Assembly: GCA_017474385.1 (NCBI GenBank)
Contig: JAFVHU010000025.1
Span: 1-64,000, forward strand
Length of the DNA stretch: 64,000 bases
From: Afipia sp.
GTDB taxonomy: Bacteria; Pseudomonadota; Alphaproteobacteria; Rhizobiales; Xanthobacteraceae
Reading direction: 5' to 3'
Under the pieces are notes generated by a model. The model searched no databases, had not been told where the DNA came from, and worked only from the letters and a program-made list of their open reading frames with translations. The position numbers were made by a program, and so were the translations under genes. How positions within the stretch are numbered: the stretch's first letter is position 1; each line of letters starts with the position of its first letter. Of this stretch, positions 1-64,000 are shown in pieces.

Positions 1-243
1 AGGAGGACCGCTGCCCGCGCGCTCATCCTTGTGCCGAAAGATCAGGCGGCCCTTCTCGAGATCGTAAGGTGACATTTCGATGGTCACCCGGTCGCCTGCC
101 AGTGTCTTGATGCGGTTCTTCTTCATCTTCCCGGCGGTGTAGGCCACGATCTCATGTCCGGCATCGAGCTGGACGCGATAGCGTGCGTCGGGAAGAATTT
201 CGGTCACCAGTCCTTCGAACTGGATCAACTCTTCTTTGGCCAT
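1..243 (-). CDS. infA: Translation initiation factor IF-1 (3' end beyond the window)
   Basis: The frame begins with ATG at 243 and reads [20 protein letters not shown], continuing through the OB-fold core ([34 protein letters not shown] in order, near residues 29-62). This is the IF-1 pattern. IF-1 binds the A site of the 30S subunit during initiation. There are 81 codons with no stop before the window edge, so the gene is partial; the alphaproteobacterial protein often has a tail past the usual 72 residues. It follows the DEAD-box helicase on the same strand after a gap of about 70 bp, so the two may be co-transcribed. Confidence 0.95.
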
Positions 244-313
244 AGGGGTCTCCAAGTCCTTTTAATCAAGTCCTCTAAATCAAGTTCTCTAATTCTGTGT
301 CCGCAGGTCCGAT

Positions 314-1774
314 TCAGGACCGCTGCGGGCGTTGATTCCGATTGGGCCGATTTTGCGCCGGACGGCTTTCACGATGCAAGAAGGCGACGCCCTGAATACC
401 CTCACCCTTGGCATTTTGCGATGGCCGAGATTGTTCATGGCGGCCAGCTTCGTGCCGGTCGGACTGCGGCATGCCCCCGCCCGGACGGCGGCGACGCCGG
501 GGACCCTGCGATCCAGGCGCCCCGTCGTTCGCACGCGGGCTGTGTCCGTTATGTCCGTTATGACCATTGTGTCCGTTATGGGAGCCGGACCGCGCCGGAC
601 GGTGCTGAGCTGGCGCAGCCGCGGCGGGACGCTGTTGATGTCCCGGCGTGCGGCGATCCTCTTTCGGCAGGGTAACGCGGATCAGCTTTTCGATGTCGCG
701 CAGATAGCCGAGTTCCTCGCCGCCCGCCACCAGCGAAATCGCGGTGCCGTCAGCGCCGGCGCGCGCGGTGCGGCCGATGCGGTGGACGTAGGTTTCCGGC
801 ACGTTGGTCAGGTCGAAGTTGATGACATGGCTGATGCCATCGACGTCGATGCCGCGCGCCGCGATGTCGGTCGCCACCAGCGTGCGGATGTCGCCAGTAC
901 GGAATGCCGCCAGCACGCGTTCACGGTGGTTCTGCGACTTGTTGCCGTGGATGGCCTCAGCAGGAATTCCCGATTTCACAAGGCCTTTCACGACCTTGTC
1001 GGCGCCGTGCTTGGTGCGGGTGAACACCAGCGCGCGGTTGACCTGCTCGGTCTTGAGAATCTGCGCCAGAATGGCGGGCTTCGCTGAATGGTCGACCTGC
1101 AGGACTTTTTGCGTGATCCGCTCCACCGTGGACGCCACCGGCGTCACGGCAACGCGGGCCGGGTTATGCAGCATCTGCTCTGCGAGATCGGCGATGTCCT
1201 TCGGCATGGTTGCCGAGAAGAACAGCGTCTGACGTTTCGTCGGAAGCTTGGCGACGATTTTGCGGATGTCGTTGATGAAGCCCATGTCGAGCATACGGTC
1301 GGCTTCGTCGAGCACCAGGAACTCGACCTGTCCGAGTTTCAGGGCGTTGCCCTGTACCATGTCGAGCAGACGTCCGGGTGTCGCCACCATGACATCGATG
1401 CCCTGCATGACGGAGCGGACCTGGCGGCCCATCGGGACGCCGCCGATCGCCAGCGCAGAGGTCAGCTTGATATGCCGGCCGTAGGCATTGAAGCTCTCGA
1501 GGATCTGGCCGGAGAGTTCGCGGGTTGGGCTCAGCACCAGCACGCGGCAGGTCTTGGGCTGCGGCTTGATACGGTTTTCCAGCAGGCGATGCAGGATCGG
1601 AAGCGCGAAGGACGCGGTCTTGCCGGTGCCGGTTTGCGCGATGCCGATGACGTCGCGTCCGGTAATCGCGATGGGAATGGTTTGAGCCTGAATGGGGGTG
1701 GGCGTGACGTAATTTTCTTCTTTAAGAGCACGCGAGATTGGATCGGCAAGGCCGAAATCCTGAAAGGAGGTCAA
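314..1774 (-). CDS. rhlE: DEAD-box ATP-dependent RNA helicase, RhlE-like
   Basis: This 486-residue protein has the full DEAD-box set in order: Q-motif region (FQDFGLADPISRAL and TPIQ), Walker A AQTGTGKT, PTREL, DEAD, SAT, and the helicase C-terminal HRIGRTARAG. It unwinds short RNA duplexes, typically in ribosome assembly or mRNA decay. The C-terminal ~110 residues are basic and of low complexity, with four HNG repeats coded by a 9-bp tandem repeat near 541-585. The frame opens at a TTG (1774) with no ATG nearby and only a weak AGAAAG ribosome site. infA lies downstream on the same strand. RhlE is the likeliest subfamily; another cold-shock-type DEAD protein is possible. Confidence 0.93.
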   Translation of the reverse strand: MTSFQDFGLADPISRALKEENYVTPTPIQAQTIPIAITGRDVIGIAQTGTGKTASFALPILHRLLENRIKPQPKTCRVLVLSPTRELSGQILESFNAYGRHIKLTSALAIGGVPMGRQVRSVMQGIDVMVATPGRLLDMVQGNALKLGQVEFLVLDEADRMLDMGFINDIRKIVAKLPTKRQTLFFSATMPKDIADLAEQMLHNPARVAVTPVASTVERITQKVLQVDHSAKPAILAQILKTEQVNRALVFTRTKHGADKVVKGLVKSGIPAEAIHGNKSQNHRERVLAAFRTGDIRTLVATDIAARGIDVDGISHVINFDLTNVPETYVHRIGRTARAGADGTAISLVAGGEELGYLRDIEKLIRVTLPKEDRRTPGHQQRPAAAAPAQHRPARSGSHNGHNGHNGHNGHSPRANDGAPGSQGPRRRRRPGGGMPQSDRHEAGRHEQSRPSQNAKGEGIQGVAFLHRESRPAQNRPNRNQRPQRS

Positions 1775-1827
1775 AAGGGTATCTTTCTATGAGTCGCAAC
1801 GCGCGCCCGGCGGAATGCCAGGTGCGG

Positions 1828-1848
1828 GCGGGTGTCGGAGACACCCGC
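1828..1848 (-). other. Hairpin in the probable 5' leader of the helicase gene
   Basis: GCGGGTGTC pairs perfectly with GACACCCGC around a GGA loop. It lies about 54 bp before the helicase start on the transcribed side. DEAD-box helicase leaders are often structured in cold-regulated genes, but a role here is only inference. No T-run follows it, so it is not an obvious terminator. Confidence 0.4.
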
Positions 1849-2084
1849 GTGTCTGGGGCGTCGGTTTTGGTTAGCTGAAGGGGCAAGCCAGAAACCGTTG
1901 GACGGGATCAGTACACGCGGCTCGCAAAGACCCGATGATTCTCAAGGTCGTGGCGCTCATATGGAACAGGAACACGGCGCTTTCAAGGTGAAATCGACCG
2001 GAGGCCGCCGGCGGGAGCTTGGAAACTTCACAAGGGTGAACCCGTCGGGCCGGTTCCTGCTTGAATTGTAGACAATGCATATTT

Positions 2085-2134
2085 TTTGCTGTTTTTTTAT
2101 GCAAATGCCGAAAGGGAGGTCAGTTCAACTGGCC
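2085..2134 (+). promoter_or_regulatory. Dyad elements upstream of urtA (candidate activator sites)
   Basis: Two dyads are visible. TTTGC at 2085-2089 pairs with GCAAA at 2101-2105 across 11 AT-rich bases. A 17-bp imperfect palindrome at 2118-2134 has the perfect core CAGTT-C-AACTG. They lie about 80-130 bp upstream of the -24 element, the usual place for an enhancer-binding activator. Neither matches the classical NtrC site well, so the protein that binds is not identified. Confidence 0.35.
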
Positions 2135-2216
2135 GAAAAATGGGCAGGCGAAATCTGCGTCGACCCGAAACGGAATTTAGCTCTATCAAATCAAAGCGTT
2201 ATGCAAATCTGTCCCA

Positions 2217-2232
2217 TGGCATAGTTCTTGCG
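2217..2232 (+). promoter_or_regulatory. Sigma-54 (RpoN) -24/-12 promoter for urtA
   Basis: TGGCAT-N5-TTGCG matches the sigma-54 consensus TGGCAC-N5-TTGCA, with the invariant GG and GC at the correct 10-bp separation. The predicted transcription start is near 2243, about 60 bp before the urtA start codon. RpoN control through NtrC is well known for urea and urease genes, which supports the match. No experiment is implied. Confidence 0.7.
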
Positions 2233-2303
2233 ATTCCCTTAACGCCGCCGGCCGACGAGCCGTCGCACAGCGTTTCACGTCTGCGTCAGGGAGATGACAT
2301 CGC

Positions 2304-3623
2304 ATGACTACGCATTTCAGCAGCGTCGCAGTTGCACCGTTCAGCCGCCGTAAATGGCTGGCCGCAACCGCAGGTCTTTTTTTAGGTCTCGCCACGGTCG
2401 GCGGGGCAAAGGCGCAGGAGACCATCAAGGTCGGCGTCCTTCATTCGCTTTCCGGAACAATGGCCATCAGCGAAACCACGCTGAAGGATACGGTGCTTTT
2501 CCTTATCGATGAGCAGAACAAGAAGGGCGGCATTCTCGGCAAGAAGCTCGAGGCTGTCGTTGTCGATCCGGCGTCGAACTGGCCGCTGTTCGCGGAAAAG
2601 GCCCGCGAACTGATCACCAAGGACAAGGTGTCCGTGGTGTTCGGCTGCTGGACCTCGGTGTCGCGCAAGTCCGTGTTGCCGGTGTTCAAGGAACTGAACT
2701 CGATCCTGTTCTACCCGGTGCAGTACGAGGGTGAAGAGAGCGAGCGCAACGTGTTCTACACGGGTGCGGCGCCGAACCAGCAGGCGATCCCTGCGGTCGA
2801 CTATCTCGCCAAGGAAGAAAAGGTGCAGCGCTGGGTTCTGGCCGGCACCGACTACGTCTATCCGCGCACCACCAACAAGATCCTTGAAGCGTACCTGAAG
2901 TCGAAGGGCGTCAAGTCTGAAGACATCATGATCAACTACACGCCGTTCGGTCATAGCGATTGGCAGACCATCGTGGCCGACATCAAGAAGTTCGGTTCGG
3001 CTGGCAAGAAGACGGCGGTGGTTTCGACCATCAACGGCGACGCCAACGTTCCGTTCTACAAGGAGCTCGGCAACCAGGGCATCAAGGCGACCGACATTCC
3101 GGTCGTTGCGTTCTCGGTCGGTGAAGAAGAGCTCGCCGGCATCGACACCAAGCCGCTGCTCGGCCATCTCGCCGCCTGGAACTACTTCCAGTCGATCAAG
3201 ACGCCCGAGAACGAGGCTTTCATCAAGTCGTGGCAGGCCTACACCAAGAACCCGAAGCGCGTGACCAACGATCCGATGGAAGCGCACGTGATCGGCTTCG
3301 AGATGTGGGTGAAGGCCGTCGAGAAGGCCAAGTCGGTTGACGCCGACAAGGTGATCGATGCTCTGCCGGGCACCACTGCCAAGAACCTCACCGGCGGCGT
3401 GTCGGAAATGCTTCCGAACCATCACATCACCAAGCCTGTGTTCATCGGCGAAATCAAAGCCGACGGCCAGTTCGACGTGGTGTGGAAGACCCCTGGCCTC
3501 GTGGCCGGCGACGCCTGGTCGAAGGAGCTTGATGGTTCCAAGGACCTGATCGGCGACTGGGTCGGCAAGAAGTGCGGCAACTTCAACACCAAGACCAACA
3601 AGTGCGGTGGTCAGGGTTCCTGA
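2304..3623 (+). CDS. urtA: Urea ABC transporter, periplasmic urea-binding protein
   Basis: A 439-residue branched-chain-amino-acid-type binding protein. The N-terminus carries a twin-arginine signal (FSRRKWLAATAG) and a probable cleavage after GGAKA, then the mature start QETIKVGVLHSLSGTMAISE typical of UrtA/AmiC-like proteins. It captures urea (or short amides) in the periplasm and hands it to UrtBC. It is the first gene of the urt operon, about 60 bp downstream of the predicted transcription start, with GGGAGA as ribosome site. The urease genes downstream make urea, rather than amino acids, the expected ligand. Confidence 0.96.
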   Translation: MTTHFSSVAVAPFSRRKWLAATAGLFLGLATVGGAKAQETIKVGVLHSLSGTMAISETTLKDTVLFLIDEQNKKGGILGKKLEAVVVDPASNWPLFAEKARELITKDKVSVVFGCWTSVSRKSVLPVFKELNSILFYPVQYEGEESERNVFYTGAAPNQQAIPAVDYLAKEEKVQRWVLAGTDYVYPRTTNKILEAYLKSKGVKSEDIMINYTPFGHSDWQTIVADIKKFGSAGKKTAVVSTINGDANVPFYKELGNQGIKATDIPVVAFSVGEEELAGIDTKPLLGHLAAWNYFQSIKTPENEAFIKSWQAYTKNPKRVTNDPMEAHVIGFEMWVKAVEKAKSVDADKVIDALPGTTAKNLTGGVSEMLPNHHITKPVFIGEIKADGQFDVVWKTPGLVAGDAWSKELDGSKDLIGDWVGKKCGNFNTKTNKCGGQGS

Positions 3624-3680
3624 GCAACGTCACGCTGCGCGATGCATCCAATACGCATCGCGCTCTGACCTGAAACGACC

Positions 3681-3707
3681 GGAAGGCGGCGGCAGTCGCC
3701 GCCTTCC
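3681..3707 (+). terminator. Intercistronic hairpin between urtA and urtB (attenuator or mRNA stabiliser)
   Basis: GGAAGGCGGCG pairs perfectly with CGCCGCCTTCC around GCAGT (11-bp stem). No long T-run follows, so it is probably not a full terminator. Hairpins after the binding-protein gene commonly raise its message level relative to the membrane genes. Confidence 0.55.
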
Positions 3708-3731
3708 TCTCACCTCTGCCGGGGTTGTCAC

Positions 3732-5342
3732 GTGTTTTCTTTAATCCTTCATCGCTGCCGTGCGGCGGCTATTGCGTTGATATTGATTATCGTCTCGGGC
3801 GTGCCGGCACTGGCTGGTCCCTTTGAAGACGCCGTCGCGCAATTCGCCAACGATTCCTTCTCCGATACCGAGGCTGCCGTCGGCGCGCTCGCGAGCAGCG
3901 GCAATCCGCTCGCGTTTCCGATCATCGACGCGCTTCAGGATGGCCGCCTGCTGGCCGATCCGCAGAGCAAGAAAGTTTTCGTCAAAGACAAGAGCGGCAA
4001 GATCACCGATGCCGCGACCGGCGAAGCTGCGACCGCCCCGTCCGGTGCGGTCGCCGTGCGCCTCAACAACCGCCTGCGCCGCACCGTCGAGGCTGCACTC
4101 GGCGGATTGACGTTGCTGTCGCCGGATCCCGCCAAACGCATTCAGGCGGCGCAATCGGTTTTCAAAACTCATGACGCGGCCTTCCTGCCGGTCATCGAAG
4201 GGGCTTTGCAAAAGGAAACCAACAGTGGCGCGAAGCGGGCGTTTGCCGAAGCCAAGGCCGCGATCATGCTGTTCGATCCGAAGGCCTCTGAAGCAGACAA
4301 GCTCGACGCGATTGCAGTAATCCGCGATCGCGGCGATCAGGAAGCGCTTGCGATCCTCACCGGACTGTCCGCCGACCCGTCGTCCGCGCTTGGACGCGTC
4401 TCCGCGTCCGCGATCAGTTCAATCCAGAGTAACCTCGCGATCTGGGCCACCGCGCAGAACGCCTGGTATGGGCTGTCGCTCGGCTCGGTGCTGCTGCTCG
4501 CCGCCATCGGCCTTGCCATCACCTTCGGCGTGATGGGCGTCATCAACATGGCGCATGGCGAGATGGTGATGATCGGGGCGTATGTCACCTTCATGGTGCA
4601 GGAACTGATCCGCACCAGCTATCCCGGCCTGTTCGATTATTCGCTGCTGATCGCGGTGCCGCTGGCGTTTCTGGTGGCGGGAATGATCGGCGTCATCATC
4701 GAGCGGACCATCATCCGCTTTCTTTACGGCCGTGCGCTGGAAACGCTGCTGGCAACGTGGGGACTCTCGCTGGTGCTGCAGCAGGCGGTGCGCACCATGT
4801 TCGGACCGACCAATCGCGAGGTCGGCAACCCATCATGGATGAGCGGCGCTTTCGAAATCGGCCAGATGACGATCACCTACAACCGTCTCTGGATCGTGGT
4901 CTTCACCATCGCGGTGTTCTTCATCCTCCTCGGCATGCTGCGCTTCACCAGCCTCGGGCTTGAGATGCGCGCGGTGACGCAGAACCGCCGCATGGCCGCG
5001 TCGATGGGCATCGCGACCTCGCGGGTCGATGCGCTGACCTTCGGCCTGGGTTCGGGCATCGCCGGCATCGCGGGCGTGGCGCTGTCGCAGATCGATAACG
5101 TCTCGCCAAACCTCGGCCAGAGCTACATCATCGATTCGTTCATGGTGGTGGTGTTCGGCGGCGTCGGAAATCTTTGGGGGACGCTGGTTGGCGCATTGAC
5201 GCTGGGCATGGCCAACAAGTTCCTGGAGCCGGTGGCCGGCGCGGTGCTCGGCAAGATCGCCATTCTGGTGCTCATCATCCTGTTCATCCAGAAGCGGCCG
5301 CGCGGCCTGTTCGCGCTCAAGGGCCGGTCGGTGGAAGCATGA
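3732..5342 (+). CDS. urtB: Urea ABC transporter permease UrtB
   Basis: This 536-residue protein starts with a GTG and a signal sequence. It then has a ~200-residue periplasmic Ala-rich segment (about residues 27-235), which is characteristic of UrtB and absent from LivH. A LivH-like membrane domain follows, with VMGVINMAHGEMVMIGAYVT and the C-terminal VVVFGGVGNLWGTLVGALTLG. It forms the transmembrane channel with UrtC. Its TGA overlaps the start of urtC in an ATGA arrangement, implying translational coupling. Confidence 0.95.
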   Translation: MFSLILHRCRAAAIALILIIVSGVPALAGPFEDAVAQFANDSFSDTEAAVGALASSGNPLAFPIIDALQDGRLLADPQSKKVFVKDKSGKITDAATGEAATAPSGAVAVRLNNRLRRTVEAALGGLTLLSPDPAKRIQAAQSVFKTHDAAFLPVIEGALQKETNSGAKRAFAEAKAAIMLFDPKASEADKLDAIAVIRDRGDQEALAILTGLSADPSSALGRVSASAISSIQSNLAIWATAQNAWYGLSLGSVLLLAAIGLAITFGVMGVINMAHGEMVMIGAYVTFMVQELIRTSYPGLFDYSLLIAVPLAFLVAGMIGVIIERTIIRFLYGRALETLLATWGLSLVLQQAVRTMFGPTNREVGNPSWMSGAFEIGQMTITYNRLWIVVFTIAVFFILLGMLRFTSLGLEMRAVTQNRRMAASMGIATSRVDALTFGLGSGIAGIAGVALSQIDNVSPNLGQSYIIDSFMVVVFGGVGNLWGTLVGALTLGMANKFLEPVAGAVLGKIAILVLIILFIQKRPRGLFALKGRSVEA

Positions 5343-6517
5343 TGCCGTACCTGCTCACCCGTTCGCTCAACAAGAGCGCGACGATCTTCCTGCTGATCGT
5401 TGCTGCCGTCGGCATTCTCGTGCCGCTGTCGAACCTGCTGCTGCCTGCGTCGTCGCCGTTTCAGGTGCCGACTTATCTGATGGCGCTGTTCGGAAAGTAT
5501 CTCTGCTACGCCATCCTCGCGCTCTCGATCGATCTGATCTGGGGCTATTGCGGCATCCTATCGCTCGGCCACGGCGCGTTCTTCGCGCTCGGCGGTTACG
5601 CCATGGGCATGTACCTGATGCGGCAGATCGGCTCTCGCGGCGTTTACGGAAACCCCGTGCTGCCGGACTTCATGGTGTTCCTGAACTACAAGGCGCTGCC
5701 GTGGTACTGGTACGGCTTCGACATGTTCTGGTTCGCGGCGCTGATGGTGTTGCTGGTGCCAGGATTGTTGGCGTTCTGCTTCGGCTGGCTCGCGTTCCGC
5801 TCGCGTGTCACCGGCGTTTATCTCTCCATCATCACGCAGGCGATGACCTATGCGTTGCTGCTGGCGTTCTTCCGCAACGATTTCGGCTTCGGCGGCAACA
5901 ACGGCCTGACCGATTTCAAGGACATCCTAGGGTTCAACGTGCAGGCGCAGGGAACGCGTGCTGTGCTGTTCATTCTGTCCTGTCTAGCGCTGGCGCTCGC
6001 GTTCCTGATCTGCCGTGCCGTCGTCACCTCAAAACTCGGCAAGGTGCTGATCGCGATTCGCGATGCGGAATCCCGCACCCGGTTTCTCGGTTACCGCGTC
6101 GAGAACTACAAACTGTTCGTGTTCACGCTCTCCGCCTGCATGGCCGGTGTCGCCGGTGCGCTGTATGTGCCGCAGGTTGGCATCATCAATCCGGGCGAAT
6201 TCGCGCCGGGTAACTCGATCGAAGCCGTCATCTGGGTGGCGGTCGGCGGACGTGGCACGCTGACCGGGGCTGCGCTCGGCGCCATCGTCGTCAACTACGC
6301 CAAGACGGTGTTCACGTCCGGCGTGCTCGCACCGTACTGGCTGTTCATGCTGGGTGCGCTGTTCATTCTGGTGACGCTGCTGCTGCCGAAGGGCATTGTC
6401 GGCACCGTCAAGGAGTGGTGGGCGGGCCGGCAGGATCAGCTTGCCGCGGATGAAGCCAGTGCGGCAGCGGAAGATGGTGTCACCAAGCCCGGTCTCAAAC
6501 CAGATCTCGCGGAGTAA
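5339..6517 (+). CDS. urtC: Urea ABC transporter permease UrtC
   Basis: A LivM-type membrane protein of about 392 residues beginning MMPYLLTRSLNKSATIF. The open frame extends further upstream, but that part only shadows urtB; the start was set at the ATG overlapping the urtB stop (a second ATG follows directly at 5342). Family marks include SLGHGAFFALGGYAMGMYL, GNNGLTDF and the C-terminal WVAVGGRGTLTGAALGAI. It pairs with UrtB to move urea across the inner membrane. urtD follows after 5 bp. Confidence 0.95.
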   Translation: MMPYLLTRSLNKSATIFLLIVAAVGILVPLSNLLLPASSPFQVPTYLMALFGKYLCYAILALSIDLIWGYCGILSLGHGAFFALGGYAMGMYLMRQIGSRGVYGNPVLPDFMVFLNYKALPWYWYGFDMFWFAALMVLLVPGLLAFCFGWLAFRSRVTGVYLSIITQAMTYALLLAFFRNDFGFGGNNGLTDFKDILGFNVQAQGTRAVLFILSCLALALAFLICRAVVTSKLGKVLIAIRDAESRTRFLGYRVENYKLFVFTLSACMAGVAGALYVPQVGIINPGEFAPGNSIEAVIWVAVGGRGTLTGAALGAIVVNYAKTVFTSGVLAPYWLFMLGALFILVTLLLPKGIVGTVKEWWAGRQDQLAADEASAAAEDGVTKPGLKPDLAE

Positions 6518-6522
6518 GGCAC

Positions 6523-7284
6523 ATGAACGTCATGGATATCCGCGCCACCTCGGCCATGCTCTACCTCGACGGTGTGCATGTCTCGTTCGACGGTTTTCAC
6601 GCCATCAACAACCTGTCGCTGACCATCGCGCCAGGCGAGATGCGCGCCATCATCGGCCCAAACGGCGCTGGCAAGACCACGATGATGGATATCATCACCG
6701 GCAAGACCAAGCCGGACGAGGGTGATGTGCTGTTCGACGGCAAGGTCGACCTGACGCGGCTCGATGAAACGCAGATCGCCGAACTCGGTATTGGCCGCAA
6801 ATTCCAGAAGCCAACGGTATTTGAGAGCCAGACTATCGAAGACAATTTACTGCTGGCGCTGAATGTCGATCACAAGGTACGCGGCACACTGTTCTGGCGC
6901 GAGACGCCGAGCGAAAGCGAGCGCATCGACCGGGTGCTGGAAACGATCCGTCTGAAGGATTCGCGTGACCGTCTGGCAGGCGCGTTGTCCCATGGACAGA
7001 AGCAGTGGCTCGAAATCGGCATGCTGCTGGCGCAGGACCCGAAACTGCTGCTCGTCGACGAGCCTGTGGCGGGCATGACCGATGTGGAGACGCATCAGAC
7101 CGCCGAACTGCTGAAAGAGATCAACAAGGAGAAGACGGTGGTCGTCGTCGAGCACGACATGACGTTCGTGCGCGAACTCGGCGTCCGCGTCACCTGTCTG
7201 CACGAAGGCTCGGTTCTCGCGGAAGGCACGCTCGATCAGGTGTCGTCCAACGAGCGCGTCATTGAAGTGTATTTGGGGCGTTAG
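6523..7284 (+). CDS. urtD: Urea ABC transporter ATP-binding protein UrtD
   Basis: A LivG-type ATPase of 253 residues. It has Walker A GPNGAGKTT, the signature LSHGQKQWLEIGM, Walker B LLLVDEPVAGM, and the switch histidine in VVVEHDM. With UrtE it energises UrtBC. The SHGQ form of the signature, rather than LSGGQ, is usual for UrtD. Its TAG stop shares its last base with the palindromic repeat separating it from urtE. Confidence 0.95.
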   Translation: MNVMDIRATSAMLYLDGVHVSFDGFHAINNLSLTIAPGEMRAIIGPNGAGKTTMMDIITGKTKPDEGDVLFDGKVDLTRLDETQIAELGIGRKFQKPTVFESQTIEDNLLLALNVDHKVRGTLFWRETPSESERIDRVLETIRLKDSRDRLAGALSHGQKQWLEIGMLLAQDPKLLLVDEPVAGMTDVETHQTAELLKEINKEKTVVVVEHDMTFVRELGVRVTCLHEGSVLAEGTLDQVSSNERVIEVYLGR

Positions 7285-7332
7285 CGCATGGTCCCGAAAA
7301 GTGGGTACCGGTTTTCGGGCAAGATCATGCGC
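7284..7332. repeat. 49-bp palindromic intergenic repeat inside the urt operon
   Basis: The outer arms GCGCATG and CATGCGC enclose inner arms CCGAAAA and TTTTCGG around GTGGGTACCGG. This is the dispersed palindromic element common in rhizobia and Bradyrhizobium relatives. It begins in the urtD stop codon and ends 13 bp before urtE. Transcribed, it would form a long hairpin between the two ATPase genes. Confidence 0.85.
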
Positions 7333-7345
7333 AGAAAGTAAAGCC

Positions 7346-8041
7346 ATGCTGGATGTCAAAAACATCACTCTCTACTACGGCGCTGCGCAAGCGCTGCGCG
7401 GTGTGTCGCTGACGGCGGAGCCCGGCAAGGTCACCTGCGTGCTCGGCCGCAACGGGGTCGGCAAGACCAGCTTGCTGCGCGCCATGGTCGGGCAATATCC
7501 GATCAAGGACGGCTCCATCACTTTCGATGGCGCCGATATCGCCGGGCTGAGGCCATATGAGCGCGCGCGCAAGGGCATGTCGTTCGTGCCGCAGGGCCGC
7601 GAGATCTTCCCGCTGCTGACGGTTGAGGAAAACCTCAAGACCGGATTTGCGCCGCTAAAGCGCAACGACCGCACCATTCCCGACGACGTATTTTCGCTGT
7701 TCCCCGTTCTGCAAACCATGCTGGGACGGCGCGGTGGCGACCTCTCCGGCGGCCAGCAGCAGCAACTGGCGATCGGCCGTGCGCTGGTGATGCGGCCGAA
7801 GCTCCTGCTGCTCGACGAGCCGACCGAGGGCATCCAGCCCTCCATCATCAAGGACATCGGCCGCGCGATTACCTATCTGCGCAGCCTGGGCACGATGGCG
7901 ATCGTTCTGGTCGAACAGTATCTCGACTTTGCCTGCGAGCTCGGCGACAATTTCGCGGTCATGGATCGCGGCGCGGTGAAGTTCACCTGCGACCGCGCCA
8001 ATCTGGATCCCGCCGAGATCAGCCGCCAGATGGCGCTGTAA
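7346..8041 (+). CDS. urtE: Urea ABC transporter ATP-binding protein UrtE
   Basis: A LivF-type ATPase of 231 residues starting MLDVKNITLYYGAAQALRGV. It has Walker A LGRNGVGKTS, signature LSGGQQQQLAIGRAL, Walker B LLLLDEPTEGIQPS and VLVEQYLDFA. The ATG at 7346 was chosen because upstream codons lie in the palindromic repeat. It is the second ATPase of the heterodimer that drives urea uptake. ureD follows after 31 bp, so transport and hydrolysis genes probably share a transcript. Confidence 0.95.
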   Translation: MLDVKNITLYYGAAQALRGVSLTAEPGKVTCVLGRNGVGKTSLLRAMVGQYPIKDGSITFDGADIAGLRPYERARKGMSFVPQGREIFPLLTVEENLKTGFAPLKRNDRTIPDDVFSLFPVLQTMLGRRGGDLSGGQQQQLAIGRALVMRPKLLLLDEPTEGIQPSIIKDIGRAITYLRSLGTMAIVLVEQYLDFACELGDNFAVMDRGAVKFTCDRANLDPAEISRQMAL

Positions 8042-8072
8042 CGCGCTGGATTTTGCAGGGACTGGCGGGCAG

Positions 8073-8909
8073 ATGCGGGGCGACATCACACCAACGGTGT
8101 CCGAGACATTCGCGGCCAATCGCGCGGTTGGCGCGGTGAAGTTCGACGTGCATCTGAAGGACGGGGCCACGCGCCGCCGCCAGTTGCATGAAGAAGGCTC
8201 GCTCCGCGTGCGGTTTCCGTCGCCGGAGCAGCAGGGTCTCTCAGCGGTGTTCGTCAACACCGCCGGCGGGATCGCCGGCGGCGACCGTTTCGACATCGAC
8301 ATCGCAGCCGGGGACGGCGCCCATCTCACCGTGACCACCGCGGCCGCCGAAAAGGTCTATCGCTCTCACGGGCCCGACGCCCAGGTGAACATCGCGCTGC
8401 GCGCCGGGGCCGATGCGCGGCTCTGCTGGCTGCCGCAGGAAACCATCCTGTTCGATCGGGCCCAAGTCGTCCGCCGGATCGACATCGAACTGGCGCAGAG
8501 CGCGTCGCTTCTGCTGTGCGAAATCGTGGTGTTCGGGCGCGCGGCGATGGGCGAATTCATGACACGAGGAAGCTTTGTCGACCGCTGGCGGCTGCGGATC
8601 GGCGGCAAGCTCGCCTTTGCTGAAACCGTCCGGCTCGACGGCGATATTGCGGACAAGCTGGCCAGCCGCGCGGTCGCGAACGGCGGCGTCGCCATCGGCA
8701 CGGCGCTGATCGTGCCCGGTGATGAATCCATCGTCGAACGCATCCGCGAAATCTCCGATGCGTTCGGAGCCGAGGTTGGCGTCTCGGCGTGGAACGGATT
8801 TGCAATGGCGCGCTTCTGCGCACAGGATGCGGCGCGGCTCCGCGCCGATATGATGAAAGTTCTGGAATGTGTGAGCCCTTCTGGCTTGCCGAGGCTCTGG
8901 CTGAATTAA
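8073..8909 (+). CDS. ureD: Urease accessory protein UreD
   Basis: The 278-residue sequence shows UreD hallmarks: RLHEEGSLRVRFP-like RRQLHEEGSLRVRFPSP, VFVNTAGGIAGGDRF near residues 60-72, TTAAAEKVYRS, and LPQETILFDRA. UreD binds apo-urease first and recruits UreF and UreG for carbamylation of the active-site lysine and nickel insertion. It is in the usual place just upstream of the structural genes. Confidence 0.95.
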   Translation: MRGDITPTVSETFAANRAVGAVKFDVHLKDGATRRRQLHEEGSLRVRFPSPEQQGLSAVFVNTAGGIAGGDRFDIDIAAGDGAHLTVTTAAAEKVYRSHGPDAQVNIALRAGADARLCWLPQETILFDRAQVVRRIDIELAQSASLLLCEIVVFGRAAMGEFMTRGSFVDRWRLRIGGKLAFAETVRLDGDIADKLASRAVANGGVAIGTALIVPGDESIVERIREISDAFGAEVGVSAWNGFAMARFCAQDAARLRADMMKVLECVSPSGLPRLWLN

Positions 8910-8939
8910 AGTCAATGTGTTGAACCGGGTACTGCGCGC

Positions 8940-9242
8940 ATGAATTTGTCTCCTCGTGAAAAAGACAAGCTTCTCGTTTCCATGGCGGCGATTGTCGCCC
9001 GGCGCCGCCTCGAACGCGGCGTCAAGCTCAATCACCCGGAAGCGATTGCCATTATCTCCGATTTTATCGTCGAGGGCGCACGGGACGGCCGCACCGTGGC
9101 CGAGTTGATGAAAGCCGGCGCAGAGGTCATCACGCGCGAGCAATGCATGGATGGCATCGCCGAGATGATTCACGACATTCAGGTCGAGGCGACGTTTCCG
9201 GACGGGACGAAGCTCGTGACCGTGCATGAACCCATTCGTTGA
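8940..9242 (+). CDS. ureA: Urease gamma subunit
   Basis: A 100-residue protein with the typical gamma-subunit start [20 protein letters not shown], followed by [25 protein letters not shown] and a C-terminal VTVHEPI. It packs with UreB and UreC in the (UreABC)3 enzyme that hydrolyses urea to ammonia and carbamate. Length is normal. The next gene starts 10 bp after its stop. Confidence 0.97.
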
Positions 9243-9252
9243 GGACTTCAGA

Positions 9253-9558
9253 ATGATCCCCGGTGAACTCTTCATCAAGGACGGCGATATCGAACTCAAC
9301 AAGGGCCGCAAGACCGTGACCCTGACGGTCGCCAACACCGGCGATCGGCCCATTCAGGTCGGCTCGCATTATCATTTCTTTGAAACCAATCCGGCGCTGA
9401 AGTTCGACCGCAAGAAGGCGCGCGGCATGCGGCTCGATATCGCGGCCGGCACCGCGGTGCGTTTCGAGCCGGGGCAGACGCGCGAGGTCAATCTTGTTGC
9501 GGTGGCAGGCAAGCGCACGATCTACGGCTTTCGCGGCGATGTGATGGGCAAGCTGTGA
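9253..9558 (+). CDS. ureB: Urease beta subunit
   Basis: 101 residues from [20 protein letters not shown], with [19 protein letters not shown] and the C-terminal [13 protein letters not shown]; this is the standard beta subunit. The open frame reaches 27 bp further upstream, but those codons overlap ureA and lack family similarity, so the ATG at 9253 was taken. Beta and gamma are separate genes here, as in most proteobacteria. Confidence 0.97.
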
Positions 9559-9589
9559 ACGGAACAAACATCAAGTCAGGGGCGTACTA

Positions 9590-11305
9590 ATGGCCACCAG
9601 AATCTCACGCTCTGTCTACGCCGACATGTTCGGCCCCACCACGGGCGATCGCGTGCGGCTTGCCGACACGGATTTGATCATCGAGGTCGAGAAGGATTTC
9701 ACCGTCTACGGCGAGGAGGTGAAATTCGGCGGTGGCAAGGTGATCCGCGACGGCATGGGCCAAAGTCAGATCACCAACCGGCAGGGCGCGGCGGACACCG
9801 TTATTACCAACGCGTTGATCGTGGACCACTGGGGTATCGTCAAGGCCGACGTCGCCATCAAGGAAGGCATGATCGCGGCCATCGGCAAGGCAGGCAATCC
9901 GGACATCCAGCCCGGCGTCACCATTGTGATCGGTCCCGGCACGGACATCATTGCGGGCGAGGGCAAGATTCTCACTGCGGGCGGCTTCGACAGCCACATC
10001 CATTTCATTTGTCCGCAGCAGATCGAACATGCGCTGATGTCCGGCGTTACCTCGATGCTGGGCGGCGGCACCGGTCCGTCGCACGGCACGTTTGCCACCA
10101 CCTGCACGCCGGGACCGTGGCACATGGGGCGGATGATCCAGTCGTTCGATGCATTTCCGGTCAACCTCGGCATTTCCGGCAAGGGCAATGCCTCGCGTCC
10201 TGCAGCGCTGGTCGAAATGATCAAGGGCGGTGCCTGTGCGCTGAAGCTGCACGAGGATTGGGGCACCACGCCCGCCGCCATCGACAACTGCCTCTCGGTC
10301 GCTGACGACTACGACATTCAGGTGATGCTCCACTCCGACACGTTGAACGAGTCCGGATTCGTGGAGGACACTATCAAGGCGTTCAAGGGCCGCACCATTC
10401 ATGCCTTTCACACCGAGGGCGCGGGCGGCGGCCATGCGCCGGACATCATCAAGGTTGCGGGCCTGAAAAACGTGTTGCCGTCGTCGACCAATCCGACCCG
10501 GCCGTTCACGCGTAACACCATCGACGAACATCTCGACATGCTGATGGTCTGTCACCATCTCGATCCGTCGATCGCGGAAGATCTGGCGTTCGCCGAAAGC
10601 CGCATCCGCAAGGAGACCATCGCGGCGGAAGACATCCTTCACGATCTCGGCGCGCTGTCGATGCTGTCGTCGGACTCGCAGGCGATGGGCCGTCTCGGCG
10701 AAGTTATCATCCGAACCTGGCAGACCGCCGACAAGATGAAGAAGCAGCGCGGTTCGTTGCCGGAGGACAAAGGCAAGGATAACGACAATTTCCGCGTGAA
10801 ACGCTACATCGCGAAATACACCATCAACCCTGCCATCGCGCACGGGGTGTCGAAACTGATCGGCTCCGTCGAGAAGGGCAAGATGGCCGATCTCGTGCTG
10901 TGGTCGCCGGCGTTCTTCGGCGTCAAACCCGATCTGATCGTCAAGGGCGGCTCCATTGTCGCGGCGCCCATGGGCGATCCGAATGCGTCGATCCCGACGC
11001 CGCAGCCGGTACACTACCAGCCGATGTTCGCCGCCTACGGCAAGTCGCTGACCGCATCGTCGGTGGTTTTCACCTCGAAGGCGGCCATTGCGGGCGGGCT
11101 TGCCAGGAAGCTGGGCATCGACAAGAAGCTGTATGCTGTTTCAAACACCCGCGATCGCATCTCGAAAAAAAGCATGATTCACAACGGCGCGACCCCGAAT
11201 ATCGAGGTCGATCCCGAGACATACGAGGTGCGCGCCGACGGCGAATTGCTGACCTGCGCGCCCGCGGAGGTCCTTCCCATGGCGCAGCGCTATTTCATGT
11301 ACTAG
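9590..11305 (+). CDS. ureC: Urease alpha (catalytic) subunit
   Basis: 571 residues, the normal length. Nickel and catalytic residues are visible: HIH at 136-138, the lysine to be carbamylated at K219 in [18 protein letters not shown], the [15 protein letters not shown] loop, and the flap cysteine C321 in VCHHLD. The C-terminus ends in MAQRYFMY, close to the conserved AQRYFLF-type end. It carries the di-nickel site. All residues needed for activity appear present. Confidence 0.98.
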
Positions 11306-11343
11306 GGTCCCGGCCCTGAAATAGCAAAAGCCGGGAGGATACC

Positions 11344-11643
11344 GTGATCTACGTTGTTGCGACTTTGACAGTGAAGCCTGAAACGCGGGCCGAGCTTATC
11401 GCCGCGGCGAAAGCCTGCATCGCCGAGACCCGCAAGGAAGCTGGAAACATCGCCTACGATCTGCATGAGAGCGTGACCGATCCCACCAAGCTGGTGTTCG
11501 TCGAGCAGTGGGAAAATGCCGAGGCGCTGGAGCCGCATCGCAAGGCCGAACACATGAAGACGTTCGGGCGTGTCGTGGTGAATTGCCTCGCCGCGTCGCC
11601 GAAGATCGAGGTCATCACGCCGGCGAATGTGGTGGTCCGATGA
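11344..11643 (+). CDS. Antibiotic biosynthesis monooxygenase (ABM/YgiN-like) protein 1 in the urease operon
   Basis: A 99-residue protein with the ABM ferredoxin-like fold pattern: MIYVVATLTVKPETR, KEAGNIAYDLHESV, LVFVEQWENAEAL, and H residues near the C-terminus (HRKAEHM). It starts at GTG with a good GGGAGG ribosome site six bases upstream. ABM proteins include YgiN quinol monooxygenase and heme-degrading enzymes; the substrate here is unknown. It lies between ureC and ureE and is followed by a close paralogue through an ATGA overlap. It has no known role in urease maturation. Confidence 0.85.
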   Translation: MIYVVATLTVKPETRAELIAAAKACIAETRKEAGNIAYDLHESVTDPTKLVFVEQWENAEALEPHRKAEHMKTFGRVVVNCLAASPKIEVITPANVVVR

Positions 11644-11939
11644 TCTACGTCGTCGCCACCACCAAGGTGAAGCCGGAAGGCCGCGAGGCCTTCATCGCCG
11701 GCGCGAAAGCCTGCATCGCCGAGACTCACAAGGAGAAGGGCTGCATCTCCTATGAACTTCATTCCAGCGTAAACGATCCGAATACCCTGGTGTTCGTCGA
11801 ACGCTGGGAGACGCGCGACGATCTCACCGCTCACAGCCGCGCGCCGCATCTGAAGGCATGGCGCGAGTTGTCCGCGCCGCTCAAGGTCTCGCCGACCGAG
11901 ATCGAGATCATCAGCGGAGGCGAAGTCCAGAAACTATGA
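11640..11939 (+). CDS. Antibiotic biosynthesis monooxygenase (ABM/YgiN-like) protein 2, tandem paralogue
   Basis: 99 residues beginning [20 protein letters not shown], sharing with its upstream neighbour the blocks [10 protein letters not shown]-x4-I-x-Y-x-LH-x-SV and LVFVE-x-WE. The start was placed at the ATG overlapping the previous stop; the longer open frame upstream is a shadow. The high DNA similarity of the two genes suggests a fairly recent tandem duplication. The two chains could form a heterodimer, since ABM proteins usually dimerise. ureE starts 10 bp downstream. Confidence 0.85.
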
Positions 11940-11949
11940 GCACTCCGTC

Positions 11950-12519
11950 ATGATCCGCGCGACGCAGGTTTGCCCGCCTGGCAGTTGGACCGAGGCCGCC
12001 GATACGGTGGTGCTCGGTTTCGACGATCGGCACCGGCGTCGCATGGCGATGACCGGCACGCGCGGACTGGAGTTCCTGCTGGACCTGAAGGAAGCTGTGG
12101 CGTTGCGCGGCGGCGATGCTTTGGTGCTGGAAGACGGACGGCTGGTCGAGGTCGTAGCGGCACCCGAACCACTGGTGGAAATTCGCGGCACCGATCCGCA
12201 TCACCTTGTCCGCGTCGCCTGGCATCTTGGCAACCGCCATCTGCCGACCCAGATCGTAGGTAAAGGCCTTCGAATCCGGCGCGATCATGTGATCGAGGAC
12301 ATGGTGCGGGGCCTCGGCGCGCGCGTTGTCGCCATCGAGGCGCCGTTCGATCCGGAAGGCGGGGCGTATTCCGGCGGCGGTCATGCGTCGCATGGTCACC
12401 ACGATCACGCGCATCATAATCATGGTCACCATAACCATGGCCACGCGCACGATGATGGTCACAGCAAGCATGACCACGATCATCACCACGGTCACACCCA
12501 TGCTCATGACCACAAATGA
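11950..12519 (+). CDS. ureE: Urease accessory nickel chaperone UreE with His-rich tail
   Basis: 189 residues. The first ~140 match UreE: peptide-binding N domain, then the metal domain with [13 protein letters not shown] and [13 protein letters not shown]. The last 47 residues (143-189) contain 23 histidines plus several Asp, a nickel-storage tail like that of Klebsiella-type UreE. UreE delivers Ni to the UreDFG-urease complex. The tail-coding DNA overlaps the start of ureF by 14 bp. Confidence 0.95.
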
Positions 12520-13231
12520 TCGCGGTCAGGATGGCATCGCGTCTGAGGCGGAGGAATCGGCTGCGCTCTTCCGGTTGATGACTTGGCTGTCGCCGTCGTT
12601 TCCGGTGGGGTCGTTCTCCTATTCCAGCGGCATCGAGTGGGCGGTTGAGGCCGGTGACATCGCCGACAGACAGACCTTGCAGGACTGGCTCGCCGCGATG
12701 CTGCTGGAGGGGGCCGGATTCTGCGATGGCCTGTTTCTGTGTCACGCCTGGCGCGCCGCCGAGGCAGGCGACGGGCGAACGCTGGGCGAGATCGCTGAAC
12801 TCGCAGCCGCATTCATGCCGTCGCGCGAACGGCATCTGGAAACCACGGCGCAGGGCCGTGCCTTTGTCGAGATCGCCCGATCGGCCTGGAATTGCGGCGC
12901 ACTGGATCTGCTGTCATCGCATGTGACGGGTCCGGTCACCTATCCGGTCGCCGTGGGCGTCCTCGCGGCGGGACACCGCATTTCGCTGGCATCGACGCTG
13001 CATGCGTTTCTCCATGCCACGACGTCGAACTGGATTTCGGCGGGTGTGCGTCTCATCCCGCTCGGACAGACCGATAGTCAGCATGTGCTCGCCGCGCTTG
13101 AAGGCGTGATCGCCGCGACGGCGGAAAAATCCTTGCAGGGTTCGCTGGACGATCTCGGCAGCGCGACGTTCCGCGCAGATCTCGCCAGCATGCGTCATGA
13201 AACGCAGTACACCAGGCTGTTCCGATCTTGA
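12506..13231 (+). CDS. ureF: Urease accessory protein UreF
   Basis: 241 residues from [18 protein letters not shown], with the UreF core [27 protein letters not shown] and later [15 protein letters not shown]. UreF bridges UreD and UreG and is thought to gate GTP use during nickel insertion. The start lies within the 3' end of ureE; ATG at 12500 is also possible and adds two residues. Upstream parts of the open frame only mirror the His-rich tail of ureE. Confidence 0.93.
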
Positions 13232-13244
13232 GAAAGTTGTCCCT

Positions 13245-13874
13245 ATGAGCACCAGCACGAACGGACCGTTGCGCGTCGGCATCGGCGGACCAGTTGGATC
13301 GGGCAAGACGGCCCTGATGGACCTGCTCTGTAAATCGATGCGCGAACGCTACGAGATCGCGGCCATCACCAACGATATCTACACCAAGTGGGATGCGGAG
13401 TTTCTGGTCCGCTCGGGATCGCTGACACCGGATCGCATTGCGGGCGTCGAGACCGGCGGTTGTCCGCATACGGCGATCCGCGAGGACGCTTCGATGAATC
13501 TTGCGGCGGTCGCCGACATGCGGGTCAAGTTCCCGGATCTCGATCTGGTGCTGATCGAATCCGGCGGCGACAATCTCGCGGCGACCTTCTCGCCGGAACT
13601 GGCTGATCTGACCATCTACGTGATCGACGTCGCGGCGGGCGACAAGATCCCGTCCAAGGGTGGCCCCGGCATCACGCGATCCGATCTGCTGGTGATCAAC
13701 AAGATCGATCTCGCGCCCCATGTCGGCGCATCGCTCGAGAAAATGGACACCGATGCGAAGCGCATGCGGGGTGAGCGGCCGTTCGTCATGACAAACCTGA
13801 AAAAGAGCGAAGGGCTCGACCGCATCATCCGCTTCATTGAAGCGAAGGGCGGTCTTCGGGCATCGGGTTCCTGA
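13245..13874 (+). CDS. ureG: Urease accessory GTPase UreG
   Basis: 209 residues starting [20 protein letters not shown]. It has a P-loop (residues 14-22), the metal-binding CPH motif at 73-75 in [30 protein letters not shown], and the guanine specificity motif NKID. UreG hydrolyses GTP to drive carbamylation and nickel insertion. It is the last gene of the urea island; spacing to ureF is 13 bp. Confidence 0.96.
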
Positions 13875-13942
13875 GAAGGTTAACTGACCGGACACCCCGC
13901 GTTTCCGCGCAGCGAACAAGTCCTGACGCATCGATATTTTCA

Positions 13943-13967
13943 GGAACGCTTGCGTGGCCGGGGTGTT
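13943..13967 (+). promoter_or_regulatory. Weak EcfG-type promoter match before the 37-residue ORF
   Basis: GGAAC (13943-13947), 16 bp, then TGTT (13964-13967), one base away from the EcfG consensus GGAAC-N16/17-CGTT. The -10 element ends only 8 bp before the ATG at 13976, so the transcript would be leaderless or nearly so. It may be chance. Confidence 0.3.
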
Positions 13968-13975
13968 AGCCCTGC

Positions 13976-14089
13976 ATGAAGCAACCCGTTTTCACAGCAC
14001 CCGGCAGAGACTATAGCGGCGTCTTTCTTGGCGCGATCCTGCTTGGAATCGTCGCTTTCGTCATTGGGCTGGCCCTGGTCGTGGCCTAG
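13976..14089 (+). CDS. Small single-helix membrane protein (37 residues)
   Basis: The predicted product starts MKQPVFTAPGRDYSGVF and continues as one hydrophobic helix (LGAILLGIVAFVIGLALVVA). Nothing in it identifies a family. It stands alone between ureG and the sensor kinase, preceded by an EcfG-like element. Codon use is ordinary for the region. It could be a small stress-linked membrane protein, but translation is unproven. Confidence 0.45.
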   Translation: MKQPVFTAPGRDYSGVFLGAILLGIVAFVIGLALVVA

Positions 14090-14169
14090 TCCATTGTCGT
14101 TCGCACCACTCTCCCGGGGGGCGGTGGCGGATTTACCATAAGCGCCGACGGGTATATTTTCCGGTCGCG

Positions 14170-14194
14170 GGAACCATCTGGCGATACTTACATT
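14170..14194 (+). promoter_or_regulatory. Weak EcfG-type promoter match before the sensor kinase
   Basis: GGAAC at 14170-14174, 16 bp, then CATT at 14191-14194 (consensus CGTT). The position, about 90-165 bp before the possible kinase starts, is sensible, but with one mismatch in a four-base element it is only suggestive. Confidence 0.3.
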
Positions 14195-14285
14195 AATCCA
14201 TTCGCGAGACATTCAGGCCGGGCCGGATTGCTCCAACGATCCGGCAGCATCAGAGCACCCATGATTATTAGTTCGGTATCTGCGT

Positions 14286-16013
14286 TTGATTGCCGTTTCC
14301 GCCAAAGCCGCATTGGTTGCCGGTGGTCGTTTTCATCCCCGCTTTTCGAGTAACTGCGTGCTCCGTCTCGGCTTCATCATCGGACTGATGGCGATCATCG
14401 GACTGGTCCTCTCCGGTCTCGCCGCCATGAAAGTGTATGATCAGGAACTGTCGATCGGCCGGAGCGACCTCGCGCGCTCGGTCGATACCCACGCAAGTCT
14501 CGTTCAGGAGCGCCTGAGTGAGCGCGAGTTGCTGGCGCGGGTTGCGGTCGGTCTGTTCCGGTCGCCCTCGCTTAACATGGCCAATGCATTGCAGCCGTTG
14601 CGGTCGTCGATCTATGCCTTCAAGACCGACTTCCTCGTCGCGAGCTGGGTGGCCCGCATTCCGCGCGCCGATTTCGGCCGGGCCCAGAACGAACTGAAGG
14701 CCGCCGGTTTTCCCAACCCGACAATCCGGAACGTCAATGACACGCCGCTCAATCCGGCGGCGGTGCCCGATCCGGCGACCGTCGTGATGGATGTCGAGCC
14801 GCAGAACGATGAAACCAAGTCATTTGTCGGCCGCACGCTGAACAATCATCCGGTGATCGCGCCGATGTTCAACCGTGCGGTAGAGGAGGACAGGCCGGTG
14901 TCGTCCGATCCCTTCGTGCTGCTGCGTGTCGGCGGCCCCATGGGCATCGTGCTGGCTTCGCCGGTACGAACGGATACGGGCTCCACCGTCGCAGGCTTCC
15001 TGACCATATCCTATCGGCTGGCGCCGTTGATGCTCGTCAACGACGAACTGTCCCTGTTCTCGGTGGCGCTGCGCGATCCACGAAATGCCTCGGATAATTT
15101 GACATCCGATGCGGATGGAAATGTCACGTCGGTTCCTCTGCAACTGGATGCCGACAATCCTCCTTTGCTGCGTGTTGTTTCCTTCGGCGCGCGGGACTGG
15201 ACGCTGATCTACTACGCGAGAACGAACGCGGCGACGCGCGCTCAGGAACTCGCGGGCATCGTCATGCTGATCGGTGCCGCACTGACCCTTATTTTCTGCG
15301 GCCTGTTTGGGTACGTGTCCTACAACAACATACGGCTCAGCCGGGAGATCCAGACCCGTATCGACTTCGAGCGAAGGCTCACAGCCGTCATCGACGAACT
15401 CAATCATCGGGTGAAGAACATTCTTGCGGTCATCCAGTCGATCGTGACCCGCACGATGCGTCACGGCGCCGACATCGACGTCGCGCGCGAGCTTCTGATT
15501 GGCCGGATTCACGCCATGTCGCATGTCGTGTCGCTGCTCAGCGAAAGCCAGTGGCAGGGTGTCAAACTCAAAGGACTGTTCGAGTCGCGCGCGATTCCCC
15601 ATGCGGACCGCATCGCGCTCACAGGACCGGACATCACCGTCAGTGCGCGCGCGGCGCAAAGCCTGTCGCTGCTGTTCTTTGAGCTGGCATCTCATGCGGA
15701 TGAGGGCCTGTCGCTGGTCGGCAAGCATCCGCATATTGTGGCCGGCTGGACGGTGTCGGATGGACCTGACGCCGTCTTCCATTTCCGCTGGGAAGAGTTC
15801 AACACCAGCGCGGCAACGCGCCGCGCCGACAGCGAGTTCGGTCTCGTGCTTCTGGACCGGGTCGCGCCTGAGGCGCTGGGCGGCACGTCGAAACGCTACT
15901 TCACGGATGTCAGCTACGTCTACGAACTCACGGCTCCGATGGTCACAGTGGTAGACGAGGCTGAAATGGACCGCACCGAGCGCATCGGTAAGCCGGTGAA
16001 GAAGAAGCGCTGA
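14286..16013 (+). CDS. CHASE-domain HWE-family sensor histidine kinase at the general stress locus
   Basis: A membrane kinase of up to 575 residues. It has a first helix (about 26-48), a periplasmic CHASE-like domain (about 60-315), a second helix (about 322-345), and an H-box ELNHRVKNILAVIQSIV with the phospho-acceptor His374. The ATP-binding part is altered: at 466-471 it reads ELASHA where family members have ELATNA, so the magnesium-binding Asn is replaced by His470. The frame opens at TTG (14286); GTG at 14358, just before the first helix, is an equally good start. HWE kinases near phyR usually phosphorylate PhyR, so this is a likely partner, but the N-box change leaves catalysis in doubt. 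Confidence 0.8.
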   Translation: MIAVSAKAALVAGGRFHPRFSSNCVLRLGFIIGLMAIIGLVLSGLAAMKVYDQELSIGRSDLARSVDTHASLVQERLSERELLARVAVGLFRSPSLNMANALQPLRSSIYAFKTDFLVASWVARIPRADFGRAQNELKAAGFPNPTIRNVNDTPLNPAAVPDPATVVMDVEPQNDETKSFVGRTLNNHPVIAPMFNRAVEEDRPVSSDPFVLLRVGGPMGIVLASPVRTDTGSTVAGFLTISYRLAPLMLVNDELSLFSVALRDPRNASDNLTSDADGNVTSVPLQLDADNPPLLRVVSFGARDWTLIYYARTNAATRAQELAGIVMLIGAALTLIFCGLFGYVSYNNIRLSREIQTRIDFERRLTAVIDELNHRVKNILAVIQSIVTRTMRHGADIDVARELLIGRIHAMSHVVSLLSESQWQGVKLKGLFESRAIPHADRIALTGPDITVSARAAQSLSLLFFELASHADEGLSLVGKHPHIVAGWTVSDGPDAVFHFRWEEFNTSAATRRADSEFGLVLLDRVAPEALGGTSKRYFTDVSYVYELTAPMVTVVDEAEMDRTERIGKPVKKKR

Positions 16014-16083
16014 TCCGGACTGGCAGAGGAACAATCTTTCCTGCGATGAATTGAGCAGCGAACGCTGTCACGCAAAGGAAAGT

Positions 16084-16170
16084 ATGATGGGACGATATCT
16101 GCTGTTGTGGTTTCTCGGGATTCCTATTCCCGTTCTGATCCTGATCTGGGCCTTTGGCGGCCTCAACTGA
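16084..16170 (+). CDS. Small hydrophobic protein (27-28 residues)
   Basis: The frame encodes MMGRYLLLWFLGIPIPVLIL followed by IWAFGGLN, a single hydrophobic helix with a Pro-Ile-Pro kink. AAAGGAA lies seven bases before the second ATG (16087), which is therefore the more likely start. Very similar tiny proteins are common in Bradyrhizobium relatives. It is followed directly by a strong bidirectional terminator, as expected of a real gene end. Function unknown. Confidence 0.6.
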   Translation: MMGRYLLLWFLGIPIPVLILIWAFGGLN

Positions 16171-16181
16171 TCGCAAACAAT

Positions 16182-16213
16182 AAAAAGCGGCCACCCCACG
16201 TGGCCGCTTTTTT
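16182..16213. terminator. Bidirectional terminator between the small gene and ecfG
   Basis: AAAAA, then GCGGCCAC pairing with GTGGCCGC around CCCAC, then six T. The A-run and T-run on either side let it serve both the plus-strand small gene and the minus-strand ecfG. Confidence 0.9.
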
Positions 16214-16237
16214 GATGCGTTGCGTTGAGGTGACGGG

Positions 16238-16786
16238 CTAGCCGCCGCCTCCGCCGATCACGGCGCGAATGGTATTGTCCGGTCCGAAGTCTTCCGCACC
16301 CTCGACGTAGAGCAAGGCGCTCAGCTTCGATCGGGCGCGATTGACGCGGCTCTTGATGGTGCCGACCGCGCATCCGCAGATCGCTGCGGCGTCCTCGTAA
16401 GAGAAGCCGGACGCGCCGACGAGAATAAGCGCCTCGCGCTGATCCTGAGGAAGCTTGTCGAGCGCGGTTCGAAACTCCTCGAACTCGAGATGCGATCCCT
16501 GAGCCGGCTGTGACTTCAGCGTCTTGGCATAGCTGCCATCGGCATCCTCGACCTCGCGCCGCCGCTTGCGATAGTCCGAGCGGAACAGATTGCGCAGGAT
16601 CGTGAACAGCCACGCTGGAAGATTTGATCCCGGCTGGAACGAATCGATGTGCGCAAGTGCGCGCAGCAGCGTTTCCTGCACGAGGTCGTCGGCGCGATCA
16701 GCATTGCCGCTCAGCGAAATAGCGAACGCACGCAGGCTCGGAACGGTAGCGAGAATATCGTCGCGAAGTGAGTCAGTGAGAGGCAT
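16238..16786 (-). CDS. ecfG: General stress response ECF sigma factor EcfG
   Basis: 182 residues with sigma region 2 (ADDLVQETLLRALAHIDSF, LPAWLFTILRNLFRSDYRKR) and region 4 (LDKLPQDQREALILVGASGFSYEDAAAICGC, GTIKSRVNRAR). This is the EcfG (ECF15) pattern. It directs RNA polymerase to GGAAC-N16/17-CGTT promoters under stress. It is held inactive by NepR, whose gene precedes it with a TAATG stop-start overlap. The Gly-rich C-terminus (VIGGGGG) is a mild oddity. Confidence 0.95.
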   Translation of the reverse strand: MPLTDSLRDDILATVPSLRAFAISLSGNADRADDLVQETLLRALAHIDSFQPGSNLPAWLFTILRNLFRSDYRKRRREVEDADGSYAKTLKSQPAQGSHLEFEEFRTALDKLPQDQREALILVGASGFSYEDAAAICGCAVGTIKSRVNRARSKLSALLYVEGAEDFGPDNTIRAVIGGGGG

Positions 16787-17004
16787 TAGTCCCTCCCATC
16801 TTTTGTCGGCTCTCCGGATATCTGTGAAGCCGCCTCTTGGGAATCAAGCTGACGAATCAGATCGGCAAAGCGATCGGGTACGCCTTGACGCACAACATCG
16901 TCATACATGGCGCGCAACTGATGTCCGATCCGTGATTGAATTTCGGAATTTAGCCCTCCCGGCTTTCCAGGTGGCCTGTTGGACGACGGCTTCGAATCTT
17001 TCAT
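16786..17004 (-). CDS. nepR: Anti-sigma factor NepR
   Basis: 72 residues with the NepR core NSEIQSRIGHQLRAMYDDVV followed by VPDRFADLIRQLD. NepR binds EcfG; when PhyR is phosphorylated its sigma-like domain takes NepR away. The gene is co-transcribed with ecfG (1-bp overlap) and divergent from phyR, the classical arrangement. Its own promoter matches the EcfG consensus, giving positive feedback. Confidence 0.95.
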   Translation of the reverse strand: MKDSKPSSNRPPGKPGGLNSEIQSRIGHQLRAMYDDVVRQGVPDRFADLIRQLDSQEAASQISGEPTKDGRD

Positions 17005-17098
17005 TGGCTTTATCCGTTTTTCCCCATGAGCTAACTAGCTAGAAACACGGGAGTTTTTGTCGCCCGGCGAAGCCTTTAGCCCGCCTGATCCAGTCATA

Positions 17099-17123
17099 AA
17101 CGGGGGGGTGAGCGGAAAGTTCC
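17099..17123 (-). promoter_or_regulatory. EcfG-type promoter for nepR-ecfG
   Basis: On the minus strand GGAAC (17123-17119), 16 bp, then CGTT (17102-17099): an exact match to GGAAC-N16/17-CGTT. It lies 95 bp before the nepR start and explains autoregulation of the locus. Confidence 0.85.
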
Positions 17124-17131
17124 GACCAGGA

Positions 17132-17156
17132 GGAACTTTTCTCCGATTTATGCGTA
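17132..17156 (+). promoter_or_regulatory. EcfG-type promoter for phyR (first candidate)
   Basis: GGAAC (17132-17136), 16 bp, then CGTA (17153-17156), one mismatch from CGTT. Its -35 is only 8 bp from the -35 of the nepR promoter on the other strand, so the two promoters are back to back. Confidence 0.6.
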
Positions 17157-17172
17157 GATAGTCCGAAGCGGG

Positions 17173-17199
17173 GGAACCGGCGGTCGCTTCAATCGCGTT
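17173..17199 (+). promoter_or_regulatory. EcfG-type promoter for phyR (second candidate)
   Basis: GGAAC (17173-17177) and CGTT (17196-17199) are exact, but the spacer is 18 bp rather than 16-17. It lies 40 bp before the phyR start. Either this or the site at 17132 probably drives phyR. Confidence 0.5.
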
Positions 17200-17238
17200 G
17201 CCGGTCCAAACCTGAATTGATGATCGATTGGAGGGGGT

Positions 17239-18039
17239 ATGTCTCGTTCTCAGCTCGTTGCTGAACATTTGCCACTGTTGCGGCGGTATGCCCGCGCGTT
17301 GACCGGAAGCCAGGCATCGGGAGATGCCTATGTTGCAGCCATGCTTGAGGCCTTGCTGCAAGACCCCTCGCTGCTGGAAGAAAAATTCGGGCCGCGCGTC
17401 GGATTGTTCAGGCTTTTCACACAGATCTGGAATTCGGTGTCTCTGAACGAGAGCACCGACAAGGGTCCCGCGCAGGCCTCTGAACAGCGGCTGTCGAATC
17501 TCACGGCGCTTCCACGCCAGGCTTTTCTGCTGCTTTCGCTCGAAGGTTTCTCGGAGGAGGAAGTCGCTCACATCCTCAATACGGAAATCACACATGTTCG
17601 TGAACTGGCGGATACCGCCGGCCGCGAACTGGCCGCAGAAATCGCGACCGATGTGCTGATCATCGAAGATGAGACGTTCATCGCGATGGATCTGGAGAGC
17701 CTGGTCAGGAATCTCGGACACAACGTCATTGGCGTGGCACGGACCCATACCGATGCCGTTGCGCTGGCGAAGTCGAAAAGGCCGGGTCTGATCCTGGCTG
17801 ACATCCAGCTCGCCGACGGCAGTTCGGGGCTCGATGCGGTGAACGAACTGCTCAAGACGTTCGAGGTGCCGGTGGTGTTCATCACCGCATATCCCGAGCG
17901 TTTTCTCACCGGTGAGCGGCCCGAACCCGCCTTCCTGATCTCGAAGCCGTTCCAGCCGGCCATGGTGTCCGCCGTGGCAAGTCAGGCGCTGTTCTTTCAG
18001 CGTAACTCGCGCAGCCGGCCCAGGGCGGCGGTTTCCTGA
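17239..18039 (+). CDS. phyR: Response regulator / anti-anti-sigma factor PhyR
   Basis: 266 residues. The N-terminal ~130 form a sigma-like domain (LVAEHLPLLRRYARALTGSQASGDAYV, and ALPRQAFLLLSLEGFSEEEVAHIL). The C-terminal half is a receiver domain with the acidic pair in IIEDETF, the phospho-acceptor Asp188 in ILADIQL, a Thr/Ala switch in VFITAYP and the lysine in ISKPFQP. Phosphorylation exposes the sigma-like domain, which sequesters NepR and frees EcfG. A GGAGGGGG ribosome site precedes the ATG. Confidence 0.96.
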   Translation: MSRSQLVAEHLPLLRRYARALTGSQASGDAYVAAMLEALLQDPSLLEEKFGPRVGLFRLFTQIWNSVSLNESTDKGPAQASEQRLSNLTALPRQAFLLLSLEGFSEEEVAHILNTEITHVRELADTAGRELAAEIATDVLIIEDETFIAMDLESLVRNLGHNVIGVARTHTDAVALAKSKRPGLILADIQLADGSSGLDAVNELLKTFEVPVVFITAYPERFLTGERPEPAFLISKPFQPAMVSAVASQALFFQRNSRSRPRAAVS

Positions 18040-18064
18040 GATATCAGGCACGAGGCACCGCAAT

Positions 18065-18105
18065 AAAAAGCCGGAACGCGGGACATCCCGTGTTCCGGCT
18101 TTTTT
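18065..18105. terminator. Terminator after phyR
   Basis: AGCCGGAACGCGGGA (18069-18083) pairs with TCCCGTGTTCCGGCT (18086-18100) with one G-T pair, followed by a run of six T and preceded by A5. Confidence 0.9.
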
Positions 18106-18172
18106 GTGATCGCATTCCAATACGCAAAAAAGAAAGGGGTGCGGCCGGCATCACCACGACCACACCCCCGTG

Positions 18173-18207
18173 AGCCGGTCGATTAGGGGCAGGGGGATTG
18201 ACCGGCT
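18173..18207. other. G-rich-loop hairpin in the phyR-18357 spacer
   Basis: AGCCGGTC pairs perfectly with GACCGGCT across a 19-base loop containing GGGG and GGGGG. No coding frame is seen between the phyR terminator and the promoter at 18284; this hairpin is the only other structure. Confidence 0.4.
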
Positions 18208-18283
18208 TCTGGAATGACGCCCGCCGCGCGAAAGTGTTCCCGGTCACCCAATTTTTTTTCACCGGCCGCGCGCTTTTGAACCC

Positions 18284-18309
18284 GGAACGAAAGCCGGGCG
18301 GACCACGTT
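18284..18309 (+). promoter_or_regulatory. EcfG-type promoter for the 18357 gene
   Basis: GGAAC (18284-18288), 17 bp, CGTT (18306-18309): an exact consensus match, 48 bp before the start codon of the following gene. Confidence 0.8.
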
Positions 18310-18356
18310 GAATCCGAAAGCCGCGATCATGCGGCATGGCAACGTAGGGGCGGCAG

Positions 18357-18797
18357 ATGTCTTACATGGCTTCTGGAACTCTCGGAGTGGTGGCCGCGGT
18401 GCTGGCACTGGGTGCCGTGCATCTTGAAGTATCGGCAGGAAACGATTTGCTTGGTCCGGCTCAGCGCGGCGATGCGACGACAACGATGCCGGCCGGTCCT
18501 GCTGGTGAAGTGATAGCAATCAATGTCGATCGCTCGGCCAAGGGCGATCGCGATCCGGCGGTGGCCGCTGTAGGCGGCGTGACGATTTCCTTCAAGGTGC
18601 CGGGCATGACCGACTCGTCGGTTATGGTTCGGATGCCTGCGGGTGAAGACGCCAACGCCCAGCGCAAGGCTCCACCATCAACGGTGGGTTCAGGCAAGGG
18701 ATCGTCCGCAGGCACGCGTCCTGTGGCGTGCGAACCGGTTGTGAGCGTTCTGACAGCCGTCGCCAAGCAGCTTGCCCCCGGGCGCTGTATCACCTGA
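18357..18797 (+). CDS. Hypothetical exported protein, probable EcfG target
   Basis: 146 residues. The first ~27 (MSYMASGTLGVVAAVLALGA and on) look like a signal or anchor helix. The rest is Gly/Ala/Pro-rich with GGVTISFKVPGMTDSSVMVRM and ends with two cysteines (VACEPVVS and APGRCIT). The family was not recognised. An ATG at 18366 is an alternative start. Isolated by terminators on both sides and placed next to phyR with an exact EcfG promoter, it is likely an envelope stress protein. Confidence 0.7.
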   Translation: MSYMASGTLGVVAAVLALGAVHLEVSAGNDLLGPAQRGDATTTMPAGPAGEVIAINVDRSAKGDRDPAVAAVGGVTISFKVPGMTDSSVMVRMPAGEDANAQRKAPPSTVGSGKGSSAGTRPVACEPVVSVLTAVAKQLAPGRCIT

Positions 18798-18817
18798 TCG
18801 GTCGCGGATTTCGGCCA

Positions 18818-18848
18818 TAAAAAAGAGCGCCAGATGGCGCTCTTTTTG
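18818..18848. terminator. Bidirectional terminator between convergent genes
   Basis: AGAGCGCC and GGCGCTCT pair around AGAT, with an A-run before and a T-run after. It serves the plus-strand 18357 gene and the minus-strand 18859 gene. Confidence 0.9.
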
Positions 18849-18858
18849 GTGACGAAAC

Positions 18859-19299
18859 TCAGGGTTGCTCCTCGGGTTCGTCCTCTGCGGCCTGGCGGCG
18901 ATTGGCCATCAGGCCCAGCGCAATTCCGCCGATGGCGACGAGTGGAATGATACGTTTGATTCCGATCGTGCGGACGATCTGCAAACCGGCGGCGAGCACC
19001 ATTGGATCGCTGAGCGCGGTCTGCATGGTGGATTTCGCCGCTTCAACAGGCCTCTTCCTGATCTGCCGCTTGCGCACGGCATAGCTGATCGCCGCAAGCA
19101 CGGTCGCCACGAAGAACACCCCGGCCCCCGCGAAGCAGGCTTGCAGCAGGCCGTATTTCTGAAGCACGAAGACGAAGGCGGCCGCGCACAGGAACGCCGT
19201 TGTGATGAAGAGGCAAACCGCAACCGCGATCGCCAGCGATGTCAGCCGCAATGCGCTGCCGGTGCTCTCCCGAAAGTCATCCATCAACTTCTGAAACAT
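18859..19299 (-). CDS. Membrane protein of YqjE/phage-holin-like type
   Basis: 146 residues from MFQKLMDDFRESTGSALRLT. It has two adjacent membrane helices (about residues 20-70), a basic segment RKRQIRKRP, and a further hydrophobic stretch (IIPLVAIGGIALGLMA) before an acidic tail. The order DUF883 gene then this gene resembles the yqjD-yqjE pair of enterobacteria, which supports a YqjE-like role at the membrane. A TTG at 19314 would add five residues. It follows DUF883 by 86 bp and is likely in the same stress-controlled unit. Confidence 0.65.
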   Translation of the reverse strand: MFQKLMDDFRESTGSALRLTSLAIAVAVCLFITTAFLCAAAFVFVLQKYGLLQACFAGAGVFFVATVLAAISYAVRKRQIRKRPVEAAKSTMQTALSDPMVLAAGLQIVRTIGIKRIIPLVAIGGIALGLMANRRQAAEDEPEEQP

Positions 19300-19385
19300 C
19301 GAAAATCCGATCAATATCCGTCAACGAAAGCGCGCATCGGCACTGCCGGCGGGGAGGCCGGCCGTGCCAGGAAAAATTGCTGCTA

Positions 19386-19757
19386 TCAACGGCGCCACGT
19401 CACGCCGATCAAAAAGCCGAGGCCGACGGCAAGGCCAACAGCGGCCAGCGGGCGCTGGGTGATCGCGTCTTCAAGGGATTCCTCGAGCGAGCCGGCATAA
19501 TCCTGTGCCGCGTCCAGGGCTTCGCTGCCGCGCTTGCCGACGTCGGACATCACGGAATCCACGTCGGCACGTGCCTGCTTGTAGGCCCGTCTGGCCTGCT
19601 TGCGGGCGTCGCCCTTGAGCGCTTCGAGAACATCGGAGATCTGGTCTGCGAGTGCTGAGATATCGTTTTTCACGGCGTCTACATCCTTCTGAAGGCGTTC
19701 ATAAGTGGATTTATCCGTCATGTTCTTCATTGCGTCTTCACCGCCGGTGCTCGACAT
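19386..19757 (-). CDS. DUF883 (ElaB/YqjD-type) membrane-anchored protein
   Basis: 123 residues: a long charged amphipathic helix (YERLQKDVDAVKNDISALADQI and following), then a C-terminal membrane anchor RPLAAVGLAVGLGFLIGVTWRR, the ElaB/YqjD/DUF883 plan. Such proteins bind the inner membrane at the C-terminus and can bind ribosomes through the N-terminal part in stationary phase. An exact EcfG promoter lies 35 bp upstream of the start. Confidence 0.85.
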   Translation of the reverse strand: MSSTGGEDAMKNMTDKSTYERLQKDVDAVKNDISALADQISDVLEALKGDARKQARRAYKQARADVDSVMSDVGKRGSEALDAAQDYAGSLEESLEDAITQRPLAAVGLAVGLGFLIGVTWRR

Positions 19758-19791
19758 CTAAAACTCCCGATAGCCGCATGCTCCGTGCGAA

Positions 19792-19816
19792 AACGCATGG
19801 TTCTTGCGAAGGTTCC
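19792..19816 (-). promoter_or_regulatory. EcfG-type promoter for the DUF883 unit
   Basis: On the minus strand GGAAC (19816-19812), 16 bp, CGTT (19795-19792), an exact match, placed between the AI-2E gene and the DUF883 start. Confidence 0.85.
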
Positions 19817-19822
19817 ATCGCT

Positions 19823-20944
19823 TTACTGGTCCGGTAACTGGGTGTCCTTGACCTGCATCAAGTGCTCCTTGAGGACGAGCCCGACGATCAGGATCGGCGA
19901 CGACAGAAACGCGCCCATCGGTCCCCACAGCCACGTCCAGAAAGCGAGGGTGATGAAGACCGCGAGCGCATTCAGCGCCAGCCGCCGGCCGATGATCGAC
20001 GGTGTCACGAAATGCCCCTCGATGAAGGCGACAACGGCAAAGCCGCCGGCGGCGGCCAATCCGCCGGTCAGGGTCGATGACGTGATGACGCCCACGGCGG
20101 CGAGCACGACGAACATCACGATCGGACCGATAATCGGAATGTAATTCAGCGTCGCCGCGAGCGCGCCGAGACCCGCAGGATTGGGCATTCCGGTGGCGGC
20201 GCAGATCAGTCCGGTGGCGATGCCGAGCCCCATGTTAATCAGCGTGACCGTGAGGAGATAGCCGCCGAGATTGCTTTCGATCTCGTTCAGGATACGCAAG
20301 ACGCGCAGCCGCTCGTCACGATCGGTGAAATTCAGGATCAGCGCTCGGCGCAGGTCCGGCCAGCTTGCAATGAAGAGCACGAGAACCGCGAAGAACAGCA
20401 GGATCTCGGTGAACGTCGGAGACAGAAATTCCAGCGTCGGCTGGACCCATTCGATCTTCGGGAGGGAAAAAGTTGACTCCCCCGGCACAGCCGTTGCGCC
20501 GAACAGCCCCTGCAATTGATGCCAGAACGCAATCGGCCGATCGAAGACGTGAAACTTGTCTTTTAGCGAGGGACCAAGTTCGGGAAGCCGTGTGGACCAT
20601 TCCATGACCGGCGCGGAGATCAGCGCGATCATGAAGGCGAGCCCGGCGAAGGTCGCGGACACGATAAGGATCGCCGACACCGATCGGGGGATACCGTATT
20701 TTTCCAGAAATTTTGCGGCGGGGGACAGCATTGTTCCGATCACCACTGCGGTGACCGTGGGCAGGAAGAAGGCCCGCCCCACGTACAGAACGGCGATGAC
20801 GCTGATGATCAGCAATGCGACCAGAGAAAACGAAACAATATCTGCGCGGCGAATGGTCGGAGGCCGCTGTTCTTTGCGCTCGTCCGGCGGTGCTGCCACC
20901 GCCGGATCTTTTGACTCGCGCACCTCTCGGCGCACGTTGGACAC
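19823..20944 (-). CDS. AI-2E family transporter (PerM-like permease)
   Basis: 373 residues starting at GTG. A short cytoplasmic N-terminus (SNVRREVRESKDPAVAAPPDERKEQRPP in parts) precedes about eight helices. The C-terminal half shows the family marks PNPAGLGALAATLNYIPIIGP and EGHFVTPSIIGRRLALNALAVF. The family includes TqsA/YdgG and PerM exporters; the substrate is unknown. It begins 2 bp after the DUF3309 gene and so shares its stress promoter. Confidence 0.88.
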   Translation of the reverse strand: MSNVRREVRESKDPAVAAPPDERKEQRPPTIRRADIVSFSLVALLIISVIAVLYVGRAFFLPTVTAVVIGTMLSPAAKFLEKYGIPRSVSAILIVSATFAGLAFMIALISAPVMEWSTRLPELGPSLKDKFHVFDRPIAFWHQLQGLFGATAVPGESTFSLPKIEWVQPTLEFLSPTFTEILLFFAVLVLFIASWPDLRRALILNFTDRDERLRVLRILNEIESNLGGYLLTVTLINMGLGIATGLICAATGMPNPAGLGALAATLNYIPIIGPIVMFVVLAAVGVITSSTLTGGLAAAGGFAVVAFIEGHFVTPSIIGRRLALNALAVFITLAFWTWLWGPMGAFLSSPILIVGLVLKEHLMQVKDTQLPDQ

Positions 20945-20946
20945 CT

Positions 20947-21105
20947 TCAGATTCTGCCGAGCAGCAGAAGAATGACCACGATCACCAGGATGGTGCCGAC
21001 GATTCCTGACGGGCCGTAACCCCAGTTAGCGCTATGGCCCCAGCTTGGAATGACGCCGAGCAGGATCAGGATCAAAATAATAATGAGAATGGTGCCAAGA
21101 GACAT
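20947..21105 (-). CDS. DUF3309 small membrane protein
   Basis: 52 residues, MSLGTILIIILILILLGVIP then SWGHSANWGYGPSGIVGT and a second hydrophobic stretch ending in LLLLGRI. This is the DUF3309 pattern of two helices around a Trp/Gly-rich turn. The start at 21105 has GAGGAC upstream; the longer frame has no support. Function unknown. It is first in a two-gene unit with the AI-2E transporter. Confidence 0.85.
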   Translation of the reverse strand: MSLGTILIIILILILLGVIPSWGHSANWGYGPSGIVGTILVIVVILLLLGRI

Positions 21106-21162
21106 GACTAAAGTCCTCGATTTGCGCCGGAGCCCACTGTCATGCACCGGCTTCAGACCGCT

Positions 21163-21187
21163 AACCGGCAGCCAGTCCCAATGTTCC
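21163..21187 (-). promoter_or_regulatory. EcfG-like promoter for DUF3309-AI-2E
   Basis: On the minus strand GGAAC (21187-21183), 16 bp, GGTT (21166-21163), one mismatch from CGTT; 58 bp before the start codon and divergent from the promoter at 21252. Confidence 0.55.
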
Positions 21188-21251
21188 GTCGCAGCGGTTT
21201 GAACCTGCCGTCCGCCGGTTCTCACAAATCATTTCGGGACGAGGTGCGCTT

Positions 21252-21277
21252 GGAACCAAAAGCCGTAAGCCCGCGTT
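21252..21277 (+). promoter_or_regulatory. EcfG-type promoter for the L,D-transpeptidase gene
   Basis: GGAAC (21252-21256), 17 bp, CGTT (21274-21277), an exact match, 52 bp upstream of the start codon. Confidence 0.8.
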
Positions 21278-21328
21278 CGCTCTGTATCCGCATCACACGA
21301 TGCCATCGCAGAACTTGAGGGCAGGCCC

Positions 21329-22156
21329 ATGACACATTCGGCGCAGGCGAACTCAGTGTCTCGAAATTCCATTTTCCGGATATTCACCACGTCCCTTCGA
21401 TCCGCCCGCGGCCTCACCGTCGCGGCGATGGCATTCCCTCTCGTTCTGGCGACGCCGGCGGTGTCTCAAACGCTTGGATATGCTGGCGTTTACCAAGGAT
21501 CGTCCCAAAGGACGTTCTGGTCGGATCAGCAGTCGCTGCCGTCGCCTGGTGTGACTGAGGACGACAGCGCCACGGTTCTTCCCGAGCGGCTTCAGCGCAA
21601 GATCGTCTCTTTCGAAAGCCGCGAGGCGCCCGGCACCATCGTGATCGATACCGGCAACACCACGCTCTACTATGTGCTGGGGCAGGGCCGCGCCATCCGC
21701 TACGGCGTCGGCGTTGGCCGCGAGGGCTTCACCTGGTCTGGCGTCCAGACCGTATCGCGCAAGGCGGCATGGCCGGACTGGCATCCGCCGGCGGAGATGA
21801 TTGCCCGCCAGCCGTATCTGCCGCGCTTCGTCGCCGGTGGCCCCGGAAATCCGCTGGGCGCGGTGGCGATGTATCTCGGCTCCAGCTCTTACCGCATTCA
21901 CGGCACCAACGATCCGTCCACCATCGGAAAGTTCGTCTCCAGCGGCTGCATCCGTCTGACCAACGAGGACGTGCAGGATCTGGCCAGCCGCGTCACGATC
22001 GGTACCAAGGTGATCGTGCTGCCGAAGAGCAGCCGGCTTGAAGCGGGTGTAACGAAAGAGAGAGCTGCGCCGAGAGCCGGCGCGCTCAGACCGCTTCGCG
22101 TCAGCGACTCGGCGCCGCTGCCGTCACATAACGTCAAATTGTCCGGATTATATTGA
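21329..22156 (+). CDS. L,D-transpeptidase (YkuD domain), probable EcfG target
   Basis: 275 residues with a membrane or signal segment (residues ~25-48, ending TPAVSQ). The YkuD domain spans about 105-230: IVIDTGNTTLYYVLG, WPDWHPPAEMI, then the catalytic histidine in YRIHGTND and the catalytic cysteine in SSGCIRLTNEDVQDL. It forms 3-3 peptidoglycan crosslinks or attaches proteins to the wall. A GAGGG site precedes the ATG. A basic C-terminal tail of ~45 residues follows the domain. Confidence 0.92.
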   Translation: MTHSAQANSVSRNSIFRIFTTSLRSARGLTVAAMAFPLVLATPAVSQTLGYAGVYQGSSQRTFWSDQQSLPSPGVTEDDSATVLPERLQRKIVSFESREAPGTIVIDTGNTTLYYVLGQGRAIRYGVGVGREGFTWSGVQTVSRKAAWPDWHPPAEMIARQPYLPRFVAGGPGNPLGAVAMYLGSSSYRIHGTNDPSTIGKFVSSGCIRLTNEDVQDLASRVTIGTKVIVLPKSSRLEAGVTKERAAPRAGALRPLRVSDSAPLPSHNVKLSGLY

Positions 22157-22206
22157 GTGAAAATTTGAGCATGCAGTGTAGCGGATGGACCAAGGCTGAA
22201 GAGGGC

Positions 22207-22866
22207 ATGATGCGTCAGGTAAAGTTGTATTTCCGATCGATGGCGGCCGCCGTCGCGATTGGGCTTGTCGCAGTGTCAGTGGGTGCATCGTCAGCGCATG
22301 CGCGTGATTTCTTCTCCTCGTTCTTCGGCGGATTTGGCGGCGCTCCCGCGCCGTCCGTGTCGGTGCCGTTTGCATCGCCTGATTTCGGGGACGCGCAGCC
22401 GAACAGGCGGGTCAATATCTATGGCAGCAGCTACAGCGGCGGCTCGACGACGTATTGCGTGCGGACCTGCGATGGCCGTTATTTCCCTGTTGCCGCATCT
22501 GACGGGCAGACCAAGGCGGAAGCCTGCAAGAGCTTCTGCCCGGCGACCGAGACCAGAATCTATCACGGCGGCTCGATCGACAATGCGTCGAGCGATACAG
22601 GAAAATCGTATTCCGATTTGCCGAATGCATTCCGCTATCGCAAGGAGCTGGTCACCGGCTGCACGTGCAATGGCAAGGACCCTGCGGGACTGGCCTCGGT
22701 CAAGATCGAAGACGATCCCACCCTGCGCAAGGGCGACATCGTCGCCGGTGCGGATGGTCTGATGGTTGCGGGAAGCAGCCGCCGCAGCGCTGCGCTGAAT
22801 TTTACGCCGGCGCCGAAATCCGTTCGGGCGAAATTCGAACGGCTGCCTGTCGTCGCTGCGCAATAG
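22207..22866 (+). CDS. DUF2865 exported protein
   Basis: 219 residues from MMRQVKLYFRSMAAAVAIGL with a signal peptide ending near SSAHA. The mature protein has YCVRTCDGRYFPV, KAEACKSFCPATETRIYHGG and TGCTCNGKDPAGLA, with several cysteines that could form disulfides; this is the DUF2865 pattern. The upstream frame to 22153 (TTG) has no support, and GAGGG fits the ATGs at 22207/22210. Function unknown; periplasmic location inferred. Confidence 0.85.
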   Translation: MMRQVKLYFRSMAAAVAIGLVAVSVGASSAHARDFFSSFFGGFGGAPAPSVSVPFASPDFGDAQPNRRVNIYGSSYSGGSTTYCVRTCDGRYFPVAASDGQTKAEACKSFCPATETRIYHGGSIDNASSDTGKSYSDLPNAFRYRKELVTGCTCNGKDPAGLASVKIEDDPTLRKGDIVAGADGLMVAGSSRRSAALNFTPAPKSVRAKFERLPVVAAQ

Positions 22867-22885
22867 CAACACGGCGATGTTCGTT

Positions 22886-22921
22886 GTTCCCTAGAGGGAA
22901 CCAAACCTCAGCGGAATTGTT
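22886..22921 (+). promoter_or_regulatory. Palindrome and EcfG-like promoter before the 53-residue gene
   Basis: GGAAC (22897-22901), 16 bp, TGTT (22918-22921) is one mismatch from consensus. The -35 is also the right arm of a palindrome, GTTCCCT-AG-AGGGAAC (22886-22901), so a hairpin at the end of the DUF2865 transcript is an alternative reading. Confidence 0.45.
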
Positions 22922-22984
22922 GACGTGCAGGGATACGGGACACGGCTCTCGCATCCAGCAGAACTGATTTCATGAGGGGTTACC

Positions 22985-23146
22985 ATGTCTTTGCTTATCA
23001 GCGCGCTGATCACATTCCTTGTCGTCATTCTTGTTCTTTATCTCGTCAATCTGTTGCCAATCGACGGCCGCGCCAAGCAGATCGTCCGCATCATTGTCAT
23101 CATCATTGGCATCATTTCGCTTTTGAGAGTTCTCGCGGTGTTTTAG
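22985..23146 (+). CDS. Small two-helix membrane protein (53 residues, Thivi_2564-like)
   Basis: MSLLISALITFLVVILVLYL, then VNLLPIDGRAKQIVR and a second helix IIVIIIGIISLLRVLAVF. The two-helix plan with a short DGRAKQ-type turn resembles the Thivi_2564 family of small proteins. It ends 30 bp before a bidirectional terminator shared with csbD. Function unknown; a stress-induced membrane protein is likely from context. Confidence 0.7.
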   Translation: MSLLISALITFLVVILVLYLVNLLPIDGRAKQIVRIIVIIIGIISLLRVLAVF

Positions 23147-23175
23147 TTCTCACGGCACAGAGTTCGCGCCAACAA

Positions 23176-23202
23176 AAAGCCCCGGCGGAATGCCGGGGCT
23201 TT
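23176..23202. terminator. Bidirectional terminator between the small gene and csbD
   Basis: AAAGCCCCGGC pairs perfectly with GCCGGGGCTTT around GGAAT; the A and T ends suit both strands. Confidence 0.9.
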
Positions 23203-23218
23203 CGTCAATCTGGTGCGA

Positions 23219-23425
23219 TTACTTTAACGTCTTGAACCAGTCGTCCACGTCCTTGTGGATCTGATCCTTGGCGAAGCCGTAGCGCTGCTGGAGCTTGCCT
23301 TCGAGCTGCTCGCGGCGGCCCTCGATGACATCGAGATCGTCATCGGTCAGCTTGCCCCATTTTTCCTTGGCGGCGCCCTTGAACTGCTTCCAGTTACCTT
23401 CAACGCGGTTCCAATCCATCGTCAT
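23219..23425 (-). CDS. csbD: CsbD family stress protein
   Basis: 68 residues, MTMDWNRVEGNWKQFKGAAK followed by EKWGKLTDDDLDVIEGRREQLEGKLQQRYG. This is the canonical CsbD sequence pattern. CsbD proteins are small, charged and induced by general stress sigma factors (sigma-B in Bacillus); the molecular role is not known. An exact EcfG promoter precedes it. Confidence 0.95.
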   Translation of the reverse strand: MTMDWNRVEGNWKQFKGAAKEKWGKLTDDDLDVIEGRREQLEGKLQQRYGFAKDQIHKDVDDWFKTLK

Positions 23426-23448
23426 CCTCCAGTGTTGGAATGATCGAT

Positions 23449-23473
23449 AACGATGCGATGGCGTGAACGTTCC
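23449..23473 (-). promoter_or_regulatory. EcfG-type promoter for csbD
   Basis: On the minus strand GGAAC (23473-23469), 16 bp, CGTT (23452-23449), an exact match, 24 bp before the csbD start. Confidence 0.85.
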
Positions 23474-23545
23474 TGCCGGAACTGCGGCGAAGTGGCGTCA
23501 TTCTGTTGAGAGAACGGCGGCAACATTTTCAAAAGGCTTAAGGCA

Positions 23546-23573
23546 AAACCCCCGGCGCAAGCGCCGGGGGTTT
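23546..23573 (-). terminator. Strong hairpin after malate synthase
   Basis: AAACCCCCGGCGC and GCGCCGGGGGTTT form a perfect 13-bp stem with a two-base gap (a four-base loop in practice). It lies 28 bp after the glcB stop. The T-run on the minus strand is short. Confidence 0.75.
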
Positions 23574-23600
23574 CATCGTCACGTCAATTAGTCGAGCGGA

Positions 23601-25763
23601 TCAGCCCGCTGCTTTCGCTTCCTTGCGGCGCGCATGCAGGATGAACTCGGTGTAGCCGTTCGGCTGCTCGCGGCCCTTGAAGATCAGGTCGCAGGCGGCC
23701 TGGAATGCAAGGCCGTCGAATTTCGGCGCCATAGGCTTGTAGAGCGAGTCACCGGCATTCTGCTTGTCCACGATCGCCGCCATGCGCTTCAGCGATTCCA
23801 TTACTTGGTTCCTGGTGACGACGCCCTGATGCAGCCAGTTGGCGAGATGCTGCGCGGAAATGCGCAGCGTGGCGCGGTCTTCCATCAGGCCGACATCGTG
23901 AATGTCCGGCACCTTGGAGCAGCCGACGCCCTGATCGATCCAGCGCACGACGTAACCGAGGATGCCCTGGCAGTTGTTGTCGATTTCCTGCTTGACGTCG
24001 TCGGGCGCCCAGTTCGACTGCGAAACCGGAATCGTCAGAATGTCGGAGAGCTTCGCTTTCGGGCGGCTCTTCAGTTCCTTCTGCCGCGCACCGACATCGA
24101 CCTGATGATAGTGCAGGGCGTGCAGCGTTGCAGCGGTCGGCGATGGCACCCATGCGGTGGAAGCGCCGGCCTGCGGATGCGCGATCTTCTGCGCCAGCAT
24201 GTCGGCCATCTTGTCGGGAGCTGCCCACATGCCCTTGCCGACCTGGGCGTGACCGGGCAAGCCGTTGGCGAGACCCGTGTCCACGTTCCAGTCCTCGTAG
24301 GCCTTGATCCAGGGCTGCGCCTTCATGTCGTTCTTGCGGATCATCGGGCCGGCCTCCATCGACGTATGGATTTCGTCGCCGGTACGGTCGAGGAAGCCCG
24401 TGTTGATGAAGCAGATGCGCTGCGCGGCATTCTGGATGCAGGCCTGGAGGTTCACCGTGGTGCGGCGCTCCTCGTCCATGATGCCGACCTTCATAGTGTT
24501 GGCGGCCATCGACAGTATCTTCTCGACGCGGCCGAAGATATCGACCGTGAGCGCGACCTCATCCGGGCCGTGCATCTTCGGCTTGACGATGTAGACCGAG
24601 CCCTTGCGGCTGTTCTTCAGCTTGGTCTTGCCCTTCAGGTCGTGGAGCGCGAGCAGGCCGGTGACGGCGGCATCGAGGATGCCTTCCGGAATTTCCTCAC
24701 CCGAGCTGTCGAGTACAGCGTCGGTGAACATGTGATGGCCGACGTTGCGGATCAGCATCATGCTGCGGCCGTGCAGGGTCACCTTGCCCTTCTCGTCCGC
24801 TGCGGTGTAGGTGCGGTCGGCATTGAGCGCGCGGGTCAGTGTCTTGCCGCCCTTCTCGAAGTCGGCCGACAGCGTGCCGTTCATTAGGCCGAGCACGTTG
24901 CGGTAGACCAGAACCTTGTCCTCGGCGTCGACGGCGGCCACCGAGTCTTCCATGTCGAGAATGGTCGAGACCGCCGATTCCAGGATCATGTCGGCGACGC
25001 CGGCAGGATCGTCCTTGCCGATGGTGTTGTTGCGGTTGATCTGCACGTCGATGTGCATGCCGTTGTTGACCAGCAGGATCGAGGTCGGGGAGGCGGCATC
25101 GCCCTGATAGCCGACGAGCTGGGCCTTGTTCTTGAGCGCAGTGGCGTTGCCGCTCTTGAGCTTGGCGGCGAGCTGGCCGTGCTCGATGTGATAGGCGGTA
25201 ACGTCGCTGTGGTTGCCGGTCGCGAGCGGCACGGCCTGATCGAGAAACGCCTTGGCCTTGGCGATCACCTTGTCGCCGCGCGCCTTGTTGTAGCCCTTGC
25301 CGCCCTCGCTTGGGTCGTGCGGGATGGCGTCGGTGCCATAGAGCGCGTCATAGAGGCTGCCCCAGCGCGCGTTCGCGGCATTCAGCGAATAGCGCGCATT
25401 GGTGAGCGGCACGACAAGCTGCGGCCCGAACATGGAGGCGAGTTCTTCATCGACGTTCGCGGTCTGCACTTCCTTGGCGGCTGGCTCCGGCAGCAGGTAG
25501 CCGATCTCCTTGAGGAAGGCGGTGTAGGCATTCATGTCGAACGCCTTGCCCTTGTTCGCCTTGTGCCAGCCGTCGATCTTGGCCTGCAACGCATCGCGGG
25601 TGGCGAGCAGTTCGCGGGTCCGTGGCGCGAGATCCTTGACGATTCCGGCAAGGCCCGCCCAGAAGGCGTCGGCCGAAACGCCGGTGCCGGCGGTTGCTTC
25701 CTTGGCAATGAAGTCGAACAGAACAGGAGCGATCTTCAGACCGCTGGCGTCGATACGTTTCAT
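23601..25763 (-). CDS. glcB: Malate synthase G
   Basis: 720 residues from [20 protein letters not shown], the usual length for isoform G. Landmarks include [46 protein letters not shown] and [16 protein letters not shown]. It condenses glyoxylate with acetyl-CoA to malate, the second step of the glyoxylate route for growth on C2 compounds. The long open frame upstream of 25763 lacks family similarity and crosses a palindrome, so it was dropped. No isocitrate lyase is in the window. Confidence 0.96.
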
Positions 25764-25777
25764 GATAAATCCTACAG

Positions 25778-25803
25778 AAAACGGCGTTTTGAAACGCTGT
25801 TTT
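25778..25803 (-). promoter_or_regulatory. 26-bp palindrome just upstream of glcB (candidate operator)
   Basis: AAAAC-G-GCGTTT-TG-AAACGC-T-GTTTT is a near-perfect inverted repeat with one unpaired position per arm, ending 15 bp before the glcB start codon. Its place, size and AT-rich ends suit a repressor operator; the cognate protein is not in the window. The remaining ~165 bp to cysW show nothing else clear. Confidence 0.55.
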
Positions 25804-25968
25804 GAGGCCTCAGGTAAGGTGATGATGGCCACGGAAAGTGGCGTCGTGCGGAAGGTTTTAGCGCCAAAGGCGGGCCTATGAGAAGGCCCTTCCCTCGTCC
25901 GAAAGGCGTATACCACCCTGTCCGCAGGGGCCGTCAACCAGCGCATTTCGCAGGCAGTTCTGCCGCGG

Positions 25969-26850
25969 CTAGTGGCCAATTCCGCTGTGCGGTACTTCGC
26001 TGCTGTAGCGTTCCAGCGCCACCTTGATCAGGATGGTGATCAGCGCCACGGCCGTCAGCACCGTCGCGGCGGCGAAGGCCCCGGCGACATTGTAGTCCTG
26101 ATAGAGCAGTTCGATCTGAAGCGGCAGCGTGGTGGTCTGGCCGCGGATGTTGCCGGAGACCACCGACACCGCGCCGAACTCGCCCATCACGCGCGCGTTG
26201 CAGAGAATGGCGCCGTAGACCACCGCCCATTTCACGTTCGGCAGCGTGACGCGCCAGAATGTGGTGAAGCCGCCCGCCCCTAACGTTACTGCGGCTTCCT
26301 CCTCGTCCGTGCCTTGCACCTGCATCAGCGGAATCAGTTCGCGCGCGACAAAGGGTGCTGTGACGAACAGACTCGCCAGGAAGATCGCGGGCAGCGCGAA
26401 CATCACCTTGATGCCCAATGACTCAAGCAGCGGCCCGAACAGGCCCTGCGAGCCGTAGACGAACAGATAGGCGACACCGGCGACGATCGGTGAGATCGAG
26501 TAGGGCAACTCGATCAGCGAGATCAGCAGCGTTTTTCCCCGAAAATCGAACTTGGTCACCGTCCACGCCGCGGCAAGGCCGAACAGGATATTGATCGGCA
26601 CCACAATCAGCGCCGTCAGCAGCGTCAGGAAAATGGCGTGAACCGTCGCAGGCTCCGTGAGGTTGCGCATGAAAACGCCGACGCCGGACGAGAGGCCCGA
26701 CGTGACGATCAGCACCAGCGGTGCCACCAGAAAAAACGCAGTCAGCACCAGCACGGTCCACAGCACAATCCGCCGCGTGACGGTGCCCCCGCCGACCGGA
26801 TGATGCATCCACTCGGCCTGTTCGCTGGCGCGATCCCGCACAATGGACAT
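25969..26850 (-). CDS. cysW: Sulfate ABC transporter permease CysW (copy 1)
   Basis: 293 residues with six predicted helices and the binding-protein-dependent permease motif ([26 protein letters not shown]). CysW marks include [15 protein letters not shown] and [20 protein letters not shown]. It pairs with CysT to import sulfate or thiosulfate. Its start overlaps the cysT stop in a TGATG arrangement. It is the last gene of the minus-strand cys unit; no cysA follows, glcB being the next gene. Confidence 0.93.
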
Positions 26851-27677
26851 CAGACTTCCCCGCGACCGACGTAACGCAGATGCCAGGCCTGCACTGCGTT
26901 GGTGAACAGCAGCATCACGAATGCCATCAGCAGCATGACGGTGGCGATCGCTGCCGCGGCTTCATAATTGTATTCCTCGAGCCGGATGTAGGTCAGCAGC
27001 GCGGCGATTTCGGTTTTCATCGGCTGGTTGCCCGCGATGAAAATCACCGCGCCGAATTCGCCGAGGCTGCGCGCGAACGACAGCGAGCAGCCGGCGAGGA
27101 AGGCGGGGAAGATCGCAGGAAAGATGATTTTCCACAAAATCTGGAAATCGTTGGCGCCGAGCGAGCGGCCTGCTTCCTCGACTTCGGAGCCGAGATCCTC
27201 GATCACCGGCTGCACCGTGCGCACCACGAACGGGATGCTGGTGAACGCCATCGCCATGGCGATGCCGAGCGGCGTGTAGGCGACCGCTATTCCGATTTTG
27301 TCGAGCGGAGCGCCAAACCATCCGTTCCTGGCGAACAGTGCCGTCAGAGCGAGGCCCGCGACCGCGGTCGGCAGCGCGAACGGGACATCGACCAGCGCAT
27401 CGAGGATGCGCTTGCCGGGAAATTCGTAGCGCGCCAGCACCCATGCCAGCAGCAAACCGTAAATGGCATTGAAGATCGTGGCCGCGAAGGCCATCGACAC
27501 CGTGACACGGATGGCGGAGAGCGTGCGCGGCGACGACAGGATGTCCCAGAGCTGCGCCGCGCCAATGCCGGAAGCTTTCAGAAGCAGCGCGCAAAGGGGA
27601 AGCAGCACGATCGCCCCGAGATAAAGGACGGTCGTTCCCAGCGCCAATCCGAAACCTGGGATGACCCGGCGTCGCAA
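26850..27677 (-). CDS. cysT: Sulfate ABC transporter permease CysT (copy 1)
   Basis: 275 residues, starting at TTG in RRRVIPGFGLALGTTVLYLG. It shows [44 protein letters not shown] and SLGEFGAVIFIAGN, typical CysT/CysU marks. The start codon is weakly supported, but the second copy begins at the matching place. It is separated from the upstream binding-protein gene by about 170 bp that contain a double-stem repeat. Confidence 0.93.
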   Translation of the reverse strand: MRRRVIPGFGLALGTTVLYLGAIVLLPLCALLLKASGIGAAQLWDILSSPRTLSAIRVTVSMAFAATIFNAIYGLLLAWVLARYEFPGKRILDALVDVPFALPTAVAGLALTALFARNGWFGAPLDKIGIAVAYTPLGIAMAMAFTSIPFVVRTVQPVIEDLGSEVEEAGRSLGANDFQILWKIIFPAIFPAFLAGCSLSFARSLGEFGAVIFIAGNQPMKTEIAALLTYIRLEEYNYEAAAAIATVMLLMAFVMLLFTNAVQAWHLRYVGRGEV

Positions 27678-27736
27678 TTCAAATCATCCGTTTCTGAAAT
27701 GGAAGCAGAGCACTGTCGTTAGCTCCGCTTTGGATC

Positions 27737-27820
27737 GTCATTGCCGGGCTTGACCCGGCAATCCATCTCTTGAGGCACTCTTTCTAAAAGATGGATGCGC
27801 GGGTCAAGCCCGCGCATGAC
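27737..27820. repeat. Double-stem intergenic repeat (GTCAT...ATGAC type), copy A
   Basis: GTCAT, stem TTGCCGGG/CCCGGCAA, ATCCATCTCT, then ATGGAT and a second stem TGCGCGGG/CCCGCGCA, ATGAC. The outer GTCAT and ATGAC are inverted. The first 35 bp are identical to copy B at 43393. It lies between sbp and cysT inside the cys unit and could reduce read-through. Confidence 0.85.
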
Positions 27821-27847
27821 ATTTTCTATTTATTCAAAACTTGCGTC

Positions 27848-28852
27848 TTACCTGTTGGCGCCGCCAAACAACTGATCGAGCTTCGCGCCGGGATTGAGGT
27901 GCTCCGCGTTGACCTTGTCCCAGCCGCCGAACTCTTTCTCGATGGTGACGAGCTTCACCGCCGGGAATTTGTCCTTGAACTTCTCGGCGACGGCCTTGTC
28001 GTTCACGCGGTTGTACTGCCTGGCCAGAATGGTCTGTCCTTCCGGCGTGTACAGGAACTCCAGATAAGCCTTGGCGAGCGCCTGCGTGCCGTGCTTGTCG
28101 GCGTACTTGTCGACCACAGCCACGGGAAACTCCGCCAGCAGGCTCTGCGAGGGCACGACGACCTGATACTTGTCGGCGCCTGCGATATCGCGGATGCCGG
28201 CGGTCTCGGCCTCAAACGTGATCAGCACGTCGCCGGTCTGACGCTCGACGAAGGTGGTGGTCGCAGCACGGCCGCCGGTGTCGAATACCGGGACATTGGC
28301 GAACAGCTTCTTCACGAATTCATCGGCCTTCTCGGCGCTGTCATACTTGGTCTTGGCGTAAGCATAGGCGGCGAGATAGGTGTACTTGGCATTTCCCGAG
28401 GTCTTCGGATTCGGGAAGATCACCTGCACGCCGGGCTTCACGAGATCGTCCCAGTCCTTGATGTTCTTCGGGTTGCCTGCGCGCACCAGGAACGCCGGGA
28501 GGGAATAATACGGAGAAGAGTTGTTTGGCAGCCGCTTCTGCCAGTCGGCGGGTATCAGCTTGCCCTTGTCGTACAGCACCTGAACATCCGGCACCTGATT
28601 GAAGGTGACGACGTCGGCTTCAAGGCCTTCGAGAATGGCGCGGGCCTGACGCGTGGAGCCGTTGTGCGACTGGTTGATGGTGACGTCCTGGCCGGTCTTG
28701 GCCTTCCACTGCTTCGCGAATTCGACGTTGACCGCCGCATAGAGTTCGCGGGCGATGTCGTAGGATACGTTCAGAAGCGTGTTCGGCGTCTGCGCATGGA
28801 CTGCGGTGATGAAGCTGAGGCTGGCGGCGAGAGCGATAAGGGTCTTGCGCAA
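27848..28852 (-). CDS. sbp: Periplasmic sulfate-binding protein (copy 1)
   Basis: 334 residues beginning at TTG with RKTLIALAASLSFITAVHAQ as signal peptide; AGGAG lies six bases before the TTG. The mature protein has LLNVSYDIARELYAAVN, QSHNGSTRQARAIL, FPNPKTSGNAKYTYLAAYAY and FDTGGRAATTTF, the Sbp/CysP pattern. It delivers sulfate to CysTW. The earlier part of the open frame overlaps cysNC and was excluded. It is clearly homologous to the copy at 36742. Confidence 0.94.
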   Translation of the reverse strand: MRKTLIALAASLSFITAVHAQTPNTLLNVSYDIARELYAAVNVEFAKQWKAKTGQDVTINQSHNGSTRQARAILEGLEADVVTFNQVPDVQVLYDKGKLIPADWQKRLPNNSSPYYSLPAFLVRAGNPKNIKDWDDLVKPGVQVIFPNPKTSGNAKYTYLAAYAYAKTKYDSAEKADEFVKKLFANVPVFDTGGRAATTTFVERQTGDVLITFEAETAGIRDIAGADKYQVVVPSQSLLAEFPVAVVDKYADKHGTQALAKAYLEFLYTPEGQTILARQYNRVNDKAVAEKFKDKFPAVKLVTIEKEFGGWDKVNAEHLNPGAKLDQLFGGANR

Positions 28853-28883
28853 TGTGGTCTCCTGTGACGGGCGTCGAAGAGAT

Positions 28884-30827
28884 TTAAATGTTGGCGGCGA
28901 GATCGTCGAGTTCGCCGAACAGAACGCCGGTGTTCGCCAGCAGCCGCTCGATCTCGTCGGCGGCATCGGCGACCGAACGCGTCGAGGTGTCGATCGTCAG
29001 CTCGGCGTTGGCCGGCGGCTGATAATCATTGGCGATGCCGGTGAAACTCGGCAGGTTGCCGGCACGTGCCTTGGCGTAGTGGCCTTTCGGATCGCGGCTT
29101 TCGCAAACCTCGGCCGGTGTCGCCACATAGACCTCGCGGAACAGGTCGTCAGCGATCCGCCGCGCCTGTGCACGATCGTCGCTCGACGGCGACACGGCGG
29201 CGACGATGGCGATATGGCCGTTGCGTGCCAGATGGGTCGCCATCTCGGCAAGACGGCGAATGTTCTCCGTGCGGTCCTTCGGCGAGAAGCCGAGATCGCC
29301 GTTGAGGCCCGCGCGCAAGGTGTCGCCATCGATCAGCAGCGGTGAGCCGCCGCGGCTGAACAGCGTGCGTTCCAGCGCGCGCGCCAATGTGGATTTGCCC
29401 GAGCCGGGCAGGCCGGTCAGCCAGACCACGGCGCCGCCGTGACCGTAACGCGCCGAGCGCTCTTCCGGGCGCAGCGCGGATTCGACCGGCACGATGTCGA
29501 CAGGAATGGCGCGCTGGCCGGAATCGACGCTGAGCACGAGGCCACCGCCGGCGATCCGTCCGTTGACTTCAATCACAAGGCGTCCGGTGCGCGGATTGTC
29601 CGTATAGGGGTCGGCCGCGACTGGCTTCGCCAGCGCGATATCGATTTCGCCGACATGATTGCGCGCGATCGCAGATGTCTCGATGCTCGCTAGCTCACCA
29701 GGATCGACGGCTTTGTTGATCTCGACGATGGTGGCGCGGGTCTCCATGGTGCCGAGACGGACCAGAACCGACATGCCCGCTTTCAGCGGTGTGTCGTGCA
29801 ACCAGAAAATACGCGCATGAAGCCGGCGTGTATCGCGGGGCGTCGCATGCGAATGCGCGATGATGTCGCCGCGCTCCAGGAACAGCTCGCGGTCCAGTGT
29901 GATGCCGACCGAGCGGCCCGCACCTTGCCGCGCGAGCAGCGGCGTTTGCGGCCAGCTCTCGACCGACTTGACCTTGGCCACCTTGCCCGCGGGCATGATG
30001 ACGATTTCGTCGCCGGTGCCGATGTTGCCGGATTCGACGCGGCCAGCGACGATGCGGCGGTCATCGAACTTGTAGATCGCCTGAACCGGAAACCGCAGCG
30101 CCAGTTCATCCAGCGCGCGCGCCGGGGTCAGCGCATCAAGCGCCTCGACCACAGTTGGTCCGCTGTACCAGTTGATGTTGGATGTACGCTCGGCGACGCC
30201 ATCGCCGTCGCGCGCCGAAATCGGCACGATGGCTGTCGGCGTAACGCCGAGGCTGTTGAGATGCGCCGAAATCTCGTCGCTGATCTCCTTGAAACGCGCC
30301 GCGCTGTAGTCGACGCGGTCCATCTTGTTGACGACGATGGCGACCTGTTTGACGCCGAGCAGATGCAGCAGATAGCCGTGACGGCGGGTCTGATCGCGCA
30401 CGCCTTCAAGCGCGTCGATGATGAGCACCGCGGCGTCGGCCTGCGAAGCGCCCGTGATCATGTTGCGCAGGAATTCCGCGTGGCCCGGCGCGTCGATCAG
30501 CACGACGTCGCGCGACGGCGTGCGGAAACGGATCTGGGTGGTGTCGATGGTGATGCCCTGGTCGCGCTCGGTCTGCAAAGCATCCAGCAGGAACGACCAT
30601 TCGAACGGCATGCCGCGCCGCGCGCTGACGGCTTTCAACATTTCGAGCTTGCCGTCGGGCAGGCTGCCGGTTTCATGCAGCAGACGGCCGACCAGCGTGG
30701 ACTTGCCGTGATCGACGTGTCCGACAATGACGATGCGGACCTGAGGACGGGTCGCGCTGTTCGGCGCGGGGGCGATTGAAGCCTTGGGCTCGATTTTGGA
30801 GACAGCGATGTTCATCGGGGCGCTCAT
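28884..30827 (-). CDS. cysNC: Bifunctional sulfate adenylyltransferase subunit 1 / APS kinase
   Basis: 647 residues. Residues ~27-450 are the CysN GTPase: [29 protein letters not shown], then EF-Tu-like beta-barrel domains. Residues ~460-640 are the APS kinase: [42 protein letters not shown] and [15 protein letters not shown]-like [17 protein letters not shown]. CysN-GTP drives APS synthesis with CysD; CysC makes PAPS. The fusion resembles rhizobial NodQ. It starts 6 bp after the cysD stop. Confidence 0.96.
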
Positions 30828-30833
30828 TTAACG

Positions 30834-31673
30834 TCAGAGATAACCGGCGACACGAAGCCGCTCGAAGGCATCTTCGGTTTCATGGTCGAGCGCGCGTCCG
30901 GCACGCTCCGGCACTTTCGTGGCTTTCAGCTCAGCCAGGATTTCCTCGATATTCGAGGCGTTCGATACGACAGGATTGGTAATGTCCTGATCGCCCAGCG
31001 AGCGGTAACGCTTGCCGTTGTTCGACAGATACAGCGGGATGATTGGAATGTTCTCGCGCTGGGTGTAGGCCCAGATGTCTTCCTCGGTCCAATGCAGGAT
31101 CGGATGGATGCGCAGATGCGCACCCTGCGGCGGCGAGGCATTGAAGTGGTCCCAAAATTCCGGGGGCTGATCGCGCACATCCCAGCCGCCTTCAAGCCCG
31201 CGCGGCGAGAACACGCGCTCTTTCGCGCGCGTCGCTTCTTCGTCGCGGCGGATGCCGGCGATCAGTCCGTCGAAGCCATATTTGGCAAGTGCGAGCTTCA
31301 GGCCTTCGGTCTTGCGCGCAGCGGAGCGCGCGGCGGGCGGCAGTGTCGGGTCGATCTCTTCAATCGGTGGGCAAAAATCGACTTTCAGGTCGAGGCCCCA
31401 TTCCTTCGCGTACTGGTCGCGGAAGGCATACATCTCGGGAAATTTCTTCTGGGTGTCGACATGCAGCGCGGGGAACGGCACCTTGCCGAAGAACGCCTTG
31501 CGCGCCAGCCAGATCATCACATTGGAGTCTTTGCCGAGCGACCAGAGCAACGCGAGCTTCTTCAGCCGCGCGAAGGCTTCCCGGAAAATGTAAATGCTCT
31601 GTGCTTCGAGCTCATCCAGATGGTCCATGGACGGCACGGACAATTTGGAAGGTGTGGAAGAAGAAGTCACCAT
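30834..31673 (-). CDS. cysD: Sulfate adenylyltransferase subunit 2
   Basis: 279 residues from MVTSSSTPSKLSVPSMDHLD, with the PP-loop-like LLWSLGKDSNVMIWLARKAF, HVDTQKKFPEMYAFRD, GIRRDEEATRAKERVFSPRG and the C-terminal ETEDAFERLRVAGYL. It adenylates sulfate to APS with CysN. GGAG seven bases before 31673 decides the start over an upstream extension. It heads the minus-strand unit and is divergent from cysG. Confidence 0.96.
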   Translation of the reverse strand: MVTSSSTPSKLSVPSMDHLDELEAQSIYIFREAFARLKKLALLWSLGKDSNVMIWLARKAFFGKVPFPALHVDTQKKFPEMYAFRDQYAKEWGLDLKVDFCPPIEEIDPTLPPAARSAARKTEGLKLALAKYGFDGLIAGIRRDEEATRAKERVFSPRGLEGGWDVRDQPPEFWDHFNASPPQGAHLRIHPILHWTEEDIWAYTQRENIPIIPLYLSNNGKRYRSLGDQDITNPVVSNASNIEEILAELKATKVPERAGRALDHETEDAFERLRVAGYL

Positions 31674-31840
31674 GACGTTACTCCATCCCGGACGCGGACA
31701 GCGCCCAAAGGCCATCGGTTTCGCGGGATGCAGCGGCACTCAGAGGGGACGGATCACCATCCAGACGTGTCATGAGAAGATGCATCTCTTTTGCGCGCGG
31801 TTTGTGGTACCAAATTCTAATTTTGCGGCGCAGCGTAGAA

Positions 31841-31894
31841 GAAATAATTTTCTCTTTCTGCCGCTTGCAAGATACATAAATAGAAAATAATTTC
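31841..31894. promoter_or_regulatory. Repeated AT-rich dyad between the divergent cysD and cysG units
   Basis: GAAATAATTTTC (31841-31852) and GAAAATAATTTC (31883-31894) are near-identical imperfect palindromes with centres 42 bp apart (about four helical turns), close to cysG. A third AAATTCTAATTTT lies near 31812. The rest of the 255-bp spacer holds no gene. A LysR-type cys regulator binding here is a fair inference, not shown. Confidence 0.45.
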
Positions 31895-31928
31895 AGTCAA
31901 CCCCGTAAATGGGGAAACGGAGTTTCGC

Positions 31929-33353
31929 ATGCGGTTTCTGCCGGTATTCCTTGATCTGCACGCCGGCCCCATCGTTTTGGTGGGGGAAGGCGAGCCTGCA
32001 CAGGCCAAATTACGCCTGCTGCTGGCGGCGGATGCGCGCGTGCGATGGTTCGCGACCGACGGCGATCATGATGTGTCGCGGCTGGATGCTGCGTCGGCTG
32101 AGCGCGTCGAACGTGCCGCCGGCGATCCGCTCACCGCCGATCTCTCCAATGTCATTGCAATTCTCTGCGCGGGCGCCGGCGACACCGGTCATGCCATGGC
32201 AGCGCGCGCACGCATCCTCGGCATTCCCGTCAACGTGATGGATGAAGCCGCGCATTCCACATTCATTGTCCCGGCCATCGTCGATCGCGGCGATGTCGTC
32301 GTCGCCGTCGGCACAGGCGGCGCATCTCCTGTCGTGGCGCGCCGCGTGCGCGAGCGCATCGAGGCGCTGCTGCCGGCGCGGATCGGCGATCTTGCGTCGT
32401 TCGCCGGACGCTGGCGCGACTCGATCAAGTCGCGGCTTCCCGATTTGCCAATGCGCCGGCTGTTCTGGGAGCGCGTGATCGACGGGCCGATCGGCGCGGA
32501 CGTTCTTGCAGGACGCATTCAGGACGCCGATCGCAAGCTCATCTCGATTCATGACCCGGTGGCTTTCGCGGCAAGCGGCGGCGAAGGTTTCGTCACGCTG
32601 GTCGGCGCGGGACCGGGCGATCCGGACTTGCTGACGGTCAAGGCGCTGCGCGCGTTGCAGGATGCCGACGTCGTGTTCTACGACGATCTCGTTACACCTG
32701 AGATTCTCGATCGCGTGCGCCGTGACGCTGCGCGGGTGCCGGTTGGCCGGCGTGTCGGCAAGCCCGGCATCGGACAGGACAAGATTCATCGCCTGCTGAT
32801 CGAGGCCGCGCAGTCCGGCAAACGTGCCGTCCGCCTCAAGGGCGGCGATCCTTTTATCTTCGGGCGCGGCGGCGAAGAGATCGCGGCGCTGCGCGCGGCG
32901 GGCGTAGCTTACTCCGTCATTCCCGGCATCACGGCAGGTTTGGGCGCCGCAGCCCAGTCCGAGGTTCCCTTGACTTATCGTCAGGAAGCGCTGCGCATCA
33001 CGTTCCTCACTGCCCACAAGGCGGAAGATGCCGGCAACGTCGACTGGTCCGCGCTGACCGATACGAAAATGACCGTCGTAGTCTACATGGGCATGACGGC
33101 GGCGGCGACCATTCGCGAAGGCCTGCTCGCTGCCGGACGTTCGCCCGACACACCGGTCGGCGTGTTCGCACGCGCAACGCGGCCCGATGCCAAGGCCGTC
33201 GTTGGCAGACTTCGCGATTTGCCTGCGCTCGCCGAACAGGTCGAGCGCGGTCCTGCAATCCTGATTATCGGCGACGTCGTCGCTCGATCCGCCCCGTGGC
33301 GCACTGCGAGCCCGGATGACCTCATCTCTGACCTACTAATGGCTGCCGAATGA
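31929..33353 (+). CDS. cysG: Siroheme synthase (precorrin-2 dehydrogenase / uroporphyrinogen III methyltransferase)
   Basis: 474 residues. The N-terminal ~200 are the CysG(A) dehydrogenase/ferrochelatase (MRFLPVFLDLHAGPIVLVGE, TFIVPAIVDRGDVVVAVGTGG-like). From ~215 comes the methyltransferase: VTLVGAGPGDPDLLTVKALR, LKGGDPFIFGRGGEE, PGITAGLGAAA and VVYMGMTAA. It makes siroheme for the sulfite reductase encoded two genes downstream. Its TGA overlaps the next start as ATGA. Confidence 0.95.
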   Translation: MRFLPVFLDLHAGPIVLVGEGEPAQAKLRLLLAADARVRWFATDGDHDVSRLDAASAERVERAAGDPLTADLSNVIAILCAGAGDTGHAMAARARILGIPVNVMDEAAHSTFIVPAIVDRGDVVVAVGTGGASPVVARRVRERIEALLPARIGDLASFAGRWRDSIKSRLPDLPMRRLFWERVIDGPIGADVLAGRIQDADRKLISIHDPVAFAASGGEGFVTLVGAGPGDPDLLTVKALRALQDADVVFYDDLVTPEILDRVRRDAARVPVGRRVGKPGIGQDKIHRLLIEAAQSGKRAVRLKGGDPFIFGRGGEEIAALRAAGVAYSVIPGITAGLGAAAQSEVPLTYRQEALRITFLTAHKAEDAGNVDWSALTDTKMTVVVYMGMTAAATIREGLLAAGRSPDTPVGVFARATRPDAKAVVGRLRDLPALAEQVERGPAILIIGDVVARSAPWRTASPDDLISDLLMAAE

Positions 33354-33661
33354 CATCTCCCCTGCAACAGAAAATCAAGATCACCGGCCCATCCATCGTC
33401 ACCGCCAACCGCACTGGCGACGGAGCCGTGATCTATCGCACCCCTTCTCATGGCTGGTCGGTCAAGCTATCCGACGCCGCCATTGTCCGGACTGCCGATG
33501 ACGCGCGCGCCTTGCTCGCTGAATCTGTCGCCGATGACGTTGGCGCCGTGGGCGCCTACATCGCGCCGGTGGAGATCGGCGAGGATGGCATCCAGCCAGG
33601 CAATCTGCGCGAGAAAATCCGCCAGCAAGGCGTCACCATCGATCTTCTCGTTTCGGCCTGA
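33350..33661 (+). CDS. DUF2849 protein of the cys operon
   Basis: 103 residues with VTANRTGDGAVIYRTPSHGWS and ALLAESVADDVGAVGAYIAPVEI, the DUF2849 pattern. It is consistently found between cysG and cysI in alphaproteobacteria. Its role is unknown; the position suggests help to siroheme loading or sulfite reduction. It overlaps cysG by 4 bp and is followed by cysI after 25 bp. Confidence 0.88.
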   Translation: MTSPLQQKIKITGPSIVTANRTGDGAVIYRTPSHGWSVKLSDAAIVRTADDARALLAESVADDVGAVGAYIAPVEIGEDGIQPGNLREKIRQQGVTIDLLVSA

Positions 33662-33686
33662 GCCGCGACCCTTCAAGGCATTCGTT

Positions 33687-35342
33687 ATGTACGCTTACGA
33701 CGAACTCGATCGGACCATCGTCAACGAACGTGTCCTGGAATTCCGTGATCAGGTGGCGCGCCGTCTGTCTGGCGAGTTGACCGAGGACGAATTCAAGTCG
33801 CTGCGCCTGATGAACGGCGTCTATCTGCAACTGCACGCCTATATGCTGCGGATCGCGATCCCATACGGGACGCTGTCGTCCAAGCAGATGCGCGCACTGG
33901 CGCATGTCGCGCGCAAGTATGACCGTGGTTATGGCCACTTCACCACGCGGCAGAACATCCAGTACAACTGGATCAAGCTCGCTGAATTGCCCGATGCGCT
34001 GGCGGATCTCGCCGAGGTCGGCATTCACGGCATGCAAACGTCGGGCAATTGCATCCGCAACGTGACGTCGGATCAGTGGGCGGGCGTGGCGCCGGGCGAA
34101 GTCGAGGACCCGCGTATCTGGGCGGAAATCCTGCGGCAGTATTCGACGCTGCATCCGGAGTTCTCGTTCCTGCCGCGCAAGTTCAAGTTCGCGATCACCG
34201 CGTCGGAGCATGACCGCGCCGCCATCAAGGTTCACGACATCGGCCTGCGCATTCACAGGAATGCTGCGGGCGAGACCGGCTTCGAGGTGCTGGTCGGCGG
34301 CGGTCTTGGCCGCACGCCGTTCATCGGCAAGACCATCAACGAATTCGTCGGTCACCGCGACATCCTGAGCTATGTCGAGGCGATCCTGCGCGTCTACAAC
34401 CAGTACGGCCGCCGCGACAACATTTACAAAGCGCGCATCAAGATACTGGTCCACGAGCTTGGCATCGAGAAGTTCAAGCAGGAAGTCGAGGAGGAGTGGG
34501 TGCAGATGCGCGACGGGGCGCTGGCGCTCGACAATGCCGAAATCGAAGATATCCGCTCGCGCTTCTTCTATCCGAAGTATGACAAGCTCTCGGACACGCC
34601 GGACGAGTTGAAGAAGGCGCTGCAAAACCCGAATTTCGAGGCCTGGTACAAGAACTCCGTCGCTGAGCACAAGCAGCCCGGTTACGGCATCGTCACGCTG
34701 TCATTGAAGCCGGTCGGAGGCCCTCCGGGCGATGCCACGGCCGAGCAGATGGACGAGATTGCCGATCTTGCGGACAAGTATTCGTTCGGCGAGATCCGCG
34801 TCGGGCATGAACAGAATCTGGCGCTGCCGCATGTCGCCAGGTGCGATCTGCCGGCGCTGTGGCGCGCGCTCGACAGGATCGGCGTCGCGACCCCGAACGT
34901 GAATCTCGTCACCGACATCATTGCCTGCCCCGGTCTCGATTATTGCTCGCTGGCCAATGCGCGTTCGATCCCGATCGCGCAGGAGATCACGCGGCGGTTC
35001 GCCAACCACGACACCGCGAACCTGATCGGCCGGCTGCACATCAATATCTCCGGCTGCATCAATGCCTGCGGTCATCACCATGTCGGCCATATCGGCATTC
35101 TCGGCGTCGAGAAGAACGGCGAGGAATTCTACCAGATCACCATCGGCGGCCGTGCCGATGAGAACGCCGTGCTCGGCAATCTCGTGGGGCCTGCGGTGCC
35201 GTTCGATCAGGTGGCCGATGTGATCGAGGATATCGTCGAGGCCTATCTGGCGCTGCGCCAGCGTCCGCAGGAGCTGTTCGTGGATGCTGTGAAGCGCCTT
35301 GGCGTCGAGCCTTTCAAGGAGCGGGTCTATGCCACTCGTTAA
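33687..35342 (+). CDS. cysI: Sulfite reductase hemoprotein (CysI/NirA family)
   Basis: 551 residues from MYAYDELDRTIVNERVLEFR. It has the ferrite/sulfite reductase repeats (GYGHFTTRQNIQYNWIKL, and SFGEIRVGHEQNLALPHV) and the cysteines that hold the [4Fe-4S]-siroheme: CPGLDYC and later SGCINAC near the C-terminus. It reduces sulfite to sulfide with six electrons. The upstream 79 codons of the open frame overlap DUF2849 and were dropped. No cysJ flavoprotein gene is present, so the electron donor is likely ferredoxin or another partner. Confidence 0.93.
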   Translation: MYAYDELDRTIVNERVLEFRDQVARRLSGELTEDEFKSLRLMNGVYLQLHAYMLRIAIPYGTLSSKQMRALAHVARKYDRGYGHFTTRQNIQYNWIKLAELPDALADLAEVGIHGMQTSGNCIRNVTSDQWAGVAPGEVEDPRIWAEILRQYSTLHPEFSFLPRKFKFAITASEHDRAAIKVHDIGLRIHRNAAGETGFEVLVGGGLGRTPFIGKTINEFVGHRDILSYVEAILRVYNQYGRRDNIYKARIKILVHELGIEKFKQEVEEEWVQMRDGALALDNAEIEDIRSRFFYPKYDKLSDTPDELKKALQNPNFEAWYKNSVAEHKQPGYGIVTLSLKPVGGPPGDATAEQMDEIADLADKYSFGEIRVGHEQNLALPHVARCDLPALWRALDRIGVATPNVNLVTDIIACPGLDYCSLANARSIPIAQEITRRFANHDTANLIGRLHINISGCINACGHHHVGHIGILGVEKNGEEFYQITIGGRADENAVLGNLVGPAVPFDQVADVIEDIVEAYLALRQRPQELFVDAVKRLGVEPFKERVYATR

Positions 35343-35841
35343 GGGTAACGCCATCGTCGTCGATGAATTCGTGCATCTCGCCGATGACGCGGAACTTCCT
35401 GCCGACGGCGCAGTGCTGGTTTCGGCCGAGCGGTTTCTTGCCGATCCCGAGAAGGCGCTCTCGCGCAAGGACAAGCTAGGGGTAATCTGGCCGAACAACC
35501 GCGACGTCGACGACCTGCTGCCATATCTGGCCAGGCTGACGGCGGTGGCGCTGGTGTTTCCGGTGTTCCGCGATGGACGCGCCTACACCCAGGCGCGGCT
35601 GCTGCGGGAGCGTTACAAGTTCCGCGGCGAGTTGCGCGCCACCGGTCAGGTGCTGCGTGACCAGTTCGTGTTCATGCTCCGCGCCGGGTTCGATGCCTTT
35701 GAAGTCAAGAAGCAGAGCGACGCCGAAGCCTTCGCCGTCGTCGCGAAGCGTTATTCGGTGTTCTATCAGCCGACCGGCGACGGCCGCGTCACGGCGTTTC
35801 ATCGCCGGCTGATGCACCTGCCGGAAGGAGTGCGTTCATGA
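35329..35841 (+). CDS. DUF934 protein, sulfite-reductase-associated
   Basis: 170 residues from MPLVKGNAIVVDEFVHLADD, with GVIWPNNRDVDDLLPYL, VFRDGRAYTQARLLRERYKFRGELRATGQVLRDQ and the acidic/Phe-rich FVFMLRAGFDAFEVKK: the DUF934 pattern. It overlaps cysI by 14 bp and cysH by 4 bp, so the three are translationally coupled. DUF934 always travels with this type of CysI; a role in assembling or feeding electrons to the reductase is plausible but unproven. Confidence 0.88.
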   Translation: MPLVKGNAIVVDEFVHLADDAELPADGAVLVSAERFLADPEKALSRKDKLGVIWPNNRDVDDLLPYLARLTAVALVFPVFRDGRAYTQARLLRERYKFRGELRATGQVLRDQFVFMLRAGFDAFEVKKQSDAEAFAVVAKRYSVFYQPTGDGRVTAFHRRLMHLPEGVRS

Positions 35842-36587
35842 CCACTGCTGCACCCTCATTCCTGTCGCAGGCTCCCGCGACGCCTTCGTCATCGCTGATC
35901 GTGGCGGAAGCCGCAGAACTGGATCGCGCACTCGCCAAGGCGTCGCCCGGAGAAGTTATCGCCGCTGCCTTGAAGGCCGTCGGCCGCGACAAGCTCGCTG
36001 TGGTGTCGTCGTTCGGCACCGAGTCGGCAGCGCTGTTGAAAATCGCGGCGGATGTCGATCCGGCGATCCCGGTAGTGTTTCTCGACACGGGCTGGCTGTT
36101 CGAGGAAACGCTGGCCTATCGCGATACGCTGATAAAGCTGCTCGGGCTGACGGACGTGCGCACCATTCATCCGCTGCCGGATACGCTTGATCGCGAGGAC
36201 AAGGATCGCGATCTGTGGTTCACGAATCCCGATCAGTGCTGCTTCATCCGCAAGGTGGAACCGCTGGCGCGGGCGCTGTCGTCGTTCAACGGCTGGATCA
36301 ATGGCCGCAAGCGTTTTCAGGGCGGCGACCGCGCCGCAATTCCGGTGGTCGAAGCCGACGGTGCGCGTTTGAAGTTCAATCCGCTGGCGAACGCAACGCT
36401 GGACGAGCTCAAGGCGCTTTATGCAACGATGAATCTTCCGCCGCATCCTTTGGTCGCATCCGGCTTTACCTCGATCGGGTGTATGCCTTGCACCAGCCGC
36501 ACGCTTCCCGGCGAGGATCCGCGAGCGGGCCGCTGGCGCGACCGAGGCAAGACGGAGTGCGGTATTCACGTCACCAAAACTTCGTAA
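35838..36587 (+). CDS. cysH: Adenylylsulfate (APS) reductase
   Basis: 249 residues. It has VSSFGTESAALLKI (PP-loop), FLDTGWLFEETLAYRD, the cysteine pair C134-C135 in DQCCFIRKVEPL, C215-M-P-C218, and the catalytic C241 in ECGIH. The four additional cysteines mean a [4Fe-4S] cluster, so this is the APS-type rather than PAPS-type enzyme. It reduces APS to sulfite. A GGAAGGAG site lies upstream. It ends the cysG-cysH unit. Confidence 0.95.
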   Translation: MTTAAPSFLSQAPATPSSSLIVAEAAELDRALAKASPGEVIAAALKAVGRDKLAVVSSFGTESAALLKIAADVDPAIPVVFLDTGWLFEETLAYRDTLIKLLGLTDVRTIHPLPDTLDREDKDRDLWFTNPDQCCFIRKVEPLARALSSFNGWINGRKRFQGGDRAAIPVVEADGARLKFNPLANATLDELKALYATMNLPPHPLVASGFTSIGCMPCTSRTLPGEDPRAGRWRDRGKTECGIHVTKTS

Positions 36588-36741
36588 AATTTTGCCTTCT
36601 TGAAAATCGGTATTTCGTGGAACGTTTGTCCAGCAATCTTGCTAAGAATGAAATCCGGTTTCGTTGACATAACCACGCGAGTTCCAGAGTTTCACGCCTT
36701 CCCTGATGGCGATGATGCCGTCAGTTCGAATGGAGTTTGAA
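36588..36741. other. Spacer between cysH and the second sbp
   Basis: No gene. A small dyad AGCAA-TC-TTGCT lies at 36632-36643. No strong terminator is visible, so read-through from cysH into the transporter genes is possible. Confidence 0.4.
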
Positions 36742-37746
36742 ATGGTTCGCCCCAATTCAATGATCAGCCGTCTTCTCGTGATTGGAAGTTTGATCTGGGC
36801 AAGCTCGGCGCTTGCCGCGGATGTGTCGCTGCTCAACGTGTCGTACGATCCGACGCGCGAGCTGTATGGTGATTTCAACAAGGCGTTCGCTGCTGCGTAC
36901 CAGAAGGAAACCGGCAAGAGCATCGAGATCAAGCAGTCGCATGGCGGCTCGGGATCGCAGGCGCGCTCGGTGATCGACGGTCTGCAGGCCGACGTGGTGA
37001 CGCTGGCGCTGGCCTATGACATCGACGCGATCGCGGGCAAGAATCTGATCGCGAAGGACTGGCAGAAGAAGCTGCCGCAGAATGCATCGCCTTACACGTC
37101 GACCATTGTGTTCCTGGTGCGCAAGGGCAATCCCAAGGGCATCAAGGACTGGGACGATCTGATCAAGAGCGGTGTGCAGGTCATCACGCCCAACCCGAAG
37201 ACCTCCGGCGGCGCGCGCTGGAATTATCTTGCAGCGTGGGGTTACGCGCTGAAGAAATTCGGCGGCGAAGACAAAGCGAAGAAGTTCGTCGGCGACATCT
37301 TCAAGAATGTGCCGGTGCTCGATACCGGCGCGCGCGGATCGACCGTAACGTTCGTTGAGCGCGGAGTCGGCGACGTGCTGCTGGCCTGGGAGAATGAAGC
37401 CTTCCTCGCGGTGAAGGAATTCGGCAAGGACAAGTTCGAGATCGTGGCGCCGCCGCTGTCGATCCTCGCTGAGCCGCCGATTGCGGTGGTCGACACGGTT
37501 GCCGACAAGAAGGGCACCCGCGCCGCTGCTGAAGCCTACCTGAAATACTGGTACACCAAGGAAGGCCAGGAAATCGCGGCGCGGAATTTCTATCGACCAC
37601 GCGACGCAGCGGTCGGCGAAAAGTATGCGGACTCCTTTGCAAAGGTTGACCTTTTTACCATCGACGACGTGTTCGGCGGCTGGACCAAGGCGCAAAAGGA
37701 ACACTTCGGTGAAGGCGGCGTTTTCGATCAGATCTACAAGAACTGA
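36742..37746 (+). CDS. sbp: Periplasmic sulfate-binding protein (copy 2)
   Basis: 334 residues from [20 protein letters not shown] with the signal peptide ending near SSALA. It has [59 protein letters not shown] and [19 protein letters not shown] six bases before 36742 favours this start over an upstream ATG. It is the binding protein of the complete sulfate transporter encoded downstream. Confidence 0.95.
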
Positions 37747-37772
37747 TCTGATCGCGGAGTGATGGGGGCATC

Positions 37773-38615
37773 GTGAGCGGAGGAGCAGGACGACGACGGG
37801 CATTGCCGGGTTTTGGCCTCACCATGGGGCTGACGCTGACATGGCTGTCGATCATCGTGCTGATTCCGCTCGCGGGCCTTTTCCTCAAAACGTCTGAACT
37901 CAGTCTTTTTCAGTTCTGGGAGATTCTTACTGCCCGCCGCACCCTCAACGCGCTGAGGATTTCCTTCGGCCTCGCGTTCCTGGCCGCCATCGTCAATCTG
38001 GTGATGGGTATGGTGATCGTCTGGGTGCTGGTGCGTTACAAGTTTCCCGGCCGCCGTATCTTTGACGCCATTGTCGACATCCCGTTCGCGCTGCCGACCG
38101 CCGTTGCCGGCGTGGCGCTGACGGCGCTGTTCGCGCAGAAGGGTTGGCTCGGCGCGCCGCTGGCGGAGTGGGGCATCAAAGTCGCCTTCACGCCGATCGG
38201 CATTTTCGTGGCGATGATCTTCATCGGATTTCCGTTCGTGGTGCGCACGGTGCAGCCGGTGCTGCTCGATCTCGAAGTTGAGCTTGAGGAAGCCGCCGCA
38301 AGCCTCGGCGCGTCGCGCTGGGACATCATCCGGCGCGTGATCCTTCCAAGCCTGACGCCGGCGATCCTGACCGGTTTCGCGCTCGCGTTTGCGCGCGCGG
38401 TGGGCGAATACGGCTCGGTCATCTTCATCGCCGGTAACCTTCCGAACGTCTCGGAGATCGCACCGCTGCTGATCGTGATCCGGCTGTCTGAGTTTCGTTA
38501 CGCGGATGCCACCGCCATCGCCGTCATCATGCTGATCGTCTCGTTCCTGATCATCTTCACCATCAACCGCATTCAACGCTGGGCGCAAACGCGCGGCGTC
38601 GCGGTTTCGATCTGA
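37773..38615 (+). CDS. cysT: Sulfate ABC transporter permease CysT (copy 2)
   Basis: 280 residues starting at GTG with [20 protein letters not shown]. It shows [49 protein letters not shown] and [16 protein letters not shown]. It partners CysW2 and CysA. Spacing is 26 bp from sbp and 8 bp to cysW. It is homologous throughout to the copy at 26850. Confidence 0.95.
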
Positions 38616-38623
38616 GCGGCGTC

Positions 38624-39490
38624 ATGGTCATCAAACGCCGCACATCTGCGCCCGCGCATCAGGTCAGAACCGAGCCCGCATGGGTGCGCTGGTTTCTCAT
38701 CACCATCGCCGTCGGTTTTCTGACGATCTTCGTCGTGCTGCCGCTGGTCGTGGTGTTCACCGAGGCGTTCTCGAAAGGCATCGGCGCTTATCTCTCCGCG
38801 CTCTCGGATCCGGAAGCGTTGTCCGCGATCAGGCTGACACTGACCGTCGCGGTCATCTCGGTGGGGCTGAATCTCGTGTTCGGCGTGATCGCGGCCTGGG
38901 CGATCGCGAAGTTCGAATTTCCCGGCAAGGTCTTCCTGATCACCCTGATCGATCTTCCGTTCTCGGTCAGCCCGGTGATCTCGGGCCTGGTGTTCGTGCT
39001 GCTGTTCGGCGCGCAGGGCTATTTCGGCACCTGGCTGATGGAGCACGGCGTCCAGATCCTGTTCGCGGTGCCGGGCATCGCGCTGGCGACGACCTTCGTG
39101 ACGTTTCCGTTCGTGGCGCGCGAGCTGATCCCGCTGATGCAGGAGCAGGGAACCCAGGAGGAGGAGGCGGCGATTTCGCTCGGCGCATCCGGCCTGCGCA
39201 CCTTCCTGCGCGTGACCATCCCGAACATCAAATGGGGCATCCTCTACGGCGTTTTGCTCTGCAATGCCCGTGCGATGGGCGAATTCGGCGCGGTTTCGGT
39301 GGTCTCGGGCCATATCCGCGGCGAGACCAACACCATGCCGCTGCTCGTCGAAATCCTGTACAATGAGTACCAGTTTGTGGCTTCGTTCGCGATCGCGTCG
39401 CTGCTCGCATTCCTGGCGCTCGTCACGCTGATCGTGAAAACGGTCCTCGAAAGCCATCTCGAAGAAGGACAGACCGCAAGTGACGATTGA
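38624..39490 (+). CDS. cysW: Sulfate ABC transporter permease CysW (copy 2)
   Basis: 288 residues with six helices, [48 protein letters not shown] and [21 protein letters not shown]. It overlaps cysA by 11 bp, which implies coupled translation of the permease and its ATPase. Confidence 0.95.
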
Positions 39491-40529
39491 AGTCCGCAAC
39501 ATCGTGAAAAAGTTCGGCGCGTTTGCCGCGCTCGATCATGTCGATCTCAAGGTTGCCACCGGCGAACTGGTGGCGCTGCTCGGGCCGTCGGGCTCCGGCA
39601 AGACCTCGCTGCTGCGTATCATCGCGGGTCTCGACTGGCCGGATGAAGGCTCGGTGATTTTCGACGGCGAGGATGCGCTGTCGCGCGGCGCGGGAGAACG
39701 TCACGTCGGTTTCGTCTTCCAGCACTACGCGCTGTTCCGGCATATGAGCGTATTCGAGAACGTCGCCTTCGGTCTTCGCGTGCAGCCGCGCTCGGTTCGC
39801 AAGGACGAAGCACACATCAGGAAACGCGTGAAGGAATTGCTCGATCTGGTGCAGCTCGACTGGCTGGCGGATCGCTATCCGAGCCAGTTGTCCGGCGGCC
39901 AGCGCCAGCGCATCGCGCTTGCGCGCGCGCTCGCCATCGAGCCCCGCATCCTGCTGCTGGACGAACCGTTCGGCGCGCTCGATGCCAAAGTGCGCAAGGA
40001 ATTGCGCCGCTGGCTGCGCCAGCTCCATGACGAGATTCACGTCACCTCGATTTTCGTCACCCACGATCAGGAAGAAGCGCTGGAAGTCGCCAACCGCGTG
40101 GTGGTGATGGACAAGGGCAAGATCGAACAGATCGGCACACCTGGTGACGTTTACGACAATCCGGCGACCGCCTTCGTTCACGGCTTCATCGGCGAATCCA
40201 TCGTGCTGCCGGTGCAGGTGTCCGACGGCAAGGTCCGGCTCGGCGACAAGGTCCTGAACCTCGAGCCGCGCGATGCCGCATCGGGTCCGTCGAATCTCTT
40301 CATCCGCCGTCATGACGTTTCAATCGTGCCGAACGGCAGCGGCATCTTCGAGGGCGACGTCAAGCATGTGCGTGCGTTCGGCCCGACCCAGCGCGCCGAC
40401 GTGGTTCTGCATAACGGCGCGACCGAAACCCTGATCGAGATCGACGCGCCGCGTGACCGCGATCTCAAGCCCGGCGACGTGGTCAGCCTCCAGCCCCGGC
40501 GCTACCGGCTGTTCCCGGCGCAGTCGTGA
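39480..40529 (+). CDS. cysA: Sulfate/thiosulfate ABC transporter ATP-binding protein CysA
   Basis: 349 residues starting at GTG inside the end of cysW. It has Walker [11 protein letters not shown], signature [15 protein letters not shown], Walker [21 protein letters not shown] and [13 protein letters not shown], followed by a C-terminal TOBE-like regulatory domain. It is the only CysA in the window and may serve both CysTW pairs. Confidence 0.96.
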
Positions 40530-40537
40530 GTTCTTCA

Positions 40538-40661
40538 CCTCTCCCCGTTCTTACGGGGAGAGGTCGGATCGCTTTTTGCGATCCAGGTGAGGGGCAGGCA
40601 TCGACGCAACGCATCTGATTGGCCCTTCACCCCAACCCTCTCCCCGCAGGCGGGGAGAGGG
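40538..40661. repeat. Intergenic repeat with three hairpins (CCTCTCCCCG type)
   Basis: CCTCTCCCCG pairs with CGGGGAGAGG (40538-40563), GGATCGC with GCGATCC (40566-40584), and CCCTCTCCCCGC with GCGGGGAGAGGG (40636-40661). The two outer hairpins share the same core. This dispersed element is common in Bradyrhizobium relatives. It separates cysA from the next gene. Confidence 0.8.
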
Positions 40662-40774
40662 AGCGTATCGTGCATGTCGGTCTGCATCAGGGTTCCCACT
40701 CCAATCCATCTCGCGTTCACCTTTCAGCCACTGTTGGTGTGCAACAAACGCCGACCGACGGTTGGGGAATTGAT

Positions 40775-41284
40775 ATGATACGCGTGGCGGGGACCATTCT
40801 GGCTCTGACGATCCTGGGCGGCTGCGGAACGGGCGGTGACACGTCCACCGAGCAGCCGGCGTTCTATCTCAGCATGGCCACTGCCGGCGCGAAGCTCGAT
40901 CCCAATGTCGCAGCTTCGATGATCTCCGGCTACCGGCAGAACAACGGCCTCGGCGCGGTCCAGGTCGATCCCCTGCTGATGAAGGCAGCGGAGACCCAGT
41001 CGCAGGCGATGGGGGCCCGTAACAAGCTTGATCACAACGTCGCCGGTCCGCTGGACAAGCGCATCAAAGCCTCGGGCTTCGATGCCACCAAGGCAGTCGA
41101 AAACGTCTCGGCCGGCTATCACACCCTCGCGGAGGCTTTCTCGGGCTGGCGGGACTCGCCGCCCCACAAGGCCAACATGCTGGCCAGCGGTGTCACAAAA
41201 ATGGGCATTGCGGCGACCTATGTTCCGAATACCAAATACAAGGTGTTCTGGACGCTGATCCTTGCCGCGCCGGACGCGCGCTAG
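40775..41284 (+). CDS. CAP (SCP/PR-1) domain lipoprotein
   Basis: 169 residues from MIRVAGTILALTILGGCGTG. The LGGC lipobox gives a lipidated Cys near residue 17. A CAP-like domain follows: ISGYRQNNGLGAVQVDPLLMKAA, a histidine in LDHNVAG, and AFSGWRDSPPHKANML with the second histidine. Bacterial CAP proteins are often secreted; their chemistry is unclear. GGGGA six bases before 40775 fixes the start; the longer frame runs into the repeat. Confidence 0.88.
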   Translation: MIRVAGTILALTILGGCGTGGDTSTEQPAFYLSMATAGAKLDPNVAASMISGYRQNNGLGAVQVDPLLMKAAETQSQAMGARNKLDHNVAGPLDKRIKASGFDATKAVENVSAGYHTLAEAFSGWRDSPPHKANMLASGVTKMGIAATYVPNTKYKVFWTLILAAPDAR

Positions 41285-41393
41285 CTGCCCAGATAAATCT
41301 TCTGTGACACGATCCCCTTTTTCGCCAATTGACGCGGATGCGAACTGAGGCCACCGTGCTGCAACATTGGTTCCCCGCCGATGGTGTTGAGTA

Positions 41394-42581
41394 ATGCCTA
41401 TGGATCAGCTTTCCCCCCAAAGAGAAACCGCCGTATCGATACCCGCAGAGGCGCAGCGCGTGCTGGTCCTGCAAGGTGGTGGTGCGCTCGGCTCCTATCA
41501 GGCCGGCGCCTATCAGGCGCTCTGTCATCATGATTTCGAGCCGAGCTGGATCGCAGGTATTTCGATCGGCGCGATTAACGCTGCGATCATCGCCGGCAAT
41601 GAGCGCGAAAAGCGGGTCGGCAAGCTGAAGGAGTTCTGGGAAATGGTGTCGTCGGGTTCGCCGATGCCATGGGCTCCGTTCGTGCAGGGCGACCACGCGC
41701 GCTCGGTCTTCAATGAGACCAGCGCCGCGCTGATCGCGACCTTCGGAGCGCCGGGATTTTTCACGCCGCGGTTTCCGCCGGCGCCGGTCTGGCCGCCGGG
41801 CAGCCCGCAGTCGCAGAGCTATTACGACACCACACCGCTGCGCGCGACGCTGGAGCGGCTGGTGGATTTCGACCGCATCAACGATCTGAAGACGAGGCTC
41901 AGCGTGGGCGCGGTCAGCGTCACCAGCGGCAACTTCAGATATTTCGATAATGTCGAGTTCAAGAAGCTCGGCAAGAAAATCGGGCCGGAGCACATTATGG
42001 CGTCCGGCGCGTTGCCGCCGGGCTTTCCCTCCATCGAGATCGAGGGTGAGCATTACTGGGACGGCGGCGTCGCCTCCAATACGCCGCTGGATTACGTGTT
42101 GGATGCCGAGACCCGGACCGATCTCCTGATCTTCCAGGTCGATCTGTTCAGCGCGCGCGGGCTGCTCCCGCAGGGCTTGATCGATGCGGCCGAGCGCGAA
42201 AAGGACATCCGCTATTCAAGCCGCACCCGCATGAACACCGACAAGGCGAAAAGGATTCACGACGCCAAGAAGGCGGTGCGCGAACTGATCGCCAAGCTGC
42301 CGGAGAGTTTCAAGGACGATCCGCTGGTCGCGACGCTCAACGAGGCGGCGAAGGAAAACACCATCACGGTGGTTCACTTGATCTATCGCAGCAAGGTCCA
42401 CGAAGCCTCGTCGAAGGATTACGACTTCTCGCGGATCGGGATGGTCGAGCACTGGGCTGCTGGCGAGCGCGACGTCTCCGCCTCGATGAGCCATCCGGAG
42501 TGGCTGAACCGGCCGCAATCGGATGAATCAATGGTCACCTACGATCTTTGCGAAGACGGGTTGCGTTATATCAAGCAGTGA
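41394..42581 (+). CDS. Patatin-like phospholipase with DUF3734 C-terminus
   Basis: 395 residues. The patatin domain has the oxyanion motif LQGGGALGSYQAGAY, the nucleophile elbow GISIG, and the Asp of the dyad in YWDGGVASNTPLDYVL. The C-terminal part (KDIRYSSRTRMNTDKAKRIHDAKKAVRELIAKLP, and WAAGERDVSASMSHPEW) is the DUF3734 extension. It probably hydrolyses acyl esters. The next gene, 13 bp downstream, is a 3-hydroxybutyrate dehydrogenase; this pair is common in Bradyrhizobium relatives and hints at a link to PHB or lipid turnover. Confidence 0.92.
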   Translation: MPMDQLSPQRETAVSIPAEAQRVLVLQGGGALGSYQAGAYQALCHHDFEPSWIAGISIGAINAAIIAGNEREKRVGKLKEFWEMVSSGSPMPWAPFVQGDHARSVFNETSAALIATFGAPGFFTPRFPPAPVWPPGSPQSQSYYDTTPLRATLERLVDFDRINDLKTRLSVGAVSVTSGNFRYFDNVEFKKLGKKIGPEHIMASGALPPGFPSIEIEGEHYWDGGVASNTPLDYVLDAETRTDLLIFQVDLFSARGLLPQGLIDAAEREKDIRYSSRTRMNTDKAKRIHDAKKAVRELIAKLPESFKDDPLVATLNEAAKENTITVVHLIYRSKVHEASSKDYDFSRIGMVEHWAAGERDVSASMSHPEWLNRPQSDESMVTYDLCEDGLRYIKQ

Positions 42582-42594
42582 ACAGGAGCGACGA

Positions 42595-43383
42595 ATGGGT
42601 ACTCTTTCCGGCAAGACGGCGGTGGTGACGGGTTCGACCAGCGGCATCGGTCTCGCCTATGCGCGGGCCTTTGCGGGCGCGGGCGCGAACATCGTGATCA
42701 ACGGCTTCGGCGCGCCAGCCGACATCGAGAAAGAGCGCTTGGCCATCGAGAAGGATTTTGGCGTCAAGGCGGTTCATTCGCCCGCCGACATGACCAAGCC
42801 GGCAGAAATCGCGGAAATGATCGCGCTCGGCGAGAAGACGTTCGGTTCGGTGGACGTTCTGGTGAATAACGCCGGCGTGCAGTTCGTCTCTCCGATCGAG
42901 GACTTTCCCATCGAGAAGTGGGACATGATCATTGCGATCAACCTGACCTCGGCGTTTCACGGCATCCGCGCCGTGGTGCCCGGCATGAAGAAGCGCGGCT
43001 GGGGCCGCATCATCAACACCGCCTCGGCGCACTCGCTGGTCGCGTCGCCCTTCAAGTCGGCTTACGTCTCCGCGAAGCACGGCATCGCCGGTCTCACCAA
43101 GACCGCCGCACTGGAGCTTGCGACTCACAAGATCACGGTGAACTGCATTTCGCCAGGCTATGTCTGGACGCCGCTGGTGGAAAAGCAGATTCCGGAAACC
43201 ATGAAGGCGCGCGGATTGACCAAGGAGCAGGTCATCAACGACGTCCTGCTCGATGCCCAGCCGACCAAGGAATTCGTGACATCGGAGCAGGTGGCGGCGC
43301 TGGCGCTGTTTCTCTGCGGCGACGATGCCGCGCAGATCACCGGCGCGAACCTGTCAATCGACGGCGGCTGGACGGCGGAGTAG
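42595..43383 (+). CDS. bdhA: D-beta-hydroxybutyrate dehydrogenase (SDR family)
   Basis: 262 residues from MGTLSGKTAVVTGSTSGIGL (NAD-binding TGxxxGIG), with VNNAGVQFV, the catalytic Ser in INTASAHS, and YVSAKHG with Tyr and Lys. The loop IPETMKARGLTKEQVINDVLL is typical of 3-hydroxybutyrate dehydrogenases. It interconverts 3-hydroxybutyrate and acetoacetate in PHB breakdown. AGGAG precedes the chosen ATG. Confidence 0.93.
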   Translation: MGTLSGKTAVVTGSTSGIGLAYARAFAGAGANIVINGFGAPADIEKERLAIEKDFGVKAVHSPADMTKPAEIAEMIALGEKTFGSVDVLVNNAGVQFVSPIEDFPIEKWDMIIAINLTSAFHGIRAVVPGMKKRGWGRIINTASAHSLVASPFKSAYVSAKHGIAGLTKTAALELATHKITVNCISPGYVWTPLVEKQIPETMKARGLTKEQVINDVLLDAQPTKEFVTSEQVAALALFLCGDDAAQITGANLSIDGGWTAE

Positions 43384-43392
43384 CCACTGAAT

Positions 43393-43467
43393 GTCATTGC
43401 CGGGCTTGACCCGGCAATCCATCTCTTTGGAAGTGCGATGGATACGCGGGTCAAGCCCGCGTATGAC
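43393..43467. repeat. Double-stem intergenic repeat (GTCAT...ATGAC type), copy B
   Basis: Nearly the same sequence as copy A at 27737: identical first 35 bp, then GGATACGCGGG pairing with CCCGCGTATGAC-side bases, with the outer GTCAT/ATGAC arms conserved. It fills the gap between convergent bdhA and the flippase gene and could act as a bidirectional terminator. Confidence 0.88.
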
Positions 43468-43479
43468 TTTCGTGCTGTG

Positions 43480-44841
43480 TTACGACTTCTTCCCGAACGC
43501 CAGCACGTGAAAGCCGAGGCGGTTTCTGGTGATCCAGAACAGCAGGACCGTCTCGAACACCAGCGCGATGGAGGTTGCGGTGGCAGCGCCGTAACCGCCG
43601 AAGCGGGGCACCAGCAGCACGCACAGCACGAGATTGACCAGGAACGCCAGCGCGTAGGCCAGCGCACACATGTTCTGGTGACCGAGCATGTTGAGCAGCC
43701 GTTCCACGGGGCCGATGGCGGAGCGCACGATCAGGCCGATCGCCGCGACGAACATGATGCCGTAACCCGCGGTGAACTGCGGTCCGAACAGCCAGAGCAG
43801 CGGCTTGCCCAGCGCCAGCAGCGCGGCGGTCGCAGCGACCGAAGGCCAGAACGTCCACTTGATCGCATGGGCGATGTAGGCCGACAGCCGTTCCTTGTCG
43901 CCGGAGGCGTGATATTCGCTGAAGCGGTGCGCGGTGGTCGCCGACATCGCGTAGTGAATGAACGACACCAGCGCCAGCGTCTTGACCACGGCGAAGTAGA
44001 CGCCGACTTCTTCCGATGAGCGGAATTGCTGCAACACCAGCACGTCGGTGTACGACAGCAGCAGGTAGAAGCCCTCGACCATCATGATCGGCAGCGACAC
44101 CTTCAGCCAGTTCCGGACATCGTAGGTCTTCGGTCCGGATTCGACGCTGGCATTGAGGCGGCGGTTGAGAACGATCAACTGGCCGATCATCGCGATCCAT
44201 ACCGCAGCGGCGCTGGCGATCATCGCGTCGGTCGCGCCGAGTTTCATGCCGAGTGCAACCGCGCCTGCGGTAAATCCGATAATCAGCGTCTGCCGCACGA
44301 TGAACTGCGGCATCAGGCCGAGGCGCATCCAGTCATAGGATCGCGCGAGGCCATCCTGGGTATTGGCGACTACGAACGCGGGCAGGATGAGGCAGCCGAT
44401 ATAAAGCGGCACCACAGTCTTCGCATCGATCGACGGCGACAGGAACTTCACCAGTCCCGCGAGCAGCAGCGCGATGGTGGTCGACGCGGCCAGCGTCATC
44501 CAGCGGCTTCCAGACAGAAAGCCGCGCAACAATGAGAGTTGTTTGCCGGCGCGATATTCGGGAATGATCTTTTGCGCGGACACCGCGATGCCGAAGTCCA
44601 GCACGCTGCCCAGCAGCAGAACCCAGGTCCAGACGTAGACGTAGATGCCGTAGTCCGAGCCGCCCATCCAGCGCGCCAGCAGCACCTGCGAGAAATAAGC
44701 GAGGCCTGCGCTCAGCACGCGAATGAGGAACACGGTGCCGGCGAGCCGCTTGGTCAGCGAGGCCTCGGAGGTGCCGGTGAGCACATCGCGCAGCCGCGCG
44801 ATCACACCCGCGGGCTTCGCTCCAGACGCGCTTTCTTCCAT
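43480..44841 (-). CDS. Polysaccharide flippase-type membrane protein (Wzx/MVF family)
   Basis: 453 residues from MEESASGAKPAGVIARLRDV with about 12-14 helices and the family start LAGTVFLIRVLSAGLAYFSQVLLARWMGGSDYGIYVYVWT. Such proteins flip lipid-linked glycans across the inner membrane. An in-frame TTG at 44874 would add 11 residues; neither start has a clear ribosome site. No glycosyltransferase lies next to it, so the glycan is unknown. Confidence 0.88.
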   Translation of the reverse strand: MEESASGAKPAGVIARLRDVLTGTSEASLTKRLAGTVFLIRVLSAGLAYFSQVLLARWMGGSDYGIYVYVWTWVLLLGSVLDFGIAVSAQKIIPEYRAGKQLSLLRGFLSGSRWMTLAASTTIALLLAGLVKFLSPSIDAKTVVPLYIGCLILPAFVVANTQDGLARSYDWMRLGLMPQFIVRQTLIIGFTAGAVALGMKLGATDAMIASAAAVWIAMIGQLIVLNRRLNASVESGPKTYDVRNWLKVSLPIMMVEGFYLLLSYTDVLVLQQFRSSEEVGVYFAVVKTLALVSFIHYAMSATTAHRFSEYHASGDKERLSAYIAHAIKWTFWPSVAATAALLALGKPLLWLFGPQFTAGYGIMFVAAIGLIVRSAIGPVERLLNMLGHQNMCALAYALAFLVNLVLCVLLVPRFGGYGAATATSIALVFETVLLFWITRNRLGFHVLAFGKKS

Positions 44842-44939
44842 CACGGCCACGGCATTCGATCCTGATCCCGCCAAGTGGGCGGCAGGATGCGCCTTAGCAA
44901 GGATTCGTTAAGATTTGGTTGGATCGGGTAACCGGATGG

Positions 44940-45496
44940 TCAGCCTGAAAAGCCGCCGTCCTTCAGAAACGCGGCTTCCTCGGGCGTCGTGGTCCGCCCC
45001 AGCACGGCATTGCGATGAGGGAAGCGGCCGAACTTGCGGATGATGTCGGCATGCAAGACCGCCCATTTCAGGCTGTCCTCACCGAGCGGCGCGAACAGCG
45101 TGATGCTGCGCTCCTGATCGGCCATGTCCTCGGAATGCTCGAACGGCAGATAGATGAAAGCGCGCAAGCCTTTCTCGGCGCGCAGGTCACGGCCTTCCGC
45201 GATAGCGCGTGTGGCAACCGCGCGGGCGAGGGGGTCCGTTAAGGATGCGCGCGGATCGTTGCGGAACATGTTGCGGGGAAACTGGTCGAGCACGATCACG
45301 AGCGCCAGCGCGCCGTCGTCGGTGTCCTGCCATGCGCCCAGCTTGCTGTCGCAGGCCGCTTCCCACAGGCCCATGAAACGGTCGCGCAATTCCTGATCGA
45401 ACGCATTGTCCTTGCCGTACCAGCGATCGTATCCAGCCTCGCGCCAGAAGGTGAGGATGTCTTGAGGTGTGATCGGGGCGGTCGCTTGGCGTTCAT
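44940..45496 (-). CDS. DUF924 protein with a defective or shifted 5' end
   Basis: The DUF924 sequence is complete in one frame: ITPQDILTFWREAGYDRWYG, then DNAFDQELRDRFMGLWEAA, DQFPRNMFRNDP, FIYLPFEHSEDMADQERSI and FGRFPHRNAVLGR. That frame is open from 45503 but holds no ATG or GTG before the conserved part; the first start-type codon is TTG at 45389, which would delete the conserved N-terminus. An ATG at 45496 lies in a different frame, offset by one base, so a single-base deletion in the first codons is likely. Otherwise initiation at an ATC is needed. Function of DUF924 unknown. Confidence 0.7.
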
Positions 45497-45522
45497 CGGA
45501 TTCTCAATGATCTTGAAGACGG

Positions 45523-45549
45523 CAATGGCCGGGACAGGCCCGGCCATTG
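45523..45549 (-). terminator. Perfect hairpin between fadD and the DUF924 gene
   Basis: CAATGGCCGGG pairs with CCCGGCCATTG around ACAGG. It resembles half of the double-stem repeats and sits just after the fadD stop, where it could end that transcript. Confidence 0.6.
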
Positions 45550-45571
45550 CGTGAGTTGATAGAAGAAGCGA

Positions 45572-47269
45572 TCAGCTTGCGGCGGCAGCGGCAGCCTTCG
45601 GTTTCTCGTCGCGCAGTTCGCGGCGCAGGATCTTGCCGACATTGGTCTTTGGCAGATCCGTCCTGAACTCGACGTGCTTGGGCACCTTGTAGCCGGTGAG
45701 TTCGGTCGAGGCGAACTTGATGATGTCCTGCGCGGTGAGGTTCGGATCCTTCTTCACCACAAAGGCCTTCACGGCTTCGGTCGACTTCGCATCGGGAACG
45801 CCGATCACCGCGCATTCGAGCACGCCCGGATGGCTTGCGATCACTTCCTCGACTTCGTTCGGATAGACGTTGAAGCCCGAGACCAGGATCATGTCCTTCT
45901 TGCGGTCCACGATCTTGGTGTAGCCGTCGGGCGACATGATGCCGATGTCGCCGGTGCGGAAGTAACCATCGCTGGTCATCACCTTCGCGGTTTCTTCCGG
46001 CCGGTTCCAGTAGCCCGCCATCACCTGCGGACCCTTGGCGCAGATCTCGCCGGGCTCGCCGAGCGGCACTTCGTTGCCGTCGTCGTCGCGGATCGAGAGC
46101 CAGGTCGACGGCACAGGAATGCCGATCGAGCCGGAGAACTTGTCGGTGTCCGCCGGGTTACACGTCAACGTCGGCGAGGTTTCGGACAGGCCGTAGCCTT
46201 CCGACAGCGCCACGCCGGTCACCTGTGTCCACTTGTCGGCCACCGGCTTCTGCACCGCCATGCCGCCGCCGAAGCAGCTCTTCAGCTTGGAGAAGTCGAG
46301 CTTGTCGAAGCCGGGCGTGTTGAGCAGGCCGTTGTAGAGCGTGTTCACCGCCGGGAAGCTGTTGACCTGATACTTCGACAGTTCCTTGACGAAGCCCGCC
46401 ATGTCGCGCGGGTTCGGGATCAGGAGGTTCACACCGCCGGCGCGCACCGCGAGCAGGAAGCACGCGGTCAGCGCGAAAATATGATAGAGCGGCAGCGCGC
46501 AGACGATGAAGAGCTGATCGACATGCGGCGGCTTCTTGAGTGCCGGCTGCAGCCACGCGTCGTTCTGCAGCACGTTGGCGAGAATGTTGCGGTGGAGCAG
46601 CGTCGCGCCCTTCGAGACGCCGGTGGTGCCGCCGGTGTATTGCAGGAACGCGACATCGTCGCCGGTCAGCGTCGGCTTGTTCAGCTTCAGCTTGCGTCCG
46701 GCGGCGAGCGCGTCGTTGAACGACACCGCGCTCGGGATCGAATAGGCCGGGACCATCTTCTTCACGTTGCGCACGACGAAGTTGACGATCATGCCCTTGA
46801 AGCCGAGCAGGTCGCCCATCGAGCCGATGATGACATGCTTGACGCTGGTGTTCGGCAGCACCTTCTCGAGCGTGGTGGCGAAATTTTCCAGCAGCATGAT
46901 CGCTTCGGCGCCGGAATCCTTGAGCTGATGCTCAAGTTCGCGCGGCGTGTAGAGCGGATTGACGTTCACCACGGTGTAACCAGCGCGCAGGATGGCGCTT
47001 GAGGCGACCGGGTTCTGCAGCACGTTCGGCATCATGATGGCGACGCGCGCGCCCTTCTTGAGGCCCTTGCTCTGCAGGTAGGCGCCCATCGCCGCCGACA
47101 TTTCGTCGAGGTCGCGATAGGTGATCGACTTGTCCATGCAGATGAAGGATTTGCGGTCGGCGAATTTCCTGAAGCTCTCTTCGAGCAGTTCCACCAGCGA
47201 TGGATACTGGTTGACGTCGATGTCGGCTGGCACGCCTGCCGGATATTGCTTGAGCCAGATACGTTCCAT
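45572..47269 (-). CDS. fadD: Long-chain fatty acid-CoA ligase
   Basis: 565 residues from MERIWLKQYPAGVPADIDVN. AMP-binding motifs: YTGGTTGVSKGATLLHRN, GYGLSETSPT, YFRTGDIG, and the C-terminal VDRKKDMILVSGFNVYPNEVEE with the catalytic lysine region KTNVGKILRRELRDE. It activates fatty acids to acyl-CoA. GGGGAG lies six bases before the ATG at 47269; the remaining upstream frame is unsupported. Confidence 0.95.
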   Translation of the reverse strand: MERIWLKQYPAGVPADIDVNQYPSLVELLEESFRKFADRKSFICMDKSITYRDLDEMSAAMGAYLQSKGLKKGARVAIMMPNVLQNPVASSAILRAGYTVVNVNPLYTPRELEHQLKDSGAEAIMLLENFATTLEKVLPNTSVKHVIIGSMGDLLGFKGMIVNFVVRNVKKMVPAYSIPSAVSFNDALAAGRKLKLNKPTLTGDDVAFLQYTGGTTGVSKGATLLHRNILANVLQNDAWLQPALKKPPHVDQLFIVCALPLYHIFALTACFLLAVRAGGVNLLIPNPRDMAGFVKELSKYQVNSFPAVNTLYNGLLNTPGFDKLDFSKLKSCFGGGMAVQKPVADKWTQVTGVALSEGYGLSETSPTLTCNPADTDKFSGSIGIPVPSTWLSIRDDDGNEVPLGEPGEICAKGPQVMAGYWNRPEETAKVMTSDGYFRTGDIGIMSPDGYTKIVDRKKDMILVSGFNVYPNEVEEVIASHPGVLECAVIGVPDAKSTEAVKAFVVKKDPNLTAQDIIKFASTELTGYKVPKHVEFRTDLPKTNVGKILRRELRDEKPKAAAAAAS

Positions 47270-47481
47270 GATTACTCCCCTCAGATTGTTTCCTGACGGC
47301 CCCCGTCTTGTGGCGGGGTGCACGGGCTATGTTCTCAAGTATTGAAATAAGTATTGAGCGAAGCCGCAGGCCATAGCAAGCCTGTGCGTGGTAACGACGC
47401 ACTTTAGAGGCTCTAAACGCGGGCCTGCGGCCGCTCACGTATGCGGATTTCGCAAAGCACAATCACAGCCGGATGAGTGAG

Positions 47482-48960
47482 TTAGCCGCGAGGCGCGGCG
47501 TCGGGCTTCTGCTGGGCGGCGGGCTTGGCCGCCGGTTTGGCGGCGGGAGCGGCGGCAGGTTTGGCTGCTGAATTGGCCGCGGCAGGCTTCGCCGCCGCAT
47601 CAGGCTTCTTGTCGGCCTTTGGTGCGCCGGCTGGCTTGGCGGCAGGGGCCACCGCGGCAGCTTTCGGCTTTTGGGCCGCTGCCGCCGGCTTGGCGTCAGG
47701 CTTTGCCGCAGGTTTTGCGTCCTTCTTGGCGGCCTCGGCATCCGGTTTGGCGGCGAGCTTCGCCGCCTTGGCACCCTTCTTCCGTTTCGCCACGGACGCC
47801 GCCTGGTTGGCAGCCTCGGCGGCATCGGCTTCCAGGATGGCCGCACCGGTCCGGGTCGGACCGGTATAGACGATGACCGGCGTTGCTGCGGCAGCCGGCA
47901 TCGCGAGCAGGTCAGACACCTTCATGGTCGGAGCCTGAAGTCCGGCCGTGAACATCGACACACTGGCTTCGTTATTGCTGCTGTTATTGTCCGCCACGAT
48001 ATCCGGATCGTCTTCTTCGTTCTCGGCGGCCGGGCGCTTGCGCTTCGGTCCGCACATCTCGTCGCGCAGGTTCGGCGGCGAGGCGTCGATCGGTGCCAGC
48101 GCATCGACGGTGCCGAGCGATGGCTTCAGCCAGGACAGCTTGTTGCCGCCGAAGCCGCGTTCGAGCAGTTGCGCTGCTTTCGCCGCGCGCTGCGCGGACG
48201 ATTGTGCGCCGAGCACGACGGCGATCAACCGCTTGTTGTTGCGCGTCGCGGTCGCGACAAGATTGAAGCCCGATGCGCAGATGAAACCGGTCTTCATGCC
48301 GTCGGCGCCCGGATAACGGCCGATCAGCTTGTTGAAGTTCGCGGTCACGCGGCGGCCGAACTTGATGGCCGGAATGTGCATGAAATATTCGTACTCGGGC
48401 AGGTCGCGGATGATCGCGCGCGCCAGAATGCCGAGGTCGCGGGCCGAAGTGATCTGTCCTTCCGCCGGCAGGCCGTTCGGATTGACGTAGCTGGTCTGCG
48501 TCATGCCGAGCCGCTGCGCGGTCTTGTTCATCTCGGCGGAAAAACCGTCGATTGATCCGCCAACGCCTTCGGCGATGACAACGGCAATGTCGTTCGCCGA
48601 CTTCACCATCATCATCTTGAGCGCGTTATCGAGCGTGACCTGGGTGCCGGGCTTGAAGCCCATCTTCGAGGGCGCTTGCGCGGCGGCCGTCGGCGACACG
48701 GTGAGCAGCGTGTCGAGCGTCATGCGGCCGTCCTTGACCGCCTTGAGCGCGACATAGGCCGTCATGATCTTGGTGACGGACGCAGGATACCAGGGATAGG
48801 TCGCGTTCTCTGCCTGAAGAACCTTGCCGGTGTCGGCCTCGATCACCAGCAGCGCTTCCGCCTGCGCGATGCGCGGCGCGATCGCTGCCATCAGCATCGC
48901 CGCGACGAGCGCAGACGATCGCAGCGGCCGCCGCCGGAACAGGGCACGGATCAACGCCAC
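47482..48960 (-). CDS. D-alanyl-D-alanine carboxypeptidase with long Ala/Lys/Pro tail
   Basis: About 492 residues. A signal peptide (RSSALVAAMLMAAIAPRIAQA) is followed by the serine peptidase S11 domain with SxxK in ASVTKIM, SxN in KSANDIAVV and KTG in DGMKTGFICASG. The last ~140 residues are a low-complexity run rich in AKPAAK, possibly wall-binding. The frame can begin at TTG 49071, but GTG at 48960 directly precedes the signal peptide. That GTG overlaps the stop of a 15-residue upstream frame (TAGTG). It trims pentapeptide side chains of peptidoglycan. Confidence 0.88.
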   Translation of the reverse strand: MALIRALFRRRPLRSSALVAAMLMAAIAPRIAQAEALLVIEADTGKVLQAENATYPWYPASVTKIMTAYVALKAVKDGRMTLDTLLTVSPTAAAQAPSKMGFKPGTQVTLDNALKMMMVKSANDIAVVIAEGVGGSIDGFSAEMNKTAQRLGMTQTSYVNPNGLPAEGQITSARDLGILARAIIRDLPEYEYFMHIPAIKFGRRVTANFNKLIGRYPGADGMKTGFICASGFNLVATATRNNKRLIAVVLGAQSSAQRAAKAAQLLERGFGGNKLSWLKPSLGTVDALAPIDASPPNLRDEMCGPKRKRPAAENEEDDPDIVADNNSSNNEASVSMFTAGLQAPTMKVSDLLAMPAAAATPVIVYTGPTRTGAAILEADAAEAANQAASVAKRKKGAKAAKLAAKPDAEAAKKDAKPAAKPDAKPAAAAQKPKAAAVAPAAKPAGAPKADKKPDAAAKPAAANSAAKPAAAPAAKPAAKPAAQQKPDAAPRG

Positions 48961-49165
48961 TACCGGATTCCGATGTTCGAGAGCACGCCTGCGGCGAATG
49001 AAACCATGGTCTCCTCGGCGTGTTGCATGCGGGTTGAGAGCAATCGAAATCGCCAAATCAGATGCGCTCAATACTTATACCGTAGCGCACCCGTCCGAAC
49101 AGGGTTTTTGAGGCTCAATCAAGCATGAAATGGGCCAAAATTCGACGATGCCCACATGTTGTTCT

Positions 49166-49252
49166 GTCATGGCCGGACTTGTTCCGGCCATCCCGACGGA
49201 GGGGGGACTGTACTCAATTTATCGGGATCACCGGGACAAGCCCGGTGATGAC
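49166..49252. repeat. Double-stem intergenic repeat (GTCAT...ATGAC type), divergent copy C
   Basis: Same plan as copies A and B (GTCAT, stem GGCCGGA/TCCGGCC, ATCCC, spacer, GGGAT, stem CACCGGG/CCCGGTG, ATGAC) but with different stem bases. Compensating changes keep both stems paired. Confidence 0.8.
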
Positions 49253-49261
49253 ACCACAACC

Positions 49262-51109
49262 TTACGTCCTCGAAGCGGCGGTTACCGTTCGGGAAGCCGG
49301 TTCCGGGTGGCCGCCGTCCTGAACCATGAACTGCGCTCTTGCGAGTCTGGCGAAATAACCGCCGCTGGCCACCAGTTCATCGAACGTTCCGCTTTCGATC
49401 ACCTTGCCCTTGTCGAACACCAGAATTCGCGTCGCATTACGAATGGTCGAGAGCCGGTGGGCGATCACGAACGTGGTGCGGCCCTTCATCACAGTATCGA
49501 GAGCGGCGTTGACCTTGGCTTCGGTGACCGCATCGAGTGCGCTGGTCGCCTCATCCAGGATCAGGATTGGCGGATTTTTCAGCAGCGCACGCGCGATCGA
49601 CAGGCGCTGACGTTCGCCGCCGGAGAGCATGCGGCCGCGTTCGCCGGCATTGGTTTCGAATTTCAGGTCACTGCGCTCGATGAAGTCGAGCGCCTGTGCG
49701 CCCTCGGCAGCCGTGCGCAATTCCTCGTCGGTGGCGTCGGGCTTGCCGACGCGCAGGTTCTCCGCAATCGAGCGGTTGAACAGCAGCGCTTCCTGAAACA
49801 CCACGCCGATATTCCGGCGCAGCGCCGTGAGTGTCATGCCGCGGATGTCCATGCCGTCGATCTTGATGAAGCCCGACTGCGGATCGAACGCGCGATGCAG
49901 CAGCGCGATCGCGGTGGATTTGCCGGCACCGGTTTCTCCGACCAGAGCGAAGGTCTGTCCCGGCAGCGCGGTGAACGAGACGTCCTCAACGGCGGGGCGC
50001 TTGCCGTCATAGGAGAACGAGACGTCGTTGAATTCCACAAGGCCGGTGAGGCGGCCGGGATCGATGGCGTCGGGCCGGTCGCGCACCGCTGGCACCGCAT
50101 CGAGCACGTCGAAGAACTCGCGCAGCCGCGGGGCTTCCATGAAGACGCTGTTGATGAAGCTCACGACCTGTTCGAGCTTCTGGATCAGCATGGTCGCGAA
50201 GGAGACGAACATCACGATTTCGCCGACGCTCGCCTGACCCTTGCTGTTCAGGATAATGCCGACCACGAAGATCGCCAGAATCGTGATGGTGGTGGACGCA
50301 CGGGTCATCACCACGACCAGCGCCCACCATGACAGCACCGGCAATTGCGCCGACAGCAGCTTGTCGGCGACGCCGCGCAAGCCCTGCACTTCGGCGTCGA
50401 CGCGCACGAAGCTCTGCACCAGCGCCACGTTGCCGAGCGCGTCGGATGCGCGGGCCGCGAGATCGCCGTAGTGCTCCTCCACCTCCATCTGGAGACTGTA
50501 GGTCTTGCGCACCACGAGCGTCGTCAGCACCGTGAAGATCACGCACAGGATGAAAAGAAGAACTGCGAGCCGCCAGTTGATGTAGAGCGACAGCGGCAGC
50601 AGCACGACCAGCGAGACGATCGACGCGAAGTGTTCGCGGAAGAAACTCAGCCAGAGCCGCCACAAGGCGTCCGTGCCTTGCAGCATCACCTTCATCAGAC
50701 GGCCGGAATGCGTGCCGGTGTGGAAGGTGAGCGGCAGTTGCATGATGTGTTCGAAATAACCGGTGAGAACCGCCTGCCGCTGCCGGTGTGCAAGGCGATC
50801 CGCCTGCAAGGCCACGAACGCGCTACAGACGATCGTGAACAGTCCGAACCCGACCCATGCGCCGAGCAGCGGCCATGGCGATGTGATCGCGATACCGAAC
50901 AGCGCATCGGTCATCGGCTTGCCGGACAGAACATCGATGATGCGGCCGAACAGCACCGGTTCGGCGAACTGCGCCACCGCCAGCATGAGGTTGGCGCCAG
51001 CGAGAAACCAGCCGAGGCGGGCTTCCTTGCCGAGCAGTTCAAGAACGCGGACATAAAGACGGATCAAAGGACAGCCTTGCAAGTCTGACTTCAACGAAAG
51101 GGCATCCAT
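49262..51109 (-). CDS. ndvA: NdvA/ChvA-type beta-glucan exporter (ABC permease-ATPase)
   Basis: 615 residues from [20 protein letters not shown]. The N-terminal ~330 form a six-helix exporter domain with [33 protein letters not shown], the NdvA/ChvA start. The ATPase has Walker [11 protein letters not shown], signature [17 protein letters not shown], Walker [14 protein letters not shown] and IAHRLST. It exports cyclic beta-glucan to the periplasm in rhizobia. The glucan synthase gene is not in the window, so the substrate rests on similarity alone. Confidence 0.85.
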
Positions 51110-51252
51110 CTTAGCCGGGGATCGCCAGCGAATACAGGGCAAGAGGGACAAGGGCAGACCCGTTATGCACTCAATTGATTTTGCGGGCATTTGGCGGCAG
51201 TGAGCGCGGCCGGAGGAGCGCGGTCAATGGAACCCATGCATCATTCGCGCGC

Positions 51253-52738
51253 TCAAGCGGCATCGGTGGAGGCGCCGGCAGCGACGCGTCCGAACACGAT
51301 ATCTTTCACGCTGGGCTCAAGCGGGGTGGACAGACTGACGATGTTGCCCTCACGGTCGGTCAGGAACGTGATGGCAAGCCTGTAGGGCAGCGGAGGGTGT
51401 AGCCCCTCAGGCAATTCGAAGCTCTCATAGTGCCGGTGGGCGATTGCAGCGGACATGCCGCGCCATGACCAGTGAAGCGCTCCGTCCTGTTCCTTGATCG
51501 ACATCACACCGTAAGCCGGATGTTCGTAGCCGCCGGCATAGGCAGAGAGATCGTGTGCCGGTTGCGTATTGGGATGCTGGTCTTTTTCCTGCTCATCTTT
51601 CCAAACCTGCGTTTGCACAGCGGCCTCATCTCGAAGCTTGCGGCTACGCGCGGACCAGTCGATCTGCTCGCGGCCTCGCAGCCGGTCGATGACTCGCCAG
51701 GTCAATGGTCCCGCCACGCCTTCGTTCGGGCTGCGATTGGTCAGGACGGTGACGCCGATTCCGAAGTCCGGCAACAGCGTCATCAGCGCACCCCATCCGG
51801 GCAAGCCTCCGCCGTGAAAAACGATCCGGTCACCACGGTAGCTTTGACATCGGAGGCCGAGGCCATAGTGCGCATCGCCGAACTCGGCGGCCGCCGGCTG
51901 ATAGTGAACGCGCGGGGTATGCAGCGCGTCGATCAGCGCCGCCGGAAGCAGTCGTTCACCGTTGAACTCGCCCTTGCCGAGATGCAGCAGCATCCAGTTC
52001 GCAAGGTCGTCCACTGATGCTGTGATCGCGCCGACAGCCACAGCCCGGAATGGCAGGCGCGGGACCGGCAGTCGCGTGTCGTCCTGCACCATATAGGGGC
52101 GGGCGGCATCGGCCGAGGCTTCGAGATCGTCGAGGCTGAACCCGATCGTCATGCCGAGTCTGTCGGCCAGCCGCACGGATGAACGCTTCATAGCTTTGTC
52201 CGCTGACCCGTTCGATCAGAAGACCAATGAGGTTGTAGCCGAGGTTATTGTACTCATATGCCGTGCGAAAATCGCGGTTGGGTTCGAGATGTCGCATGAG
52301 GCCCAGCAGCTCGGCGGGTGCGCGATCGCCCGGGAGATACACCCAGTCGTGCCGCGGCAAGCCGGATTGATGCGTCAGGACGTCGAGGATTGTGAGCCGT
52401 TCGGTCGCCACCGGATCGTGCAGGCGAAACTCCGGAAGATAGTCACGGATCGGTTTGGTCCAGTCGAGGCGCCCTTCATGGTGCAGCAGCGCCACAGCAG
52501 TCGCGGTGAAGGACTTGGTGATCGACGCGATCACGAACTGCGTTGCGGTGGTGACCGGCAAATTTGCTTCAACGTCGCGCTGACCATAGGCCTTTGCGAG
52601 CACGACCTTGCCGTCCTGCACCACCGCGATCGCTGCGCCCGGCGTCTTCAGTTCGGCCATGGCATCGGCGGCAAGACGGTCGAGTTCAGGGACGAACTCG
52701 TCGATCGGCGTATGCAGTGCGTCAGACGAATGATCCAT
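51253..52738 (-). pseudogene. Serine hydrolase / beta-lactamase family protein, split by a frameshift
   Basis: The N-terminal part (from MDHSSDALHTPIDEFVPELD at 52738) has SxxK in ASITKSFT, and YNN in YEYNNLGYNLIG, and reads to SGQSYEAFIR near 52175. The sequence continues in another frame as LADRLGMTIGFSLDDLEASA with HGG in VFHGGGLPGWG and runs to 51253. All three catalytic motifs of class C-type hydrolases are kept, so the break (one extra or two missing bases at about 52165-52175) is recent or a sequence error. An upstream ATG at 52810 could extend it. A TetR gene is divergent. Confidence 0.8.
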
Positions 52739-52823
52739 GGGAGGACTCTTCTCCTCGGTGCTGGAGCGCTCATGGACGTGCGACCTGGATATTTCTAGCA
52801 AGTCATTCATTCTGTCTTCTCGT

Positions 52824-52840
52824 CAGCCACTGCATGGCTG
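52824..52840. promoter_or_regulatory. Palindrome between the serine hydrolase and tetR (candidate operator)
   Basis: CAGCCA-CTGCA-TGGCTG, a 17-bp perfect dyad, in the divergent spacer. TetR regulators usually bind such sites next to their own genes. The link is inference. Confidence 0.45.
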
Positions 52841-52940
52841 CCAGAATGCATTGACGGACATGCAGAACATCGCAACACGGATAGTGAGTTTTCCAGCCGG
52901 ACAAAGTAAGACAGCGGGATGGTTTTGGATACGGGAAACG

Positions 52941-53534
52941 ATGGCTCGGCAGTCAGAACGATCAGCTGCGACAATTGATGGAATCCTGAGCGCGGCGAAA
53001 AAGCTTTTCATGAGCCGCGGCTTCGATGCCGTGAGCATCGATGATATCGCCGCTGCCGTAGGCATCGCGAAGGGGGGTGTCTATCATCACTTCTCGTCCA
53101 AGCAGTCCATTTTCGAGACCGTTCTCGATCGCGCACAGGCTGAACTGGCTGTCCAGCTCAATTCGCGTCTTGCCGCCAACAAGGGGCCGCGCACGCCCGA
53201 AACCATCGCGATGAATACCTACGCCTATCTGAAGGCTGCGAGCGAACCCGGATTGCGCCGGTTGATTCTGATTGATGGGCCTGTCGTCATGGGCCTGCAG
53301 CGATGGCGCGAAATGGACGATCGTCACTTCTTTGAATCGATCCATAGCGGGATCGTGGAGATCATGGGACCGAAAGCATCCCGCAAGCAGATCGATTCCG
53401 CGGCGCGGCTTGTCACAGGTGCCATTATAGAAGCTGCGCTGGCCACGGGCGCTTCCCACAATCCGGTCAAGGTCGCCCGCGTTTACTGCGCGACCCTGAG
53501 GAGCATGCTGTACGGCCTTCAAAAGGACTCGTGA
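52941..53534 (+). CDS. TetR family transcriptional regulator
   Basis: 197 residues from MARQSERSAATIDGILSAAK, with the helix-turn-helix in GFDAVSIDDIAAAVGIAKGGVYHHFSSKQSIFETVL. The C-terminal ligand domain (EPGLRRLILIDGPVVMGLQRWREMDDRHF) resembles regulators annotated as TetR_C. The long frame upstream overlaps the divergent gene. It probably represses the adjacent serine hydrolase and/or the SnoaL gene downstream. Confidence 0.9.
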   Translation: MARQSERSAATIDGILSAAKKLFMSRGFDAVSIDDIAAAVGIAKGGVYHHFSSKQSIFETVLDRAQAELAVQLNSRLAANKGPRTPETIAMNTYAYLKAASEPGLRRLILIDGPVVMGLQRWREMDDRHFFESIHSGIVEIMGPKASRKQIDSAARLVTGAIIEAALATGASHNPVKVARVYCATLRSMLYGLQKDS

Positions 53535-53639
53535 AAGTTCTCGGCACGCCACGAACAGCGCGCATTTCTCAAACTTCTTGACTTACAGACTTGTAGTCGG
53601 TAAATAGTTTCCCATAACAAAATGAAATGGGAGGATGAA

Positions 53640-54080
53640 ATGTCGAGAGCGCAGCTTGCTGAAAAGAGCCTTGATACGCAGGCGTTGTTTGACCGTTACC
53701 ATGTGGGGTGGAAGACGCGGAATCCGGAGATGATCGCGTCGCTTCATTCCGAAGACAGCATCTTCTGGGTGCACGATGGAGCCGAGCCGATCAACGGCCG
53801 CGACGCTCTTCGGCGGTACTGTGCTGAACTGTTCGCCAAGTCGCCGTTCGGTTTCGAAGAAGGCCGGATGTTCTTCGGCGTTGATTACTGGGTCATGGAA
53901 TGGTCCGCGGTCATCGATCAGGTCGATACAGCCGGCAAGCCGTTCACCGCCAAAGTCGAAATGCTCGACGTCGTCACGGTGAATCCTGCAGGCGAAGTGA
54001 CCCGTAAGGATGTCTATGTGAACGGCCCTCAACGGGTGGAGGCTTTCACTCGCGCCGGCCTGAGTCCCAGCAGAAACTAG
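53640..54080 (+). CDS. SnoaL-like (NTF2 superfamily) protein
   Basis: 146 residues from MSRAQLAEKSLDTQALFDRY, with GWKTRNPEMIASLHSEDSIFW and an alpha/beta cone pattern typical of SnoaL/NTF2 folds. GGGAGG five bases before the ATG sets the start. Function is not predictable; relatives include isomerases and steroid-processing enzymes. It lies between tetR and a fatty-acyl-CoA synthetase. Confidence 0.75.
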   Translation: MSRAQLAEKSLDTQALFDRYHVGWKTRNPEMIASLHSEDSIFWVHDGAEPINGRDALRRYCAELFAKSPFGFEEGRMFFGVDYWVMEWSAVIDQVDTAGKPFTAKVEMLDVVTVNPAGEVTRKDVYVNGPQRVEAFTRAGLSPSRN

Positions 54081-54109
54081 CGCCGGGTTGTTTCGGTCCT
54101 AGCCACTTC

Positions 54110-54134
54110 GCCGACGGAGCGTCGTCGGCTCCTT
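54110..54134 (+). terminator. Possible terminator after the SnoaL-like gene
   Basis: GCCGACG pairs with CGTCGGC around GAGCGT, followed by TCCTTTT. The T-run is weak. Confidence 0.5.
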
Positions 54135-54172
54135 TTCTTCAACATCATCGCAAAGCGCGGGACACGCGGCAG

Positions 54173-54207
54173 ATGCGCCTTGGGACGATCTCGTCCCCAA
54201 GGCGCAT
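54173..54207 (+). other. Long hairpin in the leader of the acyl-CoA synthetase gene
   Basis: ATGCGCCTTGGGACGA (54173-54188) pairs with TCGTCCCCAAGGCGCAT (54191-54207), 16 pairs with one bulged base and a two-base gap. It ends 42 bp before the start codon and has no T-run, so it would be a leader structure or protein site rather than a terminator. Confidence 0.5.
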
Positions 54208-54249
54208 GGCGTGCGCTCGTGCGCGAGAGAGACACTTGGAGGGTTTCGC

Positions 54250-55877
54250 ATGCTTGGTTTGATGCAGGACTGGCCGCTGCTGTGCAATCGGATCATCGAT
54301 CACGCCGCCGCTATCCATGGCGGCAGTGAGGTTGTCACGCGCTCAATCGAAGGGCCGATTCACCGTACCAACTATCGCCAGATACGCGCCCGCGCGCTGA
54401 AGGTCGCGCAGCGGCTGGACAAGGACGGCGTCAAGGTTGGCGATCGCATCGCCACGCTGGGCTGGAATACCTGGCGTCATCTGGAATCCTGGTATGGCAT
54501 CATGGGGATCGGCGCCATCTGCCACACGGTGAATCCGCGTCTGTTTCCGGAGCAGATCGCGTGGATCATGAATCATGCCGGCGACCGGGTGGTGATGATC
54601 GATCTCACCTTCGTGCCGCTGCTCGAAGCCATCGCTCCGATGCTGCCGAATGTCGAACGCTATATCATCTACACCGACCGCGCGCATATGCCGGAGACCA
54701 AGCTGAAGAACGCGGTCTCCTACGAAGAATGGATCGGCTCGGTCGACGGCGATTTCGCCTGGAAGACGTTCGACGAGAACACCGCGGCGGCGATGTGTTA
54801 CACCTCGGGCACCACGGGTAATCCGAAGGGCGTGCTCTATTCGCATCGCTCCAATGTGTTGCACGCGCTGATCGCCAATGCCGGGGATTCGCTCGGCACC
54901 GGCGCCGCCGATACCGTGATGCCGGTGGTGCCGATGTTCCACGCCAATAGCTGGGGCGCGGCATTTTCCGCACCGTCGATGGGCGCAAAGCTGGTGATGC
55001 CGGGTGCCAGGCTCGATGGCGCCTCGGTCTACGAATTGCTCTCGGCCGAGAAGGTCACGTTCACAGTGGGCGTGCCGACGGTGTGGCAGATGCTGCTCAA
55101 CTACATCGCCGCCGAAGGACTGAAGCTGCCTGACTTGAAAACGGTGGCTTGCGGCGGCTCGGCGATGCCCCGCTCCATGATCAAGTCGTTCGTCGATATG
55201 GGCATCCGGGTGCGTCATGGATGGGGCATGACGGAAATGTCGCCGCTCGGCACCGTCGCCGCGCTGAAGCCGCCCTTCACAAAACTCACGGGCGAAGAGC
55301 GGCTTGATATTTTGCAGACCCAGGGCTTTCCGCCGTTTGGCGTGCAGATGAAGATCACTGACGATGCCGGAAAGTCGCTGCCCTGGGACGGCAAGACATT
55401 CGGCCGGCTCAAGGTTAGCGGTCCGGCGGTGTCGAAGGCCTACTACCGGGTTGATACGGATGTCCTCGACGATGAAGGTTATTTCGACACCGGCGATGTC
55501 GCGACCATCGACGGGTACGTTACATGCGGATCACCGACCGCTCCAAGGATGTGATCAAGTCGGGCGGCGAATGGATTTCATCGATTGATCTGGAAAATCT
55601 GGCCGCAGGGCATCCAGCTGTCGCAGAAGCCGCCGTCATCGGCGTGCATCATCCCAAATGGAACGAGCGCCCGCTGTTGATCGTGCGTCTCAAGCAGGAG
55701 AACGCGGCCACCCGCGACGACATTCTGGGTTTCATGGACGGCAGAATCGCCAAATGGTGGATGCCCGACGACGTCGCCTTCGTTGACGACATCCCGCACA
55801 CGGCAACCGGCAAGATCCACAAGATGACACTCCGCGATCGGTTCAAGGATTACCGCTTCCCGAACGTCACAGCGTGA
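54250..55877 (+). pseudogene. Fatty-acyl-CoA synthetase, split by a one-base deletion
   Basis: From MLGLMQDWPLLCNRIIDHAA (GGAGGG six bases upstream), the AMP-binding enzyme shows YTSGTTGNPKGVLYSHRS, HGWGMTEMSP and YFDTGDVATIDGY. There the frame changes: near 55518 one G seems lost, the first frame ends at 55554, and the protein goes on in another frame as [20 protein letters not shown] to the C-terminal lysine region (TATGKIHKMTLRDRFKDY) at 55877. Both halves are fully conserved. It is most like medium/long-chain acyl-CoA synthetases of about 540 residues. It is either freshly inactivated or a sequence error. Confidence 0.82.
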
Positions 55878-56067
55878 ATCGGTCGCCCGCTTTCAAGCGG
55901 GCGCTGCCGCTTTTAATTGAAAGGAGGTGGTTCAATCTTGCTGCGATGAATGGCCGCAGAAACGCTTCGGCAAAAGTCCCAACGACGAGCGCAGGTTCGT
56001 CATCTTTTAGAGGAACCAATCGAGCCACCGCAGCTTGTCGGGCATACGCCAAAAACCGGAGACTGCC

Positions 56068-56364
56068 ATGAAAATCGCAAGCATCGTTTTGGCTGGTACG
56101 ATGGTCCTTACCATCATCAGTTCGGCGGCCTTGGCCCAGCAAGCCCTTACGGGAATGGTAACGAAAATCGACCGGATCAAAGGCACGATCGCGATTCAGC
56201 AGGAGCAAAGCGGGACCGTCGGAACGAGTGCTGGCGGCGCTGTGGAAGAATTCAAGGCGCAGGACCGCTCGGCGCTGGATGCCGTGCATGCCGGAGACAG
56301 GGTCACTTATTCCATCACGGAAACGGGTGGAATGAAGACAGTCACGAAATTGCAGAAGCAGTAG
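56068..56364 (+). CDS. DUF1344-type small exported protein
   Basis: 98 residues from MKIASIVLAGTMVLTIISSA with a signal peptide ending near ALAQ. The mature part, GMVTKIDRIKGTIAIQQEQ and VHAGDRVTYSITETGGMKTVTKL, has the beta-rich pattern of DUF1344. GGAG precedes the ATG. A loose GGAAC-N18-TT stress-type match lies at 56014. Function unknown. Confidence 0.75.
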   Translation: MKIASIVLAGTMVLTIISSAALAQQALTGMVTKIDRIKGTIAIQQEQSGTVGTSAGGAVEEFKAQDRSALDAVHAGDRVTYSITETGGMKTVTKLQKQ

Positions 56365-56454
56365 ATTTTCGCTCAGGTATCTACCGCCACGTCCTGAATC
56401 GGCTTGTTCCGCTTAACATCGCGTATGTTCACCCGATCGAATCCGCAACACCAA

Positions 56455-56471
56455 TGCCGGCGAAGCCGGCA
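56455..56471. terminator. Short hairpin between convergent genes
   Basis: TGCCGGC pairs with GCCGGCA around GAA; no T-run. It lies between the DUF1344 gene and the minus-strand L,D-transpeptidase. Confidence 0.4.
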
Positions 56472-56493
56472 CGCCGCTTGCGATCATTGTTAC

Positions 56494-58050
56494 TTACCAC
56501 CAGCCTCGTTGCACTGGAGGATAGTACTGGCCGCCGCCCCGGCGTGTATTGCTTGGCTGGGGATTCGGATTGCGCTGGAAGAAGAGGCCGAAGCCGCCGT
56601 CGTCCTGTCGGTTGCCGAAGCCGTTGTCGTCCGCCATGAGAACTTCGCTCGGCTTGCGGGTGATGAAGCCGCCCTGTGGCTGGTCGCTCAGCACCGCAAC
56701 AAACTCGGTGCGATAGTTGGTCTCCTCGCTCAGCGGCTCGTCGGAGACGACGATCGAGGATCGTGGCAATGCGGTCGGCGCGATGCGATCGAGGACTTCC
56801 TTCGGGATGGTGATGCGGTCGAGCGCGTTTTTGGCGTCATCTCCGTTCTCGATCGTGACGGCGGTCCAGCGCAGGCCGGTGTCGTTGCGCGCCACCGCCG
56901 TGAACACATGCGTGCCGAGCGGCCTGCCGGGATCGCGGATCGTGACCGGAACCTCAATGGTCGCATCGAACACTTCGCCGCCGCCGTCCGGTGCCGGCTT
57001 CTGCGTGTTGCGCCGGACGTAAAGCGTCCGCGTCGCGCGGCTGATGTAGACCGAGACCGGCACGAGCGCGAGCTTCGCGTCGCGCGCCGCATTGGCGGTG
57101 TCGGCCTTTTTTGTTTGAGCGGTCTTGGCCACTTCTTTTGCAGCGGCGGCAGCGTCGAGCTTTGATTTCGCGTCCGCCTTGGTAGTGTCGAACTGAGTGC
57201 CCAGCTCTGCTGCCTTGGCCGCGGCCTTTTGTTTACGGTCCTCGGCCTTCGCCCTCGCTTGGTTGGTCTTGGCGGTGGCCAGCGCCCTGTCGGCGAATGC
57301 GAGGTCGGCCTCGGTCCGGGCCTTGAGCCGCTCCAGCTTCCGCAGCGACGCCGCGAGTGGCGCCGTCTCGCGCGCCGCTACTGCACCAGTCTTCTTCGCT
57401 TCGTCGGCCGTCTTCGCAGCCTCCGCGGCTTCGCGCGCGAGCGTCTCGGCCTTTGCCGGAGCGGCTGCGATGACCTCCGTGTTCGGCACAAAGAGCGATA
57501 GCGCCGGGTGAGAAAAGTCGACCGGGGCCGTATCGTCTGGCGAGATGATTACGCGCATCCCGATCCGCGTCTTGTCGAACAGCTTCTCCGCAAAGCCGAA
57601 AGGCATTCGCACGCAGCCGTGTGAGGCTGCGTAACCGGGCAACGGCCCGCCATGCAACGCAAGGCCGTTCCAGGTGATGCGCTGCATGTTCGGCATTGAG
57701 GCATCGTCATACATGTTCGAGCGGTGGTCCTTGTTCTTCTCGACGATGGCAAAGACGCCGGCTGGCGTCTCGCGCTCCTTGACGCCGGTCGACACCGGCG
57801 CACGCATGATCCAGCCCTCGGCGTCATAGAGCGTGACCTGCTGGCTCTTGATCGCCACGATCGCCATGATCGGCTCGCCCGCCTCGCGAGGCGCGGTCGT
57901 CTCAGTGGGTTGCGCGCGGCGCGCCTGTTTCGCTGTGGCGTCGGCAATCGGCGCCATCAGCGCGGCCATCGCAGCGAACATCACAACGGCTGAAGATCCC
58001 CAACAGCGCATTGCCGCTGTGGATTTCACCGACGTCAATCGATCCGCCAT
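56494..58050 (-). CDS. L,D-transpeptidase with Ala/Lys coiled-coil and a second degenerate LDT-like domain
   Basis: 518 residues. A signal peptide (to about residue 40) is followed by a YkuD domain (~60-175) with GLALHGGPLPGYAASHGCVRMPFG, holding the catalytic His and Cys. Residues ~195-330 are Ala/Lys/Glu-rich and probably coiled-coil. Residues ~335-460 (VSVYISRATRTLYVRRNTQ, IEVPVTIRDPGRPLGTHVFTAV) look like another YkuD fold start without the SHGC motif. The tail is Gly/Asn/Pro-rich. It crosslinks peptidoglycan; the extra parts may anchor it. Confidence 0.88.
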   Translation of the reverse strand: MADRLTSVKSTAAMRCWGSSAVVMFAAMAALMAPIADATAKQARRAQPTETTAPREAGEPIMAIVAIKSQQVTLYDAEGWIMRAPVSTGVKERETPAGVFAIVEKNKDHRSNMYDDASMPNMQRITWNGLALHGGPLPGYAASHGCVRMPFGFAEKLFDKTRIGMRVIISPDDTAPVDFSHPALSLFVPNTEVIAAAPAKAETLAREAAEAAKTADEAKKTGAVAARETAPLAASLRKLERLKARTEADLAFADRALATAKTNQARAKAEDRKQKAAAKAAELGTQFDTTKADAKSKLDAAAAAKEVAKTAQTKKADTANAARDAKLALVPVSVYISRATRTLYVRRNTQKPAPDGGGEVFDATIEVPVTIRDPGRPLGTHVFTAVARNDTGLRWTAVTIENGDDAKNALDRITIPKEVLDRIAPTALPRSSIVVSDEPLSEETNYRTEFVAVLSDQPQGGFITRKPSEVLMADDNGFGNRQDDGGFGLFFQRNPNPQPSNTRRGGGQYYPPVQRGWW

Positions 58051-58297
58051 TCCATTCCCCGTTGCAGTGACTATCCGCTGCCGTAACCAGCCTCACATAT
58101 CCGACTCGCGAGGAACAAGCATGCTCGCAGTTGAAATTGGCGCAAAACGGACCTGCCATCCGCCGTGGCACACAGGCAACACTTTGGGGAAAAGGGCACG
58201 GCCTGCCCGGTTACGCCATTGCGTGGCCATCACGTTGCCCGAACAATCAGCAGTGTTCGCATGGTTGGCAGTGCAATCCGGTTCCGATGAGGCTGGA

Positions 58298-59509
58298 ATG
58301 ATGAACCTGCAGCGACTTTCAACAGAGCCGTCGCCATTGTTGCGATCAGTCCTTTTCGCGAGCGGAGTCGTTGGCTTGCTCGCTGCTTCCGGGCCGGAAG
58401 GAACCCAGAAAGCTGGCGCGGTCCCTCGCAATGACATCAGTGCTCCCTCTCACTCCACCAAACACCAGCTTGCCGGGGGATCGCGGCCAAGCTCAGTGCT
58501 CGATGACGCTCTCGGTCAAACCGATCATGCAGTGGCTGAACTTGCAGGAGCAGTTGCCGAAGCACTAATCACTCTGGACAAGCCGAAGCCGGTTGTCGAA
58601 GCGGCCTCGATCATTTTGCCAGATGTGCCACCAACGCAACCAGCGTCGGTGCGACTCGCAAGCGTGGATCCGTCGGATATCGAAATTGGCGGCGCGAACA
58701 GGGCCGTCAACCCCATCGAGATTGTCGGCGAGTGCCTGGTCGTAGACATCTGTGTCGATCAATATCTGTGGGCGCTTTATCAACGAACGCCGAAGGAGGA
58801 CACCATCAAGGTGCCTGAACGGAGGAAGGTCTCCGTCAAGCGGAAGGGCAAGATGGTGACTGTCACCAGAACCTTCACCAGGCTTGTCGATCAGGATTTT
58901 GGCTGGAAGGATCCGAAGGCGGCGGAACGAGTCCGCATGCCGATGATGGACTATGTGCTCGGAGGTATGGATCGGAGCTTCAAGCTCAAATTGTTTCATA
59001 TGCTTCGCGCGGCGGAGGCGGCGGGCCTTTCGCCCGGCATCACCAGCGCATTCCGTGATGACTACCGCCAGTCGATCGCAAGCGGCCTCAAGGCGGCGAG
59101 CAACAAGTCGTTTCACGGCGGAAGCTCCCGCGGGGGCTATGGGCATGGGCTTGCAGCCGATATCGTGAGTGTCCAGGGCGGAACTCGCGACGAGCGATGG
59201 GCTTCCTCCGATAAGCTCTGGAAGTGGGTTGATGCAAATGGGAAGGAGTTTGGAATCGGGCGCCCGTATCTCGGCAGGGACCCGCCGCACGTCGCGCCGG
59301 TCGACGGCCGGGAATATGCAGCGCACAACCGCGGCACCAAACAGGCGGCATCGGGCCTGAAGAAGGCGGACATGAAGAAAGCGGACATGAAGAAAGCGGA
59401 GATGAAGAAAGTCGGCGTGAAAAAGGTGAAGCGCGTCGCCACCCGCGACCACTCACGCCCCGCGAAGCGCCCGAGAACCGCAGCCGCCTTAAAGCTGAAA
59501 GCGAGCTGA
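58298..59509 (+). CDS. M15-type (D-Ala-D-Ala carboxypeptidase-like) peptidase with Lys-rich repeat tail
   Basis: About 403 residues from MMNLQRLSTEPSPLLRSVLF with a hydrophobic N-terminal anchor. The peptidase part shows AAEAAGLSPGITSAFRDDYRQSIASG, SFHGGSSRGGYGHGLAADIVS (zinc His and Asp) and a histidine in DPPHVAPV. The tail has four to five copies of a MKKAD-like unit coded by a 15-bp tandem repeat. The open frame upstream of 58298 overlaps the divergent gene and lacks support. A wall-modifying hydrolase is likely. Confidence 0.82.
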   Translation: MMNLQRLSTEPSPLLRSVLFASGVVGLLAASGPEGTQKAGAVPRNDISAPSHSTKHQLAGGSRPSSVLDDALGQTDHAVAELAGAVAEALITLDKPKPVVEAASIILPDVPPTQPASVRLASVDPSDIEIGGANRAVNPIEIVGECLVVDICVDQYLWALYQRTPKEDTIKVPERRKVSVKRKGKMVTVTRTFTRLVDQDFGWKDPKAAERVRMPMMDYVLGGMDRSFKLKLFHMLRAAEAAGLSPGITSAFRDDYRQSIASGLKAASNKSFHGGSSRGGYGHGLAADIVSVQGGTRDERWASSDKLWKWVDANGKEFGIGRPYLGRDPPHVAPVDGREYAAHNRGTKQAASGLKKADMKKADMKKAEMKKVGVKKVKRVATRDHSRPAKRPRTAAALKLKAS

Positions 59510-59615
59510 GCGGGTTGGGTCCGATATCAGGCTCGCAAAATAAAATCCGGGAATCCGTTGCTGGCACTTTTAGCTCTTGCTGCTGCCAACAAATTCAATC
59601 TGAAAGTTGCGCGGC

Positions 59616-60668
59616 TCAATTGACCTTGCGCGCGCTCACGGGCGGCAGAAAGCTGTCGTCGAAAATGTCGCCGGCAGAGGGACGTTTACGGAATTCATAA
59701 GTGTCGGCGATCTGGCCGACACCGGCGTCGAAGCGGTTGCCTTCGATGCCCCCGAGACCGTTTCGTTTGACCTCGTCGGTAACGATGTTGTCCTGAATGA
59801 CGGCGCGCAGCCGCTCGAGTTCAAGCTCGCGCGAGCCGCCGCTCATCTGCGCAACGACATCGTCGGCCGCGCGCGCGGGATCCTTGATGGCGAGGCGAAC
59901 GCCCGCGACCGTCGCACGCACGAACGCTTTCACGGCATCCGGATTGGCGGCGGCGAATTTCGGATTCACGATCAGCGCATGTCCGTAGACTTCGCTGCCG
60001 AACTCGGAGAAGCGAATCACCGCAAGATCGTTTGCCGGAACGCCGCGATCACGCAGATTGATCGCTGACAGAAACGAGAAGCCTGTCACCGCATCGACCT
60101 GACCGGCGGAGAGCATCGGTTCGCGCACCGCAGCGCTGATCCTCTCCGTCCTGACCTTGTCGAGCTTGATATCGTTCTTGCGCGCGATGGTCGGCCACAG
60201 CCGCGCCGCGAGGTCGCCGTCGACCACGCCGATGGTCTTGCCTTCGATGTCCGACATGGTCGCGATGCCGCGGCTCTTGCGCGCGATGATCGCGTAGGGC
60301 GCCTTGTTGTAGAGCGCGAACACCGCCTTGATCGGCAGGCTGCCTTCCGTGTCGCGGTAACGGATCAGCGCATTGATGTCCGCCAGCGCCATATCGCTGT
60401 TGCCGGATGCGACGCGTGCAATCGCGTCGAGTGATCCGGTCGCCGCATCGGTGGTCACGTTGAGACCTTCCGCACGAAACAGGCCCCTGCCCGATGCGAC
60501 AACAAACGGCGCCGCGGCGCCGTCGATCGGCCGGTCGAATGAGAAGTGTAGGGCCGATGCGGCCGCGCCTGGCGCCGCGCCAAGGGTCATGCCGAGCCAG
60601 GACGCAGACAGCAGCGCGATCAGCGGCAAGAGTATTTTGCAGGGGAAGCGTTCCGGACTTTTGGGCAT
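59616..60668 (-). CDS. ABC transporter substrate-binding protein of NitT/TauT type (orphan)
   Basis: About 350 residues. From MPKSPERFPCKILLPLIALL, a signal peptide ends near AAASA. The mature part has FDRPIDGAAAPFVVASGRGLFRAEGLNV, ASGNSDMALADINALIRYRD, IEGKTIGVVDGDLAARLWP and DAVTGFSFLSAINL, the SsuA/THI5-like pattern. Ligands in the family include sulfonates, nitrate and pyrimidine precursors. No permease or ATPase gene adjoins it. An upstream start at 60770 is possible. Confidence 0.85.
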   Translation of the reverse strand: MPKSPERFPCKILLPLIALLSASWLGMTLGAAPGAAASALHFSFDRPIDGAAAPFVVASGRGLFRAEGLNVTTDAATGSLDAIARVASGNSDMALADINALIRYRDTEGSLPIKAVFALYNKAPYAIIARKSRGIATMSDIEGKTIGVVDGDLAARLWPTIARKNDIKLDKVRTERISAAVREPMLSAGQVDAVTGFSFLSAINLRDRGVPANDLAVIRFSEFGSEVYGHALIVNPKFAAANPDAVKAFVRATVAGVRLAIKDPARAADDVVAQMSGGSRELELERLRAVIQDNIVTDEVKRNGLGGIEGNRFDAGVGQIADTYEFRKRPSAGDIFDDSFLPPVSARKVN

Positions 60669-60838
60669 GCGCGGCACTTGGACTTGGTCTTTGACTTGGG
60701 GGGCGTGAGGCGGCTTTTGAGCATCGGCTGTGTTGGTATGATGACAAGCACACAAGGCGGCGTCCGTCACCTTTTGGCCATTTCCGCGCGGGTTTGTCGC
60801 AGTTTCGCCTTTTGCCCTTCAGCTTGCATTCAGGTCAG

Positions 60839-60863
60839 GGAACCCAATGTAATCAGTGGGGTT
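60839..60863 (+). promoter_or_regulatory. EcfG-like promoter for the Tyr/Gly-rich protein gene
   Basis: GGAAC (60839-60843), 16 bp, GGTT (60860-60863), the same one-mismatch form as the DUF3309 promoter, 48 bp before the start codon. Confidence 0.45.
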
Positions 60864-60911
60864 ATCCTCGACTGGTCATTCAGACCAGGGATGGCCTGTG
60901 AGGACGTTGAA

Positions 60912-61340
60912 ATGTTTGTTCGCAAGACTTTGCCTTCACCCTTCAGCCGAGCTGTGGTTCTGGCGACGGCTGCCGCGCTGGTCTCGACACTGGCTGTTCC
61001 GCCTGTCGCGCAGGCGTATCCGCTCGCTTCATCGGCCGCCAAAACCTCATCCGCTGAGCCGGCCAACGCCAGCGAGGCCACCGATTTGAGCTCGCGCGCC
61101 CGTCGCCGGGTCGTGCGCCGCGGCTATCGCAACAACGCCGCCGGGGCCGCTTTCATGGGGCTGGCGCTGGGTACCGTCGGCGCCATCGTCGCCGAACAGC
61201 GCCGCCGCGACTACTACCGCGACAACTACTATTACGGCGGTGGTCCTTATTACGGTAACCGCTATTACGGCGGGCCGGCCTATTACGGCGGCGGCTATCC
61301 GTATGCCGGCGGCGGCTATTACACCGTCCCGCGCTACTGA
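60912..61340 (+). CDS. Exported Tyr/Gly-rich small protein
   Basis: 142 residues from MFVRKTLPSPFSRAVVLATA with a signal peptide ending at AQAYP. The middle has RARRRVVRRGYRNNAAGAAFMGLALGTVGAIV, with a possible membrane-contacting segment. The last ~45 residues are Tyr/Gly-rich (YYGGGPYYGNRYYGGPAYYG). GAGG eight bases before 60912 supports this start. Similar proteins are common but uncharacterised in the family. Confidence 0.75.
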   Translation: MFVRKTLPSPFSRAVVLATAAALVSTLAVPPVAQAYPLASSAAKTSSAEPANASEATDLSSRARRRVVRRGYRNNAAGAAFMGLALGTVGAIVAEQRRRDYYRDNYYYGGGPYYGNRYYGGPAYYGGGYPYAGGGYYTVPRY

Positions 61341-61471
61341 GCGTCGGATTGGTAGCGCTGCGGTCATCGGCCTCGCCGGGAGGAATCCCGGCGATTGCTT
61401 TTTTGGAGCATTTTCAGCCGGTTGGGGCGGGCGTTAACACGCTGGCGAGGGTTTTGATCTAGGTTCGAAGT

Positions 61472-61903
61472 ATGAGTGATTCGCTAGAACGGCTTTATCA
61501 CGCAGTTGTCGCGGCCAAGGATCTCGATCCGGCGACGTCGCGCACCGCACGGCTGTTTCAACGCGGCCCGGCCAAAATGGCCAAGAAGCTTGCCGAGGAA
61601 GCCATCGAAGTCGTGATCGATGCGGTCAACGGCGACTCCAATGCCGTGGTCCGGGAAAGCGCCGATCTGCTCTACAACCTGTCGGTCCTCTGGGTGGCGG
61701 CAGGTGTTCGCCCGGAAGACGTGTGGGCGGAAATGGACCGCCGTGAGCGGGTCCAGGGCATCGCCGAGAAGCTGCCCAAAGTCTATGCGGACAAGCCTCG
61801 CCCTGCTGCGAAGGCTGCGCCGAAAATCGCCGCAGCCCCAGAGAAGGTGGCCCGGCGACCAATTGTCGCGCTTCAGAGCGGCCGGCTCAAGAAACGGCGC
61901 TAA
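61472..61903 (+). CDS. hisE: Phosphoribosyl-ATP diphosphatase (HisE-like)
   Basis: 143 residues. The MazG-like four-helix core has SRTARLFQRGPAKMAKKLAEEAIEVVIDAV and SADLLYNLSVLWVAAGV, with the acidic metal-binding residues E-E-x-x-E and D. The C-terminal ~45 residues are an extra Ala/Lys/Arg-rich tail ending KKRR. HisE splits PRPP-ATP adduct pyrophosphate in histidine synthesis. No other his gene is near, so this may be a second copy, as known in Bradyrhizobium. Confidence 0.88.
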   Translation: MSDSLERLYHAVVAAKDLDPATSRTARLFQRGPAKMAKKLAEEAIEVVIDAVNGDSNAVVRESADLLYNLSVLWVAAGVRPEDVWAEMDRRERVQGIAEKLPKVYADKPRPAAKAAPKIAAAPEKVARRPIVALQSGRLKKRR

Positions 61904-61966
61904 TTAGCCGCAAAATTACACATTTCCATACATGGACAAATCGGCTGGACGGTGGTTCATCGCGCC

Positions 61967-62548
61967 ATGCTGAAACGAATGTACGACTGGTGCATAGCCG
62001 CCGCCGATAAACCTTACGCCCTCTGGCTGATGGGCGCTGTGTCCTTCGCGGAAAGCTCGTTCTTTCCGATTCCGCCGGACGTCATGCTGATCCCGATGTC
62101 GCTGGCGCGGCCGCAGAAGGCGTGGCTCTACGCGCTGGTCTGTACGGTGACGTCGGTTGCAGGCGGCGTCGTCGGCTACGCCATCGGCGCATTGCTTTAT
62201 GATTCCGTCGGACAGTGGCTGATCAATCTCTATGGCTACGGCGACAAGGTGGAGGCGTTCCGCGCGTCCTATGCCGAATACGGCGCATGGATCATCCTGT
62301 TGAAGGGCCTGACACCGATCCCTTACAAGCTGGTCACCATCACATCCGGTTTCGCCAACTATAATTTGCTGCTGTTCATCGTCTTTTCGATTATCGCGCG
62401 TGGCGGCCGATTTTTTATTGTCGCGATCGTGCTTAACCGCTACGGCACATGGATTCGCGAAGCCATCGAGAAACGCCTTGGACTTTGGGTCGCGATATTG
62501 GCTGGCGGTCTGGTGCTCGGCTTCATCGTCGCGTTCCGGCTGTTCTAG
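61967..62548 (+). CDS. DedA/YqaA (SNARE-associated) family membrane protein
   Basis: 193 residues from MLKRMYDWCIAAADKPYALW. It has the re-entrant motif FAESSFFPIPPDVMLIPMSL, GGVVGYAIGALLYD, and TPIPYKLVTITSGFANYNLLLF followed by the arginine-bearing ARGGRFFIV. DedA relatives are implicated in lipid translocation and membrane homeostasis. A GTG at 61952 would add five residues. It stands alone on the plus strand. Confidence 0.85.
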   Translation: MLKRMYDWCIAAADKPYALWLMGAVSFAESSFFPIPPDVMLIPMSLARPQKAWLYALVCTVTSVAGGVVGYAIGALLYDSVGQWLINLYGYGDKVEAFRASYAEYGAWIILLKGLTPIPYKLVTITSGFANYNLLLFIVFSIIARGGRFFIVAIVLNRYGTWIREAIEKRLGLWVAILAGGLVLGFIVAFRLF

Positions 62549-62644
62549 GAATTATTTTCAAGCGAAGCGGGCAGCGGTTCGCGTGACGAAACACGCCGTA
62601 CATAAAGTCTTTTCCCCGCGGCAACGGTGGACTACGCTCAAGCC

Positions 62645-63193
62645 ATGTCCAATCACTCCAGCGATTTGCTAGTGGACGTGCGGGGACGCATCGTCCTGAT
62701 CGCCATGCTCACGGCCGTGTTTGGAACGACGGCGGCCTGGTCGCAGCAGGCGCAGCCGCAGTTTCAGGTCGCGCCGTCGCAGCAAGCAGCTCCGCCAACG
62801 CCTTCTGCACCTCCACCGAGCAATCCGGGACTGGTCGAGGAGATCGGCAAATTTCTGAAGGACTCGGCGTCGGGTCTGACGTCGACGCTGCCCAGTCCGG
62901 GTCAGGCGCTTGAGGGTCTGAATTCCGGCGCCAAGGATGCGACCGACAGTTTGAAACGGATCGCACCCCCGTCCGGCCAGACAATGGCCAGCGGGCGCAC
63001 CCTTTGCCCGCCGGCCGCCAATGGCGCGCCGGATTGCAAGCGCGGGGCAGATCAGCTCTGCAAGGAGAAAGGCTACGCCGAGGGCAGGAGCGTCGATATC
63101 GAATCCACCCAGAAATGCTCGGCAAAATCATATTTTTCAGGCCAGGGCGCGTGCCGGACAGAAAATTTCGTTACCCGGGCCGTCTGCCAGTAA
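62645..63193 (+). CDS. Hypothetical exported Cys-containing protein
   Basis: 182 residues. A signal segment (GRIVLIAMLTAVFGTTAAWS) precedes a Gln/Pro-rich linker. The C-terminal ~70 residues hold six or so cysteines (TLCPPAANGAPDCKRGADQLCKE, STQKCSAKSYF, GACRTENFVTRAVCQ), a likely disulfide domain. The family was not recognised. GTG at 62627 is an alternative start. Confidence 0.65.
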   Translation: MSNHSSDLLVDVRGRIVLIAMLTAVFGTTAAWSQQAQPQFQVAPSQQAAPPTPSAPPPSNPGLVEEIGKFLKDSASGLTSTLPSPGQALEGLNSGAKDATDSLKRIAPPSGQTMASGRTLCPPAANGAPDCKRGADQLCKEKGYAEGRSVDIESTQKCSAKSYFSGQGACRTENFVTRAVCQ

Positions 63194-63295
63194 ACGCAAG
63201 CCTCTTTCAAGAAATGGCTATAGCCCCTAAGACCGTGGCAAGTGCTGCGGCCTTGGTGCTCGCGCGTGTTTCATTCTGCGGAAGAGGATTTTCCG

Positions 63296-64000
63296 ATGTC
63301 GATGCCCGCCTTGTTCAAAAATCGTCTTTCAATTCCGGCGATCGGTTCGCCGTTGTTCATCGTGTCGGGACCTGACCTCGTCATCGCCCAGTGCAAAGCC
63401 GGAATCGTCGGCTCGTTTCCGGCGTTGAACGCGCGTCCTGCCGCGCTGCTGGACGAATGGCTGCACCGGATCAAGGAAGAACTCGCGGCGCATGACAAGG
63501 CGCATCCGGATCGTCTGTCAGCGCCGTTCGCGGTCAACCAGATCGTTCACAAATCCAACAACCGTCTCGATCAGGATCTCGCGGTTTGTGAGAAGCACAA
63601 GGTCCCGATGGTGATCACGTCGCTCGGTGCGCGTGAGGAACTCAATCAGGCCGTTCATGCCTGGGGCGGCATCACGTTTCATGACGTGATCAATCAGAAG
63701 TTTGCGCACAAGGCGATCGAGAAGGGCGCGGATGGTCTAGTGCTTGTGGCTGCGGGCGCGGGCGGCCATGCCGGCGCGATCTCGCCGTTCGCTTTCGTGG
63801 CCGAGACCCGGCAATGGTTCGACGGCCCCATCGCGCTGTCCGGCGCGATCGGACATGGCCGCGCCATTCGTGCTGCGCGCGTGCTCGGCGCCGACTTCGC
63901 CTATATCGGCTCGGCCTTCATTGCGACGCAGGAAGCCAACGCTCCGGACACCTACAAGTCGATGATCGCGTCATCCTCTGCCGACGACATCGTCTATTCG
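63296..64000 (+). CDS. Nitronate monooxygenase family flavoprotein (3' end beyond the window)
   Basis: 235 codons from MSMPALFKNRLSIPAIGSPL, open to the window edge. GGAAGAGG precedes the ATG. TIM-barrel flavin enzyme marks: PLFIVSGPDLVIAQCKAGIVGSFPALN, VNQIVHKSNNRL, VITSLGA, GADGLVLVAAGAGGHAG and ALSGAIGHGRAIRAARVLGADFAYIGSAFIAT. The catalytic His is probably in the GGITFHDVI stretch. Such enzymes oxidise nitronates or act as FMN-dependent reductases. Confidence 0.92.
   Translation, partial: MSMPALFKNRLSIPAIGSPLFIVSGPDLVIAQCKAGIVGSFPALNARPAALLDEWLHRIKEELAAHDKAHPDRLSAPFAVNQIVHKSNNRLDQDLAVCEKHKVPMVITSLGAREELNQAVHAWGGITFHDVINQKFAHKAIEKGADGLVLVAAGAGGHAGAISPFAFVAETRQWFDGPIALSGAIGHGRAIRAARVLGADFAYIGSAFIATQEANAPDTYKSMIASSSADDIVYS

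Follow-up and report, generated by a model that had tools for sequence, protein, structure and literature searches.

A probably old syntenic block around the PhyR-NepR-EcfG stress switch of Afipia sp. with an EcfG-type site at each inferred transcription unit

In the established general stress response pathway, the kinase side phosphorylates PhyR, and PhyR removes NepR from EcfG; autoregulation of EcfG is likewise already known. In the PhyR-NepR-EcfG locus of Alphaproteobacteria (ECF15), as presented in the available parts of two papers, phyR and nepR-ecfG are divergent, both have EcfG promoters, and a kinase lies nearby (PMC4814048, PMC8103513). The EcfG regulon of Sphingopyxis granuli TFA includes nepR-ecfG, phyR, an HWE kinase beside phyR, and csbD, and its promoters combine a rigid -35 box with a flexible -10 box (PMC7083833, available part). 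For Rhizobium etli phyR-tcrY, the accessible part of PMC3892343 locates an EcfG promoter in a region next to the phyR-adjacent kinase and describes ReC64 as a non-coding RNA.

The stretch of Afipia sp. DNA analyzed here, 64,000 nucleotides in length (hereafter the window), contains the canonical general stress response set: a two-domain PhyR, NepR beside an ECF sigma factor, and an HWE/HisKA2 kinase with an HRXXN box nearby. The regulator part comprises the following features.

13943..13967, + strand: EcfG-type promoter of a 37-aa ORF, -10 box TGTT, 8 bp before the ORF
13976..14089, + strand: 37-aa ORF, C-terminal half hydrophobic, no family match
14170..14194, + strand: EcfG-type promoter of the HWE kinase, -10 box CATT
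14286..16013, + strand: CHASE-HWE histidine kinase with an HRVKN (HRXXN) box (PF07536, PF03924), start codon uncertain
16028..16052, + strand: degenerate EcfG-type site before a 28-aa ORF, -10 box AATT, two mismatches
16084..16170, + strand: 28-aa hydrophobic ORF, tblastn matches in some relatives, no family match
16238..16786, - strand: ecfG, ECF sigma factor, matched in 78 of 80 loci
16786..17004, - strand: nepR, anti-sigma factor, adjoining ecfG (PF18557, 63.3 bits for a cut-off of 25.7)
17099..17123, - strand: EcfG-type promoter of nepR-ecfG, exact
17132..17156, + strand: EcfG-type promoter of phyR, -10 box CGTA
17239..18039, + strand: phyR, sigma-like domain and receiver (PF22029, PF22233, PF00072)

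In searches of the PDB, PhyR matched 4qic, which is named PhyR (E value 1.1e-81), and NepR gave a single weak match to an antibody chain. The kinase lies to the left of phyR in 66 of the 75 loci that have at least 3 kb on that side. In contrast to the described PhyR-NepR-EcfG locus, EcfG-type sites continue here through more units on both sides. The csbD gene of S. granuli (SGRAN_3063) is numbered far from the regulators (SGRAN_1162-1165) in the available part of PMC7083833, whereas here csbD is linked to them together with other genes. Unlike the R. etli region with its ReC64 RNA, positions 12000-26000 of the window contained no Rfam family at gathering score. To the right of phyR lie the following features.

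18284..18309, + strand: EcfG-type promoter of a 146-aa gene, exact
18357..18797, + strand: 146-aa protein, hydrophobic N-terminus, no family match
18859..19299, - strand: membrane protein behind DUF883, sub-threshold holin-X match
19386..19757, - strand: DUF883/ElaB-like protein, sub-threshold matches
19792..19816, - strand: EcfG-type promoter of DUF883, exact
19823..20944, - strand: AI-2E family transporter (PF01594), behind DUF3309
20947..21105, - strand: DUF3309 small protein (PF11752)
21163..21187, - strand: EcfG-type promoter of DUF3309-AI-2E, -10 box GGTT
21252..21277, + strand: EcfG-type promoter of YkuD, exact
21329..22156, + strand: L,D-transpeptidase (YkuD, PF03734)
22207..22866, + strand: DUF2865 protein (PF11064), no site of its own, behind YkuD
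22897..22921, + strand: EcfG-type promoter of the Thivi_2564 gene, -10 box TGTT
22985..23146, + strand: Thivi_2564 family membrane protein, 53 aa (NF041949, 56.6 bits for a cut-off of 33)
23219..23425, - strand: CsbD-like protein (PF05532)
23449..23473, - strand: EcfG-type promoter of csbD, exact

The first-pass annotation had predicted that this region is a compact, envelope-centered stress island, with phyR embedded in its own regulon. Its five exact GGAAC-N16/17-CGTT sites are all correctly placed and oriented, and its five one-mismatch sites (13943 TGTT, 14170 CATT, 17132 CGTA, 21163 GGTT on the minus strand, and 22897 TGTT) were all recovered. Each of the ten precedes a start codon in the correct orientation, with 8 to 94 bp between the -10 box and the start if TTG 14286 is taken as the kinase start. 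Every inferred transcription unit between ureG (urease) and glcB (malate synthase) has an EcfG-type site, one of these being degenerate. The envelope-centered character is unproven, as it depends for the most part on families whose function is unknown; matches to DUF883 and holin-X, as well as the NCBIfam matches to DUF883 and CsbD, fall below curated cut-offs, CsbD passing in Pfam.

In the intergenic DNA (1835 bp), 5 sites were exact, and 12 had no more than one mismatch in the -10 box. Among 1000 dinucleotide shuffles of this DNA, the mean was 0.042 (maximum 2) for the former class and 0.45 (maximum 4) for the latter. Motif density is thus well above the random intergenic expectation. The test was weaker over the whole window, where one further exact match (37698, + strand) falls within a called gene: 6 exact sites were found for a shuffle mean of 1.27, and 6 was reached in 1 of 100 shuffles. 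At the scale of the genome, the exact motif occurred 81 times, versus 103 for the reversed pattern, and five relatives likewise showed no raw excess over the control. These raw counts are what could be said for the matches being a product of chance or base composition. Raw genome density is uninformative as a test until intergenic sites are separated; the intergenic share was 46/81 for the motif versus 9/31 for four control patterns (same sequence, home-made ORF caller). Against chance stand the intergenic excess in the window and, in relatives, a comparison of 80 named phyR loci, which contained 175 exact sites, whereas six controls gave 20, 17, 19, 48, 18, and 11. Spacer preference in these loci was sharp (N16, 133; N17, 42; N14, 15, 18, and 19, 5 to 13), and the sites are conserved amid diverged flanks. 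An origin by chance is accordingly extremely improbable.

Comparison of the block across related genomes, which the first-pass annotation had proposed, revealed that sites keep their positions. Among the Afipia loci tested, the exact site was present before nepR in 9/9, the 146-aa gene in 10/10, YkuD in 8/8, and CsbD in 9/9; overall counts were 11/78 for nepR, 16/60 for the 146-aa gene, 12/13 for YkuD, 12/14 for csbD, and 40/40 for DUF883. Genes lacking their own site sit behind a gene of the same direction (exact site at ecfG in 0/78 loci, the holin-X-like gene in 0/42, and DUF2865 in 2/24). The exact site was also absent from the outer neighbors of the block (ureG, 0/57 loci; glcB, 0/21) and from genes to the left of the kinase in relatives (0/451). 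Matches starting past residue 15 or with less than 250 bp upstream were left out of these slot counts, which is why the kinase slot comprises 13 loci only.

The one-mismatch forms were compared with a control in which the spacer was set to 22/23. Sites with at most one mismatch versus control were found in 15/15 versus 1/15 loci for the 13943 slot, 9/13 versus 0/13 for the kinase, 24/24 versus 8/24 for AI-2E, 6/6 versus 4/6 for DUF3309, and 28/28 versus 7/28 for Thivi_2564, the last being exact in 21/28. The criterion is loose, since the control also passed nepR in 31/78, DUF883 in 17/40, and phyR in 16/79 loci. In the tally of -10 variants, which required 200 instead of 250 bp upstream and picked the letters closest to CGTT, TGTT was found in 11/16 rows for the 13943 slot, CATT in 9/14 for the kinase, [CA]ATT in 18/24 for the 16028 slot, and CGTA and AGTA in 53/80 and 18/80 for phyR. 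GGAAC occurs only once in 49 of the phyR spacers; in these, the -10 letters had frequencies of 0.88 (C), 1.00 (G), 1.00 (T), and 0.98 (A). Because relatives show the one-mismatch forms again in the corresponding slots, most of these sites in the block are, judging from sequence, probably real promoters.

Across slots, the -35 box GGAAC is rigid and the -10 box is graded: effectors mostly have CGTT, and CGTA, CATT, TGTT, and GGTT recur at phyR, at the kinase, and at some further genes. In comparison to S. granuli, the -10 variants recur here gene by gene across species. The CATT and TGTT forms are likely to be weaker promoters; in Sphingopyxis, changing CGTT to CATT or TGTT reduces in vitro transcription (PMC7083833, available part). 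GGTT may work just as well as CGTT; both are permitted by the consensus of M. extorquens, according to the part of PMC4814048 available.

These promoters could be real and yet be read by another ECF sigma factor, such as an EcfG-like paralogue at C77, which is 40% identical and could share promoters. EcfG paralogues elsewhere do recognize similar promoters (PMC7083833, PMC4814048, available parts). However, GGAAC-N16-CGTT is the published EcfG motif in the corresponding parts of PMC7083833 and PMC3892343, and the block carries the canonical nepR-ecfG-phyR set, making a different sigma factor quite unlikely. Reading by EcfG itself would imply that stress leads the kinase side to phosphorylate PhyR, that phosphorylated PhyR takes NepR off EcfG, and that freed EcfG drives transcription of nepR-ecfG, of phyR, of the kinase gene, and of the effector genes.

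Of the loci that have five or more of the 11 genes from phyR to glcB, 43/43 kept gene order and orientation. Three genomes from one related genus (probably Bradyrhizobium) have the kinase/effector block and its sites in a 20-kb stretch devoid of ecfG, nepR, and phyR; a separate location of the trio was seen only for G024. Thus, the effector block is not always linked to phyR, and the proposal that phyR is embedded in its own regulon fits the window, where the regulators are inside the block, but not these three genomes. A regulator locus that collects genes, which later gain EcfG promoters, could explain why the distance from phyR to DUF883 reaches 9990 bp in some relatives. Such accretion is very unlikely, as the block retains its sites without the trio and as non-block genes to the right of phyR in relatives had an exact site in 8/341 cases versus 139/597 for block genes, although glcB bounded only 21 of the 341 and a single locus supplied 4 of the 8 positives. 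The clustering looks like conserved synteny, with the block as an old unit of conserved gene order that persists where the regulator trio lies elsewhere.

Five of the 46 intergenic exact sites of the genome fall in a 6.4-kb part of the block. A second group of four intergenic sites was found at C74:70523-73874 (for two of these, no called gene lies within 300 bp), and the block is thus not the sole motif group of the genome. Over the genome, 37/81 exact sites lay within 300 bp of an ORF, likely an undercount since the home-made gene caller missed nepR in the window. Together, we consider it highly probable that about 11 inferred units in the 10-kb ureG-glcB block each lie behind an EcfG-type promoter, with the switch (nepR-ecfG, phyR, and the HWE kinase) inside, and that the block combines graded -10 boxes, old synteny, and back-to-back nepR/phyR promoters, whose outputs may be coupled.

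The putative coupling concerns the first of two mirror-image elements, which is shared by the divergent regulator promoters.

17119..17136, no strand: back-to-back -35 boxes GTTCC-N8-GGAAC, common to the nepR and phyR promoters
22886..22901, no strand: mirror element GTTCC-N6-GGAAC at the Thivi_2564 promoter, on its -35 box

The inverted pair GTTCC-N8-10-GGAAC was present in 80/80 nepR-phyR spacers (those of 79 relatives plus that of the window), with a gap of 8 in 56, 9 in 14, and 10 in 10. DUF3309/AI-2E and YkuD, which are likewise divergent, had sites on both sides in 31 of 32 rows, and the gaps in these 31 were 33-64 bp. Outside the family, a divergent nepR was detected in 10 loci, 5 of which had paired -35 boxes. 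This near-fixed spacing finds no mention in the available parts of PMC4814048 and PMC8103513, and a literature search, partial in its sources, retrieved no recognized description of a mirrored -35 pair. From the geometry, boxes 8-10 bp apart would be unusable by two polymerases at once, and such exclusion would couple NepR-EcfG and PhyR output. The component ratio of the stress switch is thought to be important, according to a remark on stoichiometry in the available part of PMC4814048.

Before the Thivi_2564 gene, GTTCC-N6-7-GGAAC was found in 28/28 loci tested (gap of 6 in 26, 7 in 2). An antisense -10 box at N16/17 of this mirror was not apparent, no tetramer being recurrent in the 28 loci (the commonest occurred 3 times). 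A terminator of DUF2865 is disfavored, as the mirror stays with the Thivi_2564 gene even though the DUF2865 match lies 15 to 3331 bp off. Two further mirrored pairs in the Afipia sp. genome itself precede promoters without a divergent neighbor. These observations, together with the retention of the inner GGAAC in the 31 nepR-phyR spacers that have a second GGAAC, would suit GTTCC-N6-10-GGAAC being the site of a dimeric regulator overlapping the -35 box rather than back-to-back polymerases. We regard this as rather unlikely: there is no candidate protein, both arms are identical to the EcfG -35 box, the gap varies between sites (4-10), and a class-wide search for the N5-7 mirrored form (matches in 22 of 144 genomes) gave no excess, with 30 listed matches versus about 45 for the control by hand count. 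The latter test is weak: only 24 of the 144 genomes yielded a PhyR. Beyond the 80 loci, Thivi_2564 genes at L246, L248, and L249, in one related genus, have GTTGC-N6-GGAAC, one letter off, and those at L251-L254, L258, and L259 have a full CGTT site upstream without a mirror; loci without the exact mirror count against generality. We tentatively propose, as somewhat less than an even prospect, that in a subset of EcfG promoters of this bacterial family the mirror -35 box (GTTCC 4-10 bp, mostly 6, upstream of GGAAC) acts as a control element of its own. At nepR/phyR, mutual exclusion would set the ratio of NepR-EcfG to PhyR; at Thivi_2564 and some other stress genes, the element would act without an evident divergent promoter via a second holoenzyme or a dimeric regulator.

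A single locus offers about 11 predicted promoters for the stress response of Alphaproteobacteria, and its one-mismatch forms mostly recur in relatives. Linkage to the regulator is dispensable for the block. Should the mirrored -35 box prove functional, it would bring an extra cis-acting layer to a stress switch that may be sensitive to the ratio of its components.

The window corresponds to contig C89 in a draft genome (4.48 Mb, 162 contigs), and the closest named PhyR is that of Afipia sp. OHSU_II-C1 (97% identity). Fifteen genes, referred to as the block, lie between ureG (end 13874) and the malate synthase G gene glcB (start 23601), the names of both flanking genes being based on translations read by eye. 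The gene order is as follows, the DUF883 and holin-X assignments having scores under the curated cut-offs.

Left part of the block: 37-aa ORF, CHASE-HWE kinase, 28-aa ORF, ecfG and nepR, phyR
Right part, first genes: 146-aa protein with a hydrophobic N-terminus, holin-X-like membrane protein, DUF883, AI-2E family transporter
Right part, last genes: DUF3309, YkuD, DUF2865, Thivi_2564 family membrane protein, CsbD
16028: degenerate site before the 28-aa ORF, −10 AATT ([CA]ATT forms in 18/24 rows)

Inside the neighboring urease cluster, two tandem related ORFs of about 100 aa (11344-11939), located between ureC and a His-rich ORF, resemble antibiotic-biosynthesis-monooxygenase-type proteins according to their translations read by eye.

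All ten sites reported by the first-pass annotation, five exact matches to GGAAC-N16/17-CGTT (−35 and −10 boxes of EcfG-type promoters) and five one-mismatch forms, were found in the window. The intergenic DNA of the block (1835 bp) contained 5 exact sites, or 12 sites when one −10 mismatch was tolerated. In 1000 dinucleotide shuffles of this DNA, the respective means were 0.042 and 0.45 (maxima 2 and 4), showing a density above random intergenic expectation (12 vs 0.45). Two of the 12 sites had no gene behind them (18216, minus strand; 23478, plus strand), the latter being a CATT form (23478-23502) beside the csbD promoter.

The raw genome-wide count did not support enrichment, since the genome contained 81 exact matches vs 103 for the reversed pattern, and no raw excess of the exact motif over control was detected in this genome or in five relatives. 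The intergenic share did: reading the surroundings of all 81 matches placed 46 between genes and 35 inside called genes, vs 9 intergenic matches out of 31 for four control patterns in the same sequence set. Five of the 46 intergenic sites fall in 6.4 kb of the window (17099-23473). A second group, at C74:70523-73874, comprises four intergenic exact sites spread over 3.4 kb in a region of small ORFs (L111 4524-7875), one before a small membrane-like ORF (L111 7928-8092) and two with no called gene closer than 300 bp. An EcfG-like paralogue, 40% identical to the EcfG of the window, is encoded at C77:3465-3917 (L211); the 3453 bp examined at this locus contained no site, even with one −10 mismatch allowed.

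The first-pass annotation had proposed a comparison with related genomes, in which the motif was found to recur slot by slot, a slot being the region before a given gene. The best 80 of 364 relatives provided phyR-centred loci with flanks of up to 10 kb, which contained 175 exact sites vs 20, 17, 19, 48, 18, and 11 for six controls. The spacer was of 16 bp in 133 cases and 17 bp in 42; spacers of 14, 15, 18, and 19 bp gave 5, 7, 5, and 13 matches. Exact sites preceded DUF883 in 40/40 loci, YkuD in 12/13, CsbD in 12/14, Thivi_2564 in 21/28, the 146-aa gene in 16/60 (Afipia, 10/10), nepR in 11/78 (Afipia, 9/9), and phyR in 4/79. None preceded ureG (0/57) or glcB (0/21), thus marking the edges of the block. 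The site-poor genes ecfG (0/78), holin-X-like (0/42), and DUF2865 (2/24) each lie downstream of a gene of the same direction, indicating a site for every inferred transcription unit of the block. When a single mismatch was allowed at any position, sites were detected before phyR (59/79), nepR (57/78), the kinase gene (9/13), AI-2E (24/24), and Thivi_2564 (28/28). Control spacers of 22/23 bp gave 16, 31, 0, 8, and 7 matches in the same slots, indicating that the one-mismatch test is loose by itself.

Gene order and orientation from phyR to glcB were conserved in all 43 loci with at least 5 of 11 genes, and the cluster has the appearance of conserved synteny. The distance from phyR to DUF883 ranged from 1461 to 9990 bp across 42 loci. 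Exact sites preceded 139/597 block genes, 0/451 genes left of the kinase gene, and 8/341 non-block genes right of phyR (4 of the 8 in a single locus); 320 of the 341 came from loci where glcB was not seen, and a scrambled pattern matched 3 of these 320. Among 59 loci with phyR flanks of at least 3 kb (left) and 9 kb (right), the kinase gene and DUF883 were both present in 33, the kinase gene alone in 17, DUF883 alone in 2, and neither in 7. Three genomes from a single related genus, probably Bradyrhizobium, have the kinase, holin-X-like, DUF883, AI-2E, YkuD, DUF2865, Thivi_2564, and glcB genes grouped together, with CsbD found in two of the three. Exact sites numbered 5, 4, and 4 in these 20-kb stretches (in the third, one site lies past glcB), where no match to ecfG, nepR, or phyR was found; in one of the genomes (G024), phyR maps to the same contig at a distance of about 1.9 Mb. 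The regulator had been described as embedded in its own regulon, but linkage is dispensable since the block retains its sites without the trio. This independence extends beyond the first-pass annotation.

The −10 boxes were graded in a recurrent manner, which also goes beyond the first-pass annotation. They were called as the tetramer closest to CGTT after GGAAC-N16/17, a choice that favours CGTT, with the window counted as one row. CGTT was the −10 box for DUF883 (41/41 rows), YkuD (13/14), CsbD (13/15), and Thivi_2564 (21/29). The predominant forms were CGTA (53/80) and AGTA (18/80) for phyR, CATT (43), AATT (19), and CGTT (12 of 79) for nepR, CATT (9/14) for the kinase gene, and GGTT (11) and CGTT (8 of 25) for AI-2E. 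In the phyR spacers with only one GGAAC (49 rows), conservation was 0.88, 1.00, 1.00, and 0.98 for the C, G, T, and A of the −10 box and 0.92-1.00 for the four letters following GGAAC, vs 0.39-0.82 for the other twelve letters between the two boxes. A Sphingopyxis granuli study describes a rigid −35 and a flexible −10 box and reduced in vitro transcription upon replacement of CGTT by CATT or TGTT (PMC7083833); the Methylobacterium extorquens consensus permits C/GGTT (PMC4814048). The best interpretation of the one-mismatch forms is that they are genuine promoters, with CATT and TGTT probably weaker than CGTT. The phyR leader contains an exact GGAAC-N18-CGTT (17173-17199) that may be an additional phyR promoter; in four Afipia relatives, versions with N16 or N17 are located nearer phyR than the CGTA site.

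In all 80 nepR-phyR spacers (79 relatives and the window; 208-329 bp; nepR missing in one locus), GTTCC faces GGAAC at a gap of 8 (56), 9 (14), or 10 bp (10). The pair was present at 6-10 bp in all 30 further-sampled family loci (window included, lineages partly the same). Among 25 loci from other families, a divergent nepR was detected in 10, five of which had the pair (6-8 bp); one more locus had it without a detected nepR. Closeness of divergent −35 boxes is not general, since DUF3309/AI-2E and YkuD have gaps of 33-64 bp in 31/32 rows, the last row lacking one site. Tandem GGAAC boxes, the second about 12 bp farther on, occur in the phyR promoter of 31 spacers (including L043, L045, and L050); in the rows inspected, the outer box carries the phyR −10 and the inner one has no matching −10 yet is conserved.

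A mirrored box was also present before Thivi_2564 in 28/28 loci (GTTCC-N6-GGAAC in 26, N7 in 2). Letters farther upstream were conserved at only 0.29-0.64, and no recurrent antisense −10 was found in the 28 loci. The mirror was absent before DUF883 (0/40), AI-2E (0/24), YkuD (0/13), the 37-aa ORF (0/15), and the kinase gene (0/9), and rare before the 146-aa gene (1/20), the 28-aa ORF (2/11), and CsbD (3/14). In the window, the csbD promoter has GTTCC-N4-GGAAC at 23469-23482. The exact mirror was not found at Thivi_2564 genes outside these loci, three of which have GTTGC-N6-GGAAC and others an EcfG-type site without mirror.

In the window's genome, when all 1024 five-letter words were counted in the 15 bp preceding each of the 46 intergenic exact sites, GTTCC ranked first (7 sites, two in the window; next words, 6; mean, 0.7); it was absent at all 35 in-gene sites. 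Outside the window, four pairs precede heme-oxygenase-like, sensor-kinase operon (HWE kinase), Dps-like, and Crp-like genes, named from translations read by eye; the first two have no divergent neighbor. The operon (C27, L118 3780-6950) lies downstream from an exact site with mirror and encodes a sensor kinase, a response regulator, and, judging from an HRVGN motif read by eye, a kinase of the HWE type; a similar match occurs in G025, a genome of the same genus. Across 61 family genomes, GTTCC-N4-10-GGAAC-N16/17-CGTT gave 195 matches, partly the nepR-phyR spacer itself, vs 51 for the reversed pattern; the direct-repeat form gave 46 vs 66 for its reversed control. The gap was N6 in 19 of 60 listed matches measured, a non-random sample. 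No excess of the N5-7 form was found in 144 alphaproteobacterial genomes (30 matches vs about 45 for the control, counted by hand).

The sequence, position, and conservation of the sites are established here, and the first-pass annotation is right in substance, largely as a specialist would expect. The partner switch and autoregulation are established in other bacteria (PMC4814048, PMC8103513), and EcfG would read the sites of the block in this genome. The foremost point beyond the first-pass annotation is the mirrored −35 box. At Thivi_2564, it may be bound by a second holoenzyme or a dimeric regulator. In the nepR-phyR spacer, polymerase would be unable to occupy both −35 boxes, 8-10 bp apart, so that nepR-ecfG and phyR would compete.
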